From Phytohabitans maris (GTDB lineage: Bacteria; Actinomycetota; Actinomycetes; Mycobacteriales; Micromonosporaceae), in NCBI RefSeq assembly GCF_031085175.1, contig NZ_JAVHUY010000005.1, positions 186,001-250,000 on the forward strand: DNA of 64,000 nt. The letters run 5' to 3'. Below are positions 1-64,000 of the stretch, in pieces. Within the stretch, counting starts at the first letter, position 1; each line of letters opens with the position of its first letter. Below the pieces are notes generated by a model that worked only from the letters and a program-made list of their open reading frames with translations, was not told the origin of the DNA and ran no database searches. A program made the translations under genes and the position numbers.

Positions 1-1
1 C

Positions 2-475
2 GCCCTGGGCGGTGGCTTCCTCGACGCCGGCTGGGAGGACGTGAGCACGGCGCTGCACGTCTCCACGTACTCCTATAAAGCCCTCGCGATGGCCGCGCTG
101 CCGCTGATGGGCCGGGGTGGCTCGGTGGTCGGGCTGACCTTCGACGCGCAGTACGCCTGGCCGGTCTACGACTGGATGGGCGTGGCCAAGGCCGGCCTCG
201 AGTCCGCCTCCCGCTACCTCGCGCTGCACCTGGGCAAGCAGGGCATCCGCAGCAACCTCGTCTCGGCCGGCCCGCTGCGCACGATGGCGGCCAAGTCCAT
301 CCCGGGCTTCGAGCAGTTCGAGGACGAGTGGGTACGCAAGGCGCCGCTCGGCTGGGACCTCGGTGACCAGGACGCCGCGGCCAAGGCGGTCCTGATGCTG
401 CTCTCCGACTGGTTCCCCGCCACGACCGGCGAGATCGTGCACGTGGACGGCGGGTTCCACGCGGTCGGAGCGTGA
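2..475 (+). CDS. fabI: Enoyl-ACP reductase (NADH), 3' part only
   Basis: This is the C-terminal part of a FabI/InhA-type enoyl-[acyl-carrier-protein] reductase, which reduces the enoyl-ACP double bond in the last step of each fatty-acid elongation cycle. The frame is open from base 2, so the gene runs off the left edge. The visible 157 residues contain the short-chain dehydrogenase active-site region: [13 protein letters not shown] gives the catalytic Tyr and, six residues later, the Lys. After it come the substrate-loop [12 protein letters not shown] and the usual family end, [11 protein letters not shown]. The next gene, ferrochelatase, starts 5 bases after the stop. The inhA-ferrochelatase order is also known from mycobacteria, which supports the call and suggests one transcript. 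The 5' end, probably with fabG, lies outside. Confidence 0.93.
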
Positions 476-479
476 GTCC

Positions 480-1499
480 GTGAGCGAGGCGTATGACGCG
501 CTGCTGCTGGTCTCGTTCGGCGGGCCCGAGCATCCGGACGACGTGCTGCCCTTCCTGGCGAACGTCACGCGCGGCCGGGGCGTGCCCCCCGAGCGGCTGG
601 CCGAGGTGGCCGAGCACTACCAGCACTTCGGCGGGGTGTCGCCGATCAACCAGCAGTGCCGCGACCTGCTGCGGGAGGTAGAGAAGGGCACAGACCTCCC
701 GGTGTACTGGGGAAATCGCAACTGGCACCCGATGCTCGCCGACACCGTGGCGAAGATGCGCGACGACGGCGTCCAGCGCGCGCTCGCGTTCGTCACCAGC
801 GCGTACGGCGGTTACTCCTCGTGCCGCCAGTACCTGGAGGACATCGCCGCCGCCCGTGCCGCCGTGGGGCCGAGCGCGCCGGTGATCGACAAGCTGCGGC
901 ACTTCCACGACCACCCCGGCTTCGTCGAGCCGCACGCCGACGCGCTGCGGGCCGCGCGGGGCACCCTCCCGCCCGGCGGCAACGTCCGCGTGGTGTTCAC
1001 CGCTCATTCGGTACCCGTGTCGATGGCCGCGACCGCGGGCCCGGACGGCGGCCGTTACGAGGCGCAGCTCCACGAGACCGCGGCCCTGGTCTCCGCGGCC
1101 GGCGCGCCCGGCCTGCCCTGGGATCTGGTGTGGCAGAGCCGCAGCGGCCCACCGCACGTGCCGTGGCTCGAACCGGACGTCAACGACCATCTCGCCGCGC
1201 TCGCGGCGGACGGCGTCACCGGCGTGGTGGTGAGCCCGATCGGCTTCGTCTCCGACCACCTGGAGGTGATCTGGGACCTGGACAACGAGGCCGCCAGCAC
1301 CGCAAAGCGCCTGGGGTTGGACTACGCGCGGGCCGCCACGCCGGGCACCGACCCCCGTTTCGTGGCGATGGTGCACGATCTGGTGCGGGAGCGTGTCAAC
1401 GCACGGGAAAGTGCCCGGCGATCCCGGCTGGGTAGTCTTCCGGTTTGGGACACGTGTCCCGTGGGCTGCTGTCCGCCACCGCGCAGGGGGTCTGGATGA
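480..1499 (+). CDS. hemH: Ferrochelatase (probably coproporphyrin III ferrochelatase)
   Basis: Inserts iron into a porphyrin in haem synthesis; in actinobacteria the substrate is usually coproporphyrin III (CpfC). The 339-residue protein opens with [12 protein letters not shown] and has the conserved F-T-A-H-S-V-P segment with the catalytic His. [15 protein letters not shown] stretch holds the metal-site Glu. The extreme C-terminus is cysteine-rich (C-P-V-G-C-C), and another Cys lies in Y-S-S-C-R-Q. This agrees with the [2Fe-2S] cluster known for actinobacterial ferrochelatases. The GTG start sits 5 bases after the upstream stop, and the gene overlaps the next by 4 bases (ATGA), so it is probably translated with both neighbours. 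Confidence 0.95.
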
Positions 1500-2278
1500 T
1501 CACCGATCGAAAGCCGATCGAGTCGTGGCTGACCGACATGGACGGGGTACTGGTCCACGAGGGGCAGCCGATCCCCGGAGCGCCCGAGTTCATCAGCCGG
1601 CTGCGCGCGTCGGGCAAGCCGTTCCTGGTGCTGACCAACAACTCGATCTACACGCCGCGCGACCTGCGGGCGCGGCTGACCCGGATGGGCTTCGAGGTGC
1701 CCGAGCAGTCCATCTGGACGGCCGCGCTGGCGACCGCGCAGTTCCTGGCCGACCAGCGGCCGGGCGGCACGGCGTACGCGATCGGCGAGGCGGGACTCAC
1801 CACCGCGCTGCACGCCGTCGGGTACGTGCTGAGCGACTTCGCGCCCGACTACGTGGTGCTCGGCGAGACCCGCACGTACAGCTTCGAGGCGATCACCAAG
1901 GCGGTTCGGCTGATCAACGACGGCGCCCGCTTCATCTGCACCAACCCCGACCCGACCGGCCCGTCGGTCGAGGGCGCCCTGCCCGCGGCCGGCTCGGTGG
2001 CCGCGATGATCTCGAAGGCGACCGGCGTCGAGCCGTACTTCGTCGGCAAGCCCAACCCGATGATGATGCGCTCCGCCCTCAACACCATCAACGCCCACTC
2101 CGAGACCACCGCGATGATCGGCGACCGCATGGACACCGACATCCTGTGCGGCCTGGAGGCGGGGCTGGAGACGATCCTGGTGATGAGTGGGATCAGCACC
2201 CGCGCCGAGACCGAGCGCTACCCGTACCGCCCGTCCCGCATCGTCGAGTCCATCGCCGACCTCATCGACGAGATCTGA
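1496..2278 (+). CDS. HAD-superfamily hydrolase, NagD-like (IIA)
   Basis: A 260-residue HAD-IIA phosphatase of the NagD type, which hydrolyses small phosphate esters; the physiological substrate cannot be read from sequence. Motif I is D-M-D-G-V-L with the nucleophile Asp and the second Asp. Motif II is V-L-T-N-N-S, the Lys motif is G-K-P-N-P-M-M-M, and motif IV is M-I-G-D-R-M-D-T-D. An in-frame GTG lies 51 bases upstream. I chose the ATG at 1496 because it overlaps the ferrochelatase stop as ATGA, has an AGGGGG ribosome site about 5 bases before it, and gives the usual family N-terminus. It is probably the last gene of a fabI-hemH-HAD transcript. Confidence 0.93.
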
Positions 2279-2280
2279 CA

Positions 2281-2371
2281 CCGGCGCGTGCTTGACCGGT
2301 CGTGCGTGCTCGACGGTCGTGCTTGCTGACGGCGGTGCTTGCTCGACGGTCGTGCTTGCTTGACGCCGGCG
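2281..2371. repeat. Degenerate tandem repeat, about 17-nt unit, five copies
   Basis: Just after the HAD gene the sequence repeats the unit GTGCTTGCTCGACGGTC about five times with substitutions and small length changes. The array is bounded on both sides by CCGGCG. No start codon with a ribosome site was seen here. It looks like a short intergenic minisatellite, perhaps made by polymerase slippage. A role in termination is possible but not evident. Confidence 0.6.
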
Positions 2372-2480
2372 CGGGCGGGTGGCTAGCCTCGAAGGTGCCA
2401 AGTGCAGTAGCGCTTAGGAAGTGGACCCGGCAGCTCTCCGGACGGTGGGTGGGCCGGGTTCCGCGCATTCCGGGGCCACA

Positions 2481-2735
2481 TCACACTTTCTGCACGTCGG
2501 CGACGATCTCGCTGACCCGTGCCCGCCAATGGCCACCCTTAGCCCACGACCAGGCGATCGCGTCGGGAATCGCGAGGAGACTCTCCTCGTAGGCCCGCAT
2601 ATGCGCATATTGAAATGGCTGTTCGTCGCCTGCTGGGCGCAAATCAGGGATCTGTCCGTCCGGAGCGCGGCGTCCTCGGTCTCCAGTATCAGTCGCTCCA
2701 CGTCACGCCGCATCAGATCGACGATCAGCCGCTTT
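2481..2735 (-). pseudogene. Frameshifted 3' remnant of an actinobacterial hypothetical gene
   Basis: On the minus strand two frames together make one plausible protein end. The first reads K-R-L-I-V-D-L-M-R-R-D-V-E-R-L-I-L-E-T-E. About 30 codons in, the good frame shifts to one ending D-A-I-A-W-S-W-A-K-G-G-H-W-R-A-R-V with a TGA at 2481. The tail (D-A-x-A-W-x-x-x-x-G-G-x-W-x-x-R-V) resembles the C-terminus of a common actinobacterial hypothetical family with a degenerate nuclease-like look; this recognition is from memory. Neither frame has a convincing start, and the 5' part abuts the stop of the next gene. The simplest reading is a gene that lost its N-terminus and then frameshifted. A sequencing error would give only a short ORF, not a full gene. 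Confidence 0.5.
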
Positions 2736-3525
2736 ACGGGGAGAGAGGGGCGTTGCAGGCGGCGACCAGGGCGCGGCGGCAGGCTGTCGTGAGTGGACGG
2801 AGGGCGGCGTCGCGCTCCTGCGCCTCGTATCCGTTGACCGCGCCGCCGGGTGCGGCGTGCTCGGCCAGCGCCAGCACGCGATCCAGCACGCTGGCCCGGG
2901 CGAAGAGGCGGCGGGCTCGCGGGTCGAAGCCGGGTGGGAGGTCGATGCCCGCGTCCGGGCGGCGCAGCGCGGCCAGCGCGCCGGCCAGCTCGGGGCGCCA
3001 CTGGGCCACGTCGAGCCGGGTGAGGCGGGCGGTGGCCTCGGCGAGCGCGGCGGAAAGGTCGGACTCGGCCTCGGCGGTGCCCGGCTCGCCACCGGCGGCG
3101 GTGGACGACGGCGCGGGCAGCGGGTAGACCCGCCACAGCACCGTCTCGAACGTCATGCCGGAGCCGGACGTGTGGCTGCGCACCTCGGGGATGACGCCCA
3201 GGTCGCCGGCGACCACCGCCTCGCCCGCGACGAGCGCCGCCCCCGCGAACGGTCCGGGGCCGGGCAGCCCGCGCGGGTCGCCGGGGGCCGGCAGCACCAG
3301 CCGGATCTCGTCGGGGCGCAGCTTGGAGAGCGTGGGCAGCGCGTCGCGCAAGGGCACGTCGGTCCAGGTGCCGGGCGCGTCCGCGACCAGGTGCTCCTCG
3401 TCACCGGCGATCTCGTCGGCGACCTCGTCATACGGCACCAGCCCGGCGCGCCACGCACGGACCCAGGCCACGAACCGGCTGGACCGGCGCGCCGCGAGGG
3501 TCGCCGCGCCTGCTGCGGGAGACAT
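2734..3525 (-). CDS. Hypothetical protein
   Basis: A 263-residue soluble protein that I do not recognise. It starts M-S-P-A-A-G-A-A-T and has an Arg-rich, Trp-containing amphipathic region (residues 15-35), acidic segments and a stretch rich in Ala, Leu and Arg from about 150 to 230. There is no signal peptide, membrane span or catalytic motif. An open frame extends upstream to 3663, but the ATG at 3525 is where the composition becomes protein-like. It is divergent from the DUF3097 gene across a 161-base gap that must contain both promoters. Confidence 0.7.
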   Translation of the reverse strand: MSPAAGAATLAARRSSRFVAWVRAWRAGLVPYDEVADEIAGDEEHLVADAPGTWTDVPLRDALPTLSKLRPDEIRLVLPAPGDPRGLPGPGPFAGAALVAGEAVVAGDLGVIPEVRSHTSGSGMTFETVLWRVYPLPAPSSTAAGGEPGTAEAESDLSAALAEATARLTRLDVAQWRPELAGALAALRRPDAGIDLPPGFDPRARRLFARASVLDRVLALAEHAAPGGAVNGYEAQERDAALRPLTTACRRALVAACNAPLSP

Positions 3526-3686
3526 GCGGCAAGAGTACGTGCTGGCCGCTGCCCTGTCTCGCGTGCGGCGCGTCTGCGTGGCACGCCGCACTCCCGGGTT
3601 TAGCGTCAGAGGACGTGAGCGAGCTTGCGAGTGAACCATCAAACTCAGCGAAAATGCGACCACGGCGGTGAGCGACGGGAGACCGT

Positions 3687-4493
3687 ATGTATGGGGAGGA
3701 CGTGCTCGCGGGGAACTGGCGGCGTCGTAAGACGGTGCCCGAGGTCGACGCGGAGGTCGACCTGGTCGTGGAGGACGCCGACTCGGGTTTCTGCGGCGCT
3801 GTCGTGGGATTCGAGTACGGCGCGGTGGTGCTGGAGGATCGGCACGGCAAGCGGCGCAACTTTCCGCTGGCGCCCGCCGCGTTCCTGCTCGACGGCGAGC
3901 CGGTGACGCTGCGCAGACCGGTCAAGAGCACCGCGCCGGCCGCCCGCCGCCGCACCGCGTCGGGTTCGATCGCGCTCGACGGGGTACGCGCGCAGGTGGC
4001 GAAGGCCAGCCGCATCTGGGTCGAGGGCATCCACGACGCCGCCATGGTGGAACGGATCTGGGGCGACGACCTGCGCATCGAGGGTGTGGTCGTGGAGCCG
4101 CTGGACGGGATCGACGAGCTGGCCGCGGCGGTACGCGACTTCGGCCCGTCCGAGCGGCGGCGCCTCGGCGTACTGGTCGACCACCTGGTGCCGGGCTCGA
4201 AGGAGAGCCGCATCGTGGCCGCGGTGACGTCGCCGTACGTGCTGGTGACCGGCCACCCCTACGTCGACATCTGGCAGGCGGTCAAGCCCCAGCGGCTCGG
4301 CATCGAGGCGTGGCCGGTGGTGCCGCCGGGCCGGCCGTGGAAGGAGGGCGTCTGCGCGGCCCTCGGCGTGGCCGACCCGGCCGACATGTGGCGGCTGATC
4401 CTGTCCAAGGTGGACAGCTTCCACGACGTGGAGACGCCACTCATCAACGCGATGGAACGCCTGATCGATTTCGTGACGGTGGAGTCGACCTGA
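3687..4493 (+). CDS. DUF3097 family protein
   Basis: A 268-residue cytosolic protein of the actinobacterial DUF3097 family; its function is unknown. Recognisable features are an N-terminal G-N-W-R-R-R-K-T-V-P-E-V segment, a beta-rich N-terminal third, then R-I-W-V-E-G-I-H-D-A-A-M-V-E-R-I-W-G-D-D-L. Later come V-L-V-D-H-L-V-P-G-S-K-E and the H-P-Y-V-D-I-W-Q-A-V-K-P segment. The E-G-x-H-D-A/D-H-L pattern is reminiscent of Toprim-type acidic motifs, but that is only a suggestion. Start at the ATG, 161 bases from the divergent hypothetical gene. It converges on the Rieske gene with a 17-base gap. Confidence 0.9.
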   Translation: MYGEDVLAGNWRRRKTVPEVDAEVDLVVEDADSGFCGAVVGFEYGAVVLEDRHGKRRNFPLAPAAFLLDGEPVTLRRPVKSTAPAARRRTASGSIALDGVRAQVAKASRIWVEGIHDAAMVERIWGDDLRIEGVVVEPLDGIDELAAAVRDFGPSERRRLGVLVDHLVPGSKESRIVAAVTSPYVLVTGHPYVDIWQAVKPQRLGIEAWPVVPPGRPWKEGVCAALGVADPADMWRLILSKVDSFHDVETPLINAMERLIDFVTVEST

Positions 4494-4510
4494 GACGTCA
4501 GCCCGAGACG

Positions 4511-4999
4511 TCAGCTCAAGACGATCGAGTCGCCTTCGACCGTGATCGGCTGGGCGGCGAGCGGGCTCGGGGCGGGGCCGCCGAGCACGGAGCCGTCGCT
4601 GGTGGAAAAGGCGCTGCCGTGGCAGGTGCAGATGATCTGGTCGCCCTGTACCTGGGAGACCAGGCAGCCCTGGTGGGTGCACTGCGCGTCGAACGCCTTG
4701 AAGTCGCCCGCCGCGGGCTGGGTGACCACCACCCGCTGCTCGGAGAAGATCGTGCCGCCGCCGACCGGGATGTCGGAGGTGCTGGCGAGCGCGTTCGCGG
4801 GTGCGGCCTCGCCGCTGGCCGAGGTGGAGGGCGCCGCGCCGGTCGAGGGCGCCGCGCTGCTCGCCGGCGGCGCCGAGGCCGCCGGCTCCTCGCCGCCACC
4901 GCAGGCGGCCAGCAGCCCGGCCGCGCCCACGCCGACCGCCCCGGCGGCGAGCACGTTGCGTCGGGCCATCGTCGTTGGTTGAGCGTTCACCTTCTTCAT
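4511..4999 (-). CDS. Rieske [2Fe-2S] lipoprotein with Tat signal
   Basis: A small exported electron-transfer protein of 162 residues. The N-terminus has a twin-arginine motif (M-A-R-R-N-V-L), a short hydrophobic run and a lipobox L-L-A-A-C with Cys33, so it should be a membrane-anchored lipoprotein. A Ser/Ala/Pro linker (about residues 36-70) leads into a compact Rieske fold. That fold has the two cluster boxes C-T-H-Q-G-C and C-T-C-H-G-S-A-F, and a G-P-A-P-S-P-L loop after them. It is a stand-alone Rieske ferredoxin, not a bc1 subunit; the partner is unknown. Start taken at M-K-K-V-N; a longer reading adds 29 residues without signal-peptide character. Confidence 0.9.
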   Translation of the reverse strand: MKKVNAQPTTMARRNVLAAGAVGVGAAGLLAACGGGEEPAASAPPASSAAPSTGAAPSTSASGEAAPANALASTSDIPVGGGTIFSEQRVVVTQPAAGDFKAFDAQCTHQGCLVSQVQGDQIICTCHGSAFSTSDGSVLGGPAPSPLAAQPITVEGDSIVLS

Positions 5000-5114
5000 G
5001 GGCGCCAGCATGTCCGGCATGCCTGGACGAGTCCTGTGCCGCGCCTGTGGATCCGCTGAAACCGCCGGGTGCGGCGACGGAGGCACTACGGCCGTCCGGG
5101 AGCCAAGTCTGCGT

Positions 5115-5171
5115 CCAGCGGTACTCCAGATACCTTATGGCGGTCCCATAAGGTATCTGGAGTACCGCTGG
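5115..5171. terminator. Perfect 26-bp inverted repeat with 5-base loop
   Basis: The arms 5115-5140 and 5146-5171 are exact reverse complements, separated by CGGTC. Each arm includes GGTACTCCAGATACC. The hairpin lies 14 bases after the stop of the minus-strand beta-lactamase-like gene and more than 100 bases before the Rieske start, so it is placed to terminate the former. There is no T tract on either strand. The arms are only about half G+C, well below the surrounding DNA, so an inserted palindromic element is an alternative. Confidence 0.65.
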
Positions 5172-5185
5172 TGCTCATCCCGGCC

Positions 5186-6487
5186 TCAGCCGAGCTGGCC
5201 CGCGTCCCGGGTGAAGACGAACGTCGCGATGTCCAGGGCGGCCACCCCACCCGCGGCGTCCCGGCGTACCACGAGCGTCTCACCGTCGTTGGCGCCCGAA
5301 TGGCACCGCCAGCGGTCGGTGCCGTCCATCGTGAACCGCCACGGCTCCCGCCCGGCCCGGGTCAGCACCAGCTCGCCCCCCTCCCAGGCGGCGTCGTGCG
5401 CCAGCCCCATCCACCACCATCGCCCGCACAGCTCGGCGACCTCGGGCGGGGGCGGCGGGGCCGGGCGCCAGGGCGCGGGTGGCACCGGCTCCCGGTCGAG
5501 CACCTCCAGCAGCGCGGAGAAGCCGACCTGCCCGATCGGGAAGCCGTACGCGTTGGCGTACGCGACGACACCGGTGCGGGACGGGCGGTGGACGGCGATC
5601 ACGGCGACGTACCCGGGCATGGAGCCCCCGTGGCCGACCAGGACGCGCTCCCCGCGGCGATAGAGCTCCAGCCCCAGGCCGTGGCCGCCGCTCCAGGTCT
5701 CCGGGTCGCTGATGGCGACCGGCACGCACATCTCGGCGAGGGTCTGCGGCGCGAGCACCTCGGGGACCGGCTCGGCCAGGAACGCCGCCCACCGGGCCAG
5801 GTCGCCCACCGTCGACCAGAGCTGCCCGGCCGGTGCCATCGCGCCGGTGTCGGTACGCGGCTCCTCGTGGAGCGTGCCGTGCAGCGGGTGTACGACGTAG
5901 CCGGGGGCGAACGGCTCGTGCGGGTGGTACGTGGTGCGCAGCATCGACAGCGGCGCCAGGATCCGCTCGGTCACCTGCTCGATCCACGGCTTGCCGGTGA
6001 TCCGCTCGACGACGGCGCCGAGGAGCCCGTACGCGAGGTTGGAGTAGTGGTATGTCCGGTGTGGAGGGTGGGCCACCTTCTCCGGCGTGAGGCCGGCCAG
6101 CAGCGTCTCCACGTCGCTGCCCTCGGTCCGTTCCCACCAGCCGGCGCTGTCCGGCTCGCGCTGGAGGCCGGAGGCGTGCCCGAGGAGCTGGCGGAGCGTC
6201 ACGCTCCCGACCGGGGTGCCGGGCAGGTGGCGGTAGAGCAGGTCGTCGAGGGCCAGCCGCCCCTCGTCGCGCAGCCCCATCACCAGCGTCGCGGTCAGGG
6301 TCTTGGAGATCGACCCGATCCGGTACTGGGTGTCCGGGGCCGGCGCCGGGTGGTCGCCCGCTCCGGTCACGTACGCCAGCCCGCCGTCCCGCACGACGCC
6401 CAGCACGACCGAGGGCGCCCGGCCGGCGGCCTGGATCTCGGCGGCCAGCACGTCGAGGCGGCGGGTTGTTTCCGGTAGCAGCGACAC
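5186..6487 (-). CDS. Serine hydrolase, beta-lactamase/DD-peptidase (class C-like) family
   Basis: A 433-residue protein of the beta-lactamase-related serine hydrolase family (esterase, D-aminopeptidase or DD-peptidase activities are known in it). The nucleophile motif S-x-x-K is S59-I-S-K62, the Tyr motif is Y148-S-N150, and the third motif is G-H-G-G-S-M-P-G-Y. The last 100 residues form a beta-rich accessory domain containing W-R-F-T-M-D-G-T. No signal peptide is seen, so it is probably cytoplasmic. The GTG start at 6487 has GGAGG 8 bases upstream, and the reading agrees with the family N-terminus (L-P-E-T-T-R-R-L). It is divergent from nfeD across about 100 bases. Confidence 0.88.
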   Translation of the reverse strand: MSLLPETTRRLDVLAAEIQAAGRAPSVVLGVVRDGGLAYVTGAGDHPAPAPDTQYRIGSISKTLTATLVMGLRDEGRLALDDLLYRHLPGTPVGSVTLRQLLGHASGLQREPDSAGWWERTEGSDVETLLAGLTPEKVAHPPHRTYHYSNLAYGLLGAVVERITGKPWIEQVTERILAPLSMLRTTYHPHEPFAPGYVVHPLHGTLHEEPRTDTGAMAPAGQLWSTVGDLARWAAFLAEPVPEVLAPQTLAEMCVPVAISDPETWSGGHGLGLELYRRGERVLVGHGGSMPGYVAVIAVHRPSRTGVVAYANAYGFPIGQVGFSALLEVLDREPVPPAPWRPAPPPPPEVAELCGRWWWMGLAHDAAWEGGELVLTRAGREPWRFTMDGTDRWRCHSGANDGETLVVRRDAAGGVAALDIATFVFTRDAGQLG

Positions 6488-6584
6488 GTCTCGTACCTCC
6501 CTGATGGTGGTCAACGGTCCCGGGCGGCACGACGTTACCGTTGCGCGACTCGCCGCACGTGCGCTGACGTGCCACGATCGAGGG

Positions 6585-7022
6585 GTGGATGCCGTTCTCT
6601 GGATCGTTCTGGGCGTGTTGCTCGCGGTCGCCGAGATGTTTACGTTCACGTTCGTTTTGATGATGCTCTCGGCCGGCGCCTTCGCCGCCGCGATCGCCGC
6701 CGGTCTCGGCGCGGACGTGCCGGTGCAGGCCGCGGTCTTCGCGATCGTCTCCGCGCTCTCGCTGGTCGCCGTGCGGCCCGTGATCCGGCGGCATCGGCAG
6801 GCCCGGCTGGAGAGCGACGAGACGCCGATGGGTGTGGAGGCCATCTCCGGCTCCACCGGTCTGGTCCTGGAGCAGGTCGACACGGACCACGGGCTGGTAA
6901 AGATCGACGGGGAGCTGTGGACCGCCCGGTCGTACGACGCCACGCAGGTTCTGGAGCCTGGCGAGCGGGTGCGGGTCATCGAGGTCAAGGGCGCCACCGC
7001 CATGGTCTGGCGGGATTTCTGA
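6585..7022 (+). CDS. NfeD family membrane protein
   Basis: A 145-residue short NfeD-type protein. The N-terminal half is membrane-embedded, with helices of about residues 4-24, 26-45 and 47-65. The C-terminal half is a small OB-fold domain: G-S-T-G-L-V-L, W-T-A-R-S, G-E-R-V-R-V-I-E-V-K-G-A-T-A-M-V. NfeD proteins work with SPFH proteins, and the gene directly upstream of one here fits that. The GTG start gives the normal short N-terminus; the ribosome site is poor, so leaderless translation is possible. Confidence 0.9.
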   Translation: MDAVLWIVLGVLLAVAEMFTFTFVLMMLSAGAFAAAIAAGLGADVPVQAAVFAIVSALSLVAVRPVIRRHRQARLESDETPMGVEAISGSTGLVLEQVDTDHGLVKIDGELWTARSYDATQVLEPGERVRVIEVKGATAMVWRDF

Positions 7023-7057
7023 TCCGGTTGGTAGAGATGATCCGGGGGTTGGGATAA

Positions 7058-8161
7058 ATGGAAGCTGTCATCGCGATCGTCGTCGCTTTCGTCGCGCTGT
7101 TCGTGGCGATCACGCTCATCCGGGCGGTGCGGATCGTGCCGCAGCAGCGCAACTTCGTGGTCGAGCGCCTCGGCCGCTACCAGCGCACGCTGCGGCCGGG
7201 GCTCAACGTGCTGGTGCCGTTCATCGACTCGGTGCGCACCAAGGTCGACCTCCGCGAGCAGGTGGTGAGCTTCCCGCCCCAGCCGGTGATCACCTCCGAC
7301 AACCTCGTGGTCTCGATCGACACGGTGCTGTACTTCAAGGTCGTCGACCCGGTGCGGGCCACCTACGAGATCTCCAACTTCCTCCAGGCGATCGAGCAGC
7401 TCACGGTCACCACGCTGCGTAACGTGATCGGTTCGCTCGACCTGGAGAAGGCGCTCACCAGCCGCGAGGAGATCAACCGGCACCTCTCCGGGGTGCTCGA
7501 CGAGACCACCGGCCGCTGGGGCATCAAGGTGACCCGCGTCGAGATCAAGGCGATCGAGCCGCCGCCGAGCATCCGCGACTCGATGGAGAAGCAGATGCGC
7601 GCCGAGCGGGACCGCCGTGCCGCGATCCTCAACGCCGAGGGGCACAAGCAGGCGCAGATCCTCACCGCCGAGGGTGAGAAGCAGGCCGCGGTGCTGCGGG
7701 CCGACGGTGACCGGCAGGCCCGCATCCTGCAGGCCGAGGGTCAGGCGAAGGCGATCCGTACCGTCTTCGACGCGATCCACACCGCCAACCCGAGCCAGAA
7801 GGTGCTGGCCTACCAGTACCTACAGGCGCTGCCGCAGATCGCCAACGGCCAGGCCAACAAGGTGTGGATCGTGCCGGCCGAGCTCACCAAGGCGCTCGAA
7901 GGCCTCGGTGGCGCGCTGGGCGGCCTCGCCGGGATGGTGGGTGACGAGCCCCGGGCCGCGGTGGACTCCGGCGCCGTCGAGCGCGAGGCCGCGGCGGCCG
8001 CACAGGCCGCCGCCGACGCGGCGCAGGAGGTGCAGCAGTCGGTGCAGGAGGCGGAGCAGCAGGTCTCCGGCGACGGCCCGCGTGGGCTGCCGGCGCCCGA
8101 GCCGGCCTCCCCCTCCGACCTGCTCGGCTCCACCCCGTCGGCGGAACGCGAACGGGCCTGA
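7058..8161 (+). CDS. qmcA: SPFH/band 7 (stomatin-like, QmcA-type) membrane protein
   Basis: A 367-residue stomatin-like protein that should oligomerise on the membrane and organise membrane domains or regulate proteolysis. One N-terminal transmembrane helix (residues 3-22) is followed by the band 7 domain: V-P-Q-Q-R-N-F-V-V-E-R-L-G-R-Y, then F-P-P-Q-P-V-I-T-S-D-N. A long charged coiled coil starts near M-E-K-Q-M-R-A-E-R-D-R-R-A and has repeated A-E-G-x-K-Q-A. The tail after about residue 290 is rich in Ala, Glu and Gln and low in complexity. It follows nfeD after 35 bases, the classic NfeD-slipin pairing. Confidence 0.93.
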   Translation: MEAVIAIVVAFVALFVAITLIRAVRIVPQQRNFVVERLGRYQRTLRPGLNVLVPFIDSVRTKVDLREQVVSFPPQPVITSDNLVVSIDTVLYFKVVDPVRATYEISNFLQAIEQLTVTTLRNVIGSLDLEKALTSREEINRHLSGVLDETTGRWGIKVTRVEIKAIEPPPSIRDSMEKQMRAERDRRAAILNAEGHKQAQILTAEGEKQAAVLRADGDRQARILQAEGQAKAIRTVFDAIHTANPSQKVLAYQYLQALPQIANGQANKVWIVPAELTKALEGLGGALGGLAGMVGDEPRAAVDSGAVEREAAAAAQAAADAAQEVQQSVQEAEQQVSGDGPRGLPAPEPASPSDLLGSTPSAERERA

Positions 8162-8301
8162 CCCGGCGTGTCCGCTTGCGTTCGGCTGCCTGATTAGTCG
8201 GAAACATCCGCTTGGCGCCCCGGCGACTGCCATGATCTACACAGCATGGTTGGTTGCCGGGGCGCCGGCGCGTTCCGGCCGCGGGGGAAGGCGGTCTGGC
8301 C

Positions 8302-9111
8302 ATGAGCGGGACGAACGCCACGAGACACACACGCCCAGCGGGCTCGGCCACGCGGTCGACATCGGTGAAGGTGGTGTCCCGAACCGAGGCGGGAGTCGCC
8401 GTCGTCGCGGTCGCCGCTGCGGGGCGCTCACCCATCGGTCCGGTCACCAACGCCACGTGGGCCTGGTCGGTACGGCGCTTCGCCCGTGCCCTGATGTGGA
8501 CCCTGCCCGCGTACGCCATCGTGTACGGCGCGGTGACGCTGGGCCGCTGGGACGGCGTGGCACCACTGCCGTACCTGGCGGACGGCCGGGTCCTGCACCT
8601 GGTCGGCTGGGTGGTGGCGGTGTGGCTGGGCCTGATGGCGCTGGTGGCCCTGGCCGGCCTGCTGGCCGCCGCCCGTAGCCGCCGCAGCGCCGCGGTCGGC
8701 CTCATGGTCGGCCTGACCGGTACGGTGCTGTGGCTCCCGTTCGCCGCGCTGCCGGGCGACACCCCCGTGTACGGCCTGGACGCGCACACCCTCTCCCTGG
8801 CCGGCGGTGCCGTCTACTCGGCCGGCTGGGTGCTGGCCGGCTGGGCCGTGATGCACAGCCGCCTGTTCAGCAAGTCGGACGGCCTGCTGCTGATGGTCGC
8901 CGCCCCGCTGGTGGGCATCGCCGGCCTGCTCGTCGGTCCACTTCAGACGGTCGGCGCGATCTTCACGCTCGCCGCGGGCATCGGCATGTCCTGGACGGCG
9001 GGGCGCCACGTACCCAGCGTCCAGACCGCCGAGGAGACCCGTGCGGCGGCCGCGGCGGCGGGCACCCAGGCGGTCGCCGCGAAGGTGGCCACGACCGGCA
9101 GCGTCACCTGA
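8302..9111 (+). CDS. Hypothetical multi-spanning membrane protein
   Basis: A 269-residue protein with a charged, Ser/Thr/Arg-rich N-terminus of about 55 residues, then six likely transmembrane helices. They start near W-T-L-P-A-Y-A-I-V-Y-G, L-H-L-V-G-W-V-V-A-V-W, V-G-L-M-V-G-L-T-G, V-Y-S-A-G-W-V-L-A-G-W, L-L-M-V-A-A-P-L-V-G-I, and V-G-A-I-F-T-L-A-A-G. The C-terminus is Ala-rich and soluble. I recognise no family or catalytic motif. The ATG at 8302 is preceded by a GGGGAAGG-like site, and upstream in-frame codons look non-coding. Confidence 0.75.
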   Translation: MSGTNATRHTRPAGSATRSTSVKVVSRTEAGVAVVAVAAAGRSPIGPVTNATWAWSVRRFARALMWTLPAYAIVYGAVTLGRWDGVAPLPYLADGRVLHLVGWVVAVWLGLMALVALAGLLAAARSRRSAAVGLMVGLTGTVLWLPFAALPGDTPVYGLDAHTLSLAGGAVYSAGWVLAGWAVMHSRLFSKSDGLLLMVAAPLVGIAGLLVGPLQTVGAIFTLAAGIGMSWTAGRHVPSVQTAEETRAAAAAAGTQAVAAKVATTGSVT

Positions 9112-9182
9112 CGAGCCGCCGGCCTCGCGCGCCCGGCCCGACGTCCGAGGCGGCGGCGGAGGCTGCGCGGTGAGCGGGGAGA

Positions 9183-10031
9183 ATGCGAGCCGTGGAGCTG
9201 ATCACCGACCCGGACGACGAGCGGATCGCGGACTACCGGGCGCTGACCGACGTCGAGCTGCGGACGCGGTGGGAGCCGCCGCACGGGCTCTTCATCGCCG
9301 AAGGGGAGCTGGTGCTGCGGCGGGCGCTGCGGGCCGGCTACCGGGCCCGGTCGTACCTGCTGGACGCCAAGCGGGTCGAGCAGCTCGGCGACCTGGCCGG
9401 GGGCGGCGCGCCGGTGTACGCGGCCAGCCAGGAGATCCTGGCGAAGGCGACCGGCTTCCACGTGCACCGTGGCGTGCTCGCCTCGTTCCACCGCAAGGCG
9501 CTGCCCGGCGCGGACGAGGTGCTGGACGGCGCGCGGCGGGTGGCGATCCTCGAAGACGTCAACAACCACACCAACCTCGGCGCGGTCTTTCGCGGTGCGG
9601 CGGCGCTCGGCATCGACGGGGTGCTGCTCTCGCCCTCCTGCGCCGACCCGCTCTACCGGCGCAGCGTACGGGTGAGCATGGGCGAGGTGTTCGCGGTGCC
9701 GTACGCGACGCTGGCGCCCTGGCCGGCCGCCCTCGACCGGGTCAGGAGCGCCGGGTTCACCGTGCTGGCGATGACGCCGGCCGCCGACGCCGTACCCATG
9801 CAAGACCTGGACAAAACGGACCGGGCCCGGCCGGCGCTCCTCCTCGGCGCGGAGGGGCCGGGCCTGTCGCGCAAGGCCATCGACGGCAGCGACAAGCGGG
9901 TGGTCATCCCCATGCGGCGCGGGGTCGACTCGCTCAACGTGGCCGCCGCGGCGGCGGTCGCGTTCTGGGAGCTGGGCCGCGACGACGCGCCGGCCGCCGC
10001 CCCACCCCAGGCTGAGGACACGGCAGACTGA
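9183..10031 (+). CDS. TrmH/SpoU-family RNA 2'-O-methyltransferase
   Basis: A 282-residue SPOUT methyltransferase that should transfer a methyl group from SAM to a 2'-hydroxyl in rRNA or tRNA; the target base is unknown. The N-terminal substrate-binding domain (about residues 1-105) is followed by the knot domain. The three SpoU motifs are visible: N-N-H-T-N-L-G-A-V-F-R, then L-L-L-G-A-E-G-P-G-L-S, then V-V-I-P-M-R-R-G-V-D-S-L-N-V-A-A-A. A GTG three codons downstream of the ATG has better ribosome-site spacing and could be the true start. The PucR gene begins 4 bases after the stop. Confidence 0.93.
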   Translation: MRAVELITDPDDERIADYRALTDVELRTRWEPPHGLFIAEGELVLRRALRAGYRARSYLLDAKRVEQLGDLAGGGAPVYAASQEILAKATGFHVHRGVLASFHRKALPGADEVLDGARRVAILEDVNNHTNLGAVFRGAAALGIDGVLLSPSCADPLYRRSVRVSMGEVFAVPYATLAPWPAALDRVRSAGFTVLAMTPAADAVPMQDLDKTDRARPALLLGAEGPGLSRKAIDGSDKRVVIPMRRGVDSLNVAAAAAVAFWELGRDDAPAAAPPQAEDTAD

Positions 10032-10035
10032 CCTG

Positions 10036-11661
10036 GTGTTCCCTACCGTCCGTGAGGTCATCGCCCTCGCCCCCGTGCGCCACGGCGAGCCGCGCGTGGT
10101 GGCCGGCGAGGCCGGGCTGGACCGGCCGGTGCGGTGGGTGCACGTCGCCGAGGTGCCGGACATCGCGACCCTCCTGCGCGGCGGCGAGCTGGTGCTCACC
10201 ACCGGCATCGGGCTGCCGGCCGACGACGCGGGCATCCGGGCGTTCGTCGCGGACCTCGCCGACGTCGGCGTGGCCGGGCTGGTGGTCGAGCTCGGCCGCC
10301 GGTACACCGGGAGTGTCCCCAGGGTGATGGTCGCGGCCGCGCAGCGGCGCGGGATGCCGCTGGTGGAGCTGCGCCGGGCCACGCCGTTCGTGCGGATCAC
10401 CGAGGCGGTGCACGCGCTGATCGTGGACTCCCAGCTCACCGAGCTGCGGGCGACCGAGGAGATCCACCAGCGGTTCACCGAGCTCTCCGTCGAGGGGGCC
10501 GAGGCGGCCGAGGTGGTGCACCAGGCGGCCGCGCTGGCCGGGTGCCCGGTGGTGCTGGAAAACCTGGCCCGGCAGGTGCTCGCGTACGACCCCGCCGGCG
10601 ACAGCGCCGAGCTGCTGCTGGACGGGTGGGAGCAGCACTCGCGGCGGATCCAGCCGGCCGGGCGCACCGCGTACGACGCGGACGCGGGCTGGCTCGTCAC
10701 CACCGTCGGCGCGCGTGGGCAGGACTGGGGGCGGCTGCTGGCCCGGTGGGCGGGGGAGGGGCCGCCACCGACCCGCCTCTCCATCCTCCTCGAACGCGCC
10801 GCCTCCACGCTCGCCCTCGGCCGCCTCATCCGCCGCGACGCCGAAGGCCTCGAACACCAGCTCCACCGCACCCTCCTCACCGCCCTGCTCGACCACACCC
10901 GGCCGGTGGACGAGGTGGCGCTGCGGGCGCGGGCGCTCGGGGTACCGCTGGACCGCCGCCACCTCGTCGGCGTGGTCGTGCGGCACCGGGGCGAGGAGCC
11001 CGCGCTCGACGCCGCCCGCCTGCGCGACCTGGCCGAGGCGGTGAGCCACGCGCTGCGCGAGGCTGCCCTCACCGGCCTGGCCGGCCCGCTCGACGACCAC
11101 GCGGTGGGCGCTCTGGTCGCGCTGCCGCCGGCCGCGGACGACGAGCGGTCGCTCGCCGCGTTCGCCGCCGCCTTGCACCGGGTACGGGGTGTGGCCGTGC
11201 CCGCCGTCGTCGTCGCGGCCGGGTCCCGGGTGGAGTCGCCGCGGGACGCCCGTCGCTCCCTTGTGGAGGCTCGGCAGGTGGCCGACGCGGCGCGGCACGG
11301 GCGGCGGGACGTACCGGTGTTCCGCCTGCCGCACGTGGGGCTGGCCGGCCTGCTGCACCTGCTCCGTGACGAGCCGCGGCTACAGACCTTTGTGGAGCGT
11401 GAGCTGGGCGGCCTGCTGGCGTACGACGCCCGGCATCCCAAGGAGCGCTTGCTCGGCACGCTCCGGGCCTATTTGGACAGTGGCCGCAACAAGTCGGCGG
11501 CGGCCGCGGCGGCGCACCTGTCCCGGCCGGCGCTGTACGAGCGGCTGGCCCGCATCGAGCGGATCCTCGACGCCGACCTGGACGCCGTCGACACCTGCCT
11601 CTCGCTGCACGTGGCGCTGCTGGCTCTGGACGCTCTCCGCGAGCAGAACATGAAACATTGA
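10036..11661 (+). CDS. PucR family transcriptional regulator
   Basis: A 541-residue regulator of the PucR (purine catabolism) family. The N-terminal ligand-type domain (about residues 1-120) contains R-W-V-H-V-A-E-V-P-D-I and G-G-E-L-V-L-T-T-G-I-G-L. A GGDEF-like central region follows. The C-terminal PucR helix-turn-helix reads R-N-K-S-A-A-A-A-A-A-H-L and Y-E-R-L-A-R-I-E-R-I-L. Family members respond to purine or amino-acid metabolites. No purine genes are in the window, so the target is unknown. It sits 4 bases behind the methyltransferase gene and is probably co-transcribed. Confidence 0.92.
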   Translation: MFPTVREVIALAPVRHGEPRVVAGEAGLDRPVRWVHVAEVPDIATLLRGGELVLTTGIGLPADDAGIRAFVADLADVGVAGLVVELGRRYTGSVPRVMVAAAQRRGMPLVELRRATPFVRITEAVHALIVDSQLTELRATEEIHQRFTELSVEGAEAAEVVHQAAALAGCPVVLENLARQVLAYDPAGDSAELLLDGWEQHSRRIQPAGRTAYDADAGWLVTTVGARGQDWGRLLARWAGEGPPPTRLSILLERAASTLALGRLIRRDAEGLEHQLHRTLLTALLDHTRPVDEVALRARALGVPLDRRHLVGVVVRHRGEEPALDAARLRDLAEAVSHALREAALTGLAGPLDDHAVGALVALPPAADDERSLAAFAAALHRVRGVAVPAVVVAAGSRVESPRDARRSLVEARQVADAARHGRRDVPVFRLPHVGLAGLLHLLRDEPRLQTFVERELGGLLAYDARHPKERLLGTLRAYLDSGRNKSAAAAAAHLSRPALYERLARIERILDADLDAVDTCLSLHVALLALDALREQNMKH

Positions 11662-11722
11662 CGCGTTTCCCGATAGCCGATTTACTTGCGGGTAACATTT
11701 ATCGTCCTCGAAGGGACGCGTC

Positions 11723-12955
11723 ATGAGAAAGACTTCCCTGGCGACGACGCTGCTGCTCGGCGCCCTCGCGGTCGCGCCTTCCACGGCGAGCGCCGCCCCC
11801 TCCACGGCGAGCGCCGCCCCCTCCACGGCGAGCGCCGGACCCTACACCGTGAGCGCCGCACCGGCCGCGCTGCGCGAGGTGCTGCTCGTCGGCAACGCGT
11901 ACGGCGGCACGGTCAGCTTCGTCGACGAGCGGACGTTCGAGGTCCTGGGCACCCTGGACGTCATCCCCGACCTGCAGCAGCGCCTCGACGAGATGAACCT
12001 GGTCGAGCGCGCCGCGTACGAGGTGGTCCGTGCGGAGAACGGCGACAAGCTGGTCGACGACGTGGCCGTCTCGCCGGACGGCCGGATCATGTACGTCTCC
12101 CGCTCCAACCTGCCCGACGTGGTCGCCATCGACCTGGTCACGCACCAGCAGGTGTGGCGTTTCGAGCTGGAGGGCTTCCACGCCGACCACATGGCGATCT
12201 CGCCCGACGGCAGCCGGATCATCGTCTCGGACACGACCGTGAACGAGGCGCAGGTGATCAACGCGGCCACCGGTCAGGAAGTGGCCGAGTTTCCCACCGG
12301 CGCCTACCCCCACGCCAACGACTACTCGCCGGACGGCACCCGCCTCTACAACTCCAGCATCGGCGCGGTCTCCCTGCCGCGGTGGCTGGAGTGGGCCAAG
12401 GGCGCCAAGCGGCTCACCGTGGTCGACCCGAGGACGTTCCAGGTGACCCGCACGTACGAGTTCGAGCACGGCGTGCGCCCGGCGGTCTTCACCCCCGACA
12501 ACCGCACCATGTACGCGCAGCTGTCGTACCTCAACGGCCTCGTCGAGTACGACCTGGTGGCCGGGCGGATCGTGCGCACGGTCAACCTGCCCTACAGCGA
12601 GGAGGGGCAGGCCACCGATCCGGACGACTACCCGGGCAACTCGGCGCACCACGGCATCGCGATGTCCGGCGACGGCACCAAGCTCTGCGTGGCCGGCACG
12701 ATCGACGACTACGCCGCGATCCTCGACCGCCCGGCGCTCACCACCCAGCGGATCGTGCCGGTGGGCGACATCCCGTACTGGGCGCAGAGCAGCTTCGACG
12801 GCCGCTACTGCTACGTGACGCTGAGCGGCGACGACGAGATGGCCGTGCTCTCGTACGCCACCGGCGACGTGGTCGCGCGGGTCCCGGTCGGCGACTTCCC
12901 GCAGCGCGAGCGGAACGCCAAGCTCAGCCCTGAGGCGATCGCCGCGCTGCCCTGA
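11723..12955 (+). CDS. Secreted YncE-like beta-propeller protein
   Basis: A 410-residue exported protein. The signal peptide begins M-R-K-T-S-L-A-T-T-L-L-L-G-A-L and ends at an Ala-rich cleavage area near residue 25. A short T-A-S-A-A-P-S repeat follows. The rest is a YVTN/YncE seven-bladed propeller with repeated phrases such as V-A-V-S-P-D-G-R-I-M-Y-V-S, M-A-I-S-P-D-G-S-R-I-I-V, Y-S-P-D-G-T-R-L-Y-N-S and I-A-M-S-G-D-G-T-K-L-C-V. Such proteins bind proteins, DNA or metal enzymes; no catalytic residues are evident. It has its own upstream gap of about 60 bases and a hairpin after the stop. Confidence 0.87.
   Translation: MRKTSLATTLLLGALAVAPSTASAAPSTASAAPSTASAGPYTVSAAPAALREVLLVGNAYGGTVSFVDERTFEVLGTLDVIPDLQQRLDEMNLVERAAYEVVRAENGDKLVDDVAVSPDGRIMYVSRSNLPDVVAIDLVTHQQVWRFELEGFHADHMAISPDGSRIIVSDTTVNEAQVINAATGQEVAEFPTGAYPHANDYSPDGTRLYNSSIGAVSLPRWLEWAKGAKRLTVVDPRTFQVTRTYEFEHGVRPAVFTPDNRTMYAQLSYLNGLVEYDLVAGRIVRTVNLPYSEEGQATDPDDYPGNSAHHGIAMSGDGTKLCVAGTIDDYAAILDRPALTTQRIVPVGDIPYWAQSSFDGRYCYVTLSGDDEMAVLSYATGDVVARVPVGDFPQRERNAKLSPEAIAALP
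11774..11836 (+). repeat. 21-nt tandem repeat, three copies, coding
   Basis: Three in-frame copies of a 21-base unit with core TCCACGGCGAGCGCC lie in the N-terminal linker of the propeller gene, with part of a fourth after them. They encode S-T-A-S-A-A-P repeats just behind the signal peptide. The second and third copies are identical. The copy number is likely to vary between strains, changing the length of an exported linker. Confidence 0.8.
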
Positions 12956-12957
12956 GC

Positions 12958-13023
12958 GTGATCAACGCTCCCCTCAAGCGGTTCTAGCGAGCTTTCGGAG
13001 TCGGGGTGATGGGCTTCGATCAC
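12958..13023. terminator. Degenerate GTGATCAA-type hairpin between convergent genes
   Basis: The gap between the propeller gene and murL starts with GTGATCAACGCTCCCCTCA and ends with CTTCGATCAC. The outer six bases pair exactly and the interior pairs partly. The left side matches the better-preserved elements at 15744 and 63604. It probably terminates both converging genes. Confidence 0.55.
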
Positions 13024-13042
13024 AGCGTGGGGAGAGCGTTGG

Positions 13043-14347
13043 TCACGGGGTGACGAGGGTGGCGAAGCCGGGCAGGACGAAGTTGGTCCCGCCCGGGGTG
13101 AAGACGTCGGAGCTGGCGGCCGCCGTCCACGCGGCAGCGGGGACGGCGGCCGCCAGCTCCGACACCACCGGCGCGTCCACCCACTCCGCACTGTCGCGGA
13201 GCAGGGACAGGGCGACGACCGACTCCTCGACCTCGCCCACGCACTCGAACGGCTTGTGCCCGTCGAGGCCGAGCAGCTCCTTGTACCCCTGGATCTGCGT
13301 CTGGTCGGCCAGCAGGTCGGCGCCGAAGATGGCGACCAGCCGGGCGCGGGGCATGAACGGGGCCATCGCCAGGAAGACGAAGCGGCACTTCGGGCAGTGG
13401 CCGCACCAGCGGGCGCTCGGGTCGCGCAGCTTGAACGCGGCGTTGCAGCTGGTCACCACCGCGTCGTACCTGGTGTGCGCGGCGAACAGCCGGGCGATGT
13501 GCAGCTCGGAGAGGGGGCGCAGCAGCGAGAAGTACGCGTCCGCGAGCCCCGCCTGCCCGGCCAGCGCCTCGCGCAGCAGCCCTTCCGCCTCGACGCCCTT
13601 GGACCACTGGTGGTTGATCTCGTGGCCGTTCCAGACCAGGTTGGGGTCGGAGGCGGAGCGCTCGTTGGACATCACCACCGGCCCGAGCCCGTGCAGGGTG
13701 GCGGTGGCGACCGCGATCAGCGAGTTGATCGCGGTGACCGGGATGTGGCCGTTGAGCGCGCCGGCCGCGTTGAGCTCGAAGAGCTTGGGGTCGATCGCGC
13801 GGCGGGCGGCCAGCGGGGTGAGCCCCGACGCGGCGAAGACCGACTGGATCACCCAGTTGGGGTTGACCGCGAACGGCACCGGGTCGAGCCCGCCCGCGCG
13901 CAGCGCCTCCAGCGTGACGATCGAGTCCTTGCCGCCGCCGACCGGGCTGAGCGGCCGCCCGCCGGCCACCGAGACCGGGGTCGCGGGCGGGGCGGCGGGC
14001 GCCGACACCGAGAGCGAGAGCACGTGCGGCAGGTCGTTGCGGTACGCGTACTCGGCCATGCCCTTGGTGTAGACGGCGTCGAGCAGCGCGGCGGCGGCCG
14101 GGCTCAGCGGCGTGGTGGTCGTGATCTCCGGCGGCGCGCCGACCTTGAAGTAGCTCACCCCGGCCACGAGGTGCAGCAGCTCCAGCACCTTGTGGAACGC
14201 GGCCGGCGGCTCCCGGTCGGCAACCGGAAATGTCACCGTCTCGGTGAATTCGAGCCCGTCCAGCGCGTACGGCAAGCGCGCCACGCCGGTCGCCGGGTCG
14301 AACGTGAGCGCCGGAAAGGACAGCCGCCGGAATCGCGTCTCAAGCAC
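13043..14347 (-). CDS. murL: UDP-MurNAc-L-Ala-L-Glu epimerase (MurL)
   Basis: MurL converts the terminal L-Glu of UDP-MurNAc-L-alanyl-L-glutamate to D-Glu in an ATP-dependent way. With MurD2 it replaces the usual glutamate racemase/MurD route to D-Glu in peptidoglycan. The 434-residue protein has a PP-loop-like G-G-G-K-D-S at 137-142. It also has a conserved N-G-H-E-I-N-H-Q-W-S-K segment and a Cys cluster R-W-C-G-H-C-P-K-C near the C-terminus. The GTG start at 14347 leaves 46 bases to the divergent murD2, whose presence strongly supports the call. An open frame continues upstream only over murD2 and was not used. Confidence 0.87.
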   Translation of the reverse strand: MLETRFRRLSFPALTFDPATGVARLPYALDGLEFTETVTFPVADREPPAAFHKVLELLHLVAGVSYFKVGAPPEITTTTPLSPAAAALLDAVYTKGMAEYAYRNDLPHVLSLSVSAPAAPPATPVSVAGGRPLSPVGGGKDSIVTLEALRAGGLDPVPFAVNPNWVIQSVFAASGLTPLAARRAIDPKLFELNAAGALNGHIPVTAINSLIAVATATLHGLGPVVMSNERSASDPNLVWNGHEINHQWSKGVEAEGLLREALAGQAGLADAYFSLLRPLSELHIARLFAAHTRYDAVVTSCNAAFKLRDPSARWCGHCPKCRFVFLAMAPFMPRARLVAIFGADLLADQTQIQGYKELLGLDGHKPFECVGEVEESVVALSLLRDSAEWVDAPVVSELAAAVPAAAWTAAASSDVFTPGGTNFVLPGFATLVTP

Positions 14348-14393
14348 ACGCCATACTAGGCCGAACCAGCCAAACAGCGAGTGAGGAGACCAC

Positions 14394-15731
14394 GTGCGCC
14401 TGGCTGACCTGCGCGGCCGTACCGTCGCGGTGTGGGGCTCGGGGCGCGAGGGGGTGGCCGCGGCGGCGGCGATCGCGGCGTACGGGCCGGCCCGCCTCGT
14501 GGCCGTGGACGACAAGGCCAACTTCCTGTCGCTCGACTGGGCGCACAGCAAGGCCAGCGACGTGCCGCTGGTCACCGGCGAGGCCTGCCACGGCGAGCTG
14601 ATGGGCGCCGAGGTGATCGTGCGCTCGCCGGGCGTGCCGCAGACCCACCCGTGGATCGTGGCGGCGCGCGAGCGGGGAATCACGGTCACCGGTGGCACCG
14701 CCTTGTGGATGGCCGACCACGCCGCCGCGACCGTGGGCGTGACCGGCAGCAAGGGCAAGAGCACCACGTCCAGCCTGATCAGCCACCTGCTGACCGCGGC
14801 CGGCCGCCCCAACGTCTTCGGCGGCAACATCGGCGTGCCGCTGCTCGACCTGCCCGACGCCGGGCAGTACGTGCTGGAGCTCTCCAGCTACCAGTGCGGC
14901 GACCTCACCGACTCACCCCGGGTGGCGGTGGTGACCGCGCTCTTCCCCGAGCACCTGGACGCGCACGGCGGCGAGCGGGAGTACTACCGGGACAAGCTCA
15001 ACCTCATCGCGCACGGCCCGGAGACCGTGGTGGTCAACGGGTTGGACGAGCGGCTCGCCGCCGAGATCGGCGACCGGCCGGCGGTGCGGGCCGGGCTGCC
15101 CGACTCGTACCACGTGCGGGACGGGATCGTGTACCAGGCGGCGGTGCCGCTGTTCGAGCGGGCGGCGCTGCCGCTGGTCGGCCGGCACAACGAGCGCAAC
15201 CTCTGCGTCGCGCTCGCGGTCCTGGAGGCGCTCGGCGTCGACACCGTCGCGGCGGCCGACACGCTCGCCGCGGCGGCCAAGAGCTTCGCCGCGCTGCCGC
15301 ACCGGCTCACCGAGATCCAGGACCCGTCCGGGCTGACGTTCGTCGACGACACGCTCGCGACCAGCCCGTACGCCTCCATGCACGCGATCGACGCCTACGA
15401 CGGGCGGCCGCTCACGGTCATCGTCGGCGGCACCGACCGGGGCCTCGACTACACCCCGCTGCGCGAGCACCTGACCGGCCGCGAGCTCACCGTGATCGGC
15501 ATTCCCGACAGCGGCGCGCGGATCGTGGCCGCCCTGGAGGGGCTGCCCGGCGTCCGCACCGAGGCGGCCGACGACCTGGTCGCCGCGGTCCGGCTGGCCC
15601 GCGAGCTGACCCCGCCCGGCGGGGCGGTGCTGCTCTCGCCGGCCGCACCGAGCTACGGCCACTTCCGCAACTTCGAGCACCGCTCCGAGGTCTTCGCTCA
15701 AGCCGTGCGGGACACCGCCCCCACCGTCTAG
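14394..15731 (+). CDS. murD2: UDP-MurNAc-L-alanine--L-glutamate ligase (MurD2)
   Basis: A 445-residue Mur ligase that joins glutamate to UDP-MurNAc-L-Ala. Next to murL it is best read as the MurD2 type that uses L-Glu. The N-terminal UDP-binding domain begins V-A-V-W-G-S-G-R-E-G. The ATP loop is G118-S-K-G-K-S-T, followed by E-L-S-S-Y-Q and the central-domain H-N-x-x-N motif (R-H-N-E-R-N-L). The C-terminal domain contains P-H-R-L-T-E and D-D-T-L-A-T-S-P, and ends with S-P-A-A-P-S-Y-G-H-F. The GTG start has GAGGAG 6 bases upstream. Without murL next to it, plain MurD would be the default call. Confidence 0.87.
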   Translation: MRLADLRGRTVAVWGSGREGVAAAAAIAAYGPARLVAVDDKANFLSLDWAHSKASDVPLVTGEACHGELMGAEVIVRSPGVPQTHPWIVAARERGITVTGGTALWMADHAAATVGVTGSKGKSTTSSLISHLLTAAGRPNVFGGNIGVPLLDLPDAGQYVLELSSYQCGDLTDSPRVAVVTALFPEHLDAHGGEREYYRDKLNLIAHGPETVVVNGLDERLAAEIGDRPAVRAGLPDSYHVRDGIVYQAAVPLFERAALPLVGRHNERNLCVALAVLEALGVDTVAAADTLAAAAKSFAALPHRLTEIQDPSGLTFVDDTLATSPYASMHAIDAYDGRPLTVIVGGTDRGLDYTPLREHLTGRELTVIGIPDSGARIVAALEGLPGVRTEAADDLVAAVRLARELTPPGGAVLLSPAAPSYGHFRNFEHRSEVFAQAVRDTAPTV

Positions 15732-15743
15732 AGCTTCCGGTTC

Positions 15744-15803
15744 CCGGTGATCAAAGCTCCCCTCACGTCGTTAGAACGACTTCGGGGGAGCTTCGATCAC
15801 CGG
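15744..15803. terminator. GTGATCAAAGCTCCC hairpin, likely bidirectional terminator
   Basis: Two 29-base arms (15744-15772 and 15775-15803) pair at 25 positions, plus one G-U pair. The left arm begins CCGGTGATCAAAGCTCCCC. The element starts 12 bases after the murD2 stop and lies between converging genes. There is no T tract. Confidence 0.7.
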
Positions 15804-15903
15804 CTTTGGGCTACCGCGACGCTCGTCGTGGTCCGGACCGTTGCTCCCGCGGCCTCACCCTCCGCGGTTGGTCGCGGTCACCCCGGCCCCTGCGGGCAGC
15901 CCG

Positions 15904-16842
15904 CTAGCCGCCCAGGGCGGCGACGAGCAGGCGCATCGAGCGGATCGCGGACCTGATCTCCTGGAGGTAGCGGCCCGGGGTGAGCGTGGGCTCGGGCAGG
16001 GCGAGCTCGTCGGCCAGGTGAGGGTCGACGCCGATCGTGTCGACGGCGCAGCCGTAGGGCAGGCCGAGCGTGCGGACCGCGTCGCAGTGCTGGAACGGTA
16101 CGTAGATCGGGGCGGTCACCACCAGCAGCCGGTCGCCCTGGGCCAGCGCCGCCCGCTTGGCCCAGAAGCGCTGGGTGTCGGCGGTGTGCGCGCGGCGCCG
16201 CCCGGGCTCGGACGAGGGCGCCGCCAGCACCGCGACCCGCGGGCCTTCGGCGGGGGCGTATGTGCGCACCGACCAGGAGCCGTCCGGCGCGTCGTCCGCC
16301 TCGACCGGGTCGTCGACCTTGAACGCCCGCCGCACGCCCAGGTCGAGCACGTCCACCTCGCTGCGGCAGCCGTCGACCGGCGGGAGGGCCCGCTCGGCCG
16401 GCGAGAGCGGGCGGAAGCTGCCCAGCACGCCCACCCCGCCGGCGACGGTGCCCCGGTGCAGCAGGTGCGCGGCGTACGCGGTGCGCCGCAGGCAGGCGTG
16501 CGCGAGCCCGCCGAGCACCAGCACGTGCCGGTAGTCGCGGCGCGGCGGCGGCTTGGCGCCGACCATGCCGAGCGCCTCGGCGGAGGCCGTGACCAGCGTG
16601 GCGACCTCGGGGTCGAGGTCGGGCTCGACGGCGTCCGGCCGCTCGGCGCCGCCCCGGAAGTCCCAGTGCGCCGCCGAGAACGCGTCCAGCCACCCCAGCA
16701 GGGAAGGGCTGTCGCCGCCGGGCCACTGGCCGCCGAACGCCGTGACGAGGTCGCGGAGGGGCGTGGAAGTGATCCAGCGAGCCACGCCGTCGAGCACGGC
16801 GGCTGGCTCGCCGGACGGGAGCGGGACCGGCTGCACGTGCAC
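15904..16842 (-). CDS. Hypothetical protein
   Basis: A 312-residue soluble protein. Hydrophobic beta-strand-like runs alternate with loops: Y-R-H-V-L-V-L-G-G-L-A-H-A near residue 105, P-R-V-A-V-L-A-A-P-S-S-E-P near 200, and R-L-L-V-V-T-A-P-I-Y-V-P-F-Q near 235. This alpha/beta pattern recalls DUF218/SanA-type proteins, which act at the cell envelope, but no diagnostic motif settles it. No signal peptide or membrane helix is seen. It converges on murD2 and is divergent from the aminotransferase gene with a 73-base gap. Confidence 0.72.
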   Translation of the reverse strand: MHVQPVPLPSGEPAAVLDGVARWITSTPLRDLVTAFGGQWPGGDSPSLLGWLDAFSAAHWDFRGGAERPDAVEPDLDPEVATLVTASAEALGMVGAKPPPRRDYRHVLVLGGLAHACLRRTAYAAHLLHRGTVAGGVGVLGSFRPLSPAERALPPVDGCRSEVDVLDLGVRRAFKVDDPVEADDAPDGSWSVRTYAPAEGPRVAVLAAPSSEPGRRRAHTADTQRFWAKRAALAQGDRLLVVTAPIYVPFQHCDAVRTLGLPYGCAVDTIGVDPHLADELALPEPTLTPGRYLQEIRSAIRSMRLLVAALGG

Positions 16843-16915
16843 CGTCGGATCTTAACGGGCGGGGCGGTTACAGACTGTAGGTTGCCTCGCGGGCCGCGCC
16901 GTTGGAAAGTGCGGT

Positions 16916-18214
16916 ATGACCGATGACCTGCTTGCCCGCCACCAGGCTGTGCTGCCCAAGTGGATGCCGCTCTACTACGCGGAGCCGATCGAGATCGTGT
17001 CCGGCTCGGGGTGCCGGGTCACCGACGCGGCCGGCCGCACCTATCTCGACTTCTTCGGCGGCGTGCTGACCACCATGATCGGGTACGACGTGCCGGAGGT
17101 GCGCGAGGCGGTCGAGCGGCAGCTGCGCACGGGCGTGGCGCACACCTCGACGCTGTACCTGATCCGCCAGCAGGTCGAGCTCGCCGAGAAGATCGCCCGC
17201 CTCTCCGGCATCGAGGACGCGCGGGTCTTCTTCACCAACTCCGGCACCGAGGCCAACGAGGCCGCGCTGCTGGTCGCCACCAACCTGCGCCGCTCCAACC
17301 AGATCCTGGCGGTGCGCAACAGCTACCACGGCCGGTCGTACGCGGCGATGGGCATCACCGGGCACCGCAGCTGGTCGGCGAGCAGCCTCAACCCGTTGCA
17401 GGTGGCCTGGCTGCACTCCGGCGACCGGCTGCGTGGCCTGCTCGCCAAGCTGGACGAGGCCGACCACATCGAGGCGGCCGTGGAGGACCTGCGCGAGGTG
17501 CTCGCCACCCAGACGGCGGGCGACGTGGCCTGCCTGATCGCCGAGCCGATCCAGGGCGTGGGCGGGTTCGTCTCCGCGCCGGACGGGCTCTTCGCGGCGC
17601 TGAAGAAGGTGCTCGACGAGTACGGCATCCTGCTCATCTCGGACGAGGTGCAGACCGGCTGGGGGCGCACCGGCGAGCACTTCTGGGGGTACCAGGCGCA
17701 CGGCGTGACCCCGGACCTGCTCACCTTCGCCAAGGGCATCGGCAACGGGTTCGCGCTGGCCGGCGTGGTCGGCCGGGCCGAGGTGATGAACGCGGTGCAG
17801 GCGATCTCGTTCTCCACGTTCGGCGGCAACCCGATCTCGACGGCGGCCGGCAACGCGGTGCTCGACTACGTGCTCGACCACAACCTCCAGGGGAACGCCC
17901 AGCGGGTCGGCGCCATCCTGCTGTCGGGGCTGCGCGCGGCGGCCGCCGACCACCCGATCGTGGCCGAGGTGCGGGGCAAGGGGCTGATGCTGGCGATCGA
18001 GTTCGTGCGGCCGGGCACGGTGGAGCCGGACCCGGCGGTGGCTGGGCGGGTCTTCGAGCTGGCCAAGGAGGGCGGCCTGCTGGTCGGCAAGGGCGGGCTG
18101 TACGGCAACGTGCTGCGCATGGGGCCGCCGCTCACGCTCAGTGAGGACGAGGCCCGGGAGGGGTTGGCGATCCTGGTCGACGCGATCGCCCGGGCGGGGG
18201 CGGTAAACGGGTAA
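16916..18214 (+). CDS. Class III (omega-) aminotransferase, PLP-dependent
   Basis: A 432-residue fold-type I aminotransferase of the AGXT2/4-aminobutyrate group. It moves an amino group between an omega-amino acid or amine and an oxo-acid. The cofactor-binding residues are visible: S-G-T-E-A-N at 109-114, Asp243 in I-S-D-E-V-Q-T-G-W-G-R-T-G, and the Schiff-base Lys273 in F-A-K-G-I-G-N-G. The exact substrate cannot be fixed; alanine-glyoxylate, beta-alanine or GABA are family options. ATG start, 73 bases from the divergent gene. The gene is followed by the amino-sugar importer operon but separated from it by 93 bases. Confidence 0.92.
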   Translation: MTDDLLARHQAVLPKWMPLYYAEPIEIVSGSGCRVTDAAGRTYLDFFGGVLTTMIGYDVPEVREAVERQLRTGVAHTSTLYLIRQQVELAEKIARLSGIEDARVFFTNSGTEANEAALLVATNLRRSNQILAVRNSYHGRSYAAMGITGHRSWSASSLNPLQVAWLHSGDRLRGLLAKLDEADHIEAAVEDLREVLATQTAGDVACLIAEPIQGVGGFVSAPDGLFAALKKVLDEYGILLISDEVQTGWGRTGEHFWGYQAHGVTPDLLTFAKGIGNGFALAGVVGRAEVMNAVQAISFSTFGGNPISTAAGNAVLDYVLDHNLQGNAQRVGAILLSGLRAAAADHPIVAEVRGKGLMLAIEFVRPGTVEPDPAVAGRVFELAKEGGLLVGKGGLYGNVLRMGPPLTLSEDEAREGLAILVDAIARAGAVNG

Positions 18215-18254
18215 CGGTTCGGCGCTCAGGGGTTGCTGTCACCCGCGACTTGTC

Positions 18255-18278
18255 GTAAGAATCCTTCAAAGCGTTAAC
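18255..18278 (+). promoter_or_regulatory. Candidate regulatory motif upstream of first ngcEFG operon
   Basis: An AT-richer stretch contains GTAAGAA, 11 bases, then GTTAAC, 30 bases before the ngcE start. The same two blocks with a 15-base spacer lie before the RpiR regulator gene (23807-23834). A shared operator or promoter element is a reasonable guess; no binding site is known to me for this sequence. Confidence 0.35.
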
Positions 18279-18307
18279 GGCGATTGAAGGGAAGTGACGC
18301 GGCCCCC

Positions 18308-19726
18308 ATGAATAGTACAAGGCGTGACATTCTCCGTCGCGGGGTCGTCGCCGGCGTCATGGCGACCCCCGCGGCCGGCCTGCTGTCGAGCTGTGCGATG
18401 GGCGGGGGCGACGACAACGACGACGCCAGCGCCAACCAGGGTGAGAAGACCGCCGAAAACCCCTTCGGCGTCAAGGCGGACGCCCCGCTGGAGGTGGTCA
18501 TCTTCAACGGTGGGTACGGCGAGGAGTACGCCAAGGCCCACGAGGCCATGTACAGCGAGAAGTACCCGAACGCGAAGATCACGCACTCCTCCACCCAGGA
18601 GATCAGCAAGACCCTTCAGCCGCGCTTCGTCGACGGCAGCCCGCCGGACGTCGTCAACAACTCCGGCGCCGGCCAGATCGACCCGGGCGGCCTGGTCTCG
18701 CAGGGCGCGCTCGCCGACCTCGGTCCGCTGCTCGACGCGCCCAGCCTCGACGTACCGGGCAAGACGGTGCGCGACACGCTGCTGCCCGGCGTGGTCGACG
18801 TGGGCAGCTACGACGGCAAGTTCCACGTGCTCAACATCAGCTACACCGCCTACGGCATCTGGTACTCGACGAAGCTCTTCACCGACCGCGGCTGGGAGTA
18901 CCCGAAGACCTGGGACGAGCACATCGCGCTCTGCCGCACCATCAAGGCCGCCGGCATCGCCCCGTGGACCTATGCGGGCAAGCACCCCCGGTACATGAGC
19001 TGGCCGGTCATCTCCACCGCCGTCAAGCTGGGCGGGCTCGACGTCGCGAAGAACATCGACAACCTGGAGCCCAACGCCTGGAAGTCGGAGGCGATGAAGA
19101 CCGCCGCCGACGCGTGGCACCAGATCGTCAAGGACCAGTTCATCCTTCCCGGTACGCCCGGCCTCGACCACGTGCAGTCGCAGACCGAGTGGTGCCGCGG
19201 CAAGGCCGCCCTCATCTCCTGCGGGTCCTGGATCGAAAACGAGCAGAAGGACGTCACCCCGGCCGGCTTCGACATGGCGATCGCGCCCACGCCCAGCCTC
19301 GGCGCCGGCGACAAGCTGCCGTTCGAGGCGATCCGGGGCACCGCGGGCGAGCCGTTCATCGTGCCGGCCAAGGCGAAGAACGTCCCCGGTGGCCTGGAGT
19401 ACTTCCGGACCGTGCTGTCGATGCGCGGCGCCAAGGACTTCACCCAGAAGGTCTCCGCGCTCAGCGTGGTCGCCGGCGCCGCCGAGGGTGCCACGCTCCC
19501 GCCGGGGCTGACCAGCGTGGTCAAGGCGCTTGACGCCTCCGGCGCCAACGGCTTCAACTGGGTCTACAACAACTACTACCGCAAGCTGGAGCGCGAGCTG
19601 GTCGACGCGGCGTGCGGGGAGTTCTTCAGCGGGCGGATCGGCCCGACCGAGTTCCTCGAGCAGTGCCAGAAGGGCGCCGACATGATCGCCCAGGACAGCT
19701 CGCTCAAGAAGTACAAGCGGGCCTGA
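18308..19726 (+). CDS. ngcE: ABC importer substrate-binding lipoprotein, NgcE-type (copy 1)
   Basis: Extracellular binding protein for N-acetylglucosamine or chitobiose-like sugars, of the NgcE family. The 472-residue protein has a twin-arginine signal (S-T-R-R-D-I-L-R-R) and a lipobox L-L-S-S-C with Cys29. Then come a short acidic linker and a family 1 solute-binding fold: V-V-I-F-N-G-G-Y-G, L-Q-P-R-F-V-D-G-S-P-P-D-V-V-N-N, and I-S-C-G-S-W-I-E-N-E. I took the ATG at 18308 because the Tat motif follows at once. The permease genes follow after 18 bases. The paralogue at 24936 is colinear but clearly diverged. Confidence 0.9.
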   Translation: MNSTRRDILRRGVVAGVMATPAAGLLSSCAMGGGDDNDDASANQGEKTAENPFGVKADAPLEVVIFNGGYGEEYAKAHEAMYSEKYPNAKITHSSTQEISKTLQPRFVDGSPPDVVNNSGAGQIDPGGLVSQGALADLGPLLDAPSLDVPGKTVRDTLLPGVVDVGSYDGKFHVLNISYTAYGIWYSTKLFTDRGWEYPKTWDEHIALCRTIKAAGIAPWTYAGKHPRYMSWPVISTAVKLGGLDVAKNIDNLEPNAWKSEAMKTAADAWHQIVKDQFILPGTPGLDHVQSQTEWCRGKAALISCGSWIENEQKDVTPAGFDMAIAPTPSLGAGDKLPFEAIRGTAGEPFIVPAKAKNVPGGLEYFRTVLSMRGAKDFTQKVSALSVVAGAAEGATLPPGLTSVVKALDASGANGFNWVYNNYYRKLERELVDAACGEFFSGRIGPTEFLEQCQKGADMIAQDSSLKKYKRA

Positions 19727-19744
19727 GGGGAGCAGGGGCGGCGC

Positions 19745-20653
19745 ATGCGGCACGGCAAGTACCCGCTGATCATCACGTTCCTGGTGCCGCCCCTGATCCT
19801 GTACGGCGTCTTCGTGCTCTCGCCGTACCTGCAGGCGTTCCAGATCTCCACCACCGACTGGCTCGGCTTCTCCGCGGACGCCAACTCGGTGGGGTTGGAC
19901 AACTTCGTCCGGCTCTTCAAGGACGACTACATCTGGAACGCCCTCAAGAACAACGCGATCATGCTCGCCGTCGTACCCGTGGTGACGATCGCCCTCGGCC
20001 TGTTCTTCGCGACGATGCTCAACATGGGCGGGCGCGGCGGGCGGGCCGGGGTCGCCGGCGTGCGCGGCACCGCGACGTACCGGCTGGTGTACTTCTTCCC
20101 GCAGGTGCTCTCCGTCGTGATCATCGCGATCATCTGGCGGGAGATCTACCACCCGAACGCCGGCCTGCTCAACAGCGCGCTGAAGGCCTTCGGCATCAAC
20201 GGGCCGGCCTGGCTGGGCGACCCGCGTACGGCGTTCTGGTGCGTGCTGGCCGTCATGGTCTGGGCCAACGTCGGCTTCTACGTGGTGCTCTTCGGCGCGG
20301 CGATGCAGGCCATCCCGAAGGACATCTACGAGGCGGCGCTCCTCGACGGCGCCTCCCGCTCGGTCACGCTCCGCCGGATCACCATCCCGCTGCTCTGGGA
20401 CACCGTGCAGGTCGCCTGGATCTACCTGGCGATCGCCGCGCTCGACGGGTTCATCCTCGTGCAGCAGATGACCGACGGCGGCCCCAACTTCTCCTCCGAC
20501 GTGATCGGCCTGCGCATGTACAACACCGCCTTCGGCACGGACACCAGGTTCGGGTACGCCTCGGCGATCGGCGTGGTGATGTTCTTCCTCACGCTCTCGG
20601 TGGCCGTACTGGCGCTGCGCGCGTCCCGCCGCGACCGGATCGAGTTCTCATGA
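19745..20653 (+). CDS. ngcF: ABC importer permease, NgcF-type (copy 1)
   Basis: A 302-residue sugar-ABC permease of the MalF/UgpA class with six predicted transmembrane helices. The cytoplasmic EAA loop, which docks to the ATPase, reads Y-E-A-A-L-L-D-G-A-S-R-S near residue 200. N-terminus M-R-H-G-K-Y-P-L-I-I-T-F matches the copy at 26375 (M-R-H-G-R-Y-P-F). The ATG has AGGGGAG-type sites upstream. The stop overlaps the next start by 4 bases, so NgcF and NgcG should be made together as a heterodimer. Confidence 0.92.
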   Translation: MRHGKYPLIITFLVPPLILYGVFVLSPYLQAFQISTTDWLGFSADANSVGLDNFVRLFKDDYIWNALKNNAIMLAVVPVVTIALGLFFATMLNMGGRGGRAGVAGVRGTATYRLVYFFPQVLSVVIIAIIWREIYHPNAGLLNSALKAFGINGPAWLGDPRTAFWCVLAVMVWANVGFYVVLFGAAMQAIPKDIYEAALLDGASRSVTLRRITIPLLWDTVQVAWIYLAIAALDGFILVQQMTDGGPNFSSDVIGLRMYNTAFGTDTRFGYASAIGVVMFFLTLSVAVLALRASRRDRIEFS

Positions 20654-21546
20654 CGCTGCTGGAAACCGAGGCCTCGCCGGCGAAGGCCGGGCCCGGAGCC
20701 GACCGCCCGCCGCGCCGCGAGTGGGGCGTGGCGAACGTCTTCTCGCACGGCTTCCTGTTCCTGTGGGCGCTGCTCACCACGCTGCCGCTGCTGTGGGTGA
20801 CGCTCAGCTCGTTCAAGGACAACGACGAGATCCTCACCGACCCGTGGGGCCTGCCCGGCGCGCTGCGGTTCGACAACTGGCGGCGCGCGTGGACCGAGGC
20901 GCACATCGGCCAGTACTTCTTCAACAGCGCGGTCGTGGTCGCCGGCTCGCTCACGCTCACCATGCTCTTCGGCGCCACCGCCGCGTACGTCTTCGCCCGC
21001 TACGAGTTCCGCTTCCGGCAGGTCTTCTACTACCTGTTCGTGGGCGGCATGATGTTTCCGGTCTTCCTGGCGCTGGTGCCGCTCTTCTTCGTGGTGCGCG
21101 ACGCCGGCCTCCTCGCCACCTGGCGCGGCCTCATCCTCGTGTACGCGGCCTACTCGCTGCCGTTCACCGTCTTCTTCCTGACCGCGTTCTTCCGCACCCT
21201 CCCGCAGACGGTCGCCGAGGCCGCGCTCATCGACGGTTGCGGCCACTTCCGGCTCTTCTTCCGGGTGATGCTGCCGATGGCGCGGCCCGGCCTGATCAGC
21301 GTGGCCATCTTCAACTTCCTCAGCCAGTGGAACCAGTTCATCCTGCCCCAGGTGCTCATGCAGGGCGACGACTCCCGCTGGGTACTGGCGCAGGGGCTGT
21401 CCGCGCTCGCGCTGAGCCAGGGCTACCACGCCGACTACAGCGGCCTCTTCGCCGGCCTGACGATCGCGATGCTGCCGGTACTCGGCGTCTACATCCTCTT
21501 CCAGCGCCAGATCCAGTCCGGCCTCACGGCAGGCCAACTGAAGTGA
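20650..21546 (+). CDS. ngcG: ABC importer permease, NgcG-type (copy 1)
   Basis: A 298-residue MalG-type permease, partner of the preceding protein. It has a soluble N-terminal 35 residues, six helices (first: F-L-F-L-W-A-L-L-T-T-L-P-L-L-W) and the EAA loop V-A-E-A-A-L-I-D-G-C-G-H. The C-terminus I-Q-S-G-L-T-A-G-Q-L-K matches the second copy (I-Q-A-G-L-T-A-G-A-V-K). The ATG overlaps the ngcF stop as ATGA. No ATPase gene follows, so a shared MsiK-like ATPase encoded elsewhere is expected. Confidence 0.92.
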   Translation: MTLLETEASPAKAGPGADRPPRREWGVANVFSHGFLFLWALLTTLPLLWVTLSSFKDNDEILTDPWGLPGALRFDNWRRAWTEAHIGQYFFNSAVVVAGSLTLTMLFGATAAYVFARYEFRFRQVFYYLFVGGMMFPVFLALVPLFFVVRDAGLLATWRGLILVYAAYSLPFTVFFLTAFFRTLPQTVAEAALIDGCGHFRLFFRVMLPMARPGLISVAIFNFLSQWNQFILPQVLMQGDDSRWVLAQGLSALALSQGYHADYSGLFAGLTIAMLPVLGVYILFQRQIQSGLTAGQLK

Positions 21547-21567
21547 CCCAGCCCGGAGAGAACGACT

Positions 21568-22629
21568 TCAGTCGGGTGGGCGGTTCGTCCTGCGCCACGT
21601 CGCGGTCCGTCCCAGGCCCTGCGGAGTGACCGCGCCTTCGGCCCGGAGCTTGTCGAGCACGAGCCGGATGGTCTGGTCGCTCACGCCAGGGAGGGCGGTT
21701 CGGACGTCGGCGATCCGGAACTCGTCCGCCGCGTGGTTGAGCAGGTAGTCACGCACTCGGTCCTGTTTGGACCCGGCACTGCGGTTGGCCGCGGTACGAG
21801 TGGAAAAGATGGCGTAGGCGTCCGCCAGGACGCTGACGAAGTAGCGCAGCCACGGCCACGGATCGGCCTTGTCGTCGTGCCAGCCGTGTGTCGAGTCCAG
21901 CAGCGCCTGGTAGTACGCGTCTTCAGAGCCGGCCATCAGCTCTTCCAGGCTGACGTACCGGGACACGGTGTAGCCTCGGTCGACGAGCAGGGCGTTCGTC
22001 AGCGCCCGTGCGACGCGGCCGTTGCCGTCTTCGAACGGGTGGACCACCAGGAGGTCGAGCACGAAGCCGCCGATCAGCAGTACCGGATGATGTTGCCCGG
22101 CCGCTACGGCGGCGGCGTAGCGATCGACGAGCTCGGCAACGTAGAACTCGGTCTCCTTTGCGGGCACCGGGCGGAAGCGCACGGTGGTGCTTCCGTCCGA
22201 GGCCCGGTCGACGACCAGGTTGTCCTCGGACTTGAACCGTCCGCCGGCGGAGGCTGTGTGCCGGAAGAGCAGCCGGTGGAGGTGAAGGAGCAGACCGGGA
22301 CTCAACGGGTGCCAGTCGTCCTGGAAAAGGTAATCCTGCGCGTCCCGGTAGCCCGCCAGCTCCTGCTCGCTTCGGCTTCGCAGCCGGCGCACGCGTCCCT
22401 GCAGGATGCGTTCGGCGCGGTTCGCATCCGCGACCACGACGCCCTCGATAGCCGACGAGGCGGTTATGCTCGCGACCCGGGCTCGGTCCGCCAGGAGATG
22501 GAGCAGACCCGGCATCTGGTCCCGGTAGAGTGCCTCGGATCCTCGCCCGACGTCGACGGCGCTGAGGCGGGTCACGACGTCGGCCGGGACGCGGCCGATC
22601 GTCGCGGATAAATCGGAAAAACTACGCAA
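21568..22629 (-). CDS. Fic-domain protein (AMP-transferase-type) with C-terminal winged helix
   Basis: Fic enzymes attach AMP or other phosphate groups to target proteins. The 353-residue protein has the complete active-site loop H197-P-F-E-D-G-N-G-R205. The inhibitory-helix motif S-x-x-x-E-G lies N-terminal (S58 to E62-G63), so this is a class II, self-inhibited Fic. A DUF4172-like N-terminal region precedes it. The C-terminal 60 residues look like a winged helix-turn-helix (V-R-D-Y-L-L-N-H-A, I-A-D-V-R-T-A-L-P-G-V-S-D-Q-T-I-R), which suggests self-regulation or DNA binding. It sits between the two importer operons on the other strand and has no obvious link to sugar uptake. Confidence 0.92.
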   Translation of the reverse strand: MRSFSDLSATIGRVPADVVTRLSAVDVGRGSEALYRDQMPGLLHLLADRARVASITASSAIEGVVVADANRAERILQGRVRRLRSRSEQELAGYRDAQDYLFQDDWHPLSPGLLLHLHRLLFRHTASAGGRFKSEDNLVVDRASDGSTTVRFRPVPAKETEFYVAELVDRYAAAVAAGQHHPVLLIGGFVLDLLVVHPFEDGNGRVARALTNALLVDRGYTVSRYVSLEELMAGSEDAYYQALLDSTHGWHDDKADPWPWLRYFVSVLADAYAIFSTRTAANRSAGSKQDRVRDYLLNHAADEFRIADVRTALPGVSDQTIRLVLDKLRAEGAVTPQGLGRTATWRRTNRPPD

Positions 22630-22651
22630 GGCACACCAAGCCGAACCGAAG

Positions 22652-22683
22652 AAGTTACTAACCAGAGGCTGTTTTAGTAACTT
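22652..22683 (-). promoter_or_regulatory. 10-bp inverted repeat upstream of the Fic gene
   Basis: AAGTTACTAA (22652-22661) and TTAGTAACTT (22674-22683) are exact reverse complements 12 bases apart, in an AT-rich gap of 72 bases between the kinase stop and the Fic start. Such a site could be an operator for the Fic gene, possibly bound by its own winged helix, or a weak terminator for the kinase. Confidence 0.5.
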
Positions 22684-22701
22684 TAGCGGATCGCTGGCGG
22701 A

Positions 22702-23712
22702 TTACGGGAACAGGCGGGTGTGCAGGGCCGCCGCTTCGGTGGGGGTGAGCTGCGGGCGGGCGGCGAGCCAGGCGGCGGCCGCCGCGCCGTCCGAGGCGTG
22801 GGGGCGTGGGGCATCGGGCCAGCGGGCGCTCAGCTCGCGCTCGACCGCGGCGGCCAGCGGGGTCTGGCCGACCAGGAGGCCGCCGGCCAGCACGATCGGG
22901 CTCGGGTCGCCGGGGTCGCGGATGCGGGCGACGCTGTCGGTCAGCAGGCGGGCGGCCTCGGCCACCAGGGCGTTCGCGGTCGGGTCGCCGTCGGCCTGTG
23001 CGGCGATCACCAGCGGGGCGAGCTTGGCCAGCTCCACCGCCGGGCGCCGGGTCACCCGCTGCACGAGCACGTCGACCTGGTCCCGCGCGGAGAGCGCGCC
23101 CAGGTCGCCCCGCCCCACCGACGTCGCGGACGTCTCGGCGTGCAGCAGGGTGGTCACCACGGCCCGGGAGAGGCGGCCGAGCGGGCGGCCGGCGTCCATG
23201 GCGGCCAGGGTGGCGCGGACGGCCTCGCGGCCCAGCCAGAAGCCGGAGCCGGCGTCGCCCAGGAGCCAGCCGTGGCCGTCGGAGACGCGGTCGAGCGCGA
23301 AGCCGCGGATCGTGACGGCGATCGCGCCGGTACCGGAGATCAGCACCGAGCCGTCCGGGCTGGCGGTGCCGGACGCGTACGCCACCAGGGCGTCGCCGAT
23401 CATCTCGTAGGGGCAGCGCAGGCCGGCGTCGGCCCAGGTGCGCTCGAACGCGGCGCGGCTCGCCGGGTCGGCCAGCAGCCGGGCCACGCCGGCGATGCCG
23501 ATCACGCCAGCCCGTACCCGCGTGGGGTCGGTGGCGGCGAGTGCCTCGGACAGTGCCTTGCCGAGCTCGGCCGCGGCCGCCTCGGCGCCGTGTGACGTGG
23601 GGTTTCCGCCGCCGGCGGTGCCGGTGCCGACCCGGTCGCCGGCGAGGGTGGCGACCAGCGCGCGGGTCGACGTGCCGCCGATGTCCAGCCCGATCACGAG
23701 TGCGTCCGACAC
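22702..23712 (-). CDS. BadF/BadG-type ATPase family sugar kinase, likely N-acetylglucosamine kinase
   Basis: A 336-residue ASKHA-fold kinase. The phosphate-1 loop is I-G-L-D-I-G-G-T-S-T-R. The phosphate-2 region is I-S-G-T-G-A-I-A, and a later W-L-L-G-D-A-G-S-G-F-W-L-G-R-E segment is typical of GlcNAc kinases. The C-terminus has I-V-L-A-G-G-L-L. It should phosphorylate an imported amino sugar at O-6. The GTG start at 23712 gives V-S-D-A-L-V-I-G-L-D. Upstream in-frame codons belong to the promoter region shared with the divergent RpiR gene. Its position between two NgcEFG operons supports the substrate guess. Confidence 0.87.
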   Translation of the reverse strand: MSDALVIGLDIGGTSTRALVATLAGDRVGTGTAGGGNPTSHGAEAAAAELGKALSEALAATDPTRVRAGVIGIAGVARLLADPASRAAFERTWADAGLRCPYEMIGDALVAYASGTASPDGSVLISGTGAIAVTIRGFALDRVSDGHGWLLGDAGSGFWLGREAVRATLAAMDAGRPLGRLSRAVVTTLLHAETSATSVGRGDLGALSARDQVDVLVQRVTRRPAVELAKLAPLVIAAQADGDPTANALVAEAARLLTDSVARIRDPGDPSPIVLAGGLLVGQTPLAAAVERELSARWPDAPRPHASDGAAAAAWLAARPQLTPTEAAALHTRLFP

Positions 23713-23751
23713 CCGCTCATCGTGGTGCCGGCGCGGCTGTGAAAGCGCTCC

Positions 23752-23845
23752 CAGACGGTAACAGTTTGAAAACTTCGCCCAACGCCTTGACAAGGTAGCC
23801 CCGTTAGTAAGAACTTTTACCACTATCAGTTAACACTCCTTTCCA
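23752..23845 (+). promoter_or_regulatory. AT-rich divergent promoter/operator region between kinase and RpiR genes
   Basis: This part of the 194-base divergent gap is far less GC-rich than its surroundings. It holds a palindromic AGTTTGAAAACT, a TTGACA box at 23787-23792, then GTAAGAA (23807) and GTTAAC (23829). The last two blocks recur at 18255-18278 before the first importer. A binding site for the adjacent RpiR regulator is likely here; its exact extent is inference. Confidence 0.5.
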
Positions 23846-23906
23846 AAGACTTGACCTTGGACGCGCGGCCCCGGCCGTGCCGGAGAAGCAGGAAGGCGGC
23901 TGTCGC

Positions 23907-24803
23907 ATGGACTCCCCGGTGGTTGTGGACGGTGTGCTGGTGGCCGTCCGCAGCAAGCTGCCGGAGTTCACCGGCGCGCTGCGCCGGGTCGCCGAGCAGG
24001 TGCTGACCGACCCGGCCGGTGCGGCCCGGGCCACGATCGTCGAGCTGGCCGAGCGGAGTGGCACCTCGCCGGCGACGGTCACCCGGTTCTGCCGGGCGCT
24101 CGGCTTCGAGGGCTACGCCGACCTGAGGCTCGGCATCGCCGCGGAGACCGGGCGGGCCCGGGCCGCGGGCTGGACCGTGGACATCGGACGAGAGATCGAG
24201 CCGGGCGACCCGCTGGAAAAGGTGCTCGAGCAGATCATGGCGGCCGACACCCGCGCGATGCACGACACGGCCGCGCTGCTCGACCTCGGCGAGGTGGAGC
24301 GGGCCGCGGACGCGATCGCCGGCGCCACCCGGGTCAACATCTTCGGGGCCAGCGGCAGCGCCCTGGTGGGCGAAGAGATGCAGTTCAGCCTGCACCGCAT
24401 CGGCGTGGCGGCGTGGGCCTGGACCGACGTACACAATGGACTGGCCAGCGCCGCCCTGCTCCGCGCCGGCGACGTGGCGCTCGGCATCTCCCACAGTGGA
24501 CAGACGCGGGAGACGATCGAGATGCTCGCCGAGTCGGGCAGCCACGGTGCCACGACCGTCGCGCTGACCAGCTTCCCCCGCTCGCCGCTGGCCGAGCTCG
24601 CCGACGTCGTGCTGCTCACCGCCACCCAGGCGACGACGTTCCGGCCGGACGCCCTCTCCGCCCGCCACCCCCAGCTGGTCGTCCTCGACCTGCTCTACAT
24701 CGCGGTCGCGCAGCGGACCCACGATCGAGCCCACGCCGCCTTCCAGCGCACCGCCCAGGCCGTCGACGGCCACAAGGCCGGCAAGGAGGCGACGGCCAGA
24801 TGA
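23907..24803 (+). CDS. MurR/RpiR family regulator with SIS domain
   Basis: A 298-residue transcription factor. The N-terminal RpiR helix-turn-helix (about residues 1-80) contains I-V-E-L-A-E-R-S-G-T-S-P-A-T-V-T-R-F-C-R. The C-terminal SIS domain binds a phosphosugar: I-F-G-A-S-G-S-A and I-S-H-S-G-Q-T-R-E-T are the two phosphate-sugar loops. It probably senses an amino-sugar phosphate made by the divergent kinase and controls the importer genes. I chose the ATG at 23907 because AGGAAGG lies 10 bases before it; a GTG 30 bases upstream is possible. Confidence 0.92.
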   Translation: MDSPVVVDGVLVAVRSKLPEFTGALRRVAEQVLTDPAGAARATIVELAERSGTSPATVTRFCRALGFEGYADLRLGIAAETGRARAAGWTVDIGREIEPGDPLEKVLEQIMAADTRAMHDTAALLDLGEVERAADAIAGATRVNIFGASGSALVGEEMQFSLHRIGVAAWAWTDVHNGLASAALLRAGDVALGISHSGQTRETIEMLAESGSHGATTVALTSFPRSPLAELADVVLLTATQATTFRPDALSARHPQLVVLDLLYIAVAQRTHDRAHAAFQRTAQAVDGHKAGKEATAR

Positions 24804-24819
24804 GTCCCACGGCTGGTGG

Positions 24820-24840
24820 GCTCCGCTCCCGGAGCGGAGC
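24820..24840. terminator. Short perfect hairpin between regulator and second importer
   Basis: GCTCCGCTCC and GGAGCGGAGC pair exactly around one C, 16 bases after the RpiR stop. It may end the regulator transcript or reduce read-through into the importer operon. The next 60 bases repeat GAGCG-type blocks, including CCAGCGAGCGAAGCG. Confidence 0.5.
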
Positions 24841-24935
24841 GGCGAGCGCGGAGCGCGCCGGTCGCGGGGCGACCAGCGAGCGAAGCGGGCGCAGCCAGCA
24901 CAGTCCCACCAACACCCCAACCGAGGAGACGCAAA

Positions 24936-26369
24936 ATGTCCGTAACCCCCGACGGCACGTCGGACCTCACCCGTCGCACGCTGCTGCGCCGGGCCGCGGC
25001 CGCCGGTCTGCTCGCGACACCGGCCGCCGGCCTGCTCAGCGCCTGTGTGGGCGGTGGTGAAGACGAGCCGACCGACCAGGCGGAGGGCGAGAAGAGCGCC
25101 ACCAACCCGCTGGGCGTCGACGGCAAGGCTCCGCTGGAGATCTACATCTTCAACGGCGGCCTCGGCACCAAGTACGCGACCGACGTGCACGTCCCGTCGT
25201 ACAAGAAGTCGTTCCCCGAGGCCGAGGTGAAGTTCAACCAGGCCGAGGAGATGGCGACCGTGCTCCAGCCGCGGTTCACCAGCAACGAGCCGCCGGACAT
25301 GGTCAACAACGCCGGCTCGAAGCTGATGGACCAGGGCGCGCTGGTGCAGGCCGGCCAGGTGCAGGACCTGACCGAGCTGTTCGACGCGCCGTCGCTGGAC
25401 ATCCCCGGCAAGACGGTCAAGGACACGCTGGTACCGGGCACGATCGAGCAGGGCTCGTTCAACGGCAAGCCGTACGTGCTCAACTACGCCTTCACGGTCT
25501 TCGGCCTCTGGTACTCGGACAAGCTCTTCCAGACCAACGGCTGGGCCCCGCCGAAGACCTGGAGCGAGTTCACCGCGCTGCTCGACAAGGCCAAGGCCGC
25601 GGGCAAGACCGGGTACGCCTACGCCGGTGCGAACGCCGCGTACTACCAGTACCTGGTGATCCTCACGACCGCCGCCAAGATCGGTGGGCCGGACGTCCTC
25701 AAGAACATCGACAACCTCGAGGACGGTGCCTGGACCGCCGAGCCGGTCAAGCAGGCCGCGCAGATGTGGGGCGAGATCGGCGCCAAGTACATGAACAAGG
25801 CGCACCTCGGCCTGCAGCACACCGAGGTCCAGCTCCAGCAGAACCAGGACAAGGTGGTCTTCTACCCCTCCGGCTCCTGGCTGGAGAACGAGCAGGCCAA
25901 GGACACCCCGGCCGGCTTCAACTACGCGGTCGTCCCGGTGCCGAGCGCCACCTCCTCGGACAAGCTGCCGCAGACGGCGATCTACGCGGCGGCCGGTGAG
26001 ATGTACTTCGTCGCCGCCAAGGGCAAGAACCCGCGCGGCGGCATGGAGTACCTGCGCCACATGCTCTCCAAGGAGGGCGCGAAGGGCTTCACCCAGCTGA
26101 CCAAGGTGCTCACGGTCGTGCAGGGCGCCACCGAGGGCCTCACCATCTCGCCCGGCCTCACCAGCAGCGAGGCGATGCTCAAGGCGGCCGGCAGCGACTA
26201 CTTCGCGTACCGCTGGGACACCTGGTACAAGAAGATGGACGACGAGTGCCGGGCGGCCACCAACGAGCTGATGTTCAACGGTGGCGACGCCAACAAGTTC
26301 GTGACCCGCATGCAGAAGGTCGCGGACGACGTGAAGAAGGACCCGTCCATCGAGAAGTTCAAGCGGTAA
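24936..26369 (+). CDS. ngcE: ABC importer substrate-binding lipoprotein, NgcE-type (copy 2)
   Basis: A 477-residue NgcE-family binding protein. Its Tat signal is D-L-T-R-R-T-L-L-R-R and its lipobox L-L-S-A-C puts the lipid on Cys37; an acidic linker follows. The binding fold starts I-Y-I-F-N-G-G-L-G and has L-Q-P-R-F-T-S-N-E-P-P-D-M-V-N-N and Y-P-S-G-S-W-L-E-N-E. It is colinear with copy 1, but substitutions near the likely ligand surface (for example C-G-S-W-I versus P-S-G-S-W-L) suggest a different sugar. The ATG has GAGGAG 9 bases upstream; longer in-frame readings lack a signal peptide start. Confidence 0.9.
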   Translation: MSVTPDGTSDLTRRTLLRRAAAAGLLATPAAGLLSACVGGGEDEPTDQAEGEKSATNPLGVDGKAPLEIYIFNGGLGTKYATDVHVPSYKKSFPEAEVKFNQAEEMATVLQPRFTSNEPPDMVNNAGSKLMDQGALVQAGQVQDLTELFDAPSLDIPGKTVKDTLVPGTIEQGSFNGKPYVLNYAFTVFGLWYSDKLFQTNGWAPPKTWSEFTALLDKAKAAGKTGYAYAGANAAYYQYLVILTTAAKIGGPDVLKNIDNLEDGAWTAEPVKQAAQMWGEIGAKYMNKAHLGLQHTEVQLQQNQDKVVFYPSGSWLENEQAKDTPAGFNYAVVPVPSATSSDKLPQTAIYAAAGEMYFVAAKGKNPRGGMEYLRHMLSKEGAKGFTQLTKVLTVVQGATEGLTISPGLTSSEAMLKAAGSDYFAYRWDTWYKKMDDECRAATNELMFNGGDANKFVTRMQKVADDVKKDPSIEKFKR

Positions 26370-26374
26370 CCGTC

Positions 26375-27286
26375 ATGCGGCATGGCAGGTACCCGTTCAT
26401 CGTCGGCTTCCTGATCGCGCCGGTCACGATCTACGTGACCTTCGTGATCGCGCCCTACATCCAGGCCTTCTACCTGGCCTTGACCAACTGGCGCGGTGTC
26501 TCGGCCAACCCGAAGTTCATCGGGCTGGACAACTTCGAGCGGTTGCTGACCGACGACACCTTCTGGAAGGCCGTACGGCATCACGGCGTGCTGTTGCTTG
26601 TCCTGCCGCTGGTGGCCATCGCGATCGCCCTCGTGTTCGCGTTCCTGCTGAACGTGGGCGGAGGGTCCAAGGGTGGCGCGATGAGGGGGGTCTGGGGGTC
26701 GAGGTTCTACCGGATCGTGTTCTTCTTCCCCCAGGTCCTCGCCGTCGTCATCATCGCCGTGATCTTCCGGCGGGTGTACGCGCCGGACGAGACCGGACTG
26801 GTCAACGGGCTGCTGGGCGTCGTCGGGATCGACCCGATCCCGATCATGGCGGACAAGAACATCGCGCTCTTCGCGATCATCGCGGTGCTCGTGTGGCAGG
26901 CGGTCGGCTTCTACGTGGTGCTCTTCTCGGCCGGCATGGCGTCGGTGCCGAAGGACATCTACGAGGCGGCGGTGCTCGACGGCGCCGGGCGGTCGAGCAT
27001 GTTCTTCAAGGTGACGCTCCCCCTGCTCTGGGACACCCTCCAGGTCGCCTGGGTGTACCTCGGCATCGCGGCGTTCGACGCGTTCGCCATCGTCAACGTC
27101 CTCTCGATCGAGCAGGGCGGCCCGGACGGCGCCACCACGGTGCTCGGCATGGAGATCTACCGCAACGCCTTCTCGTACTCGCAGTTCGGCTACGCCTCGG
27201 CCATGGGTGTGGCGCTCTTCTTCCTGACCATCACGTTCGCCGCGCTGACCCTGCGGGTGAGCCGGCGCGAGACGATCGAGCTCTAG
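26375..27286 (+). CDS. ngcF: ABC importer permease, NgcF-type (copy 2)
   Basis: A 303-residue MalF-type permease with six predicted helices, 5 bases behind the second binding protein. Its EAA loop is Y-E-A-A-V-L-D-G-A-G-R-S, nearly the same as copy 1. A Gly/Lys-rich cytoplasmic loop (G-G-G-S-K-G-G-A) replaces the Gly/Arg loop of copy 1. It should pair with the next gene product. Confidence 0.92.
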   Translation: MRHGRYPFIVGFLIAPVTIYVTFVIAPYIQAFYLALTNWRGVSANPKFIGLDNFERLLTDDTFWKAVRHHGVLLLVLPLVAIAIALVFAFLLNVGGGSKGGAMRGVWGSRFYRIVFFFPQVLAVVIIAVIFRRVYAPDETGLVNGLLGVVGIDPIPIMADKNIALFAIIAVLVWQAVGFYVVLFSAGMASVPKDIYEAAVLDGAGRSSMFFKVTLPLLWDTLQVAWVYLGIAAFDAFAIVNVLSIEQGGPDGATTVLGMEIYRNAFSYSQFGYASAMGVALFFLTITFAALTLRVSRRETIEL

Positions 27287-27298
27287 GGGGTATCGACA

Positions 27299-28222
27299 GT
27301 GGCACGCATCGACGCCCCGGCGCCCCCGCGGCGGGAGGGCCTGCCGCCGCGCGGCCACAGCGGGCCGGCTGGCGAGCGGCGCCGGGAGATCGGCCTGCTC
27401 AACAGCCTCGCGCACGTCGGGCTCGCGCTCTGGGCGATCATCATCATCGCCCCGTTGCTCTGGATGTTCCTCGCCTCGTTCAAGAGCAACACCGAGATGT
27501 ACCTGGGCAACCCGTTCAGCCTGCCGTCGTCGATCAACCTCGACAGCTACGTACGGGCGTGGAACGAGGCGCACGTCGGCCGGTACTTCCTCAACAGCGT
27601 CTTCGTGGTCGCGCTGAGCACGGCCGGCACCATGCTCTTCGGCTCCATGGCGGCGTACGTGCTGGCCCGGTACAAGTTCATCGGAAACCGGATCATCTAC
27701 TACCTGTTCGTCTCCGGGCTCGCGTTCCCCGTGTTCCTGGCGCTGGTGCCGCTCTTCCTCATCGTCAACAACATGGGGCTGCTCAACACGTTCACCGGCT
27801 TGATCCTGGTCTACATCGCGTACTCGCTGCCGTTCACCGTGTTCTTCCTGGCCGCGTTCTTCAAGACGCTGCCGAACTCGGTCGCGGAGGCCGCGGTGAT
27901 GGACGGCGCGTCACACACGCGGCTGTTCTTCCAGGTGATGATGCCGATGGCGAGGCCGGCCCTGGTGAGCATCACGATCTTCAACATCATCGGGCAGTGG
28001 AACCAGTACCTGCTGCCGGTGGCGCTCATGCAGGGCGAGGGCGCCCAGGAGAAGTGGGTGCTGACCCAGGGCATCGCGAACATCTCGGTCCAGGCCGGCT
28101 ACGAGGCCGACTGGGCGGCGATGTTCGCCGCGGTGACTCTCTCCATCCTGCCCATGATCATCATGTACGCCTTCTTCCAGCGCCAAATCCAAGCCGGCCT
28201 GACCGCCGGCGCCGTCAAGTAG
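27299..28222 (+). CDS. ngcG: ABC importer permease, NgcG-type (copy 2)
   Basis: A 307-residue MalG-type permease. A charged Pro/Arg-rich N-terminus of about 35 residues precedes six helices, starting A-L-W-A-I-I-I-I-A-P-L-L-W-M. The EAA loop is V-A-E-A-A-V-M-D-G-A-S-H. The GTG start has AGGGGG 8 bases upstream. The operon ends here without an ATPase gene, as in copy 1. Confidence 0.92.
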   Translation: MARIDAPAPPRREGLPPRGHSGPAGERRREIGLLNSLAHVGLALWAIIIIAPLLWMFLASFKSNTEMYLGNPFSLPSSINLDSYVRAWNEAHVGRYFLNSVFVVALSTAGTMLFGSMAAYVLARYKFIGNRIIYYLFVSGLAFPVFLALVPLFLIVNNMGLLNTFTGLILVYIAYSLPFTVFFLAAFFKTLPNSVAEAAVMDGASHTRLFFQVMMPMARPALVSITIFNIIGQWNQYLLPVALMQGEGAQEKWVLTQGIANISVQAGYEADWAAMFAAVTLSILPMIIMYAFFQRQIQAGLTAGAVK

Positions 28223-28234
28223 CCCCCATGCGGC

Positions 28235-28296
28235 GTTGATCAGGGACTTGGTGGGCGCGTCCTCCGGCGTGGCGCGGCACAAAGTCCCTGATCAAC
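28235..28296. terminator. 15-bp perfect inverted repeat after second importer operon
   Basis: GTTGATCAGGGACTT (28235-28249) is the exact reverse complement of 28282-28296. The 32-base spacer can pair partly. It begins 13 bases after the permease stop, so it likely terminates the importer operon. The palindromic TTGATCA and the TCAGGGA block relate it to other hairpins in the window. Confidence 0.6.
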
Positions 28297-28324
28297 TGTC
28301 GGACGGCGGTGGCACACTGACCGC

Positions 28325-29857
28325 GTGGGGTGGTTGGCGCCGGATGGGCGGGTCGTGTGGGGCTCCACCGCCGCCGCCTATCCGGCGCTGCTGCGCGCCG
28401 GCACCCGGATCGAGCGCTGCCACGACGTCGAGCTGACCGAGGCGCTGCTGCTCGGCTACGCCGGGCAGTGGGGCGAGCCGCGCTCGCTCGCCGCGGCGCA
28501 CGCCCGGCTGACCGGCGCGCCGGTGCCGCCCGACCCGCCGCCGCGCGCCGCCGCACCGCCCGGCGACGGTCAGGGCTCCCTCTTCGACGCGGTGGCGCCG
28601 CCCGACGACGACCCGGCCGTGCTCGCCGGGGTCTACCAGGACCAGTGCGCCCGGGTCGCGGCCACCGAGCACCCCGGCCGATTCCGCCTGCTGGTCGCCG
28701 CCGAGTCGGCCGGGGCGCTGGTCGCCGCCGAGATGGGCGCGGTCGGGCTGCCGTGGCGCGCCGACGTCCACGACAAGCTGCTGCACGAGCTGCTCGGCGA
28801 GCCGTCGCCGGTGGGCGGGCCACCCCGCCGCCTGGCCGAGCTCTCCGCCCGGATCGCCGAGGCGCTCGGCGTGCGGCAGCTGCATCCGGAGTCGCCACAC
28901 GAGGTGCTGCGCGCGTTCGCCCGGGCCGGCGTCCACCTGCCCAACACCCGGGCCTGGTCGCTGCGGGGCGTCGACCACCCGGCCGTGCCGCTGCTGCTGG
29001 AGCACAAGGAGCTGTACCGCATCTGGACCGCGCACGGCTGGGCCTGGCGCGACACGTGGGTCCACGATGGACGGTTCCGGCCCGAGTTCGTGCCGGCCGG
29101 GGTCGTCTCCGGCCGCTGGGCCACCCGCGGCGGCGGCGCGCTGCAGATCCCCAAGGTGGTGCGGCGCGCGGTCGTCGCCGACCCGGGCTGGAAGCTGGTG
29201 GTGGCCGACGCCGGGCAGCTCGAGCCCCGGGTGCTCGCCGCGGTCTCCGGCGACGAGCGCCTGGCCGCCGCGGCCGCCTCCGGCGACCTGTACTCCGCGC
29301 TGGCCGCCGACGCGTTCGGCGGCGACCGGGCCCGGGCCAAGGTGGCGCTGCTCGGCGCCATGTACGGCCAGACCGGCGGCGCAGCCGTCCCCGCCCTGGC
29401 CACGCTCAAGCGCAACTACCCGACCGCCTTCGAGTACGTGGAGGCGGCCGCCCGCACCGGCGAAGGCGGCGGCCTGGTCCGCTCCTGGCTGGGGCGCACC
29501 TGCCCGCCCCGCTCCGTCTCCGTCGCGCAGGAGGAACCCGGCGAGGGCGGCGGCGACGGGGCCCGGGCGCGGGCCCGTGGCCGGTTCACCCGCAACTTCG
29601 TCATCCAGGCCACCGCCGCCGAGTGGGCGCTCACGCTGCTCGCCACGCTCCGCGGCCACCTCGCCGGCACCGGCGCCGACCTGGTCTTCTTCCAGCACGA
29701 CGAGGTGCTGGTGCACGCGCCGCGGGAGCGGGCCGCCGAGGTCGGCGAGGCGGTGCTCGCCGCCGCCACCCGCGCCGGCCAGCTGCTTTTCGGGGCCACC
29801 GCGGTGCGATTCCCTCTTGACGTGTCCGTCGTTGATTGTTACGCCGACGCCAAATGA
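28325..29857 (+). CDS. Compact family A DNA polymerase (bifunctional exonuclease/polymerase type)
   Basis: A 510-residue DNA polymerase I-like protein of an actinobacterial group, about half the length of PolA. The polymerase motifs are intact. Motif A is V-V-A-D-A-G-Q-L-E-P-R-V-L-A, with the metal Asp and the Glu. Motif B is R-A-R-A-K-V-A-L-L-G-A-M-Y-G and motif C is F-F-Q-H-D-E-V-L-V-H. There is no 5' nuclease domain. The N-terminal 200 residues hold only a reduced exonuclease-like fold without a clear D-x-E motif, so proofreading is doubtful. Its in vivo role, perhaps repair, is not established. GTG start. Confidence 0.88.
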   Translation: MGWLAPDGRVVWGSTAAAYPALLRAGTRIERCHDVELTEALLLGYAGQWGEPRSLAAAHARLTGAPVPPDPPPRAAAPPGDGQGSLFDAVAPPDDDPAVLAGVYQDQCARVAATEHPGRFRLLVAAESAGALVAAEMGAVGLPWRADVHDKLLHELLGEPSPVGGPPRRLAELSARIAEALGVRQLHPESPHEVLRAFARAGVHLPNTRAWSLRGVDHPAVPLLLEHKELYRIWTAHGWAWRDTWVHDGRFRPEFVPAGVVSGRWATRGGGALQIPKVVRRAVVADPGWKLVVADAGQLEPRVLAAVSGDERLAAAAASGDLYSALAADAFGGDRARAKVALLGAMYGQTGGAAVPALATLKRNYPTAFEYVEAAARTGEGGGLVRSWLGRTCPPRSVSVAQEEPGEGGGDGARARARGRFTRNFVIQATAAEWALTLLATLRGHLAGTGADLVFFQHDEVLVHAPRERAAEVGEAVLAAATRAGQLLFGATAVRFPLDVSVVDCYADAK

Positions 29858-29929
29858 GACGCTCCGGGTCTTTCCCGGAGGAGGCGAAGCGCTCAGACTT
29901 GACGCGGCACACCTGGGGGGGTGTACGCG

Positions 29930-30538
29930 ATGACGACCGCGGGGATGGTCATCGCCGCCGGCGGGGGGCGCCGGATCGGCGGGCCGGAGGCACTACTGCA
30001 ACACGACGGCACACCGCTCGTCGACCGGGCGATCGAGACCGTGCGCGACGCCGGCTGCGAGCCGGTGGTCGTCGTGCTCGGCGCGGCCGCCGAGGAGATC
30101 CAGGCCGCGGCCGAGCTCAAGGGCGCGAGCGTGGTGGTCGACAAGGCCTGGGGCCGGGGCATGGGCAGCTCACTGCGCGTCGGGCTGACGGCCCTGACCA
30201 GCACCGACGCCGACGCCGTCGTCGTGGTCCCGGTCGACATGCCGGGCGTGACGACCCATGCGGTACGCCGGGTGGCCGCCCTGCCGTACTCCGACGTGCT
30301 GGTCTGCGCCACCTACGAGGGCAGGCGCAGCTACCCGATGCTCTTCGGCCGCAAGCACTGGCCCGGCATCTCGACGGTCGCCCACGCCGACGCCGGTGCC
30401 CGGCCGTACCTGCTGGCCCACAAGCACGAGGTACTCGACGTCGCCTGCGACCGCATCGCGGACGGCGCGCGGCTGGAGAGCCCGGAGGTGGTGGCCGCGT
30501 TCAAGCTGACCATCCCCGCCCAGCGCGACCGGCGATAG
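29930..30538 (+). CDS. MobA-like nucleotidyltransferase
   Basis: A 202-residue GT-A-fold nucleotidyltransferase of the MocA/MobA group, which makes molybdenum cofactor dinucleotides or nucleotide sugars. The signature is G-M-V-I-A-A-G-G-G-R-R-I-G-G-P-E, with the metal site near V-V-V-P-V-D-M-P-G-V. The usual K after the Gly-rich loop (G-x-P-K) is replaced by Glu, which may change nucleotide preference. ATG at 29930 has a G-rich ribosome site about 6 bases upstream; a GTG at 29921 is the alternative. No xanthine dehydrogenase or other molybdoenzyme gene is near. Confidence 0.85.
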   Translation: MTTAGMVIAAGGGRRIGGPEALLQHDGTPLVDRAIETVRDAGCEPVVVVLGAAAEEIQAAAELKGASVVVDKAWGRGMGSSLRVGLTALTSTDADAVVVVPVDMPGVTTHAVRRVAALPYSDVLVCATYEGRRSYPMLFGRKHWPGISTVAHADAGARPYLLAHKHEVLDVACDRIADGARLESPEVVAAFKLTIPAQRDRR

Positions 30539-30580
30539 CCCACCTGTCGATTCCACCCACCCGCCGATCGTCATGAGGTC

Positions 30581-30919
30581 ATGAAGTACATCCTGCTGAT
30601 CTGGGAACCCGACACCGACTGGCAGTCCGCGCCCAAGGAACACCTGGACGCCGCCCTGGCCGAGCACGGGGCGTTCACCCGCTACCTGGACGGACGCGGC
30701 ATCGAGTGGAGCGGCGGCGCGCTGTCCGGCCAGGACACCGCCACCACGCTCCGCCCCGGCCCGGACGGCCCGGTGCCGACGGACGGCCCGTTCATCGAGC
30801 TCAAGGAGGGGATCGGCGGCTACTACGTGATCGACGTACCCGACCACGTCACGGCCGTGGAGGTGGCGCGCCACTGCCCCATCTCCTCGGCGACCGAGGT
30901 CCGCCCGATCTGGGGCTGA
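30581..30919 (+). CDS. YciI/DGPF-domain protein
   Basis: A 112-residue single-domain protein of the YCII-related family. It has the diagnostic T-D-G-P-F-I-E-L-K-E motif and a ferredoxin-like beta-alpha-beta pattern starting M-K-Y-I-L-L-I-W. Such proteins are often encoded beside ECF sigma factors; none is here. Biochemical function unknown. Confidence 0.92.
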   Translation: MKYILLIWEPDTDWQSAPKEHLDAALAEHGAFTRYLDGRGIEWSGGALSGQDTATTLRPGPDGPVPTDGPFIELKEGIGGYYVIDVPDHVTAVEVARHCPISSATEVRPIWG

Positions 30920-30927
30920 CCCGCCGG

Positions 30928-31467
30928 CTACGGCCGGCTCAGGCCGCCGACCCAGCTGCGCAGCCGCTGCCGGAGCGCGTCCGGCACGTCGACCGTCTCG
31001 ACCCGCTGGGCGAGCACGTCCGGGTCGACGAGCCGGGCATCGACGAGCGCGTAGGCGAAGGCGTAGTCCTTTTCCCGGCCCGCGACCAGCTTCGACACGA
31101 CGCAGTCGTGCGGGTCGAGCAGGTAGCCGCGGCCCGGGGCGGTGCTCGACGTCTGCACGAGGACGAGCCGGTCGCGCCACCCGGCGGGCAGGACCGCCGT
31201 GGACACGCTGACGCCTTGGGCGTAGTAACCGAACGTCTCGTGAAAAGCCGACAGCTCACCGATCGCCCCGTCGACCTGATCGGCCTTGCGGTCGTCGGGG
31301 TCGTCGAAGAAGGCGACGTCGACCTCGATCGAGGCGGTGGCGGCCGGCGGCAGGCGCTCCTCCGGGATCGCGCCGAGCACCGACTGGCTGCCGATGACCA
31401 GCACATCCGGGTCGCCAGCGATCTGCGAAGCGGCCCGGAGCACGTGCTCCAGGTGCTCCCGCCTCAT
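30928..31467 (-). CDS. Nucleotidyltransferase-like protein (DUF6036-type), possible toxin
   Basis: A 179-residue protein. Its V-L-V-I-G-S-Q-S, followed by I-E-V-D-V-A-F-F, fits the G-S...D-x-D pattern of minimal nucleotidyltransferases. A conserved D-P-H-D-C-V-V-S-K-L and R-E-K-D-Y-A-F-A-Y segment is typical of the DUF6036/AbiEii-like group. Its start overlaps the upstream HTH gene stop by 4 bases. Together these look like a type IV-like or MNT-type toxin-antitoxin pair; that function is inference. Confidence 0.75.
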   Translation of the reverse strand: MRREHLEHVLRAASQIAGDPDVLVIGSQSVLGAIPEERLPPAATASIEVDVAFFDDPDDRKADQVDGAIGELSAFHETFGYYAQGVSVSTAVLPAGWRDRLVLVQTSSTAPGRGYLLDPHDCVVSKLVAGREKDYAFAYALVDARLVDPDVLAQRVETVDVPDALRQRLRSWVGGLSRP

Positions 31468-31964
31468 GCCGCGTGGGTGCTGCGCCAGCGGTCGGCGAAC
31501 GCCGCCAGCACCGCCCGGCGCTCCGGCTCCGGCAGGACGCCGGCGAACGGTGAGTTTTGCCGGAGCTCGATCGCCACCGGCGCCCGGGACACCAGCGTGT
31601 CGAGCACCGCCTCGACGCCGGCGTCCAGCACTTCCGCCCATCGATCGAGCCACCTGGCGGCCATCCCGTCGGGGTGGACCCGGCGCAGCCGCTCGAGGTT
31701 TGCCGATGCGCGGGCCAGGACCGCGTCGGGATCCTGGACGAGGCGGCCGGCCACCGCGCGGTGCAGCCACAGCGCCTTGAGCTGGTCGCGGGTCAGCTCC
31801 GGGCGCAGGACCGCCTCGACGTCGGCGCGATGCAGGCGGCGGTGGGCACCGACCTTGACGAACGGCAGCAGGCCACGCTCGCACATGTCGACGACGTGCT
31901 GGCGCGACGACCGCAGCAGCGCCGCCGCCTCGCTCGTTGTCAGCAGGTCCCCTTCCTGAACCAT
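31464..31964 (-). CDS. Excisionase-type HTH protein, possible antitoxin
   Basis: A 166-residue protein with an N-terminal excisionase/MerR-like helix-turn-helix: L-L-T-T-S-E-A-A-A-L-L and R-S-S-R-Q-H-V-V-D-M-C-E-R-G, ending R-R-L-H-R-A-D. A C-terminal alpha-helical domain of unknown role follows. It is first in a two-gene operon with the nucleotidyltransferase and is likely an autorepressor and antitoxin. The ATG has GGAG 3 bases upstream. Confidence 0.82.
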   Translation of the reverse strand: MVQEGDLLTTSEAAALLRSSRQHVVDMCERGLLPFVKVGAHRRLHRADVEAVLRPELTRDQLKALWLHRAVAGRLVQDPDAVLARASANLERLRRVHPDGMAARWLDRWAEVLDAGVEAVLDTLVSRAPVAIELRQNSPFAGVLPEPERRAVLAAFADRWRSTHAA

Positions 31965-32011
31965 GATCTCCAGGGTGCCTCACAAACACCAAAAACGCAA
32001 CGCCGCGGGGG

Positions 32012-32593
32012 TCAGGGGCGGTGGGCGATGTAGGCGGCGCCGCGGGGGGAGAGGCGGTAGCCGACCTCCAGGCTCTCGGTCAGGCCCAGCGCCTTCAGCT
32101 TGCGCACGTCCGCCTTGAAAGAGGGCACGTCGCGGCCGAGCGTGGCGGCCAGATCGCCGGCGCGTACGCCGGGGTGGTCGGCGATCGCGTGCAGGGCGGC
32201 CGCCGTCCAGGGGCCGCGGGTGCTGGCGTGGTCCAGGCGGGCCAGGCGCAGGTCGATGGCGGCCACACCCGCCTCGTCCAGGCGGTCGTCGGCGGCCAGC
32301 GCCGCCCGCGGGTCGGGGCCGTCGACGCGGCGCAGGCGGAGCAGGTACAGGTGGCCGTCGGCGGGGCCGTGCAGCTGGGCGAGGAGCGTGGCCACGCTCT
32401 CGAAGCCGGCCGCGCGGGCGTCGGCGGGGGTGAGGTCCTCCGGGCGTACCGGATCGGCTGCCGTCACCTCGACCAGGCCGGCGCCGGTCCGATAGGTCCG
32501 GCCGGCCACGACCTGGGGTCGCCGCCACCGGCGGAGGGCGGCGGTGATGGTGCCCTCCGCGATCCCGTCCCGCAGCCGCCGCTCAAACAGCAT
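32012..32593 (-). CDS. ASCH-domain protein with C-terminal winged helix
   Basis: A 193-residue protein. The N-terminal 75 residues fit an ASCH (PUA-like, RNA-binding) domain: M-L-F-E-R-R-L-R-D-G-I, T-A-A-L-R-R-W-R-R-P-Q-V-V, G-R-T-Y-R-T-G-A-G. The C-terminal part is a winged-helix-like region (A-L-H-A-I-A-D-H-P-G-V-R-A-G-D-L-A, D-V-R-K-L-K-A-L-G-L). The role may be in translation or RNA metabolism; no target is known. The gene overlaps the amidohydrolase 3' end by 11 bases, so they are co-transcribed. Confidence 0.85.
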   Translation of the reverse strand: MLFERRLRDGIAEGTITAALRRWRRPQVVAGRTYRTGAGLVEVTAADPVRPEDLTPADARAAGFESVATLLAQLHGPADGHLYLLRLRRVDGPDPRAALAADDRLDEAGVAAIDLRLARLDHASTRGPWTAAALHAIADHPGVRAGDLAATLGRDVPSFKADVRKLKALGLTESLEVGYRLSPRGAAYIAHRP

Positions 32594-33575
32594 CGGCGAA
32601 CCGCCCCGTGAAGTTCTCCCAGCAGACCGCGCGCAGCCAGTCGTCGCCGAGGTCGAGGCGGGCGAGGCCGTCGAGCTGGTCGGCGTACTCGTAGGGGATG
32701 TTGGGGAAGTCGCTGCCGAGCAGCACCTTGCCGGCCAGGCCGAGCTCGCGCAGGCGCGGCCGCAGCGCGGCGGGGAAGGGTACGAACTGGTCGAAGAACG
32801 GGGTGAATGCCATCGTCGTGTCCAGCGCGACCCGCTCGTACGACTCGGCCAGCTCCAGGAACTCCGCGTAGTCCGGCGCGCCCATGTGCGCCACGATCGC
32901 CGGCAGCCGCGGGTGGCGGGCGAGCAGGGCGGTGAACGGCGCGGGTCCGGTGTGCTCGGCGGCCACCGGCGCGTGCCCGGCGTGGACCACCACCGGTACC
33001 CCCGCCTCGGCCAGCAGCCCCCACACCGGGGTGAGTGCCGCGTCCAGCGGGTCGAAGCCGCCCACCTGTAGGTGCACCTTGAAGACCCGCGCTCCGGCGT
33101 CGAGCGCGGCCGTCACGTACTGCGTCACGCCGGGCTCTGGGTAGAACGTCGCCGACGGCAGACATCCCCGCGTGGCCCGGGCGAAGGCCAGCGTCCAGTC
33201 GTTGAGGTCGGCGGCCATGCCGGGCTTGTGCGCGTACGCCAGCGCGGTGAACGCCCGCACGCCGAGTTTCTCCAGGTGGGCGACGCGCTCCGGGTCCGGC
33301 CACCGGTAACGGATCGGCCACTCCACGCCGACCAGCGGGCCGGCCTCGTCGAAGTGCGCCCACACGCGGCGGAGCATCCGCGGCGGCAGGAAGTGCACGT
33401 GCACGTCGGCCAGGCCGGGCAGGCCGAGGGCGCCCCAGAACCCCGGGACGGTGCCTGTCTCGCTCGCTCCGCTCGCTGGGCGTCCCGGGAAGCCGCCGCC
33501 ATCCGGCCTCGTCGCTGCGCTCCTCGACCCGGATCCCGCCGGCCCAGGGACGGTGTCGTCACCGGAAACGTTCAC
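32583..33575 (-). CDS. Amidohydrolase family protein (TIM-barrel metal hydrolase)
   Basis: A 330-residue amidohydrolase_2-type protein (hydrolase or decarboxylase). Motif 1 is A-D-V-H-V-H-F-L-P. Further metal ligands lie in F-K-V-H-L-Q, V-V-V-H-A-G-H, and I-V-A-H-M-G, and the final Asp in L-L-G-S-D-F-P-N-I-P. About 45 Gly/Ser/Pro-rich residues precede motif 1, longer than usual. Their DNA contains a REP-like CGCTCCGCTCGCTGG block. The GTG start overlaps the upstream stop (GTGA) and has GAGGT just before it; a shorter start is possible but none has a good ribosome site. Confidence 0.87.
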   Translation of the reverse strand: MNVSGDDTVPGPAGSGSRSAATRPDGGGFPGRPASGASETGTVPGFWGALGLPGLADVHVHFLPPRMLRRVWAHFDEAGPLVGVEWPIRYRWPDPERVAHLEKLGVRAFTALAYAHKPGMAADLNDWTLAFARATRGCLPSATFYPEPGVTQYVTAALDAGARVFKVHLQVGGFDPLDAALTPVWGLLAEAGVPVVVHAGHAPVAAEHTGPAPFTALLARHPRLPAIVAHMGAPDYAEFLELAESYERVALDTTMAFTPFFDQFVPFPAALRPRLRELGLAGKVLLGSDFPNIPYEYADQLDGLARLDLGDDWLRAVCWENFTGRFADAV

Positions 33576-34381
33576 ACCTCGATATTGAACCGGCGAAGGA
33601 CGGAAGGCGCCAGCAGCCCCCACGCGGACAGCAACGAGACCACCATGAAAGCGCCGCGGAAGAGGTAGACCTCCACCGCGCCGCCGGCGCGGAGGGCGAA
33701 GGCGTCGGGCAGGCCGAACATCCGCCACATGCGGCGGCCGGTGGGGATGGGCCAGAGGATGGGTACGCCCGCGCGGGTGACCAGGTCACCCAGGAGGTGG
33801 ACCAGGCAGCCGACGCCGACCGCGAGGCCGAGCATCGGGTACCCGCGGTCGCCGGGCAGGCGCAGCGCGGTGCCCCAGGCGGCGGCGAGCGAGATGAGCG
33901 TGACGAGCAGCCAGCCGGCGCGCTTGGCCCACTCGTCGAAGAGGCCGCGCAGGGCTAGGCCGATCATGACGAAGAGGATGGCGATGACGGCCCACTTGCC
34001 GTACGCGGTGCAGAGCGCCGTCGTGCCCCAGCCCACCAGCACCGTGAACGGGAGCGTGTGGGTGAGCGTGCGGTGGCCGTTCTCCCGCTCGGGGTCGTCG
34101 CCGAGCTTGGTGACGTGGTAGACGGCGAGCGACAGCTTTTCGATCACCTCGGCCAGGAAGAGCGACGCCACGCCGAACGTGCGCGCGACCGTCGCCCCGC
34201 CCTTGTTGCGGGTGACCCGGCCGGAGAGGTCGAGGTCGGGAAAGAGCGCGCCGCCGGCGCAGACCGCGGTGCCGACGGCGATCGCGAGCGGCGACTGCTC
34301 GTATCCGGCGAAGTGGTCAAGTGCCCAGGAACCGCCCAGCCAGACGGCCGCGCCGGAGAGTGCGTGAGACGGCCCCATCAT
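33572..34381 (-). CDS. YdjM/LexA-regulated-type membrane metal-dependent hydrolase
   Basis: A 269-residue integral membrane protein of the YdjM (DUF457) family. The N-terminal M-G-P-S-H-A-L-S-G-A, later L-F-P-D-L-D-L-S-G, N-G-H-R-T-L-T-H-T-L and H-L-L-G-D-L-V-T are the conserved His/Asp motifs. About six or seven transmembrane helices are predicted. Family members are linked to membrane phospholipid hydrolysis. An ATG pair at 34381/34378 begins the conserved N-terminus. First gene of an overlapping three-gene unit with the amidohydrolase and ASCH protein. Confidence 0.88.
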   Translation of the reverse strand: MMGPSHALSGAAVWLGGSWALDHFAGYEQSPLAIAVGTAVCAGGALFPDLDLSGRVTRNKGGATVARTFGVASLFLAEVIEKLSLAVYHVTKLGDDPERENGHRTLTHTLPFTVLVGWGTTALCTAYGKWAVIAILFVMIGLALRGLFDEWAKRAGWLLVTLISLAAAWGTALRLPGDRGYPMLGLAVGVGCLVHLLGDLVTRAGVPILWPIPTGRRMWRMFGLPDAFALRAGGAVEVYLFRGAFMVVSLLSAWGLLAPSVLRRFNIEV

Positions 34382-34513
34382 GCGCGGCACTGTCGCAGAG
34401 CGACAGTCCACATTCAACGACCGCCACGGTGGCGCTCACCACGCCGCCAGGGATGCCGCCGGGAGTCGCCGGGTGGCGCCCACCGGCGCGGGAGGCGCCA
34501 CCCGGCCGTGCGG

Positions 34514-35017
34514 TCACCACTCGTCGCGGTACCCCCTACCGCGCGGGCCGTGCCCGCGGTACTCGGCCGGCGCCCGCCAGTCACCCCGGCCGCGCCAGTC
34601 GCCGTGGTGCCGGTACCCGCCGTGGCGGTGCCACGCGGCGTGCTTGGCCAGCCCCAGGAAGAGGAAGGCCAGCGGGATGACCGGCCAGAAGAACCCCACC
34701 CCGGAGAGCACCCAGAGCCCCACCAGGATCGCCCCGATCACGAGTACGCCGCCGAAGTGCCGCCGCAGCGCGGTGCGGGCGAACGCCTTCGCCTCCGGTG
34801 TCTCGGCCAGCGCCCGCCGCCCCCCGTCGGGCAGGTCGGTGACGAGCCCGCGCAACTCGTCCCGGTACGTCGCCGCGTACGCCTTGGCCAGCCGCTCCTC
34901 GCCCTCGGCCAGGTCCAGCCGCCCCTCCGCCATCGCGGCGCGGAGGATCGTCGCCATCTGCTCCCGTTCGGCGTCCGAGGCTCGTACGCGCCCGGCGCCG
35001 GCTTGCGTTGCTGTCAT
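34514..35017 (-). CDS. DUF1707 (SHOCT-like) membrane protein
   Basis: A 167-residue protein. The N-terminal DUF1707 domain has R-A-S-D-A-E-R-E, L-R-A-A-M-A-E-G-R-L-D-L-A-E-G-E-E-R-L and A-Y-A-A-T-Y-R-D-E-L. Two adjacent transmembrane helices follow (about 95-130), and a His/Arg/Gly-rich tail ends the protein. These proteins are thought to be regulatory or membrane-associated; no activity is known. It is divergent from the histidine kinase gene, with 211 bases between starts. Confidence 0.9.
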   Translation of the reverse strand: MTATQAGAGRVRASDAEREQMATILRAAMAEGRLDLAEGEERLAKAYAATYRDELRGLVTDLPDGGRRALAETPEAKAFARTALRRHFGGVLVIGAILVGLWVLSGVGFFWPVIPLAFLFLGLAKHAAWHRHGGYRHHGDWRGRGDWRAPAEYRGHGPRGRGYRDEW

Positions 35018-35228
35018 GCCATCGAGGTTCCCGAACCGGCGGGCCCGGCGCGTCGGGCCGGCGGAGGCATCCTCCGGCCACCGGCGGGAGCAGGAGCGGG
35101 TCCACGTGTACCACCGGGGGAGTAGCGGGCCGCCGGCGGGGGGAGGCCGGTGTACTCCCGCGGGGGTAGGCCGGAACGCCGCGGCGGGGCGATGCCGGGG
35201 CCGGTTCGCGTGCCCTACCGTCAAACCC

Positions 35229-36461
35229 GTGAGCAAGGACTGGCGACCGCCCCGCCGGCCGCCCTGGGAGCGGCACGGCGGCGGTCCGCGCGGTCGCTGG
35301 GAGCCGCGTCCCTGGGATCCCAACCGCAAGCGGCACGCGGGCGGCCTGCTCGTCCTCAGCGCGGTCGTGCAGGTGCTCGCGGCCCGCACCGCCCGCGTGG
35401 ACCCGGACGCTCTCGGATACGCGATCCTGCTCGCCGGCCCGCTCGCGCTCGGCTGGCGCTACAAGTTTCCGTTGCCGGTCCTCGCCGTCACGATCGCCAG
35501 CGCGGTGGGCTTCGCGGCGTGGGCGCCGGAGCCGCGCGGGCCCTACTTCCTGGCCGCGGTCTTCGCGCTCTTCGCCGCGGTCGACGCGGGCAGGCGCGGG
35601 GCCACCTGGGCGCTGGTCGCCGCCGGCTACGTCGCTTATGCGGTCGTGACCCGTCCGGATTGGGGTCGGGCGGTGGTCATCGCGGCCGTCGTCGCCGTGT
35701 CCCTGCTGCTCGCCGAGGCCAACCGGGCGCGCCGGCAGCAGTTCGCCGAGGTGGCCAAGTACCGCGCCGAGCAGGCCAAGGCCCGCGCCGAGCAGGAAAA
35801 GCGGCAGGCCAGCGAGGAGCGGCTGCGGATCGCCCGCGAGCTGCACGATGTGCTGGGCCATCACCTGTCCCTGATCAACGTACAGGCCGGGGTGGGGCTG
35901 CACCTGATGGACACGCGCCCCGAGCAGGCCCGCGAGGCGCTCACCGCGATCAAGTCGGCGAGCGCCGAGGCGCTGCGCGAGGTGCGTTCGGTGCTCGGCG
36001 TGCTGCGCCCGGAGGAGGAGGCCGCCCCGCGCGCGCCCGCGCCCAGCCTGGCCCGGCTCGACGACCTGACCGCCGACGCCGGCCTGCCGGTGCGCACGGT
36101 GGTGGAGGGGGAGCCGCGGGAGCTGCCGGCCGAAGTCGACCGCGCGGCCTACCGGATCGTGCAGGAGGCACTGACCAACGTGCGCCGCCACGCCGGCGCG
36201 GAGGCCTCCGCCGTGGTGACGATCGGGTATGGCGCCGAGGCGGTCACGGTGCGGGTGGCGGACGACGGCGTGGGCGGCCCCACCGCGCCCGAGGTGGGCA
36301 ACGGGATCGCCGGTATGCGGGCCCGCGCGTCCGCGCTGGGCGGCACTCTGGTGACCGGCCCCGACGACGGTGGCGGCTTCACGGTGGCGGCCACCCTGCC
36401 GCTGGTCGCGGGCACGGGACGGCACGGTGTGGATGGGCGCGCTGGCGAGGGGGACGGATGA
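35229..36461 (+). CDS. Two-component sensor histidine kinase (HisKA_3)
   Basis: A 410-residue membrane kinase of the NarL-partner class. A basic, Pro/Arg-rich N-terminus of about 40 residues precedes four or five transmembrane helices (about 45-165). A coiled coil follows with repeated K-A-R-A-E-Q. The phosphoacceptor His206 sits in I-A-R-E-L-H-D-V-L-G-H-H. The ATPase domain has E-A-L-T-N-V-R-R-H-A and V-A-D-D-G-V-G-G. The GTG at 35229 is used; the longer open frame upstream is antisense to the DUF1707 gene. The stop overlaps the response-regulator start. Confidence 0.92.
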   Translation: MSKDWRPPRRPPWERHGGGPRGRWEPRPWDPNRKRHAGGLLVLSAVVQVLAARTARVDPDALGYAILLAGPLALGWRYKFPLPVLAVTIASAVGFAAWAPEPRGPYFLAAVFALFAAVDAGRRGATWALVAAGYVAYAVVTRPDWGRAVVIAAVVAVSLLLAEANRARRQQFAEVAKYRAEQAKARAEQEKRQASEERLRIARELHDVLGHHLSLINVQAGVGLHLMDTRPEQAREALTAIKSASAEALREVRSVLGVLRPEEEAAPRAPAPSLARLDDLTADAGLPVRTVVEGEPRELPAEVDRAAYRIVQEALTNVRRHAGAEASAVVTIGYGAEAVTVRVADDGVGGPTAPEVGNGIAGMRARASALGGTLVTGPDDGGGFTVAATLPLVAGTGRHGVDGRAGEGDG

Positions 36462-37129
36462 TCAGGGTGCTGCTGGCGGACGACCAGGGGCTGGTGCGGG
36501 CCGGGTTCCGGGCGCTGCTGGACGCCGAGCCGGACATCGAGGTGGTCGCCGAGGCGGCCGACGGCGTCGAGGCCGTCCGGCTCACCGGGCAGACCCGGCC
36601 CGACGTCGTGCTCATGGACATCCGGATGCCCGGCGTCGACGGCCTGGAGGCCACCCGCCGGATCGTCGCCGACCCGGCGCTCGCCGCGACCCGGATCGTC
36701 ATCCTGACCACGTTCGAGCTCGACGAGTACCTGTTCGAGGCGCTGCGGGTGGGCGCCTCCGGCTTCCTGGTCAAGGACACCGAGCCGGTCGAGCTGCTGC
36801 GCGGGGTGCGCGCGGTGGCGGCCGGCGACGCGCTGCTCTCGCCCGGGGTGACCCGGCGGCTGATCGCCGAGTTCGCGGGCCGGGGCGGTGCCCACCCGGC
36901 CGCGCCCGAGCCGTCGCTGGAGCAGCTCACCGACCGGGAGCGCGAGGTGATGGCCCTGGTCGGCGCCGGACTGTCCAATGAGGAGATCGCCGCCCGCCTG
37001 GTGGTCAGCCCGGCCACCGCCAAGACCCACGTGAGCCGCGCGATGGTCAAGCTCGGCGCCCGCGACCGCGCCCAGCTCGTCGTGTATGCGTACGAGGCCG
37101 GCCTGGTCCGCCCCGGCTGGCTCGGCTGA
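36458..37129 (+). CDS. NarL/LuxR-family response regulator
   Basis: A 223-residue response regulator. The receiver domain has D-D-Q near residue 9, the phosphoacceptor Asp54 in V-V-L-M-D-I-R-M-P-G, a Thr near 80 (I-L-T-T-F) and Lys in F-L-V-K-D-T. The LuxR-type helix-turn-helix (about 155-220) contains L-T-D-R-E-R-E-V-M-A-L-V and A-T-A-K-T-H-V-S-R. It is translationally coupled to the kinase (ATGA). The DUF1707 gene opposite is a plausible target, given similar pairings elsewhere. Confidence 0.95.
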   Translation: MIRVLLADDQGLVRAGFRALLDAEPDIEVVAEAADGVEAVRLTGQTRPDVVLMDIRMPGVDGLEATRRIVADPALAATRIVILTTFELDEYLFEALRVGASGFLVKDTEPVELLRGVRAVAAGDALLSPGVTRRLIAEFAGRGGAHPAAPEPSLEQLTDREREVMALVGAGLSNEEIAARLVVSPATAKTHVSRAMVKLGARDRAQLVVYAYEAGLVRPGWLG

Positions 37130-37638
37130 GCCGCCATCTCGCGCCGCCCCCATCCCGTCCCCCGAGGCATTGCGACCATCAGGCACGGCGCGTATCGCAT
37201 TACGCCGAGCCAACAGACCGGTGCCGGGCAACGGACGTGCCCGAAGGGGGGAGCCTCGGGGCGCCGACCGGGCTGAAATCGCGGTCCGGACAGTTCGACG
37301 CGGGCCGGGGTGGCCGGATGGGCCGGTCGGCGGGGAAGGATCGTTGATGTGATGGTGCGTGCCGTCGTGACGATCGGAGCGCGCCCATACACCCCCCGAG
37401 CGTGTCAAGGTGGGTAAATCGCCACAAACTCGTAATCTGTCTGGTGGCTCTACCGGCCGATCATTACCGCATGCCCCGACACGTCCACCTTCCAGGCGGC
37501 GATCCCGCTGGGTGGTGTCGCCCATGAAAAATCCTGGGACCGTGTCGCGGACGAGACGCGCCTGCCCGAGTCCGGGGGGCGGCCCGTGGCGTTGTATCGT
37601 TGCCCGTCTTTCTGGTCGCTGCCGCTTCTGGAGTAAAC
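37130..37638 (+). other. 509-base gap before the Fxs locus; no supported gene
   Basis: No frame here has protein-like composition with a start and ribosome site. A small stem (CGGGCA/TGCCCG, about 37222-37240) may end the two-component transcript. The last 250 bases are less GC-rich in patches and must contain the fxsA promoter, but I could not fix -35/-10 boxes. A possible cis-regulatory leader was considered and not supported. Confidence 0.5.
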
Positions 37639-37809
37639 GTGAACGACACTGAGAGTGACATATTGAGCGAGGTACTCGATCTTCGCGGCGTTGCGATCAT
37701 GGACCTTGTGGCGCTGGAGGACAGCGTCCTCGCCGCTTCCGTGCGCCAGGTGTTCGGCGGCGGTCCGGTCGACGAGGAGTTCGTTTCTCCGTTCACCTCC
37801 GCCATCTGA
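37639..37809 (+). CDS. fxsA: FxSxx-COOH precursor peptide (FxsA-like)
   Basis: A 56-residue acidic peptide. The last five residues are F-T-S-A-I, matching the F-x-S-x-x-COOH signature of the precursors paired with FxsB radical SAM proteins. The N-terminal part (D-I-L-S-E-V-L-D-L-R-G-V-A-I-M-D-L-V-A-L-E-D split by short turns) is Leu/Asp-rich, typical of a leader. The GTG at 37639 has GGAG 7 bases upstream; a longer in-frame reading adds 13 hydrophobic residues without a ribosome site. The radical SAM gene begins 23 bases later. The modified residue(s) and the mature product are unknown. Confidence 0.87.
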   Translation: MNDTESDILSEVLDLRGVAIMDLVALEDSVLAASVRQVFGGGPVDEEFVSPFTSAI

Positions 37810-37832
37810 GCGCGGACGGATACCCACCGACC

Positions 37833-39011
37833 GTGGCCGGCCACGTCGATGCTGGACGAGGACCGAAGGCGCTTCGGCAGATATTGATGAAGGTGCACGG
37901 TTCGTGCAACCTCGCATGCGACTACTGCTACGTGTACGAGCATGCCGACCAGGGATGGCGGGCCCGCACCTCGGCCATGTCCCCGACCGTGCTGGCCCAG
38001 TCCGCGCGGCGCATCGGTGAACACGTCACCTCGCGCGACATCCGCCGCCTGAGGGTGATCCTGCACGGCGGCGAACCCTTGCTCGCCGGGCCTCAGGCCA
38101 TCGACGACATCGCCCGCTCCCTACGGGGCTCGGTGCGGCCCACCACCGACCTCGAGCTCGTCGTGCAGACCAACGGCACTCTCCTCAACGAGGCGTTCCT
38201 GGCGGTCTTCCACCGGCACGGCATCCGCGTCGGCGTCAGTATCGACGGCACCGGTGCGGCCCACGACCGGCACCGCCGCTTCGCCAATGGGCGGGGCAGC
38301 CACGAGCGGGTCGCTCGGGGGATCGCGCTGTTGACTCGGCCGGAGCACCGGTCGCTCTACTCTGGACTGCTCTGCACCATTGATTTGGCCAATGACCCGG
38401 TCGAGACATACGAAAGCTTGTTGTGGTCGCGGCCGCCCAAGCTGGATCTGCTTCTGCCGCATGGCAACTGGCTCCACCCACCCGGCGGCCTGGCCGGCGG
38501 CGGCACGCCGTACGGCGACTGGCTGATCGCGGTCTTCGACCGCTGGTACGACGCGCCTACCCGGGAGACCGAGATCCGCCTGTTCGGCTCCATCCTCAGC
38601 CTGCTGCTCGGCGGCCCGGCGAGCAGCGAGGTCATCGGCCCGGATCCGGACGACCTGGTAGTGATCGAGTCGGATGGCACGATCGAGCAGCACGACGCGT
38701 TGAAGTCGACTGTGGACGGTGGGGGTGCGACCGGGATGACCGTCATGGCGCAGAGCCTCGACGACGTGCTGGCGCACGAGGCGTGGTCACGGGCGCCAGG
38801 GCTCGGTCCGGAGTGCCGGCGCTGCCCCGAGGTGGCCGTCTGCGGTGGCGGCCTGCGCGCGCACCGCTTCGACCCCGCTCGCGGCTTCGACCGCCCGTCG
38901 GTGTACTGCGCTGACCTGTTCGCGCTCATCCGGCATGTGCGCTCTCGGCTGACCCACGACATCGAAAGACTACGGCCCACCATGGCGGCGGAGAGATGCC
39001 CGAGCACCTGA
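37833..39011 (+). CDS. fxsB: Radical SAM/SPASM protein, FxsB family
   Basis: A 392-residue radical SAM enzyme that should modify the FxsA peptide. The cluster motif C-x3-C-x2-C is C25-N-L-A-C29-D-Y-C32, followed by G-G-E-P (in L-H-G-G-E-P-L-L). The C-terminal SPASM-like region has C328, C331, C337 and C359, ligands for auxiliary clusters. The GTG start gives M-A-G-H-V-D-A; the first ATG would be too close to the cluster motif. It overlaps the HExxH gene by 16 bases. The reaction is not known; related SPASM enzymes make C-C, C-O or C-S crosslinks. Confidence 0.92.
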   Translation: MAGHVDAGRGPKALRQILMKVHGSCNLACDYCYVYEHADQGWRARTSAMSPTVLAQSARRIGEHVTSRDIRRLRVILHGGEPLLAGPQAIDDIARSLRGSVRPTTDLELVVQTNGTLLNEAFLAVFHRHGIRVGVSIDGTGAAHDRHRRFANGRGSHERVARGIALLTRPEHRSLYSGLLCTIDLANDPVETYESLLWSRPPKLDLLLPHGNWLHPPGGLAGGGTPYGDWLIAVFDRWYDAPTRETEIRLFGSILSLLLGGPASSEVIGPDPDDLVVIESDGTIEQHDALKSTVDGGGATGMTVMAQSLDDVLAHEAWSRAPGLGPECRRCPEVAVCGGGLRAHRFDPARGFDRPSVYCADLFALIRHVRSRLTHDIERLRPTMAAERCPST

Positions 39012-40738
39012 TAAGCGCCGCACAGTTCGGCGAACTGGCCGCGGGCTACGGCGGCCGCCAGGCCATGGAGACACTCCTCGCCGGGCAGATCTCCAGGGGG
39101 ATGCTGCTGCTGCGCGCCGTGCTGGCGGCGTGCCCGGACGAGCGGTTGCCGGGTGACGCGTTGACGCTGATCGCGGACGCGCAGCGGGAGGATCCCGCCG
39201 CGGTGGAGTCGGTGCTGGCGCATCCCTTCTTCGCCGCCTGGGCAACGAACCGGGTGAGGGCGGCCCATCCTGGCGCCGGGGGCGACCCCGGCCGCCTCTT
39301 CGCGTATGCGGCCACTGCCGCGATTCGTGCCGGCCTCGACTTCGAACTGGCGGTCCCGGTTCGCGGCGGCGCGCTCTGGCTCCCCGGCCTCGGCCTGGCG
39401 ACGGGGCTCGGCGCGGCCCCGTCGGCGACGGTGCGCAATCGGCGTCGCGAAGGGGTTGTGATCGGCGGATCGGAGCGCGAGGTCGTGGTCGGGCGTGCCT
39501 TCGAGTCGGCGATGCCCGGCTGGCTGCCGCTGCGGATCGCCCGGGCCGGTATCGGTGACGAATCGATCGCGCTGATGGTGGAGGACCTGGATCCATACCG
39601 GGACCTCTTTCAATGGCCACTGGCGCCGCGCCTGTCCGACGAGGCCGTCGCCGACTTCCAGCGCCTCCTGGGCGACGCTTGGACGATCGTCACCCGCGAT
39701 CATCCCGAGCACGCGATCGCGTTGCGGACGGGATTGCGGGCGGTGGTGCCGCTGGTGAGCACCGACCCGGCGGCGGAGGTCAGCGCGGCGTCACGGCTCG
39801 CCTGCGGGTCGATCGGTCTGGCGGTTCCGTCGGATGCCGAGACACTGGCGATGCTATTGATCCACGAATTTCAACATATGAAGCTCGGCGCGTTGCTGGA
39901 TCTCGTGCCGTTGTACCGGCCAGGCGGCGCGCCGCGACACCGGGCCCCGTGGCGACCGGACCCACGGCCCGCCGGCGCGTTGCTCCAGGGGGCGTTTGCC
40001 CACATTGGAGTGACGGACTACTGGCGGCTGCGTCGCCGTCGGCGGCCCGGGGCGGCAGCGGACCTGGAGTTCGGCTACTGGCTGGCCCAGACTATCGAGG
40101 CGACCGACACCCTCGACCGAAGCGGGGAGATGACCGATCACGGCCGGCGGTTCGTGACCGGGATGGCGCGTACGCTGCGGGGCTGGCGGGAGACCGAGGA
40201 ACTACCGCCCGGTATCCGCCGTGCGGTTGACGACATGTCCCGGGCCGGCTCAGTCGCCTGGCGGCTGCGCAATGTGCGGCCCGCACAGGACAGCGTGGAG
40301 CGGGTGCTCGAAGAGTGGCGAGACCAGTTGGCCGGGCATCGGGCGCAGGCGCCGTCGACGGAGCCGTCCACGTCGCTGCCGCTGTTGCCGGGGCTGGCCC
40401 GTCTGGTACGCCAGCGCACCATCGGAAGGTCGACCGAGCGGGCCGGCGAGCCGGCTGTGGCGTATCTGCGCGGCGACTGGCCCGCTGCGACACGGCGGTA
40501 TCAGGACTCGATCGCGGCCGACCCCGACGATCACGAGAACTGGGTCGGGCTCTCGCTCGCGGCCGGGCGGCTGGATCCGGACACCGCGGTCGCCCGGGCG
40601 CTCGCCGCCCGGCCGGAACTCGTCCGGGCCGCTTACCGGTGCCTGCGTGGCGCCGGCGTCGCGGCCACGGTCGGCGCCGTCGCGGAGCGTGTGGCCTATA
40701 CCGAAGGCGGCTCGATGTCACAGTTGAACCGGGTCTGA
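38996..40738 (+). CDS. HExxH-motif protein of the Fxs locus
   Basis: A 580-residue protein of the HEXXH motif family found with FxsB-type radical SAM genes. The motif H290-E-F-Q-H294 suggests a zinc site, as in metallopeptidases. The flanks L-A-M-L-L-I and M-K-L-G-A-L-L-D fit a metzincin-like active helix. The last third contains a short TPR-like stretch (A-V-A-Y-L-R-G-D-W-P-A-A-T-R-R-Y). It could cleave the leader from FxsA or modify it. No signal peptide. The start overlaps fxsB. The 3' end overlaps the convergent FxsT gene by 43 bases, unusual for convergent genes. Confidence 0.87.
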   Translation: MPEHLISAAQFGELAAGYGGRQAMETLLAGQISRGMLLLRAVLAACPDERLPGDALTLIADAQREDPAAVESVLAHPFFAAWATNRVRAAHPGAGGDPGRLFAYAATAAIRAGLDFELAVPVRGGALWLPGLGLATGLGAAPSATVRNRRREGVVIGGSEREVVVGRAFESAMPGWLPLRIARAGIGDESIALMVEDLDPYRDLFQWPLAPRLSDEAVADFQRLLGDAWTIVTRDHPEHAIALRTGLRAVVPLVSTDPAAEVSAASRLACGSIGLAVPSDAETLAMLLIHEFQHMKLGALLDLVPLYRPGGAPRHRAPWRPDPRPAGALLQGAFAHIGVTDYWRLRRRRRPGAAADLEFGYWLAQTIEATDTLDRSGEMTDHGRRFVTGMARTLRGWRETEELPPGIRRAVDDMSRAGSVAWRLRNVRPAQDSVERVLEEWRDQLAGHRAQAPSTEPSTSLPLLPGLARLVRQRTIGRSTERAGEPAVAYLRGDWPAATRRYQDSIAADPDDHENWVGLSLAAGRLDPDTAVARALAARPELVRAAYRCLRGAGVAATVGAVAERVAYTEGGSMSQLNRV

Positions 40739-43700
40739 CCCGTCCGCGCAGCCGCTGTGTTCGGGTGATCGTCGCCGAGCGTGCGGCGGATTCTGGCCAG
40801 GACGCCGGTGCTGAGCGACCGCGCGCGGGCGGTGTCACCGGTGGCACGCCGGCTCAGCGCGAGATTGACCGCAGCCGCCAAGGTGTCCGGGTGCTCCTCT
40901 CCGAGCACGGCGGAGAATCGCGCGAATGCCTGCTCGTCCAGGTCGCGTGCGCGGTCGTACTCGGCCATCGCGTAGACGTCGTTGGCGAGGTTGAGCTGGC
41001 TCGCGATCGCGTACGGATGGTCCGGGCCGAGGCGTTCGACCAGCCGCTCCACCACTCGCTCGGAGAGCGAGCGGGCAGTGTCGTGGTCGCCTTGCCGGCG
41101 GATGAAGATGGCCAGGTCGTTGGCGCAGGCCAGGGTGAAGGGGTGGTCCTCGCCGACGAGGCGCTGGTAGCGGCCGAGCACCGCCTCAGCACGCTGCTGG
41201 GCGGCCCGGTCGTCGTTGAGGGCCGAGTCGTCGCAGGCCAGGTTGAGGGAGCAGGCCAGCGTGTCGAGATGTTCCGGGCCGTGACGGTGTTCGTGTTTGG
41301 TCAAGGTGTCGCGGGTGAGATCTCGGGCGACCTCCAGGTCACCCATCTTCCGGAGCGTGACCGCCATGCTGCGCGCGGCCCGCAGGGTGTCCGCGTGCTC
41401 GTCGCCGAGCACCGTCCGCAGGTGCTCGAAAGTCTGTTCGAGGACTCGTTTCGACCCCGGGAAGTCGCCGATCTCGCGCAGGTCGCGCCCGTAGTTCGCG
41501 GCGAACTGCAGCGTCAGGGGGTGTCGCTCGCCGAGCACCTCGCGGCCGCGGCGCAGCGTCTCCTCGTCCAGCTCCGTGGCGCGCCGGAAGTCTCCGACCA
41601 GACGCAAGGTGACGGCGAGGTTGTTGGCCGCGGCGAGCGTTTGCTGGTCGTCCTCGCCGAAGACTCTCCGGAACCGCACAAGGGTCAGTTCGTCGAGGTC
41701 GCGGGCCTGCGCGTACCGCCCGAACGTGCGCAGGTCGGCGCCGAGGCTCCGGGCGGTCAGGAGCGTGTACGGGTGCTCGGGGCCGAGCGTGCGCTCCTGG
41801 CGCGCGAGGATGTCCTGGTTTTGGGCGAGTGAGGCGGTGTAGTCACCCCGGGCCCGCACGGTGTTGGCGAGGTGGAAGCGGAGGACCAGGGTCATCGGGT
41901 CGTCGTCCAGGATGTCCGCGGCCGACCAACGAACCTGGGTCTCCTCGGCCAGCTCCTGGCAGCTGACGTAGTAGCCACGCCGGTAGAGATAGCGGACGAC
42001 GTCGATGACAAGCTGCCGGACCTCGGGTGTGGTGGATTCGATGGTCTTCGGGGGCACCAGGTGTGGCCAGATCTCGTCGTACACGTCCCAGAAGCTGGGC
42101 TCGTCGGGGTTCTTCGGGTTTGCCGCGGCCAGGATCTCGTGCACGTGCCGGCGGTTCTCCCGTTGGTCCTGCGGTGAGAGCCGCTCCCGGATGACCGCTT
42201 GGACCAGCCGGTGCACCTGGATGCTGCTCGGACCCGCGCCCGGCTGGGCCAGGGCGAAGCGCCCGATGTCGCGGATCAGGGCGCCGACGAGCATCCGGTC
42301 CTTCAGATCGCGCAGCGCCACGTCGTACTCCGCGAGCACCTTGACGCAACGGTCGCTGTAGAGCAGGGCGGTGGGTATCGGCTCGGGGCCGAAGAAGGAA
42401 CAGAGCTCCATCAGCTTCGCCGCGGCTGGGCGCTGCTGGCGGAGCCGGTCGAGCGAGAGCAGCCAGATAGCGGCGGCGGTCTCCTGGTAGCCGGGGGGCG
42501 GGTTTTCGGCCAGCACCCGGGGCAGCTGGCGGTCCAGCTCACGTAGGTACTCGCTGACCGGCATGGCGGTCTCCGCCAGCCAGGCGGCCGCTTGCTCGAT
42601 GGCGAGCGGCAGGTCGCCGAGCTTTTCGGCGACCTGGTCGGCGTCGACCTCGGCGAGCCCCTTGACCTTCTTACGGAGCAGCGCGATGCTTTCCCCGCGG
42701 GCGAACACTCCAATGTGGATCGGGCGGGCCTGGCTGCTCCAGGCCGGGTTTCGAGAGGTCAGAAGCACATCGCCGGGCCCCTGCGGGATGTACTCGCGGA
42801 CGTCGGCAGGATCGTGCACGTTGTCGTAGATCAACAGGTATCGCCGGTATGGCTCGCCCCGCTCGAGCGCGTCGAGGACGGTCCGGGCGGTGGCGTTGTC
42901 GTTGTCCTCCATCGGGATCCCGAGCTTCTCACCCAGTTCGGCCAGCTCGGCGCGGATCATGCCCGGCTGCTCCGCCGAGATCCACCAGACGACGTCGTAG
43001 TGGGCGGCGAACCTGTTCGCGTACTCACGCGCGACCTGAGTCTTGCCGACGCCGCCGAGGCCGTAGAGCGCCTGCGGCATGACCACCGTGACCGTGCCGG
43101 CCAGCTCGTCCCGAAGGTTTTCCAGGATGTCGTTGCGGCCGGTGAACGCGGCGTTGCGTGGGGGGACCTTCGAGACCGGAGGGCGGGCGCTGGGGAAGCG
43201 GGGTCGGTGTCCCGCCGTTCCGGTCCGCTGGCGGGGAGCGACGGTCGTCGGCTGGCGACCCGTCGAGTTGAGGAGCGCGTCCCGTGCCTCCTCCTCCGAC
43301 CGGTCGAAGAGGTCGACCGGCGGGCGGTCCGCGAACGGCGGCACGACGCGAGCCGGCACCGGACGCAGCGGCACCAGGTACCGGTGCAGGTTGGTCGCCT
43401 CCAGGTCGCTCAGCGTCTTCCAGAGCAGAGCCGCGTTGTCGGACTGCACGTACTCCGGTGAGAGCAGCACCATGACCCGGGCGGTGCTGGTCATGGTGCT
43501 GCTGAGGTCGGCCATGGTCTGCGTAACCGCTGGCGAGTCGATCTCCTGGTAGGTCGCCTGCACCCCGGCGGTCGAGAGTTCGGAGACGATCCACTCGGCC
43601 CAGATCCGGTCGACCGAGGCGTAGCTGACGAGGACCGTGGAGATCAGACCGGCGCGAGGCCGCTCGAACTGGGCCAACCAGCGCCGCCGCTCGGCCTCGT

Positions 43701-44655
43701 CGATCGCACCGACCTCGCTGACCTGGCCGTCGGTGAGCACGTATGCGAGCCGTTCGAACGCGGCCAGCAGGGAGTTCTCCTGGTGCGGCCGGTCACCGAA
43801 CGCGGCGAGGATCTCCTCGTACGCGTAGTAGGGTTTGTATGGAATTTCCACGTCACCCCAGTAGCGGCTTATGTCGCCGGGGGACATTTGAGACAGAAAA
43901 TGGTCGAATCCGATTCGGGCGAAGTCGCGGCCCGCTTCCAGCTTGATCTGTTCCCCGTCTTCCACCTTCATCGGGACGGGGAGCACCCGCACCGGCGCAC
44001 CGCGCCGCCTGTTTTGAATCGAATGCGCGACCGCCACGGCGCCGTCTATGCTCTGCGTACTCATCGTGAAGCAGTCCACGACGATGTCGGGCAGCAGTAC
44101 GGTGCAGACGCCGGCCGCGTCACTCAGTCCGGTGCGGCTGTCCAGGAGCACATAGTCGTACTCCCGCCGAATCTCTTCGCGAAGAATGGTGAGGAAGGTG
44201 CCGCCCTTTCTTTTCTCGTAGAAGCTCGCCCAGTCGAACGTGCTCACGGAGAGGGAGTAGGCGGAGTCCTGCTGGCCGGCGGGGACGAAGTCGATGGTGC
44301 CGTTGCCCGGGAAGGGCCACTCCAGGGAAGCGGCGTAGTCGCTGATCCGGGCGTACTCGCGGGGCCAAGCCTCGGTGTCCGGCTCCGTGCCGGAGCGTGG
44401 CTGCAACGTCGCGGCGGCGAAGTTGCGGATGAGGTCGATGACTCCCGGAGACGAGCGCAGCTCCTTGTCGACCAGGAAGGGCCGGAAGTACCGGTGCAGC
44501 CCTGGCGACTCCAGGTCCCAGTCCAGCGTGAGCACCCGCAACCCATTGCTGGCAAGGATCCAGGCGATGTTGGCCACCGCCATGGTGCGCCCCGTGCCGC
44601 CCTTGTACGAGTAGAAGGTGACGATCTGACCTGGTGTGCTGCCGGCTCCGGTCAT
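40696..44655 (-). CDS. fxsT: FxsT: ParA-like NTPase / TIR / NB-ARC / TPR protein
   Basis: A 1319-residue STAND-type protein. Domains in order: (1) ParA/MinD-like NTPase with deviant Walker A K18-G-G-T-G-R-T24 and D-S-R-T-G-L near 172; (2) TIR-like domain about 336-435 (L-V-S-Y-A-S, L-L-S-P-E-Y); (3) NB-ARC with Walker A G532-L-G-G-V-G-K-T539; (4) about nine kinesin-light-chain-type TPRs, each with a G-x-x-H-P-x-T-L core, to the C-terminus. In the TIR domain the usual catalytic Glu position is not Glu (S-D-N-A-A-L-L-W), so it may be a scaffold. The ATG at 44655 overlaps the FxsC stop and has GAGGGA 6 bases upstream; an ATG 18 bases earlier lacks this. It probably oligomerises on a trigger sensed by the TPRs. 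Confidence 0.9.
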   Translation of the reverse strand: MTGAGSTPGQIVTFYSYKGGTGRTMAVANIAWILASNGLRVLTLDWDLESPGLHRYFRPFLVDKELRSSPGVIDLIRNFAAATLQPRSGTEPDTEAWPREYARISDYAASLEWPFPGNGTIDFVPAGQQDSAYSLSVSTFDWASFYEKRKGGTFLTILREEIRREYDYVLLDSRTGLSDAAGVCTVLLPDIVVDCFTMSTQSIDGAVAVAHSIQNRRRGAPVRVLPVPMKVEDGEQIKLEAGRDFARIGFDHFLSQMSPGDISRYWGDVEIPYKPYYAYEEILAAFGDRPHQENSLLAAFERLAYVLTDGQVSEVGAIDEAERRRWLAQFERPRAGLISTVLVSYASVDRIWAEWIVSELSTAGVQATYQEIDSPAVTQTMADLSSTMTSTARVMVLLSPEYVQSDNAALLWKTLSDLEATNLHRYLVPLRPVPARVVPPFADRPPVDLFDRSEEEARDALLNSTGRQPTTVAPRQRTGTAGHRPRFPSARPPVSKVPPRNAAFTGRNDILENLRDELAGTVTVVMPQALYGLGGVGKTQVAREYANRFAAHYDVVWWISAEQPGMIRAELAELGEKLGIPMEDNDNATARTVLDALERGEPYRRYLLIYDNVHDPADVREYIPQGPGDVLLTSRNPAWSSQARPIHIGVFARGESIALLRKKVKGLAEVDADQVAEKLGDLPLAIEQAAAWLAETAMPVSEYLRELDRQLPRVLAENPPPGYQETAAAIWLLSLDRLRQQRPAAAKLMELCSFFGPEPIPTALLYSDRCVKVLAEYDVALRDLKDRMLVGALIRDIGRFALAQPGAGPSSIQVHRLVQAVIRERLSPQDQRENRRHVHEILAAANPKNPDEPSFWDVYDEIWPHLVPPKTIESTTPEVRQLVIDVVRYLYRRGYYVSCQELAEETQVRWSAADILDDDPMTLVLRFHLANTVRARGDYTASLAQNQDILARQERTLGPEHPYTLLTARSLGADLRTFGRYAQARDLDELTLVRFRRVFGEDDQQTLAAANNLAVTLRLVGDFRRATELDEETLRRGREVLGERHPLTLQFAANYGRDLREIGDFPGSKRVLEQTFEHLRTVLGDEHADTLRAARSMAVTLRKMGDLEVARDLTRDTLTKHEHRHGPEHLDTLACSLNLACDDSALNDDRAAQQRAEAVLGRYQRLVGEDHPFTLACANDLAIFIRRQGDHDTARSLSERVVERLVERLGPDHPYAIASQLNLANDVYAMAEYDRARDLDEQAFARFSAVLGEEHPDTLAAAVNLALSRRATGDTARARSLSTGVLARIRRTLGDDHPNTAAARTGQTRFNCDIEPPSV

Positions 44656-45917
44656 GACGTGTCCCTCGGCCATGTTTCGTTCTCCGGTCTGGACTGCGGT
44701 CCGTCCAGGATTGGGCGATCCACGTGCAGGTCAGGCGGTACGCGCAGGGACTCGCCCTCGGCGAGCAGCCGGTTGTACGCGTGTTCCAGCACCTCGTCGA
44801 GGACGCTCGTGAAGTCGTCGTGGGTGGGCACCCCGAAGCGGAACATGCGGGGGTCCTGATGCCGGGCGCTGCGGGCAAGCACCATGCGGCATGCTTCGTC
44901 GAGGGTCCGCCAGTGGTCGATGCTCTCGTTGTCGTGCCGGTTGAGCGGGATCATGACCGCGGCGGTGGCGGAGCCGTCAGCGTCGTGTTGGGCCAGCATC
45001 GAGCCGTGCTCGGTCAGCTGCGTCGCCCAGGCGTCCACCAGGAGCACGAGCAGTTGGTTGTGCGCACGGGCCCGTTCGGCGCGGTCGGACAGCTCACCGA
45101 TGTCGGCGACCTCCGCACGGAACTGGCGGCGCGCGGCGATGGCCGAGGCGTAGGAGCCCAAGGGCTGTGACAGGTGAGGCCGGTATGGGGCCCAGTCGCC
45201 GTACGTGTCGCCGTAGTAGTCGAGCCTGGTGCGGTGTGCCCGCATATGCTCCCGGGAGGCCGCCGCGACGACGAAGTGCACATGCTTGGCCGTGTGCCGC
45301 AGGGCGGCGGAGCCGGCGGGCCCCTTCTCCGGCGCGAACGTGCTCTGTACGAACCGGATGTCCGTGCGGCCGGGTAGCGGCTGGAGCGGAAACGTCCGTG
45401 CGTTCGCCACGATCATCTCGGCCAGGGCGGAGATGAAGCTGAGCCGGCGGTCGCGGTGCTTGCCGAGACGCATGTAGTTGCGCAGACCGTCCTCGCGGTA
45501 GCGCAGGCCGAGGTGTTCGGTCGTCTGCTGGAGCTCCTGCGCCGAGTTGTGCATGGCCGTTCCGGCCATCCACACCAGGGGAAACATCAAGGGCGGCCGC
45601 GAACCGGACTGGGTCGACGTGTAGCGCACGCGCTCGGCGAAGACGGCCCACTCCTTGCCGCAGTACTCGCTGTTGAAGTAGAGGGGTGAGCAGAGCGCGA
45701 CGAAGGTGCGGCTGCGCTGCAATGCGCTCGTGAGCTCCTCGGTCCATGGCGCACCCAACCCGATATCTCGGGTGTCCAGAAATCCGATCTCGAATCCGGC
45801 GGGCTCGCCGGAGCGCATTCTGACTTCCTTGCAGAGTTCTTCGAAGAACTTTCGGACGTATGCGTCGTCACCGCCGCGCGCATAGCTGAGGAAGAAGTAC
45901 GGAAGCCTCTCCGGCAC
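44652..45917 (-). CDS. fxsC: TIR-like protein FxsC
   Basis: A 421-residue protein. The N-terminal TIR domain starts L-P-Y-F-F-L-S-Y-A-R and has L-D-T-R-D-I-G-L-G and S-P-L-Y-F-N-S-E-Y-C-G-K-E-W. Glu89 in K-E-W lies where catalytic Glu sits in NAD-cleaving TIR enzymes, so enzyme activity is plausible. The C-terminal 200 residues form the FxsC-specific domain (H-V-H-F-V-V-A-A-A, W-A-P-Y-R-P, V-M-I-P-L-N-R-H-D). I prefer the GTG at 45917 because GGAGG lies 5 bases before it; an ATG at 45929 adds four residues but has no ribosome site. It is coupled to fxsT by ATGA. About 170 bases upstream hold the promoter; a TTGACA (46046-46051, minus strand) is a candidate -35. Confidence 0.9.
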   Translation of the reverse strand: MPERLPYFFLSYARGGDDAYVRKFFEELCKEVRMRSGEPAGFEIGFLDTRDIGLGAPWTEELTSALQRSRTFVALCSPLYFNSEYCGKEWAVFAERVRYTSTQSGSRPPLMFPLVWMAGTAMHNSAQELQQTTEHLGLRYREDGLRNYMRLGKHRDRRLSFISALAEMIVANARTFPLQPLPGRTDIRFVQSTFAPEKGPAGSAALRHTAKHVHFVVAAASREHMRAHRTRLDYYGDTYGDWAPYRPHLSQPLGSYASAIAARRQFRAEVADIGELSDRAERARAHNQLLVLLVDAWATQLTEHGSMLAQHDADGSATAAVMIPLNRHDNESIDHWRTLDEACRMVLARSARHQDPRMFRFGVPTHDDFTSVLDEVLEHAYNRLLAEGESLRVPPDLHVDRPILDGPQSRPENETWPRDTS

Positions 45918-46088
45918 ACCAGCCTCCATGCGCAGGAATGACCGCGGTCCGCCGGTAGGTGATGGGCCTGCCGTTCGACACGGAAATGATCAGCGGGAGG
46001 GACCCTGAATTGTCAGACACTAAGAGTCCCTCAGCTGATACGTACTGTCAACGCCCAATGGGAGTCGCCTTGGCGACCGCAGGGAGGA

Positions 46089-47983
<1,895 letters not shown>

Positions 47984-47987
<4 letters not shown>

Positions 47988-49318
47988 GACAGGACACCGT
48001 CCAGGGCCAGCAGGTTGCCCTCGGGTACGACGATCTTGGTGCGCCCCTCCTCGAGGAGCATCTCCGCCTGCCGGGTGTTGAAGACGGAGCTCTCCCGCCG
48101 GGCGGTCGCGTACGCGGCGGCGGTGCGCGCGGCGATCGTCGACCAGCCGTAGCGCTCGGCCACCATCGTGCGGGCCCGCTGCGCGACCGAGCGGGCGAAC
48201 GTCTGGTCGCCGAGCAGCGTGCCCACCGCGCCGGCGAGCGCGTCCGGGTCGCTGTGCGGGAACGTCACACCGGTCACGCCCGGCTCCACGATCTCGGCGA
48301 GGCCGCCGGTGGCGGAGACGGCGAGCGGGGCGCCGGCCGCGGCGGCCTCCAGCGCCACCATGCCGAACGGCTCGTACAGGCTGGGCACCACGGTCGCGTC
48401 GGTGGCGGCGAGCACGGCCGGCAGCTGGGTCTCGTTCATAAACCCGGCGAAGCTCACGGTGCGGCCCAGGTCGAGCTTGTGCGCCACGTCTAGCAGCTCG
48501 GCGCGGTACGGCCCGTCGCCGGCGATCACGACGCGCAGCTCCGGGTGCTCGGCGCGCAGCCGCGGGATCGCGTGCAGGATGTGCTGCACACCCTTCTCGT
48601 ACACGAGGCGGCCGGCGAAACCGACCAGCGGGCCCTCGCCGGCGAAGCGCGACCGGGCCGCGGCGACCGCGCCGGGCTGGGCCTGCCAGACCCGGTCGTC
48701 GACGCCGTTGGGGATCACCTCGACGCGCGGGAGCGGGAGCTCCAGCAGGCGGGTGACCTCCCACTTCATGTACTCGGAGCAGACCAGCACGCGGCACGCC
48801 TCGCGCCCCAGCCACCACTCCACGGAGTGGATGCACTTGTTCATCTCGTCGGGGAGCCAGCCCTGGTGCCGGCCGGCCTCGGTGGCGTGGATGGTGGCGA
48901 CGAGCGGGAGGTCGAGGTGCTCCTTGAGGGTGACCGCGGTGTGCGTCACGAGCCAGTCGTGGGCGTGGATGACGTCGTACTCGCCGGACTGGGCGGCCCG
49001 CAGGGCGGCGCGGGTCAGCGTGTGGTTGAACGCCATGGTCCAGGCGAGCAGGGACGGGGTCGAGAGCGGAAACAGTGGCGGGTCCTCGGGGGCGCGGACG
49101 ATGCGCACGCCGTCCGCGTACTCCTCCAGCGGGGCGCCGGGCGCGTGCCGCGTGACGACGGTGACCTCGTGGCCCGCCGCGGCCAGCGCCGTGGACAGGT
49201 GGTGGACGTGCCGACCGAGACCCCCGACGACCACCGGTGGGTACTCCCAGGAAAGCATCAGGACCCGCTGACGCGGTGAGGTCCGGATGTCGATTACGTC
49301 GCCGCCCGCCGAAGTCAT
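47984..49318 (-). CDS. glgA: Glycogen synthase-like glycosyltransferase (GT4)
   Basis: A 444-residue GT-B retaining glycosyltransferase that should transfer glucose from a nucleotide sugar to glycogen or maltose 1-phosphate. It has the N-terminal [22 protein letters not shown], then E-V-I-P-N-G-V-D and [12 protein letters not shown]. The C-terminal E-x7-E motif lies in [14 protein letters not shown]. The ATG at 49318 has AGGGGGC 6 bases upstream. Directly coupled to glgB, so both should be made in proportion. GT4-type synthases replace GT5 GlgA in many actinobacteria. Confidence 0.9.
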
Positions 49319-49471
49319 ATAGCCGCCCCCTAGTGTGCAGTCGCCCCCTTGCCCATGCGCGTACCGGCACCCCGGCCCCCGGTGCCTTCGCGTGTTGGGT
49401 TCGGACCAATCGTGCCGGTCACGAGAAAACCAGTGAAGACACCACCGTTGCGTGCATGTAACGCGCACCGA

Positions 49472-51376
49472 TCAAAACCGTCGAGCGCGCAGCGCCTCAG
49501 CGACGGACCAACCCTGGAAGGGACAGCCGGTCGCGGCGTGAGGCGCGTACCCGTCGGCGGTTTCGCTTACGGATGCTAGGCCAAACTCGGGCAAATGAGA
49601 CTCGATACCGGTGAACAACTCGCTAATTCGCCACCCTGCACTCCGGCACGCGTCCGCGTAAGGGCCTATTGTCCATGGCCATACGGTCCCTTGGTGGTAG
49701 GCGGCGTCGCGTTGCGCCGGCGTGCCGCGGTGACGGCCGGTGAAGCCCGGCGAGTCGGCGGCCAGGCTGCGCGGGCCGAGGGGAGTCATGAGCGCCGCGC
49801 CGATCGCGCGCAGCGCGCCCGGGTCCGGCTCCAGTGGCGCGCGGGGAAGTGACCACGCGAGCAGCTGGTTGGGACGCAGCGACATGTCGTTGCCGCCCGG
49901 CCCGTCGAGCACATCGTAGAGCCAGCCGGCGGGCGCCGGATAGCGGGCGCGAAACGAGTCCAACGCGCGCGCGTGCACCGACGGAGCCGCGCCCGGGTCG
50001 CCGCCGGTGCGCGCCGCCAGCTCCATGATCGCCGCCAGGCCGTTGACCCAGAGGGCGTTCACCTCGACCGGCTTGCCGGCGCGCGGCGTGACCGGTACCC
50101 CGTACACGCGGGCGTCCATCCAGGTCAGCGCCGCACCCGGTGCGCCCTGGGTGAGCAGCCCGTCGGCCGGGTCGACCCGGATGCCGTACCGGGTGCCGGC
50201 CAGGTGCGCGTCGACCACCTCGCGGAGCGCGGGCAGCAGCTCGGCGGCCAGGTCGGTGTCGCCGGTGACCGTGACGTGCCGGTCGACCGCGTGCAGGAAC
50301 CACATCGTGGCGTCGCAGGTGTTGTACTCGACGCTGCCGGTGTCCGCGGTGTTGGCGAGCATGCCCCGGGACAGCGTGCCGGCGTACGCGCGGAGCAGCT
50401 CGCGCCCCTCCTCGGCCCGGCCGGTGGCCAGAAACAGCCCCTCGTACGAGGTCATCGTGTCTCGCGACCAGGCACCGAACCACGGGTAGCCGGCCACCAC
50501 GTCCGGCCCGGCGCTCGTGCGTACCACGAAGGCGTCCGCGGCCAGGGCGAGCGTGGCGTCGACCGGGTCGGCCGGGGTGGCCGCCGCGATGACCTTCCAG
50601 TGCCGCTCCCGGGCGGCGGTGACCACCTCGCCGGCCGGGGCGGGGCGGTCGTCCAGGTCGCCGGCCCAGGCGAGCACCTCGACCGTGTCGCCGGGCGAGT
50701 CGAGCGTGCCGCCGAAGCGCCCCGCGTACCAGATGTCCTCTTCGGACGCGAGCCCGCGCGCGGCCTCCTCGCGGTGGTGGGCGCCGCGCCACCACTGCCC
50801 GGTCGGGGCCCAGCCGGGTCCGGCCAGCCGGTACGCCTGTTCGACGACGGCCCCGTCGGCGGTCGGGATGACCCGCGGCGGCGGCCCGTCCGCGTACCGC
50901 TCGCCGTGCGCGTCCCGCCACGTGCAGAGCGCCTCCAGGGCGAGCCGGATCGGGCCGCCGGAGAGCAGCCGGTGCACCACCGCGATCGCCGGGCGCCCGT
51001 GCACCATGGCGAGCTCCCGCTCGATCACCACGTCGCCGATCCGCCACCGCCAGCGGGGCAGCCCGTCGGTCAAGTCGAAGCGTTCCAGCAGCTCATGGCC
51101 CTTGGGCTCGATCGCGCCGGAGGCCCACTCGTGGGTGGCCAGCCGCACCGGCGCGCCGGAGGGGAGGGTCACCACCGGATCGAGCGACACCAGTCCCACA
51201 TGTCGGGAAGCGGGCACGTCGCCGGCGACCACGAGGAGGGCATGGTACCGGCGGGTGCGCAGGCCGGAGACGGTTCCCATGGCATAGCCGCCCAGGCCGT
51301 CCGTGAGCAGCCACTCCCTTGTGGCACCCGCCACTAGATCAGCACAGACCTGCGGTCCGAACCCGATGGGGATCAT
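49472..51376 (-). CDS. Glycogen debranching enzyme (amylo-alpha-1,6-glucosidase type)
   Basis: A 634-residue debranching enzyme of the GDE family. The N-terminal domain starts E-W-L-L-T-D-G-L-G-G-Y-A-M-G-T and R-R-Y-H-A-L-L-V. The C-terminal (alpha/alpha)6 barrel includes A-G-Y-P-W-F-G-A-W-S-R-D-T-M (with the probable catalytic Asp), N-T-A-D-T-G-S-V-E-Y-N-T and Q-G-T-V-W-P-W-T-I-G. It hydrolyses alpha-1,6 branches. Same strand as glgA-glgB, 153 bases upstream of the glgA start, likely its own promoter or part of one unit. It diverges from the GH63-like gene. Confidence 0.9.
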   Translation of the reverse strand: MIPIGFGPQVCADLVAGATREWLLTDGLGGYAMGTVSGLRTRRYHALLVVAGDVPASRHVGLVSLDPVVTLPSGAPVRLATHEWASGAIEPKGHELLERFDLTDGLPRWRWRIGDVVIERELAMVHGRPAIAVVHRLLSGGPIRLALEALCTWRDAHGERYADGPPPRVIPTADGAVVEQAYRLAGPGWAPTGQWWRGAHHREEAARGLASEEDIWYAGRFGGTLDSPGDTVEVLAWAGDLDDRPAPAGEVVTAARERHWKVIAAATPADPVDATLALAADAFVVRTSAGPDVVAGYPWFGAWSRDTMTSYEGLFLATGRAEEGRELLRAYAGTLSRGMLANTADTGSVEYNTCDATMWFLHAVDRHVTVTGDTDLAAELLPALREVVDAHLAGTRYGIRVDPADGLLTQGAPGAALTWMDARVYGVPVTPRAGKPVEVNALWVNGLAAIMELAARTGGDPGAAPSVHARALDSFRARYPAPAGWLYDVLDGPGGNDMSLRPNQLLAWSLPRAPLEPDPGALRAIGAALMTPLGPRSLAADSPGFTGRHRGTPAQRDAAYHQGTVWPWTIGPYADACRSAGWRISELFTGIESHLPEFGLASVSETADGYAPHAATGCPFQGWSVAEALRARRF

Positions 51377-51470
51377 TAGGCTCCCTTACCAAGATGGGAC
51401 AGCGGTGACGGTGGCCGTAACACACCACCGGGACAATGGTCCCGTGTGGTCACGACGACGGAAGGCGAAG

Positions 51471-54122
51471 GTGGCGAACGGGGTGACGCCCGCAGGCGAC
51501 GCGGAGCATACGCGGCTGGCCCAGGCGAACGCGGGGGAACAGCCGTGGCGGTCCTGGGGGCCGTACCTGTCGGAGCGGGCCTGGGGCACGGTCCGGGAGG
51601 ACTACTCGGAGCACGGCACGGCCTGGGACTACTTCCCGCACGACTGCGCCCGTTCGCGCACCTACCGGTGGAACGAGGACGGCATGGCCGGGGTCTGCGA
51701 CGACCGCCAGACGTTCTGCTTCGCCCTCGCCCTCTGGAACGGCCAGGACCCCATCCTCAAGGAGCGGATGTTCGGCCTCGGCGGCGACGGGGGCAACCAC
51801 GGCGAGGACGTCAAGGAGTACTGGTGGTACGAGGACTCCACCCCGACCCACTCCTGGATGCGCTGGCGCTACCACTACCCGCAGTCCGCCTTCCCCTACG
51901 ACGACCTGGTGGCCGTCAACGCCGCCCGGGGCCGTGACGAGACCGAGTACGAGCTCGTCGACACCGGCGTCTTCGACGACGACCGCTACTGGGCGGTGAC
52001 CGTCGACTACGCCAAGGCCTCGCCCACCGACATGTGCATCGTGGTCAACGTGGCCAACCGCGGTCCGGACACCGCGACGCTGCACGTGTTGCCCACGTTG
52101 TGGTTTCGCAACACCTGGTCCTGGGGGCTGCCCGGGCGCGACCAGGTGCCGGTGCTGCGCGGCGGCGACGGCCGGCTGGTCGGCGAGCACTGGGTGCTCG
52201 GCCAGATCGTGCTGCAGGGCGAGGGCGACCCGACCGTGCTCTGCTGCGACAACGAGACGAACACGCAGCGGCTGTGGGGGCTGCCCGGCCGCAGCGAGTA
52301 CCCGAAGGACGGCATCAACGACCACGTGGTCGACGGCGCCGGCACGGTAAACCCGGCGCTGACCGGGACAAAAGGGGCGCTCCACTACCAGCTGACCGTC
52401 CCGCCCGGCGGGGAGATGTGGATCCGGCTGCGGCTCACGCTCACCTCGCCGCCCCCGGGCAACGAGGCGGCGCCCCTGCTCGACCTGGGCCGGGAGTTCG
52501 ACCGGGTGGTCGCCGCGCGGCGGGCCGAGGCCGACGCGTACTTCGCCGGCCTCACCCCCAAGGGCGCGAGCCGCGACGAGACGCTCGTGCTCCGGCGGGC
52601 GATCGCCGGGCTCATGTGGGGCAAGCAGTTCTACCACTTCGACGTCGAGCAGTGGCTGGGCGGCGACCCGGCCAGCGCGCCCCCGCCGGCCGGCCGCAAG
52701 CACGGGCGCAACAGCGCCTGGTGGCACATGAACAGCTTCGACGTGATCTCCATGCCGGACCCCTGGGAGTACCCCTGGTACGCGGCCTGGGACCTGGCCT
52801 TCCACTGCGTCACGCTGGCCCGGGTCGACCCGGAGTTCGCCAAGCAGCAGGTGCTGCTGCTCCTGCGCGAGTGGTACATGCACCCCAACGGCCAGATCCC
52901 GGCGTACGAGTGGGCGTTCGGCGACGTCAACCCGCCCGTGCACGCCTGGGCGGCGCTGCGCGTCTTCGAGATCGACGGCGGCCGCGACTACGACTTCCTC
53001 GCCCGGGTGATGCACAAGCTCCTGCTCAACTTCACCTGGTGGGTCAACCGCAAGGACATCAACGGCAACAACGTCTTCGAGGGCGGCTTCCTCGGCCTGG
53101 ACAACGTCGGCCCGTTCGACCGCTCGGCCGCGCTGCCGGTGGCCGGGGTGCTGGAGCAGTCCGACGGCACCGGCTGGATGGCCATGTACGCGCTCAACCT
53201 GCTCGACATGGCCGTGCGCCTGGCCGAGCACGACCGGGCGTACGAGGACGTGGCCACCAAGTTCTTCGAGCACTTCGCGTACATCGCGGCCGCCGCGTAC
53301 CACCAGGGGCTCTGGGACGAGGGCGACTCGTTCTTCTACGACCAGCTCCGCCTCCCCGACGGCAGCACGGTGCCGCTCAAGGTGCGCTCGGTGGTCGGCC
53401 TGCTCCCGCTCGCCGCCACCACCACCGTCACCTCGCGTACGCTCGGCCGGCTGCCGGAGCTGGCCGCGCGGCTGCGCTGGTTCCTGACCAACAAGCCGGC
53501 GTACGCGGACGTGGTCGGCGCCCGCCGGATGGCCGGCGACGGCCTCAAGCGGCGCCTGCTGTCGATGGTCGGCCCGGAGCAGATCGTGCGGATCCTGACC
53601 CGCATGCTCGACGAGGAGGAGTTCCTCTCCCAGTACGGGCTGCGCACGCTCTCCCGCCGCCACCTGGACAAGCCGTTCACCGTCGAGCTGGGCGGGCAGG
53701 AGTTCGCGGTCGGGTACGAGCCGGCCGAGTCCACCAGCGGCCTCTTCGGCGGCAACTCCAACTGGCGCGGCCCGATCTGGATGCCCACCAACTACCTGCT
53801 GATCTGCGCGCTGCGCGACTACGCCGACTTCTTCGGCGACGGGCTGATGATCGAGCACCCGACCCGCTCGGGCAAGAAGCGGACGCTCAACGAGGTCGCC
53901 GACGACCTCTCCGACCGCCTGATCTCCCTCTTCGTGCCCGACGAGTGGGGCCGCCGCCCGATGTACGGCGCGTGCGAGCTCTTCCAGACCCACCCCGACT
54001 GGAAGGACCTGATCGCCTTCCCGGAGTACTTCCACGGCGACAACGGCGCCGGCCTCGGCGCGTGGCACCAGACCGGCTGGACCGCGCTCGTCGCCGACCT
54101 GATCCTCACCACCCGCCGCTAG
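51471..54122 (+). CDS. GH63/MGH1-like glucosidase
   Basis: An 883-residue glycoside hydrolase of the MGH1/GH63-like group. Recognisable blocks are S-W-G-P-Y-L-S-E-R-A-W-G-T-V, D-Y-F-P-H-D, D-P-W-E-Y-P-W-Y-A-A-W-D, Y-E-W-A-F-G-D-V-N-P-P, and near the end G-N-S-N-W-R-G-P-I-W-M-P-T-N-Y and N-G-A-G-L-G-A-W-H-Q-T-G-W-T. It probably cleaves terminal glucose from oligosaccharides. No signal peptide, so cytoplasmic. The GTG at 51471 is chosen for GGAAGG just upstream and the family-like N-terminus; GTGs at 51402, 51408 and 51483 are also possible. Its place opposite the glycogen genes suggests a role in glucan turnover. Confidence 0.88.
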   Translation: MANGVTPAGDAEHTRLAQANAGEQPWRSWGPYLSERAWGTVREDYSEHGTAWDYFPHDCARSRTYRWNEDGMAGVCDDRQTFCFALALWNGQDPILKERMFGLGGDGGNHGEDVKEYWWYEDSTPTHSWMRWRYHYPQSAFPYDDLVAVNAARGRDETEYELVDTGVFDDDRYWAVTVDYAKASPTDMCIVVNVANRGPDTATLHVLPTLWFRNTWSWGLPGRDQVPVLRGGDGRLVGEHWVLGQIVLQGEGDPTVLCCDNETNTQRLWGLPGRSEYPKDGINDHVVDGAGTVNPALTGTKGALHYQLTVPPGGEMWIRLRLTLTSPPPGNEAAPLLDLGREFDRVVAARRAEADAYFAGLTPKGASRDETLVLRRAIAGLMWGKQFYHFDVEQWLGGDPASAPPPAGRKHGRNSAWWHMNSFDVISMPDPWEYPWYAAWDLAFHCVTLARVDPEFAKQQVLLLLREWYMHPNGQIPAYEWAFGDVNPPVHAWAALRVFEIDGGRDYDFLARVMHKLLLNFTWWVNRKDINGNNVFEGGFLGLDNVGPFDRSAALPVAGVLEQSDGTGWMAMYALNLLDMAVRLAEHDRAYEDVATKFFEHFAYIAAAAYHQGLWDEGDSFFYDQLRLPDGSTVPLKVRSVVGLLPLAATTTVTSRTLGRLPELAARLRWFLTNKPAYADVVGARRMAGDGLKRRLLSMVGPEQIVRILTRMLDEEEFLSQYGLRTLSRRHLDKPFTVELGGQEFAVGYEPAESTSGLFGGNSNWRGPIWMPTNYLLICALRDYADFFGDGLMIEHPTRSGKKRTLNEVADDLSDRLISLFVPDEWGRRPMYGACELFQTHPDWKDLIAFPEYFHGDNGAGLGAWHQTGWTALVADLILTTRR

Positions 54123-54129
54123 CCGGTAA

Positions 54130-54150
54130 GATTCGTACGAGTATTACGTA
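54130..54150 (+). promoter_or_regulatory. Candidate promoter/operator of the VapBC-like pair
   Basis: TAAGAT and then CGTACGAGTATTACGTA lie just before the AGGAGG ribosome site. CGTA and TACG pair around 7 bases, a size fit for an AbrB-type dimer. The 11-mer CGAGTATTACG also occurs upstream of the ArsR gene at 60621. Confidence 0.45.
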
Positions 54151-54159
54151 GGAGGCGAC

Positions 54160-54384
54160 ATGCGGGTCACTACCAAGGGTCAAGTGACGATCCCCGTCGA
54201 GATCAGGGAGCGCTTCGGGTTCCTGCCGGACACTGAGGTGGAGTTCGTGGTCCAGGACGACATCGTCCGGCTGCGACGCGTCGATCAGCCTGAGCATCGG
54301 CGTGGAGACCGAGTGATCAGCCGTCTGCGTGGGCGCGCCAAGGGCAAGATGACCACCGACGAGATCCTCGCGCTGACCAGGTAG
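54160..54384 (+). CDS. vapB: AbrB/MazE-type antitoxin (VapB-like)
   Basis: A 74-residue protein with a swapped-hairpin AbrB DNA-binding domain: V-T-T-K-G-Q-V-T-I-P-V-E-I-R-E-R-F-G. The C-terminal part (K-M-T-T-D-E-I-L-A-L-T-R) should bind and block the toxin. The ATG has a perfect AGGAGG 5 bases before it. The PIN-domain toxin starts 2 bases after the stop. Confidence 0.93.
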   Translation: MRVTTKGQVTIPVEIRERFGFLPDTEVEFVVQDDIVRLRRVDQPEHRRGDRVISRLRGRAKGKMTTDEILALTR

Positions 54385-54386
54385 CA

Positions 54387-54794
54387 GTGGGCGTCACGCT
54401 GGTCGACAGCAACGTGTTGCTGGACATCGCGACCGAAGACCCTCAGTGGTACGCCTGGTCGGAAACGGCGCTCATCGATGCAGCCGACAGTGGCCAGCTA
54501 GCGATCAATCCAATCGTCTACGCCGAAGTCTCCATCGGTTTCCCTACGATCGAGGAGCTGGAGGATGCTGTCCCAGCCGACACCTTCGCGCGTCTGAAGC
54601 TGCCATACGAGGCTGGCTTCCTAGCTGGCAAGGCGTTCCTCAGCTACCGGCGACGAGGCGGCGCCAAGGCAACGCCCCTGCCGGACTTCTACATCGGCGC
54701 GCATGCCGCGATCGAGGGCTATCGGCTGCTCACCCGCGATGCGACCCGGTACCGCGCCTATTTTCCCACTGTGGACGTCATTGCGCCGCAATGA
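54387..54794 (+). CDS. vapC: PIN-domain ribonuclease toxin (VapC-like)
   Basis: A 135-residue PIN nuclease that should cleave RNA when freed from its antitoxin. Acidic residues typical of the active site are visible: Asp in L-V-D-S-N-V-L-L-D, Glu in Y-A-E-V-S-I-G, and Asp in L-P-D-F-Y-I-G-A-H-A and L-L-T-R-D-A-T-R-Y. GTG start 2 bases behind the antitoxin stop gives tight coupling. Length matches the family. Confidence 0.93.
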   Translation: MGVTLVDSNVLLDIATEDPQWYAWSETALIDAADSGQLAINPIVYAEVSIGFPTIEELEDAVPADTFARLKLPYEAGFLAGKAFLSYRRRGGAKATPLPDFYIGAHAAIEGYRLLTRDATRYRAYFPTVDVIAPQ

Positions 54795-54812
54795 CGTCCT
54801 GACCATCCGCCG

Positions 54813-55406
54813 TCATTGGATGTCGACGCGCATGACGACGCGGCGTTTGGTCGGGTGGGCGACCTCCGTAAAGCCGGCCTCCTCGAAGACCTGCCGGGCG
54901 CCGACGTGCAGCTCGCCCCAGGTGATCACCTTGCCCGGCTCGGTGATCATCGGGTAGGCCTCGAGCGCCCGCGCGCCCCGCTCCCGGGCGAAGCCGACCG
55001 CGGCCTTGGCGAGGTCGTACGTGAGGCCGCGCCCGCGGTAGCCGGCGCGCACCGCGAAGCAGGTCACCGCCCACACGTCGGGGTCGTCCTTGTCTTCCTG
55101 GCGGCCGCTCCAGGGAACGGGCATGGTGCGCAGCTTCGGGTACGCGACGCGCGGCTCGACCGCGACCCAGCCGGCCGGCTCGCCGTCCGCGTACGCCACG
55201 AGGCCGCTGGTCGCCGGGGCGTCCGGGTCGCCGCAGGCGGTCTGTGCCCGCAGGGCCTCGCTCCGCTCCTCCTGCGTCGAGTCGCGCCAGATCCAGCCGA
55301 CGACCTTGAACCGCTGGCACCGGCACCGGCCCGGGTAGGAGCCGCCGAAGACAGCGGTGAGGTCCTCCCACGACGCCTCGTTGGCGGGGACGACGCGGAC
55401 GTTCAC
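54813..55406 (-). CDS. GNAT family acetyltransferase
   Basis: A 197-residue GNAT protein that transfers an acyl group from acyl-CoA; the substrate is unknown. A Cys-rich N-terminal stretch (Y-P-G-R-C-R-C-Q-R-F) precedes the fold. The CoA-binding motif A is V-T-C-F-A-V-R-A-G-Y-R-G-R-G-L-T-Y, and motif B ends with F-E-E-A-G-F-T-E-V. The GTG overlaps the DinB gene stop by 4 bases, so they form an operon. It converges on the toxin gene. Confidence 0.9.
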   Translation of the reverse strand: MNVRVVPANEASWEDLTAVFGGSYPGRCRCQRFKVVGWIWRDSTQEERSEALRAQTACGDPDAPATSGLVAYADGEPAGWVAVEPRVAYPKLRTMPVPWSGRQEDKDDPDVWAVTCFAVRAGYRGRGLTYDLAKAAVGFARERGARALEAYPMITEPGKVITWGELHVGARQVFEEAGFTEVAHPTKRRVVMRVDIQ

Positions 55407-55960
55407 CGCGGCGGGTCTTCGCCCACGAGGCCGTCGACCGCCTCGCGCAGCAGGTCGGCGTGGCCCACGTGCCGGGCGTACTCGTCGTGCAGGTCGACCA
55501 GCAGCCGCCGCAGGTTGGGTGAGCGGCCGTCCCGGGTGACGAACCTCGTCGGCTGGTCCAACCCGCCCTCGGCCAGCACCTTCGCCAGCGCCGCCTGCCG
55601 CCGCTCGACCGCGTCCCGCCACAGCGCGTACAGCTCGTCGGGCGAGTCGCCGGCCGCGCTGTGCCAGCACCAGTCGGGGTCGGCCTCGAAGTCCTCCGTG
55701 CGCCACGGCCCCACCGGCGGCCCGCCGGTCAGGTCGCGCGCGGTGTAGTACGCCTCGACGAAGGCCATGTGCTTGAGGAGGCCGCCGAGCGTCATCGTGG
55801 ACGGCGGGTGCGGGCGGCGCAGCCCCGCGGCGTCCAGGCCGCCGCACTTCCACGCGAACTGGGCGCGGGAGCGGTCGAGCGCGAAGAGCATCGTCTCCAC
55901 CTCGTCGGCGCTCAGCGACGGCTCCTGGATCGTGGTGTCGAGAACGGTCATGCCCGACAT
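55403..55960 (-). CDS. DinB-family (DUF664) protein
   Basis: A 185-residue four-helix DinB-type protein with metal-site-like His residues in L-G-G-L-L-K-H-M-A-F-V-E and V-D-L-H-D-E-Y-A-R-H-V-G-H-A-D-L-L-R-E. Mycothiol-dependent enzymes are the best-known actinobacterial relatives. Two in-frame ATGs (55960, 55951) are candidates; neither has a good ribosome site. It diverges from the WYL regulator across 46 bases that contain a clear palindrome, so it is probably under that control. Confidence 0.88.
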   Translation of the reverse strand: MSGMTVLDTTIQEPSLSADEVETMLFALDRSRAQFAWKCGGLDAAGLRRPHPPSTMTLGGLLKHMAFVEAYYTARDLTGGPPVGPWRTEDFEADPDWCWHSAAGDSPDELYALWRDAVERRQAALAKVLAEGGLDQPTRFVTRDGRSPNLRRLLVDLHDEYARHVGHADLLREAVDGLVGEDPPR

Positions 55961-55969
55961 GCTAGGTTG

Positions 55970-55996
55970 CATTCCGGTCGTTTCGCTTCCGGAATG
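55970..55996. promoter_or_regulatory. Palindromic operator in the DinB/WYL divergent promoter
   Basis: CATTCCGG (55970-55977) and CCGGAATG (55989-55996) are exact inverted repeats 11 bases apart. They lie in the middle of the 46-base gap between divergent genes, where a WYL-domain regulator would bind to control both. Confidence 0.65.
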
Positions 55997-56006
55997 TGGG
56001 GATGCC

Positions 56007-56960
56007 GTGAGACCCGACGCGAGTCCCACCGCCCGGGCGCTGCTCGCGCTCGAGCTGGTGCAGGGCAGCCCGGGCATCACCGCGGAGCGGATCGCCGGCA
56101 AGCTCGGGGTCTCCGACCGGGCCGCCCGGCGGTACGTCGAGATCCTCCGCGAGGCCGGCATCCCGATCGAGTCCGAGCGCGGGCCGCACGGCGGCTACCG
56201 GCTCGGCCGCGGGCTGCGGCTGCCGCCGCTGATGTTCACCGGCATCGAGGCGCTCGGCCTGGTCATGGCGGTGCTCGACGGCCACCACGACGCCGCCGAC
56301 CCCACCGACCCGGTCGGCAGCGCGCTCGGCAAACTCGTCCGGGCACTGCCCGAGTCGGTCGCCGCCCAGGCCGAGGCGGTCCGCCGCAGCGCCGCGCCCG
56401 CGCCCGACCGGGCCGCCGCGCGGCCAGACCCACAGACCACGACCGCGCTGGTACAGGCTCGCGCGCTGGGACGCCGGGTGCGCCTGGGCTACCGCCCGGA
56501 GGCCGGTCCGGAACGGGTCTTCGAGGTCGACCCCTGGGCCGTCGTGGTCCGCCACGGCCGCTGGTACCTGCTCTGCTGGTCACACACCTCGGGCGCGCGC
56601 CGCGCGTACCGGATAGACCGGATCCTCGACGTGGCCGTGCTGGACGCGGCCTTCAGCCCGCCCGCGGACCTCGACCCGGTGTCCATGTTGGAGGAACACC
56701 TGGCGGTCGGCTGGGAGTACGACACCGAGGTGCTCGTCGACCTCCCCGCCGAGCAGCTGTCCCGCTGGCTGCCGCGTGCACTGGGCCGCGTCGAGCCGGT
56801 CGACGCCGGCAGCTGCCGGCTGGTCGGCACGACGAGCAACCCCATCTGGTACGCGGAGCAGCTCGCCGCCGTGCCCCGGATCGCCCGGGTGGTGGGCGGT
56901 CCGGAGCTGCGGCAGGCCGTGCACGCGCTAGGCAAGCGCCTCCTCGCGGCGGCTACATGA
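56007..56960 (+). CDS. WYL-domain transcriptional regulator (YafY-like)
   Basis: A 317-residue regulator. The N-terminal helix-turn-helix reads G-I-T-A-E-R-I-A-G-K-L-G-V-S-D-R-A-A-R-R-Y and G-P-H-G-G-Y-R-L. The central WYL domain contains D-P-W-A-V-V-V-R-H-G-R-W-Y-L-L, and a C-terminal WCX-like part follows. It probably binds a nucleotide or nucleic-acid ligand. GTG start with GGGGA upstream gives the family N-terminus. The last 8 bases overlap the broken clpC fragment on the other strand. Confidence 0.93.
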   Translation: MRPDASPTARALLALELVQGSPGITAERIAGKLGVSDRAARRYVEILREAGIPIESERGPHGGYRLGRGLRLPPLMFTGIEALGLVMAVLDGHHDAADPTDPVGSALGKLVRALPESVAAQAEAVRRSAAPAPDRAAARPDPQTTTALVQARALGRRVRLGYRPEAGPERVFEVDPWAVVVRHGRWYLLCWSHTSGARRAYRIDRILDVAVLDAAFSPPADLDPVSMLEEHLAVGWEYDTEVLVDLPAEQLSRWLPRALGRVEPVDAGSCRLVGTTSNPIWYAEQLAAVPRIARVVGGPELRQAVHALGKRLLAAAT

Positions 56961-57366
56961 CCAGGTGGGCGCCGTCGACGTCGTCCGGGGTGCCGGCGCA
57001 GTCGACGTCTACGATCTGGCCGGGCTTGAGCTCGGTGACGAGTATCCGCTCGGCCAGGCTGTCCTCGACCTCGCGCTGGACGAGGCGCCGCAGCGGCCGG
57101 GCGCCGAGCGCCGGGTCGAATCCCTTGCGGGCCAGGTACTCTCGGGCGCTGTCGGTCAGGCGCAGCCCCATGCCCTTGTGGCGCAGCCGGCTGTCGATCC
57201 GCGCCACCATCATGTCCACGATGGACAGCATCTCCTCCGGCCGGAGCTGGTGGAAGACGATCGCGTCGTCCACGCGGTTGAGGAACTCGGGGCGGAAGTG
57301 CTGCTTGAGCGCCTCGCTGACCTTGGCCTTCATCCGCTCGCTGCCGGCTCCGCGACGCAAGCCCAC
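56953..57366 (-). pseudogene. clpC: 3' fragment of a ClpC/ClpB-type ATPase gene
   Basis: The frame encodes only the last 137 residues of a Clp ATPase (full length about 800-860). It contains L-K-Q-H-F-R-P-E-F-L-N-R-V-D-D, I-V-F-H-Q-L, and the sensor-2 region G-A-R-P-L-R-R-L-V-Q-R-E-V-E-D. The N-domain, the first AAA+ module and the Walker A/B of the second are missing. The upstream DNA gives no continuation in any frame. A true remnant of a duplicated or transferred clpC is most likely; the sequence is still well conserved, so the event may be recent or the piece retained. Confidence 0.85.
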
Positions 57367-58654
57367 CCCAAGCGACGCCCGCGCTCACCGCCCGCCGCGG
57401 GTGCGTCGAGGCTGTGGAGTCGCACGCACAGACGGGGCAGCTCCAGAGCTTCCCCACGGTGGTGAGGAGCAACGGTCCGGACCTGATGCCACTCACGCAG
57501 GTTCGATCAAGGTGTGGGCTGGGCGCGCTCAGAAGCGTCAGGCCGTCGCCCGGCGCGGGCGGGCAGTCGAGATCGTGGTACGCAGATGCCCTCGGGCGGG
57601 CGGATTCGTACCATGATCTGCTGGGGTGGTCCGCTGTTGAGGTGTACTCGGGGGTCGAGGTCGGTGCGCCAGTTGACCGGCGTTCCGGGGTAGTCCCGGT
57701 CGCCCCGTGGTGCACGGCCGCCTGGCCTTGATCAAAACTTGGGGGTGAGTGGCGTTGGGTCTGGACCGTTGCTCGTTGGTGGTCTCACCCTCGGCGCCCG
57801 GCGGCCTCAACCCCGCCGGTGTGCTGGCTCGGCTCCGCCGTGAGACTCCGCGCCGATCGAGGGCGGGCGTGCGGCCGTCCGACCACGCCACTGTGGACCC
57901 TGGCCCGGAAGCAGCAAAATCCCTGACTTTGCTGCTTCCGCCCGCCGACGTGGCAGCAAAGTCAGGGATTTTGTTGGGATCTTGAGGCGCGCGGCGCGAG
58001 GGCGGGGCGTATGTCGGGCGGCGTTGGGCGGACGGCGGTGGGGCGGTGGATGGTTGTGGAAACGTGGAGGGGTGTGGGCGGTCATCTGAAATTCCGAATC
58101 GACGGACAGCAAGCTGAAACTTCTTGCAGGACTTGCCGCTACGCCAGGTAGCGCACAGGAACCGCTGCGGCAGCGACATCCGCCCGTTGCTCGACACTCC
58201 GGTCCATCGATGGCAATTAGTGCGGCCACGTCGTCCGGTGGCAAGCCGACCCGCACCACAGGCGCGTCTTGCGCGCCGAGGAGCGGAAGCGGCGCGGCAG
58301 CGCCCGTGCGCGGACCGATCGTCCATCGATCAGGCTGGACACAGTGCGGCGGCCGACCATTGGCCACGTCACCTTCGGTAGCCTCGGCTGTCCGCCGATC
58401 CGGAGCCGACGTGTCCGCCAGATCGGAGAGGCGCGTCCGCCCATTCGGAGATTTTCATGTCCGCTAGCGGAGGGTGAGGCCGCGGGAGCGACGGTTGGGC
58501 CCCAGTGCCACTCACCGTGGTGAAGCCGGTCCTGCCCTGCGCCCCTTCCTTCAATGAGGCGGGGAAGGTGGGGTTGCGGTAGCTCAAGTCCTCTTTCGGG
58601 TTTGGAACTTCTCGAAGCCGCCGACGGCCGAAGCAACCCCGACTCCGAGCCTCG
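57367..58654. other. 1.3-kb gene-poor stretch with no supported CDS
   Basis: Frames here are short, biased to Arg/Pro/Ala and lack coherent protein-like composition, apart from weak snatches. It contains a strong hairpin (57911-57977), a CTTGATCAAAACTTGGGGG half-element near 57726, and patches of lower GC (58080-58140, 58440-58460). A GCAAG-CTGAAACTT-CTTGC palindrome is at about 58111. The region, together with the clpC fragment, looks like decayed or rearranged DNA. Confidence 0.6.
57911..57977. repeat. Long hairpin made of self-complementary arms
   Basis: Arms 57911-57935 and 57953-57977 pair at 23 of 25 positions, plus a G-U pair, with a 17-base spacer. The left arm is itself an inverted repeat (GCAGCAAA and TTTGCTGC), and the right arm nearly so. 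Thus one large or two small hairpins can form. TCCCTGACTTTG recalls the hairpin at 28235. Confidence 0.7.
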
Positions 58655-60103
58655 CTAGAGGATCACCGCCCAGGTGACTAGCGCGGCGGCGAGCGCCACG
58701 TTGACCGCCGTCGTGGTCCAGCGTAGCCAGGGGTACCGGGTGCGGCCGTTGGTCGGCGCGGACGGCCAGCGCCGGGCGGCTCGGACCGCCGCGTAGCCGC
58801 TGAGGCCGGCGCCGACCGCCCACACCAGCGGCGGCACGGACTGCCAGGTGCCCACCGCGTACGCCAGGGCCGGTAGCGCGACCGCCCACACCGCGTTGGA
58901 GACCAGCCGCAGCCGGTCGGTGGCGGGCTGGCGGGCGACGCTGAGCAGGCCCCAGGCGCCGGCCAGGCTGAGGAAGACGGTCACGCCGATCCGGATCGCG
59001 CCGCGTACGTCGAAGCCGCCCTCCTCGCCCTCGGTGCCCAGCAGGCGGCGGCCGAGGTCGTCGACCGAGCGGTCGGTGTTGCCGAGCACCACCACGCCGC
59101 GGCCCGCCGAGCGGTCGAAGCCCAGGTACGCGCTGAAGCCGCCGGTGCCGCCATTGTGCCAGGTGATCCCGTCCGGCTCGGTGAACCAGCCGTACCCGAT
59201 CCGCTCGCCGTCGCCGGCGTCGAAGCGGGGGTCCGCTGCGGCGGCGCCCGGTGCGCTGCCGTCCATTGTGGCCGATACCAGCGTGGCCAGGTCGGCGGCG
59301 GTGGACCAGGCGCCGACGCCGGCCGGTGCGTAGCCGGAGCCGCGCCACGGGTCGACCGACCGCCCGCCGGCCGTGAACCCCTGGGCGTGCGGCGACGGCA
59401 GCGCGTATCCGGTCGCCGTCATGCCCAGCGGGTCGAGCAGCCGCTGCCGCAGCAGCTCCGGATACGGTACGCCGGCTCGTTGGGCGAGCGCGTGCCCCAG
59501 CACCGCCATCCCGTAGTTGCTGTAGCCGACCCCCTGCGCGCCACCGGACGCCGACGCGGTGCCCACAGTGGACAGCAGCCACTCCGTGTCCGCCCCGGCG
59601 TACGGATCGGTCCCGCCCAGCGTGCTCAACCCGGTGCTCAGCCCCTGCACCGGGCCGGTGATCCGCACGCTGGGCAGCCCGGAGCGGTGGCTGGCCAGCT
59701 CCTCGGCGGTCTTCGCGGCGGTGTCCGGGTCTTCGAAGTCCACAGTGGGCAGAAGATCGCGCAGCGGCGTGTCCGGGTGCACGGTGCCGTCGCGGGCCAG
59801 GTCGGCCAGGAGCATCCCGGTCAGCGGCTTGCCGATCGACCCGATCTCGAAGCGCGTGTCCGCGCCGACCCGCCCGCCGGTCCCGTCGTCGCCGAGCCCC
59901 GCGATGCGCACGGCGTCGCGGGTCACGTACGCCACGGCCAGGCCGCGATAGCCGGTCGGGTCGTCCACCATGGAGCGTACCAGCGCGCCGAGCTGAGCGT
60001 CCCCTGTGGACTCGCCACCGAGCTCGGTCGGCCGTGGCCCGGCCAGCCAGCCCAGCGCGGCCACGAGCACGGCGGCCAGCACCGCCCACCTGTCCCACCT
60101 CAT
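58655..60103 (-). CDS. Membrane-bound serine beta-lactamase-like hydrolase
   Basis: A 482-residue protein. An N-terminal transmembrane or signal helix (residues 7-22) precedes a class C-like serine hydrolase domain. That domain has S89-I-G-K92, Y-S-N-Y-G and a final H-N-G-G-T-G-G-F motif, and four more hydrophobic helices close the protein (about 360-480). The catalytic domain should face outward, so a role with D-amino-acid peptides or drugs is possible. ATG overlaps the ArsR gene stop, so the regulator and this gene are one operon; the regulator probably controls it. Confidence 0.9.
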   Translation of the reverse strand: MRWDRWAVLAAVLVAALGWLAGPRPTELGGESTGDAQLGALVRSMVDDPTGYRGLAVAYVTRDAVRIAGLGDDGTGGRVGADTRFEIGSIGKPLTGMLLADLARDGTVHPDTPLRDLLPTVDFEDPDTAAKTAEELASHRSGLPSVRITGPVQGLSTGLSTLGGTDPYAGADTEWLLSTVGTASASGGAQGVGYSNYGMAVLGHALAQRAGVPYPELLRQRLLDPLGMTATGYALPSPHAQGFTAGGRSVDPWRGSGYAPAGVGAWSTAADLATLVSATMDGSAPGAAAADPRFDAGDGERIGYGWFTEPDGITWHNGGTGGFSAYLGFDRSAGRGVVVLGNTDRSVDDLGRRLLGTEGEEGGFDVRGAIRIGVTVFLSLAGAWGLLSVARQPATDRLRLVSNAVWAVALPALAYAVGTWQSVPPLVWAVGAGLSGYAAVRAARRWPSAPTNGRTRYPWLRWTTTAVNVALAAALVTWAVIL

Positions 60104-60615
60104 CGCGTCGCCGCCGTGAGCGTCACCAGCAGCGGCACCACCCGTTCCGCGGGCACCACGTACTGCCCGCGGCCGGTCGCGCGCAGCCACCCGGCGCCGA
60201 CCAGCTGGCGCAGATGGTGGTAGAGCTGGCCGCTGGTGCCCAGACCCTCCACTTCGGACAGCTCCGACGCGGCATGCCGCCCGCCGAGCACCTCGCGCAG
60301 CAGCCGCAGCCGCACCGGGTGGGCGAGCGCGGAGAGCGCGCCGGCTGCGGCCGACCAGTCCTCGGCCATCAGGTCCGCGGCCGCCGCGCCGTACTGCCAC
60401 TCGTACCGCTCGCCCTCCGCCGGCGCCACGACCCCGGCGTAGAGGACGGCTCCGGCGCCGCCGGTCACTCGCCGTTTGAGCCCCTCCAAAGCCCAGAAGA
60501 CATCCCTGGTACGCGGGACGGCCTCGCCGGCCTCCGGCGGTGACCGGTCCAGCCGGGCGGCGAGCGCCGTCACCTGCTCTTCCAGGGCGGCGACGCGTTC
60601 CTCCAGAGACGTCAT
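60100..60615 (-). CDS. ArsR-type winged-helix regulator
   Basis: A 171-residue regulator. A short coiled coil (residues 1-24) precedes an unassigned region, then an ArsR fold: L-A-H-P-V-R-L-R-L-L-R-E-V-L and G-T-S-G-Q-L-Y-H-H-L-R-Q-L-V-G-A-G-W. No Cys metal-site motif is seen, so it is not a metal sensor of the classic kind. It is coupled to the beta-lactamase-like gene by ATGA, and TTACG repeats lie just before the start. Confidence 0.9.
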   Translation of the reverse strand: MTSLEERVAALEEQVTALAARLDRSPPEAGEAVPRTRDVFWALEGLKRRVTGGAGAVLYAGVVAPAEGERYEWQYGAAAADLMAEDWSAAAGALSALAHPVRLRLLREVLGGRHAASELSEVEGLGTSGQLYHHLRQLVGAGWLRATGRGQYVVPAERVVPLLVTLTAATR

Positions 60616-60620
60616 GCACC

Positions 60621-60650
60621 CGAGTATTACGCAATTACGTAGTTACGACA
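60621..60650. promoter_or_regulatory. TTACG repeats before the ArsR start, candidate operator
   Basis: ATTACGCAATTACGTAGTTACG contains three TTACG units at about 9-10 base intervals and a central TACGTA palindrome, 6 bases or more from the ATG. Autoregulation by the ArsR-like protein fits. The region is much more AT-rich than the genes around it. Confidence 0.5.
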
Positions 60651-60674
60651 AATGCTCGCGCTGTCCGGCGCGAC

Positions 60675-61553
60675 TTATGGGGCAGGGGCGTGGCCGATCG
60701 TGGAGTAGAGGAAGTGGCCGCGGATGACCAGGCCGGAGCGGGGGTCGCGGACCAGCCACTCCAGGTGGTCGAGTTCGCCGCCGGTCAGGCCGGCGTCCAG
60801 GAGGCGTTCGCGAAAGAGCGCCAGGTTGACCGTCACCAGCAGCGCGCCGGGGCTGCCGGCCGGCCAGACCGGGGAGTGGATCGCGGTCTCCACCCGGCGC
60901 AGTCCGGCGGCCACCATCTTGGCGTGGATGCGGGTGGCCCAGGTCGGGTCGTTGTCGAGGATGCCGATCAGGGCGTGCTGGTAGCGGTCGAACAGCGCCA
61001 CGTCGGCCGGCTCCGGCGCGTCCAGCACGAGGTGCTCCACGCTGACGTGCCAGTCTTCGACCACCAGGCTGCCGCCCGGGCGGAGGGCGGCGGCCAGCTT
61101 GCGGAGCACCCGCTCCCGCTCGGGCAGGTGGAGCAGGAGCAGGCGGGCGTGGACCAGGTCGTACGGCGGGTCGGGCACCGGGTCGGCCACGATGTCGTGG
61201 GCGAGCACCTGGATGCCGGCGTCCTCGCTCAGGTGGCTGGGTTTGAGGTCGGTGGCGACCACGGAGGCGCCCCGGTCGGCCAGCCACCGCGCGATGCTGC
61301 CGGCGCCGGCGCCCACCTCCAGGCAGCGAAAAGCGTCCGTGCCGGCCGCCGGGTCGGCAACGGTGCTCGCGCCGGCCGCCGGGTCGGGAACGGGATCCGG
61401 GCCGCGGAAGGGGCCCAGCGCCGGGCCGGCGGTGGCGTACGCATCCACTGTGGATAGCCGTGCCTTGGTGAAGTCGTCGAGCATCGCGGAGAGGCAGGCG
61501 TGCTGCTGGACCGCCGCGTCCACGTCGTTGTCGTAGGCGTAGCCGCCGGGCAT
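60675..61553 (-). CDS. SAM-dependent methyltransferase
   Basis: A 292-residue class I methyltransferase. The SAM-binding motif I is C-L-E-V-G-A-G-A-G-S-I-A-R-W-L and motif post-I is V-V-A-T-D-L. The family domain continues to L-R-P-G-G-S-L-V-V-E-D-W. A short direct repeat at DNA level (GCCGGCCGCCGGGTCGG, twice, about 61347 and 61373) encodes A-D-P-A-A-G repeats N-terminal of motif I. The ATG at 61553 has AGGAGG 5 bases before it. Substrate unknown. Confidence 0.9.
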   Translation of the reverse strand: MPGGYAYDNDVDAAVQQHACLSAMLDDFTKARLSTVDAYATAGPALGPFRGPDPVPDPAAGASTVADPAAGTDAFRCLEVGAGAGSIARWLADRGASVVATDLKPSHLSEDAGIQVLAHDIVADPVPDPPYDLVHARLLLLHLPERERVLRKLAAALRPGGSLVVEDWHVSVEHLVLDAPEPADVALFDRYQHALIGILDNDPTWATRIHAKMVAAGLRRVETAIHSPVWPAGSPGALLVTVNLALFRERLLDAGLTGGELDHLEWLVRDPRSGLVIRGHFLYSTIGHAPAP

Positions 61554-61735
61554 CGAACCTCCTGGAAGGGTGAGGCGACCCGGGCCACCAGGTTGCCGAC
61601 CAAGGGGCGGGGTCGCCTCACCGAACGCCAACCTAGGGTTCTAAGGACCCAGAGTCAATTGGGTACGACGAATACTTGAGACCCCAGGGCGGGCATGATC
61701 AAATGTCATACGCCGACCAAGGGGAGTGCCAGCAC

Positions 61736-61999
61736 ATGCCCGCCGTGCCTGTTTACCGCAAGATCATTAACGACATCCGCGAGCGGATAGAGTCCGGTGA
61801 GCTCAAGGCGGGCGACAAGCTGCCCTCGATCGCCGAGCTGATGCAGGCGTACGAGTGCAGCGACACCCCGGTCAAAGCGGCGCTGGGCCGCCTGCAGGAC
61901 GCCGGGGTGCTCGAGGGCCATCAGGGCCGCGGTGTCTACGTCATGGGCAAGCCCGTCAAGGGCACGTCGTCGGCGATTTCGTCCTCCCCAGGCCAGTAG
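61736..61999 (+). CDS. Small GntR-type HTH regulator
   Basis: An 87-residue protein consisting of the GntR winged helix alone: V-Y-R-K-I-I-N-D-I-R-E-R-I, G-D-K-L-P-S-I-A-E-L, D-T-P-V-K-A-A-L-G-R-L and G-R-G-V-Y-V. There is no ligand-binding domain. ATG at 61736 has GGGGAG about 8 bases upstream; an ATG at 61703 is an alternative. It might control the D-amino-acid oxidase gene 54 bases downstream. Confidence 0.88.
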   Translation: MPAVPVYRKIINDIRERIESGELKAGDKLPSIAELMQAYECSDTPVKAALGRLQDAGVLEGHQGRGVYVMGKPVKGTSSAISSSPGQ

Positions 62000-62053
62000 A
62001 ATCACGCGCGAGTCAACCGTACCGGGCACCGGAAGGTGGTACATCCACCCCAA

Positions 62054-62977
62054 ATGTTCGACGTCGTGGTGGTCGGCGCGGGCGTGATCGGGCTGACGTC
62101 CGCGGTCCGCCTGCGGGAGGCTGGCGCCCGGGTCGCCCTGGTGGCCGCCGATCCACCCGCCGAGACCGTCTCCGCCGTGGCCGCCGCCGTCTGGTACCCC
62201 ACGCGCACCGACCCCGACCCCCGGGTGCTGGCCTGGGCCGGGCAGACCTACGACGAGCTGGCCCGCCAGGCGGCCGCCGGTGTGCCCGGGGTGGTCATGC
62301 GCCGCACCCGGATGGCCGTCCAGCCGTCCGACGACCCGTGGTGGGCGCAAGTCGTACCCCATTTTGAAGACCACGGCCGTGAGTGGCGGTTCACCGTGCC
62401 CACCGTGGAGATGGGCCCTTACCTGGAGTGGCTCGTGGCGCGGCTGGCCGGCGGCGGTGTGTCGCTGGAGCGCCGGCGCCTGCGCGACCTGGCGGAGGCC
62501 GCGGAGCTGGCCCCCGTGGTGGTCAACGCCACCGGCCTCGCGGCCGGTGAGCTCTGCGCGGACGCCGCGGTGGTCCCGGCCCGCGGGCGGGTCGTGCTGG
62601 TCGCCAACCCGGGCATCGAGACGTCGGTACGGGACGAGCACCACCCGGCCGGCATGGTCTATGTGCACCCCCGGTCGCGGGACGTGGTGCTGGGCGGCAC
62701 GTTCGAGCCGGGGGAGTGGGACACCGGGCCGGATCCGCGGGCGGCGGCGCAGATCGTGGCCCGCTGCACGGAGCTGGTACCGGAGCTGGCCGGCGCTCCC
62801 GTGCTCGGCGAGCGGGCCGGGCTGCGGCCGGTGCGCCGCGGCGGCCCGCGGGTGGGCCTGGACCCCGCGTTACTGCCCGGCGGTGCCCGAATGATCCACA
62901 ACTACGGGCACGGAGGGGCCGGGGTGACGCTGTCCTGGGGCTGCGCGGCCAGCGTTCTCGTAGACTTCGGGCCGTGA
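62054..62977 (+). CDS. D-amino-acid oxidase (FAD-dependent)
   Basis: A 307-residue flavoprotein that oxidises D-amino acids to oxo-acids with hydrogen peroxide formation. The FAD dinucleotide motif is V-V-V-G-A-G-V-I-G-L-T-S. The active-site and C-terminal signature is N-Y-G-H-G-G-A-G-V-T-L-S-W-G. A conserved Arg lies in G-L-R-P-V-R. It has no clear ribosome site at the ATG; a GTG at 62036 exists. The stop overlaps the TetR start by 4 bases. With MurD2/MurL in the same window there is a D-amino-acid theme, though no operon link. Confidence 0.9.
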   Translation: MFDVVVVGAGVIGLTSAVRLREAGARVALVAADPPAETVSAVAAAVWYPTRTDPDPRVLAWAGQTYDELARQAAAGVPGVVMRRTRMAVQPSDDPWWAQVVPHFEDHGREWRFTVPTVEMGPYLEWLVARLAGGGVSLERRRLRDLAEAAELAPVVVNATGLAAGELCADAAVVPARGRVVLVANPGIETSVRDEHHPAGMVYVHPRSRDVVLGGTFEPGEWDTGPDPRAAAQIVARCTELVPELAGAPVLGERAGLRPVRRGGPRVGLDPALLPGGARMIHNYGHGGAGVTLSWGCAASVLVDFGP

Positions 62978-63546
62978 CCTCGGTCCAGATCACGCAGAGC
63001 CACACCCTCCGGCGGGACGCCCGGCGCAACCGGGCGCTGATCATCGAGGCGGCGCGCGAGGTGTTCGCGGGCGCCGGCTTCGGTGCGCCCCTGGACGCGG
63101 TGGCCCGGCGCGCCGGCGTCGGGCGGGGCACGCTCTACCGCCACTTCCCGGACCGCTACACGCTGGCGGTCGCCATCTTCGAAGACAACGTGCGCGACAT
63201 CGAGGAGCTCGCGGCGGCGTACGAGGGGCGCGCGGACGCGTTCGACGCGCTGCTGCGGGCGCTGGTCGACCACCAGGTGCGCAGCCACGGCCTGCACCAG
63301 GCGCTCGACAAGGGCACCGAGGCGCCGGAGCTGCAGGCGCTGGCCGAGCGGGTGGTGCGGGCGTTCGCCGAGCCGGTCCGGCGGGCCCAGGAGGACGGCG
63401 TGCTCCGCGCCGACCTGGTCAAGGAGGACCTGCTCGACATCATGCGCATGGTGGCGTCGGTCATCGAGCGGGTCGACGACGTCGAGCGCCGCCGGGCCAG
63501 CGCCGACCGCGCGATGGACCTGCTCCGCAACGGCCTGCGCGGCTGA
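62974..63546 (+). CDS. TetR family regulator
   Basis: A 190-residue TetR repressor. The N-terminal HTH reads R-N-R-A-L-I-I-E-A-A-R-E-V-F, then A-V-A-R-R-A-G-V-G-R-G-T-L-Y-R-H-F-P-D-R. The alpha-helical C-terminal domain is ligand-specific and gives no hint of the effector. The GTG overlaps the oxidase stop (GTGA), so both are one transcript; the regulator may act on that operon. Confidence 0.93.
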   Translation: MTSVQITQSHTLRRDARRNRALIIEAAREVFAGAGFGAPLDAVARRAGVGRGTLYRHFPDRYTLAVAIFEDNVRDIEELAAAYEGRADAFDALLRALVDHQVRSHGLHQALDKGTEAPELQALAERVVRAFAEPVRRAQEDGVLRADLVKEDLLDIMRMVASVIERVDDVERRRASADRAMDLLRNGLRG

Positions 63547-63547
63547 C

Positions 63548-63603
63548 GCCCGCTCCCGCCCGCTCCCGCGCCCTCCCGCGCCGCTCCCGCGCGCTCCCGT
63601 GCC
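63548..63603. repeat. CGCTCCCG-type tandem repeats
   Basis: Directly after the TetR stop, CGCTCCCGC-like units of 9 to 11 bases repeat about five or six times before the hairpin at 63604. A simple-sequence expansion; no coding support. Confidence 0.6.
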
Positions 63604-63657
63604 GTGATCAAAGCTCCCTTCATGTCGTTCTAGCGACGTGGCGGGAGCTTTGATCAC
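63604..63657. terminator. GTGATCAAAGCTCCC hairpin, best copy
   Basis: GTGATCAAAGCTCCC (63604-63618) is the exact reverse complement of 63643-63657. Inner bases CATGTCG and CGACGTG pair as well, leaving a TTCTAG loop. It lies between converging genes and has the same core as 15744. Confidence 0.75.
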
Positions 63658-63665
63658 CGGGGGGG

Positions 63666-64000
63666 CTAGAGGGTGGAGACGCGCACCGTGTACGACGGCT
63701 CGTCCGCGTGCTCCTCGCGGTAGGAGAGCTGGCGGATCTGGCGGTCGTCGACGTAGAGCGCCACGTCGACCAGGACGCCCAGGTGGGCCAGGCTCATCAC
63801 CCGCGCCGAGCGCCGCTTGTCCTGGAGCACGTCGCCGATCCCGCCGAGGAAGTTGGTGGCGTCGCCGCTGTGGTGGCCCGGTGGGCGGCGCAGCACGACG
63901 TCGAGCGCGACCGGGTCGGCCAGCGCGGTCCAGCCGGTGCGCTGCGCCTCCGCGCAGGCCGCCTCCAGCAGCACGCGCACGCGCCCGGCCTGGCGGTTAC
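63666..64000 (-). CDS. RusA-like endonuclease fragment, 5' end outside the window
   Basis: The frame is open to the right edge and encodes 110 C-terminal residues. The pattern G-D-A-T-N-F-L-G-G-I-G-D-V-L followed about 40 residues later by Y-V-D-D-R-Q-I matches the spacing of acidic residues in RusA-type Holliday junction resolvases. This is a resemblance noted by eye, not a database match. The end Y-T-V-R-V-S-T-L is before a TAG at 63666. An in-frame GTG at 63980 could be a start, but the frame continues beyond it. Confidence 0.65.
   Translation of the reverse strand, partial: NRQAGRVRVLLEAACAEAQRTGWTALADPVALDVVLRRPPGHHSGDATNFLGGIGDVLQDKRRSARVMSLAHLGVLVDVALYVDDRQIRQLSYREEHADEPSYTVRVSTL

Follow-up and report, generated by a model that had tools for sequence, protein, structure and literature searches.

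What role a set of peptide-modifying enzymes could have beside proteins of the NLR and TIR types is the question raised by an intact Fxs locus in the soil actinobacterium Phytohabitans maris, at positions 37639-45929 of the window analysed here, a stretch of 64,000 nucleotides from NZ_JAVHUY010000005.1. The presence of such a locus had been noticed from the sequence alone, and the observation is confirmed: all five genes lie together with open reading frames, four of their products exceed the cut-offs of NCBIfam models, and FxsA is recognised by its sequence and translation. The plus strand carries fxsA (37639..37809, a precursor of 56 amino acids with a GTG start), fxsB (37833..39011, GTG start), encoding a radical SAM/SPASM protein (TIGR04269, 444.5 bits against a cut-off of 370), and fxsH (38996..40738), encoding a protein of the aKG-HExxH type (TIGR04267, 164.5 bits against 40). 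The minus strand carries fxsT (40696..44673), a MinD-like/TIR/NB-ARC/TPR protein (NF040586, 1032.8 bits against 300; NF047398, 136.2 bits), and fxsC (44652..45929), a TIR protein with a C-terminal alpha/beta domain (NF040588, 148 bits against 130; TIGR04276, 135.7 bits against 55). The overlaps described by the sequence-only reading along the plus strand exist between fxsB and fxsH (16 nt), but fxsA and fxsB are separated by a gap of 23 nt. An alternative fxsT start at 44655 produces the ATGA junction with fxsC that had been reported; the two genes are, however, co-directional rather than convergent, and it is the pair that faces the plus-strand trio, the tails of fxsH and fxsT overlapping by 43 bp. 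The end of the locus, previously placed at 45917, is an internal GTG of fxsC, whose first ATG lies at 45929.

The locus belongs to a known kind, and NCBIfam models exist for all five parts. It shares with the Fxs system of NCBIfam (TIGR04267, TIGR04268, TIGR04269, TIGR04276, NF040586, NF040588) the five parts, the gene orders A-B-H and C-T, and the C-terminal FxSxx of the precursor. It differs in having fxsB and fxsH as two genes, opposed by a convergent fxsC-fxsT pair, whereas in 51 of 79 loci found through FxsT the radical SAM and HExxH parts are fused in one gene, with FxsB, FxsC and FxsT all on one strand; the split, facing layout recurs in loci L137, L183, L184 and L225. Passages of Burroughs et al. 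(2020, eLife; PMC7159879) describe standalone systems of the FxSxx kind that contain AP-ATPases and a MinD/ParA-like domain, and propose a role for FxSxx systems in biological conflicts. Those systems resemble the present one in their FxSxx peptide, HExxH protein, radical SAM enzyme and AP-ATPase with an inactive-type MinD domain, but the present locus lacks a vWA ternary part, and its FxsH is read here as a hydroxylase rather than as a peptidase. Assignment to a VMAP/vWA ternary conflict system was rejected, as none of the five proteins has a vWA family match and no further gene is called in the segment. PADLOC has no model for the Fxs system and none of its models matches FxsA, FxsH or FxsC at an E-value of 0.01; partial matches were obtained by pVip to FxsB (42.9 bits) and by PDC-M28B to FxsT (70.9 bits).

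The genomic setting suggests an accessory element. The inserted or replaced segment, 37133..46107, is missing at this site in four congeners, in which the flanks align by blastn synteny, and the five Fxs genes are the only ones called within it. The boundaries, searched between 36900 and 46400, contain 15 families of direct repeats and 10 inverted pairs, none resembling attachment sites. The host genome holds three FxsB loci of different make-up, and among 72,556 plasmid records relatives of FxsH occur in four, all below 60% identity.

The precursor ends in EEFVSPFTSAI, with two FxS motifs, FVS and FTS, a doubling that had not been pointed out before; a GGAG at 37630-37633 lies 5 nt upstream of the GTG start, and the reading frame with this FxSxx-COOH terminus (SPFTSAI) lies next to fxsB, across the gap of 23 nt. 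No NCBIfam model matches FxsA at an E-value of 0.001, and at a looser limit TIGR04268 scores 18.7 bits (E 0.0016, model positions 2-44 of 44), below its cut-off of 28. For a peptide of this length the model is strict: among the precursors of relatives, those of L183 and L184 pass, and that of L133 has no match at all. A purpose-built profile, of which the window peptide is itself one seed, finds it with an E-value of 1.4e-19. The FxSxx ending is rare by chance, being present in 61 of 19,344 stop-to-stop ORFs of the first 68 stretches, while an ORF ending in the slightly wider pattern [FW]x[SN]x(1-3) stands just upstream of 50 of the 52 fused FxsB-HExxH ORFs of a separate set; endings of this type are thus found beside FxsB more often than chance would have it.

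Both plus-strand enzymes retain their motifs. FxsB carries the cluster motif CNLACDYC, matches the structure of the ChlB radical SAM enzyme (9gm3, E 1.4e-77), and belongs to a family that NCBIfam names cyclophane-forming. MscB shares an InterPro number that we take to denote the FxsB family, hence its treatment here as an FxsB homologue. In the relevant part of PMC11002830, MscB is described as joining C4 of Phe to the beta-carbon of Ser in a Phe-Ser cyclophane. The triceptide (3-CyFE) enzymes MscB and ChlB, so far as excerpts of the published accounts describe them, have in common with the present system the FxsB family and an aromatic-x-Ser/Asn core; here, in contrast, no exporter is called in the locus and the enzyme is paired with NLR and TIR proteins. 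By homology to MscB and by the CNLACDYC motif, a three-residue cyclophane is predicted on the FxsA product. FxsH has intact HEFQH (residues 290-294) and WRPDPRP motifs, and matches PDB 22nu (E 6.4e-66) and ChlH (8s5f, E 5.3e-5); it resembles the ChlH-like aKG-HExxH hydroxylases in these matches and in HExxH, hydroxylation being a prediction here. It displays the HExxH of peptidases, but the profile of a hydroxylase: TIGR04267, whose match it combines with the HExxH motif, is named aKG-HExxH-type peptide beta-hydroxylase. A passage of PMC12636437 likewise identifies an HExxH relative as an aKG hydroxylase, against its earlier peptidase label. From such relatives we infer cyclophane formation by FxsB and beta-hydroxylation by FxsH, and the view that the locus had no established function or product is not supported, given these family names and characterised relatives.

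The HExxH motif reads as lost in 36 of the 52 fused ORFs. Among heuristically picked precursors whose motif is followed by exactly two residues, the position preceding the ring Phe or Trp holds A, G, P or K where HExxH is intact (37 of 39) and T or I where it is lost (19 of 22); the heuristic picked a wrong ORF for the window, which is therefore absent from these counts, and the picks for L300, L247, L195 and L278, among others, look wrong. In a tree built from 57 FxsB rows, two changes are needed to account for the loss of HExxH; T or I is confined to the Streptomyces-side clade, and G still precedes the ring residue in the other loss (L179). The pattern therefore amounts to a single event and does not prove a coupling of hydroxylase state to the core residue.

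The minus-strand proteins have the appearance of a receptor and an effector. FxsT combines a MinD-like domain (KGGTGRT), a TIR_2 domain without CxxE, NB-ARC and a TPR array (Pfam TPR_10/TPR_12). Its GLGGVGKT, LLIYDN and HRL motifs, which we take to be the Walker A, Walker B and MHD-like motifs of a STAND/NB-ARC NTPase, are 84-100% conserved at key columns in 79 NLR sequences, and CxxE is missing from all 14 FxsT TIR domains that align well. The TIR of FxsC (Pfam TIR_2, 48.2 bits) has CGKEW with Glu93, presumably at the catalytic TIR position; across 36 sequences, C90, E93 and W94 each reach a conservation of 90% or more. Plant TIR domains are among its fold matches, and a profile comparison aligns CGKEW weakly (E 0.062) to the CxxE of the TIR of flax L6. 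By family and by this glutamate, FxsC would qualify as a predicted TIR NADase effector. An alignment read by eye shows a TIR with CxxEW in 25, though not all, of the 31 loci that have a TIR of the FxsC type, and a rule of one catalytic TIR per locus was abandoned, as it holds for these 25 only in the form of at least one. The AlphaFold2 model of FxsC has a pLDDT of 87.2 and that of its C-terminal domain 91.6. Sequence searches with this domain gave no solved structure that convinces as a relative (lowest E-values 0.068 and 0.055), and fold comparison gave nothing at an E-value of 0.001 or below; its best folds are flavodoxin, dehydroquinase and receiver-like, with query TM not above 0.44 among the 50 matches listed, and comparison with the FxsC TIR by profile gives a probability of 1%. 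Plant and bacterial TIR-NB-ARC receptors share with these proteins TIR, NB-ARC motifs and a repeat sensor, a resemblance only: the Fxs proteins have TPR instead of LRR repeats, the catalytic-type TIR on a separate protein, and an extra MinD-like domain. Thoeris was also dismissed, ThcB4 scoring 21 bits against a cut-off of 220.

The modification genes and the NLR/TIR genes belong together. By a purpose-built profile (above 150 bits), 54 of 67 FxsB ORFs have an FxsT-type NLR at a distance of up to 10 kb and the other 13 have none there; the 67 ORFs include one half of a broken fused gene (G005, L192) and therefore represent 66 genes. With at most eight candidates scored per genome and the best 99 FxsT rows used, 52 of the 67 lie near FxsT, compared with none of the 50 radical SAM proteins that served as controls, which were the first 50 weaker matches and unmatched for genome or contig size. 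FxsA was counted near 45 of the 67, by a loose pattern that includes some false ORFs. HExxH genes above 100 bits lie near one of the same 99 FxsT in 62 of 69 cases and near FxsB in 48 (12 kb). Approached through FxsT, FxsC is present in 77 and FxsB in 65 of the 79 loci, two of which repeat loci of the first set, the counts covering the set of relatives and these 79. FxsC stands beside FxsT of the MinD type in 30 of 32 cases and beside other FxsT in 1 of 35; in that single case (L176) the MinD part is on an overlapping ORF. FxsB distances track those of FxsT and FxsC (r 0.93-0.95, with 0 of 999 permutations as high), a correlation confounded by species descent, and in only 32-44% of cases do FxsT or FxsC point to the same nearest locus as FxsB. 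HExxH and NLR genes co-occur also without FxsB. Of 20 HExxH loci that lack FxsB, all but one encode a precursor whose leader is similar; of these 19 precursors, 13 end in another tail and 6 in an aromatic-x-Ser/Asn tail. A failure of the two strands' genes to co-occur in other genomes, named earlier as a ground for refutation, therefore does not apply, and the idea of an immune or signalling module put forward with it is partly supported.

We propose, with a probability of about 0.45, that the locus is an accessory insert bearing a standalone peptide-NLR module of the Fxs type, in which FxsT would read a modified C-terminal tag on FxsA and FxsC would act as effector. The cassette probably puts a ring on the tail of a small peptide and links the peptide to an immune-receptor-like switch. 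By analogy with its relatives, FxsB would link the Phe ring to the beta-carbon of Ser at the second position after it, in FTS and perhaps in FVS too, and FxsH may beta-hydroxylate a residue near the ring. The modified FxsA would not be exported by the locus, and its tagged C-terminus would remain cytosolic. TPR proteins elsewhere bind short C-terminal peptides, and the TPR array of FxsT may bind the tagged terminus likewise. Loss, change or appearance of the tag would flip the NB-ARC switch, whereupon the FxsT TIR, devoid of the catalytic-type glutamate, would gather FxsC, whose TIR, with the glutamate kept, would attack NAD or make a nucleotide signal. An abortive anti-phage or other conflict response is the most likely use of the module; the literature searched holds no experiment that connects phage defence or loss of NAD with any Fxs gene. 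More tentatively, the self-made ribosomal peptide with its C-terminal cyclophane tag may be the very object guarded or sensed by a bacterial NLR, its modification state serving as the input of the switch. The tag varies among lineages (FxS or WxS, aromatic-x-Asn, or RxD), but the leader remains similar and both the hydroxylase and the NLR are retained; the tag would therefore act as a changeable password. The 6 of 19 precursors that keep an aromatic-x-Ser/Asn tail without FxsB lower the odds of a changeable tag.

Modified FxsA could instead be a signal within or between cells, in development or kin sensing, with FxsT and FxsC as receptor and relay outside immunity. TPR receptors of peptide pheromones exist. 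The 2020 eLife paper also speaks, in one passage, of a "peptide toxin or signal" and of links to CRP-like regulators (PMC7159879). We consider this unlikely, though worth keeping in mind, given that no exporter gene is called in the segment and that the cassette is patchy, with four congeners lacking it here and the host genome holding FxsB loci of differing make-up. A role of FxsH as a peptidase that cuts FxsA and releases a C-terminal peptide toxin or signal, as proposed in a passage of the same paper (PMC7159879), accords with the HExxH motif and with excerpts on the HExxH enzymes PflC and PosC, which cleave the backbone oxidatively, PflC being proteolytic without a leader. This is improbable, as the best-matching named family is that of aKG hydroxylases, ChlH is among the solved relatives, and the motif reads as lost in most of the 52 fused ORFs, while 50 of the 52 keep an FxS-type precursor upstream. 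Triceptides being, in the published excerpts, a class of natural products, the peptide might be a secreted antimicrobial with the NLR genes as passengers, but this is highly improbable: NLR linkage far exceeds the control, and HExxH and NLR genes stay together even without FxsB. Indeed, no exporter, leader peptidase or other separate peptidase gene is among the ORFs called in 37133-46107, as the sequence-only reading had also observed, and a secreted RiPP cluster was rejected. That the two gene sets are unrelated neighbours, as their opposite strands in the window might suggest, is virtually precluded by the counts anchored in FxsB, HExxH and FxsT (FxsC and FxsB both accompanying most FxsT) and by the one-strand order of the 51 loci with a fused gene.

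The Fxs families (NCBIfam), the standalone FxSxx/AP-ATPase systems (in part of PMC7159879) and the Phe-Ser cyclophane made by an FxsB relative (in part of PMC11002830) were already known; what is added is the observation that the modification and NLR/TIR gene sets belong together. Although its kind is known, the locus forms a compact unit of five genes with one precursor, and both enzymes are encoded by separate genes, so that each step can be removed singly. If the proposed peptide-NLR module is correct, it would provide a testable reason for the presence of an actinobacterial family of modification enzymes beside NLRs, and the modified peptide would be the ligand of a bacterial NLR, joining RiPP enzymology to innate immunity.

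The Fxs locus of the window comprises five genes, all with open reading frames: fxsA, encoding the precursor peptide (37639-37809, plus strand), fxsB, encoding a radical SAM protein (37833-39011, plus strand), fxsH, encoding an aKG-HExxH type protein (38996-40738, plus strand), fxsC, encoding a TIR protein with a C-terminal domain (45929-44652, minus strand), and fxsT, encoding an NLR with MinD-like, TIR, NB-ARC and TPR domains (from alternative starts at 44673 or 44655 to 40696, minus strand). Four of the five proteins pass the curated NCBIfam cut-offs, and FxsA falls under that of its own model, TIGR04268 (18.7 of 28 bits). The sequence-only reading of a complete five-gene locus is thus borne out, and the locus is real, intact, well linked and of a known kind. 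The fxsA-fxsB-fxsH trio converges with the pair on the minus strand, their tails overlapping by 43 bp; within the pair, fxsC precedes fxsT and is coupled to it by ATGA. Window FxsA ends in EEFVSPFTSAI, with two FxS motifs, and the aromatic-x-Ser/Asn motif is likewise double in precursors picked from relatives' loci L135, L171, L174 and L185.

In the host genome, three FxsB loci score above the cut-off. In four congeners (G002-G005 compared, G001 left out; aligned pieces >150 bp), sequences on both sides of the window segment 37133-46107 align, with 77-95% identity in the gap-adjacent blocks; the left block stops at 37129-37133 and the right one begins at 46107-46111. The corresponding interval measures 1.9-2.1 kb in three congeners and 7.2 kb in G005, and encodes a Ser/Thr-kinase-like ORF (HRDVKPHN, DFG), accompanied in G005 by additional genes, all judged by eye. 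The Fxs segment was therefore either inserted at this site or took the place of such a kinase-like gene. Its GC content is 68.8% against 72.2% in the remainder of the window, and ORF calling inside it returned no genes beyond the five. Elsewhere in the window, a MazE-like antitoxin and PIN-domain pair (54160-54794) lies immediately to the right of the conserved flank, where G003 gives no alignment. The regions 18349-21557 and 24987-28225, ABC transporters by eye, look like duplicated operons, since each also aligns, at ~65%, with the other's counterpart in the congeners.

The linkage of the genes extends to relatives. We found 67 FxsB ORFs (66 genes, one broken) in 36 of 101 relatives' genomes. 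Within 10 kb, an FxsT-type NLR lies near 54 of the 67, a MinD-type FxsT near 32 and FxsC near 31, and HExxH is fused to FxsB or lies within 3 kb in 48. The best 99 FxsT matches lie near 52 of the 67 FxsB ORFs, against 0 of 50 radical SAM controls, which were the next-weaker matches, unmatched for genome or contig size. FxsC accompanies the MinD-type FxsT in 30 of 32 cases, against 1 of 35 in the rest; in the reverse direction, FxsB lies within 12 kb of 33 of 38 FxsC matches. Among 79 loci in named genomes found through FxsT alone, 77 contain FxsC and 65 FxsB. Of 69 HExxH genes above 100 bits, 62 lie near one of the best 99 FxsT matches and 48 near FxsB. The plus- and minus-strand gene sets thus do co-occur elsewhere; a lack of such co-occurrence was to have refuted the sequence-only reading. 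Against a peptide-NLR partnership count the 13 of 67 FxsB ORFs with no NLR within 10 kb. FxsB distances correlate with those of FxsT and FxsC (r 0.93-0.95, 79 and 71 loci; 0 of 999 permutations as high), a correlation that species descent alone could explain, and nearest-neighbour agreement is only 32-44%. The nearest neighbour of the window locus is L225 by FxsB and L138 or L183 by FxsT and FxsC, a mismatch suggestive of some reshuffling.

NB-ARC motif names follow plant usage. The NB-ARC columns of FxsT (GLGGVGKT, LLIYDN, TSR, LPLA and HRL) are 84-100% conserved across 79 sequences, and in the MinD-like domain Arg replaces the P-loop Lys in 33 of 33 aligned sequences, as in the KGGVGR variant of NCBIfam. 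In TIR domains the Glu is the catalytic residue. FxsC carries the motif CGKEW, in which C90, E93 and W94 are conserved to 90% or more across 36 sequences; CxxE is absent from all 14 FxsT TIRs scoring above 60 bits, the range counted. Read by eye, CxxEW occurs in at least one FxsC-type TIR in 25 of the 31 loci having such a TIR, the exceptions being L133, L140, L148, L152, L154 and L169. Congener FxsC copies in L131, L132, L133 and L136 have lost the TIR Glu, reading CGRVW instead; next to the Glu-less FxsC of L132 and L136 stands a TIR-only protein with CxxEW. L133 (G004) is a tandem Fxs pair with one FxsT broken into several ORFs. An RPIL(E/Q)GP-like tail is common to FxsC homologues and forms the very C-terminus of many of the 16 aligned; the window FxsC (44652-45929) extends 14 residues past it. 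The FxsC TIR profile has no PDB match at E 0.001; with the limit relaxed to E 10, TIRs from plants and elsewhere rank on top from E 0.062, this first, weak alignment placing CGKEW over the CxxE of flax L6. Fold matches of the predicted FxsC model (pLDDT 87.2) include the plant TIRs RPV1, RUN1, L6 and SNC1 (probability 0.99-1.00, with E no better than 0.0015 to 0.023). At E <=0.001 the model has seven matches, to sugar isomerase domains with a TM of 0.2; we regard these as artefactual, the protein being of two-domain alpha/beta type. For the C-domain by itself (pLDDT 91.6) there was no significant fold match.

Of 70 readable HExxH proteins from relatives' loci, 69 keep the motif intact. Among 52 fused FxsB-HExxH ORFs of the named genomes, 36 appear to have lost it, one of these, L259, being just gapped there and intact on a second reading; an FxS-type ORF lies directly upstream of 50 of the 52, and NCBIfam includes a model of the inactivated form (NF040587). 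Where HExxH state could be set against a picked precursor (61 loci), a Streptomyces-side clade that has lost HExxH carries T or I just ahead of the ring aromatic; in the others this position is mostly A, G, P or K, a pattern that counts as a single evolutionary event. L129, L144, L166 and L170 have yet another kind of precursor, in two copies per locus, whose tail is YAAH-(G/S/N)-(S/T/N)-like; FxsB, HExxH and a pair of NLRs are nearby, with neither MinD nor FxsC.

Among HExxH loci without FxsB, 20 of 21 were examined with surrounding sequence, the 21st lying on a short contig. Our FxsA profile, with the window peptide as one seed, detected a short ORF whose leader is similar in 19 of the 20, with E from 4.9e-17 to 0.13; L199 and L206, at the weak end, are by themselves not significant, and in L202, L208 and L211 the ORF differs in strand from the HExxH gene. 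An RxD tail (GPPGRAD, NPQRLD), at the C-terminus or one residue off, occurs in 9 of the 19 precursors, in loci with HExxH and NLR (L197, L198, L199, L200, L203, L206, L207, L209 and L213), and a GYN-like core in four. Six (L202, L208, L210, L211, L214 and L215) bear an aromatic-x-Ser/Asn tail, which contradicts a simple rule of no ring motif without FxsB; they may be served by another enzyme or by an FxsB beyond the examined stretch. Given these HExxH loci without FxsB and the fused ORFs that read as lacking HExxH, either enzyme, FxsB or the active HExxH protein, can be absent while precursor and NLR remain. FxSxx, RxD and acidic precursor types have already been named in eLife 2020 (PMC7159879), which tied radical SAM to FxSxx; new here is a similar leader both with and without FxsB. 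FxsB alone is thus insufficient to explain the leader, and FxsH or FxsT are candidate readers of it. TIGR04268 extends, below cut-off, into the leader of the L197, L198 and L196 peptides, and not into that of L207 or L213. The RxD-COOH-type ends can be set beside the ARMD end of Pseudomonas PosA, which is described as cleaved by an HExxH enzyme (PMC12636437). In L197, L198 and L213, the FxsT-like NLRs bear a SAV_2336 N-terminal domain in place of MinD-TIR.

PADLOC holds no model of the Fxs system and gave partial matches only, which counts against a defence role: pVip to FxsB, PDC-M28B to FxsT and, among 21 FxsC TIRs, PDC-S66 to two and ThsB to one. The literature searched, with most subscription journals outside its scope, yielded no functional study of Fxs genes.

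FxsB matches the radical SAM structure of ChlB (9gm3, E 1.4e-77), and FxsH matches 22nu (E 6.4e-66) and ChlH (8s5f, E 5.3e-5). IPR026335 is the InterPro number of the FxsB family, and MscB counts as a relative through it. By homology, FxsB would most likely form a Phe-Ser cyclophane on FxsA, as its relative MscB is described to do (PMC11002830), and FxsH would most likely hydroxylate near it, as HExxH relatives do, in a family reported also to cut oxidatively (PMC12636437). The domain make-up and linkage of FxsT and FxsC suggest that the FxsT TPRs would read the tagged C-terminus of FxsA, that the NB-ARC domain would then switch and that the 'dead' TIR of FxsT would recruit FxsC. TPR proteins bind C-terminal peptides. 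The chemistry of the Fxs system is largely established for relatives, and its biological role is a testable question.
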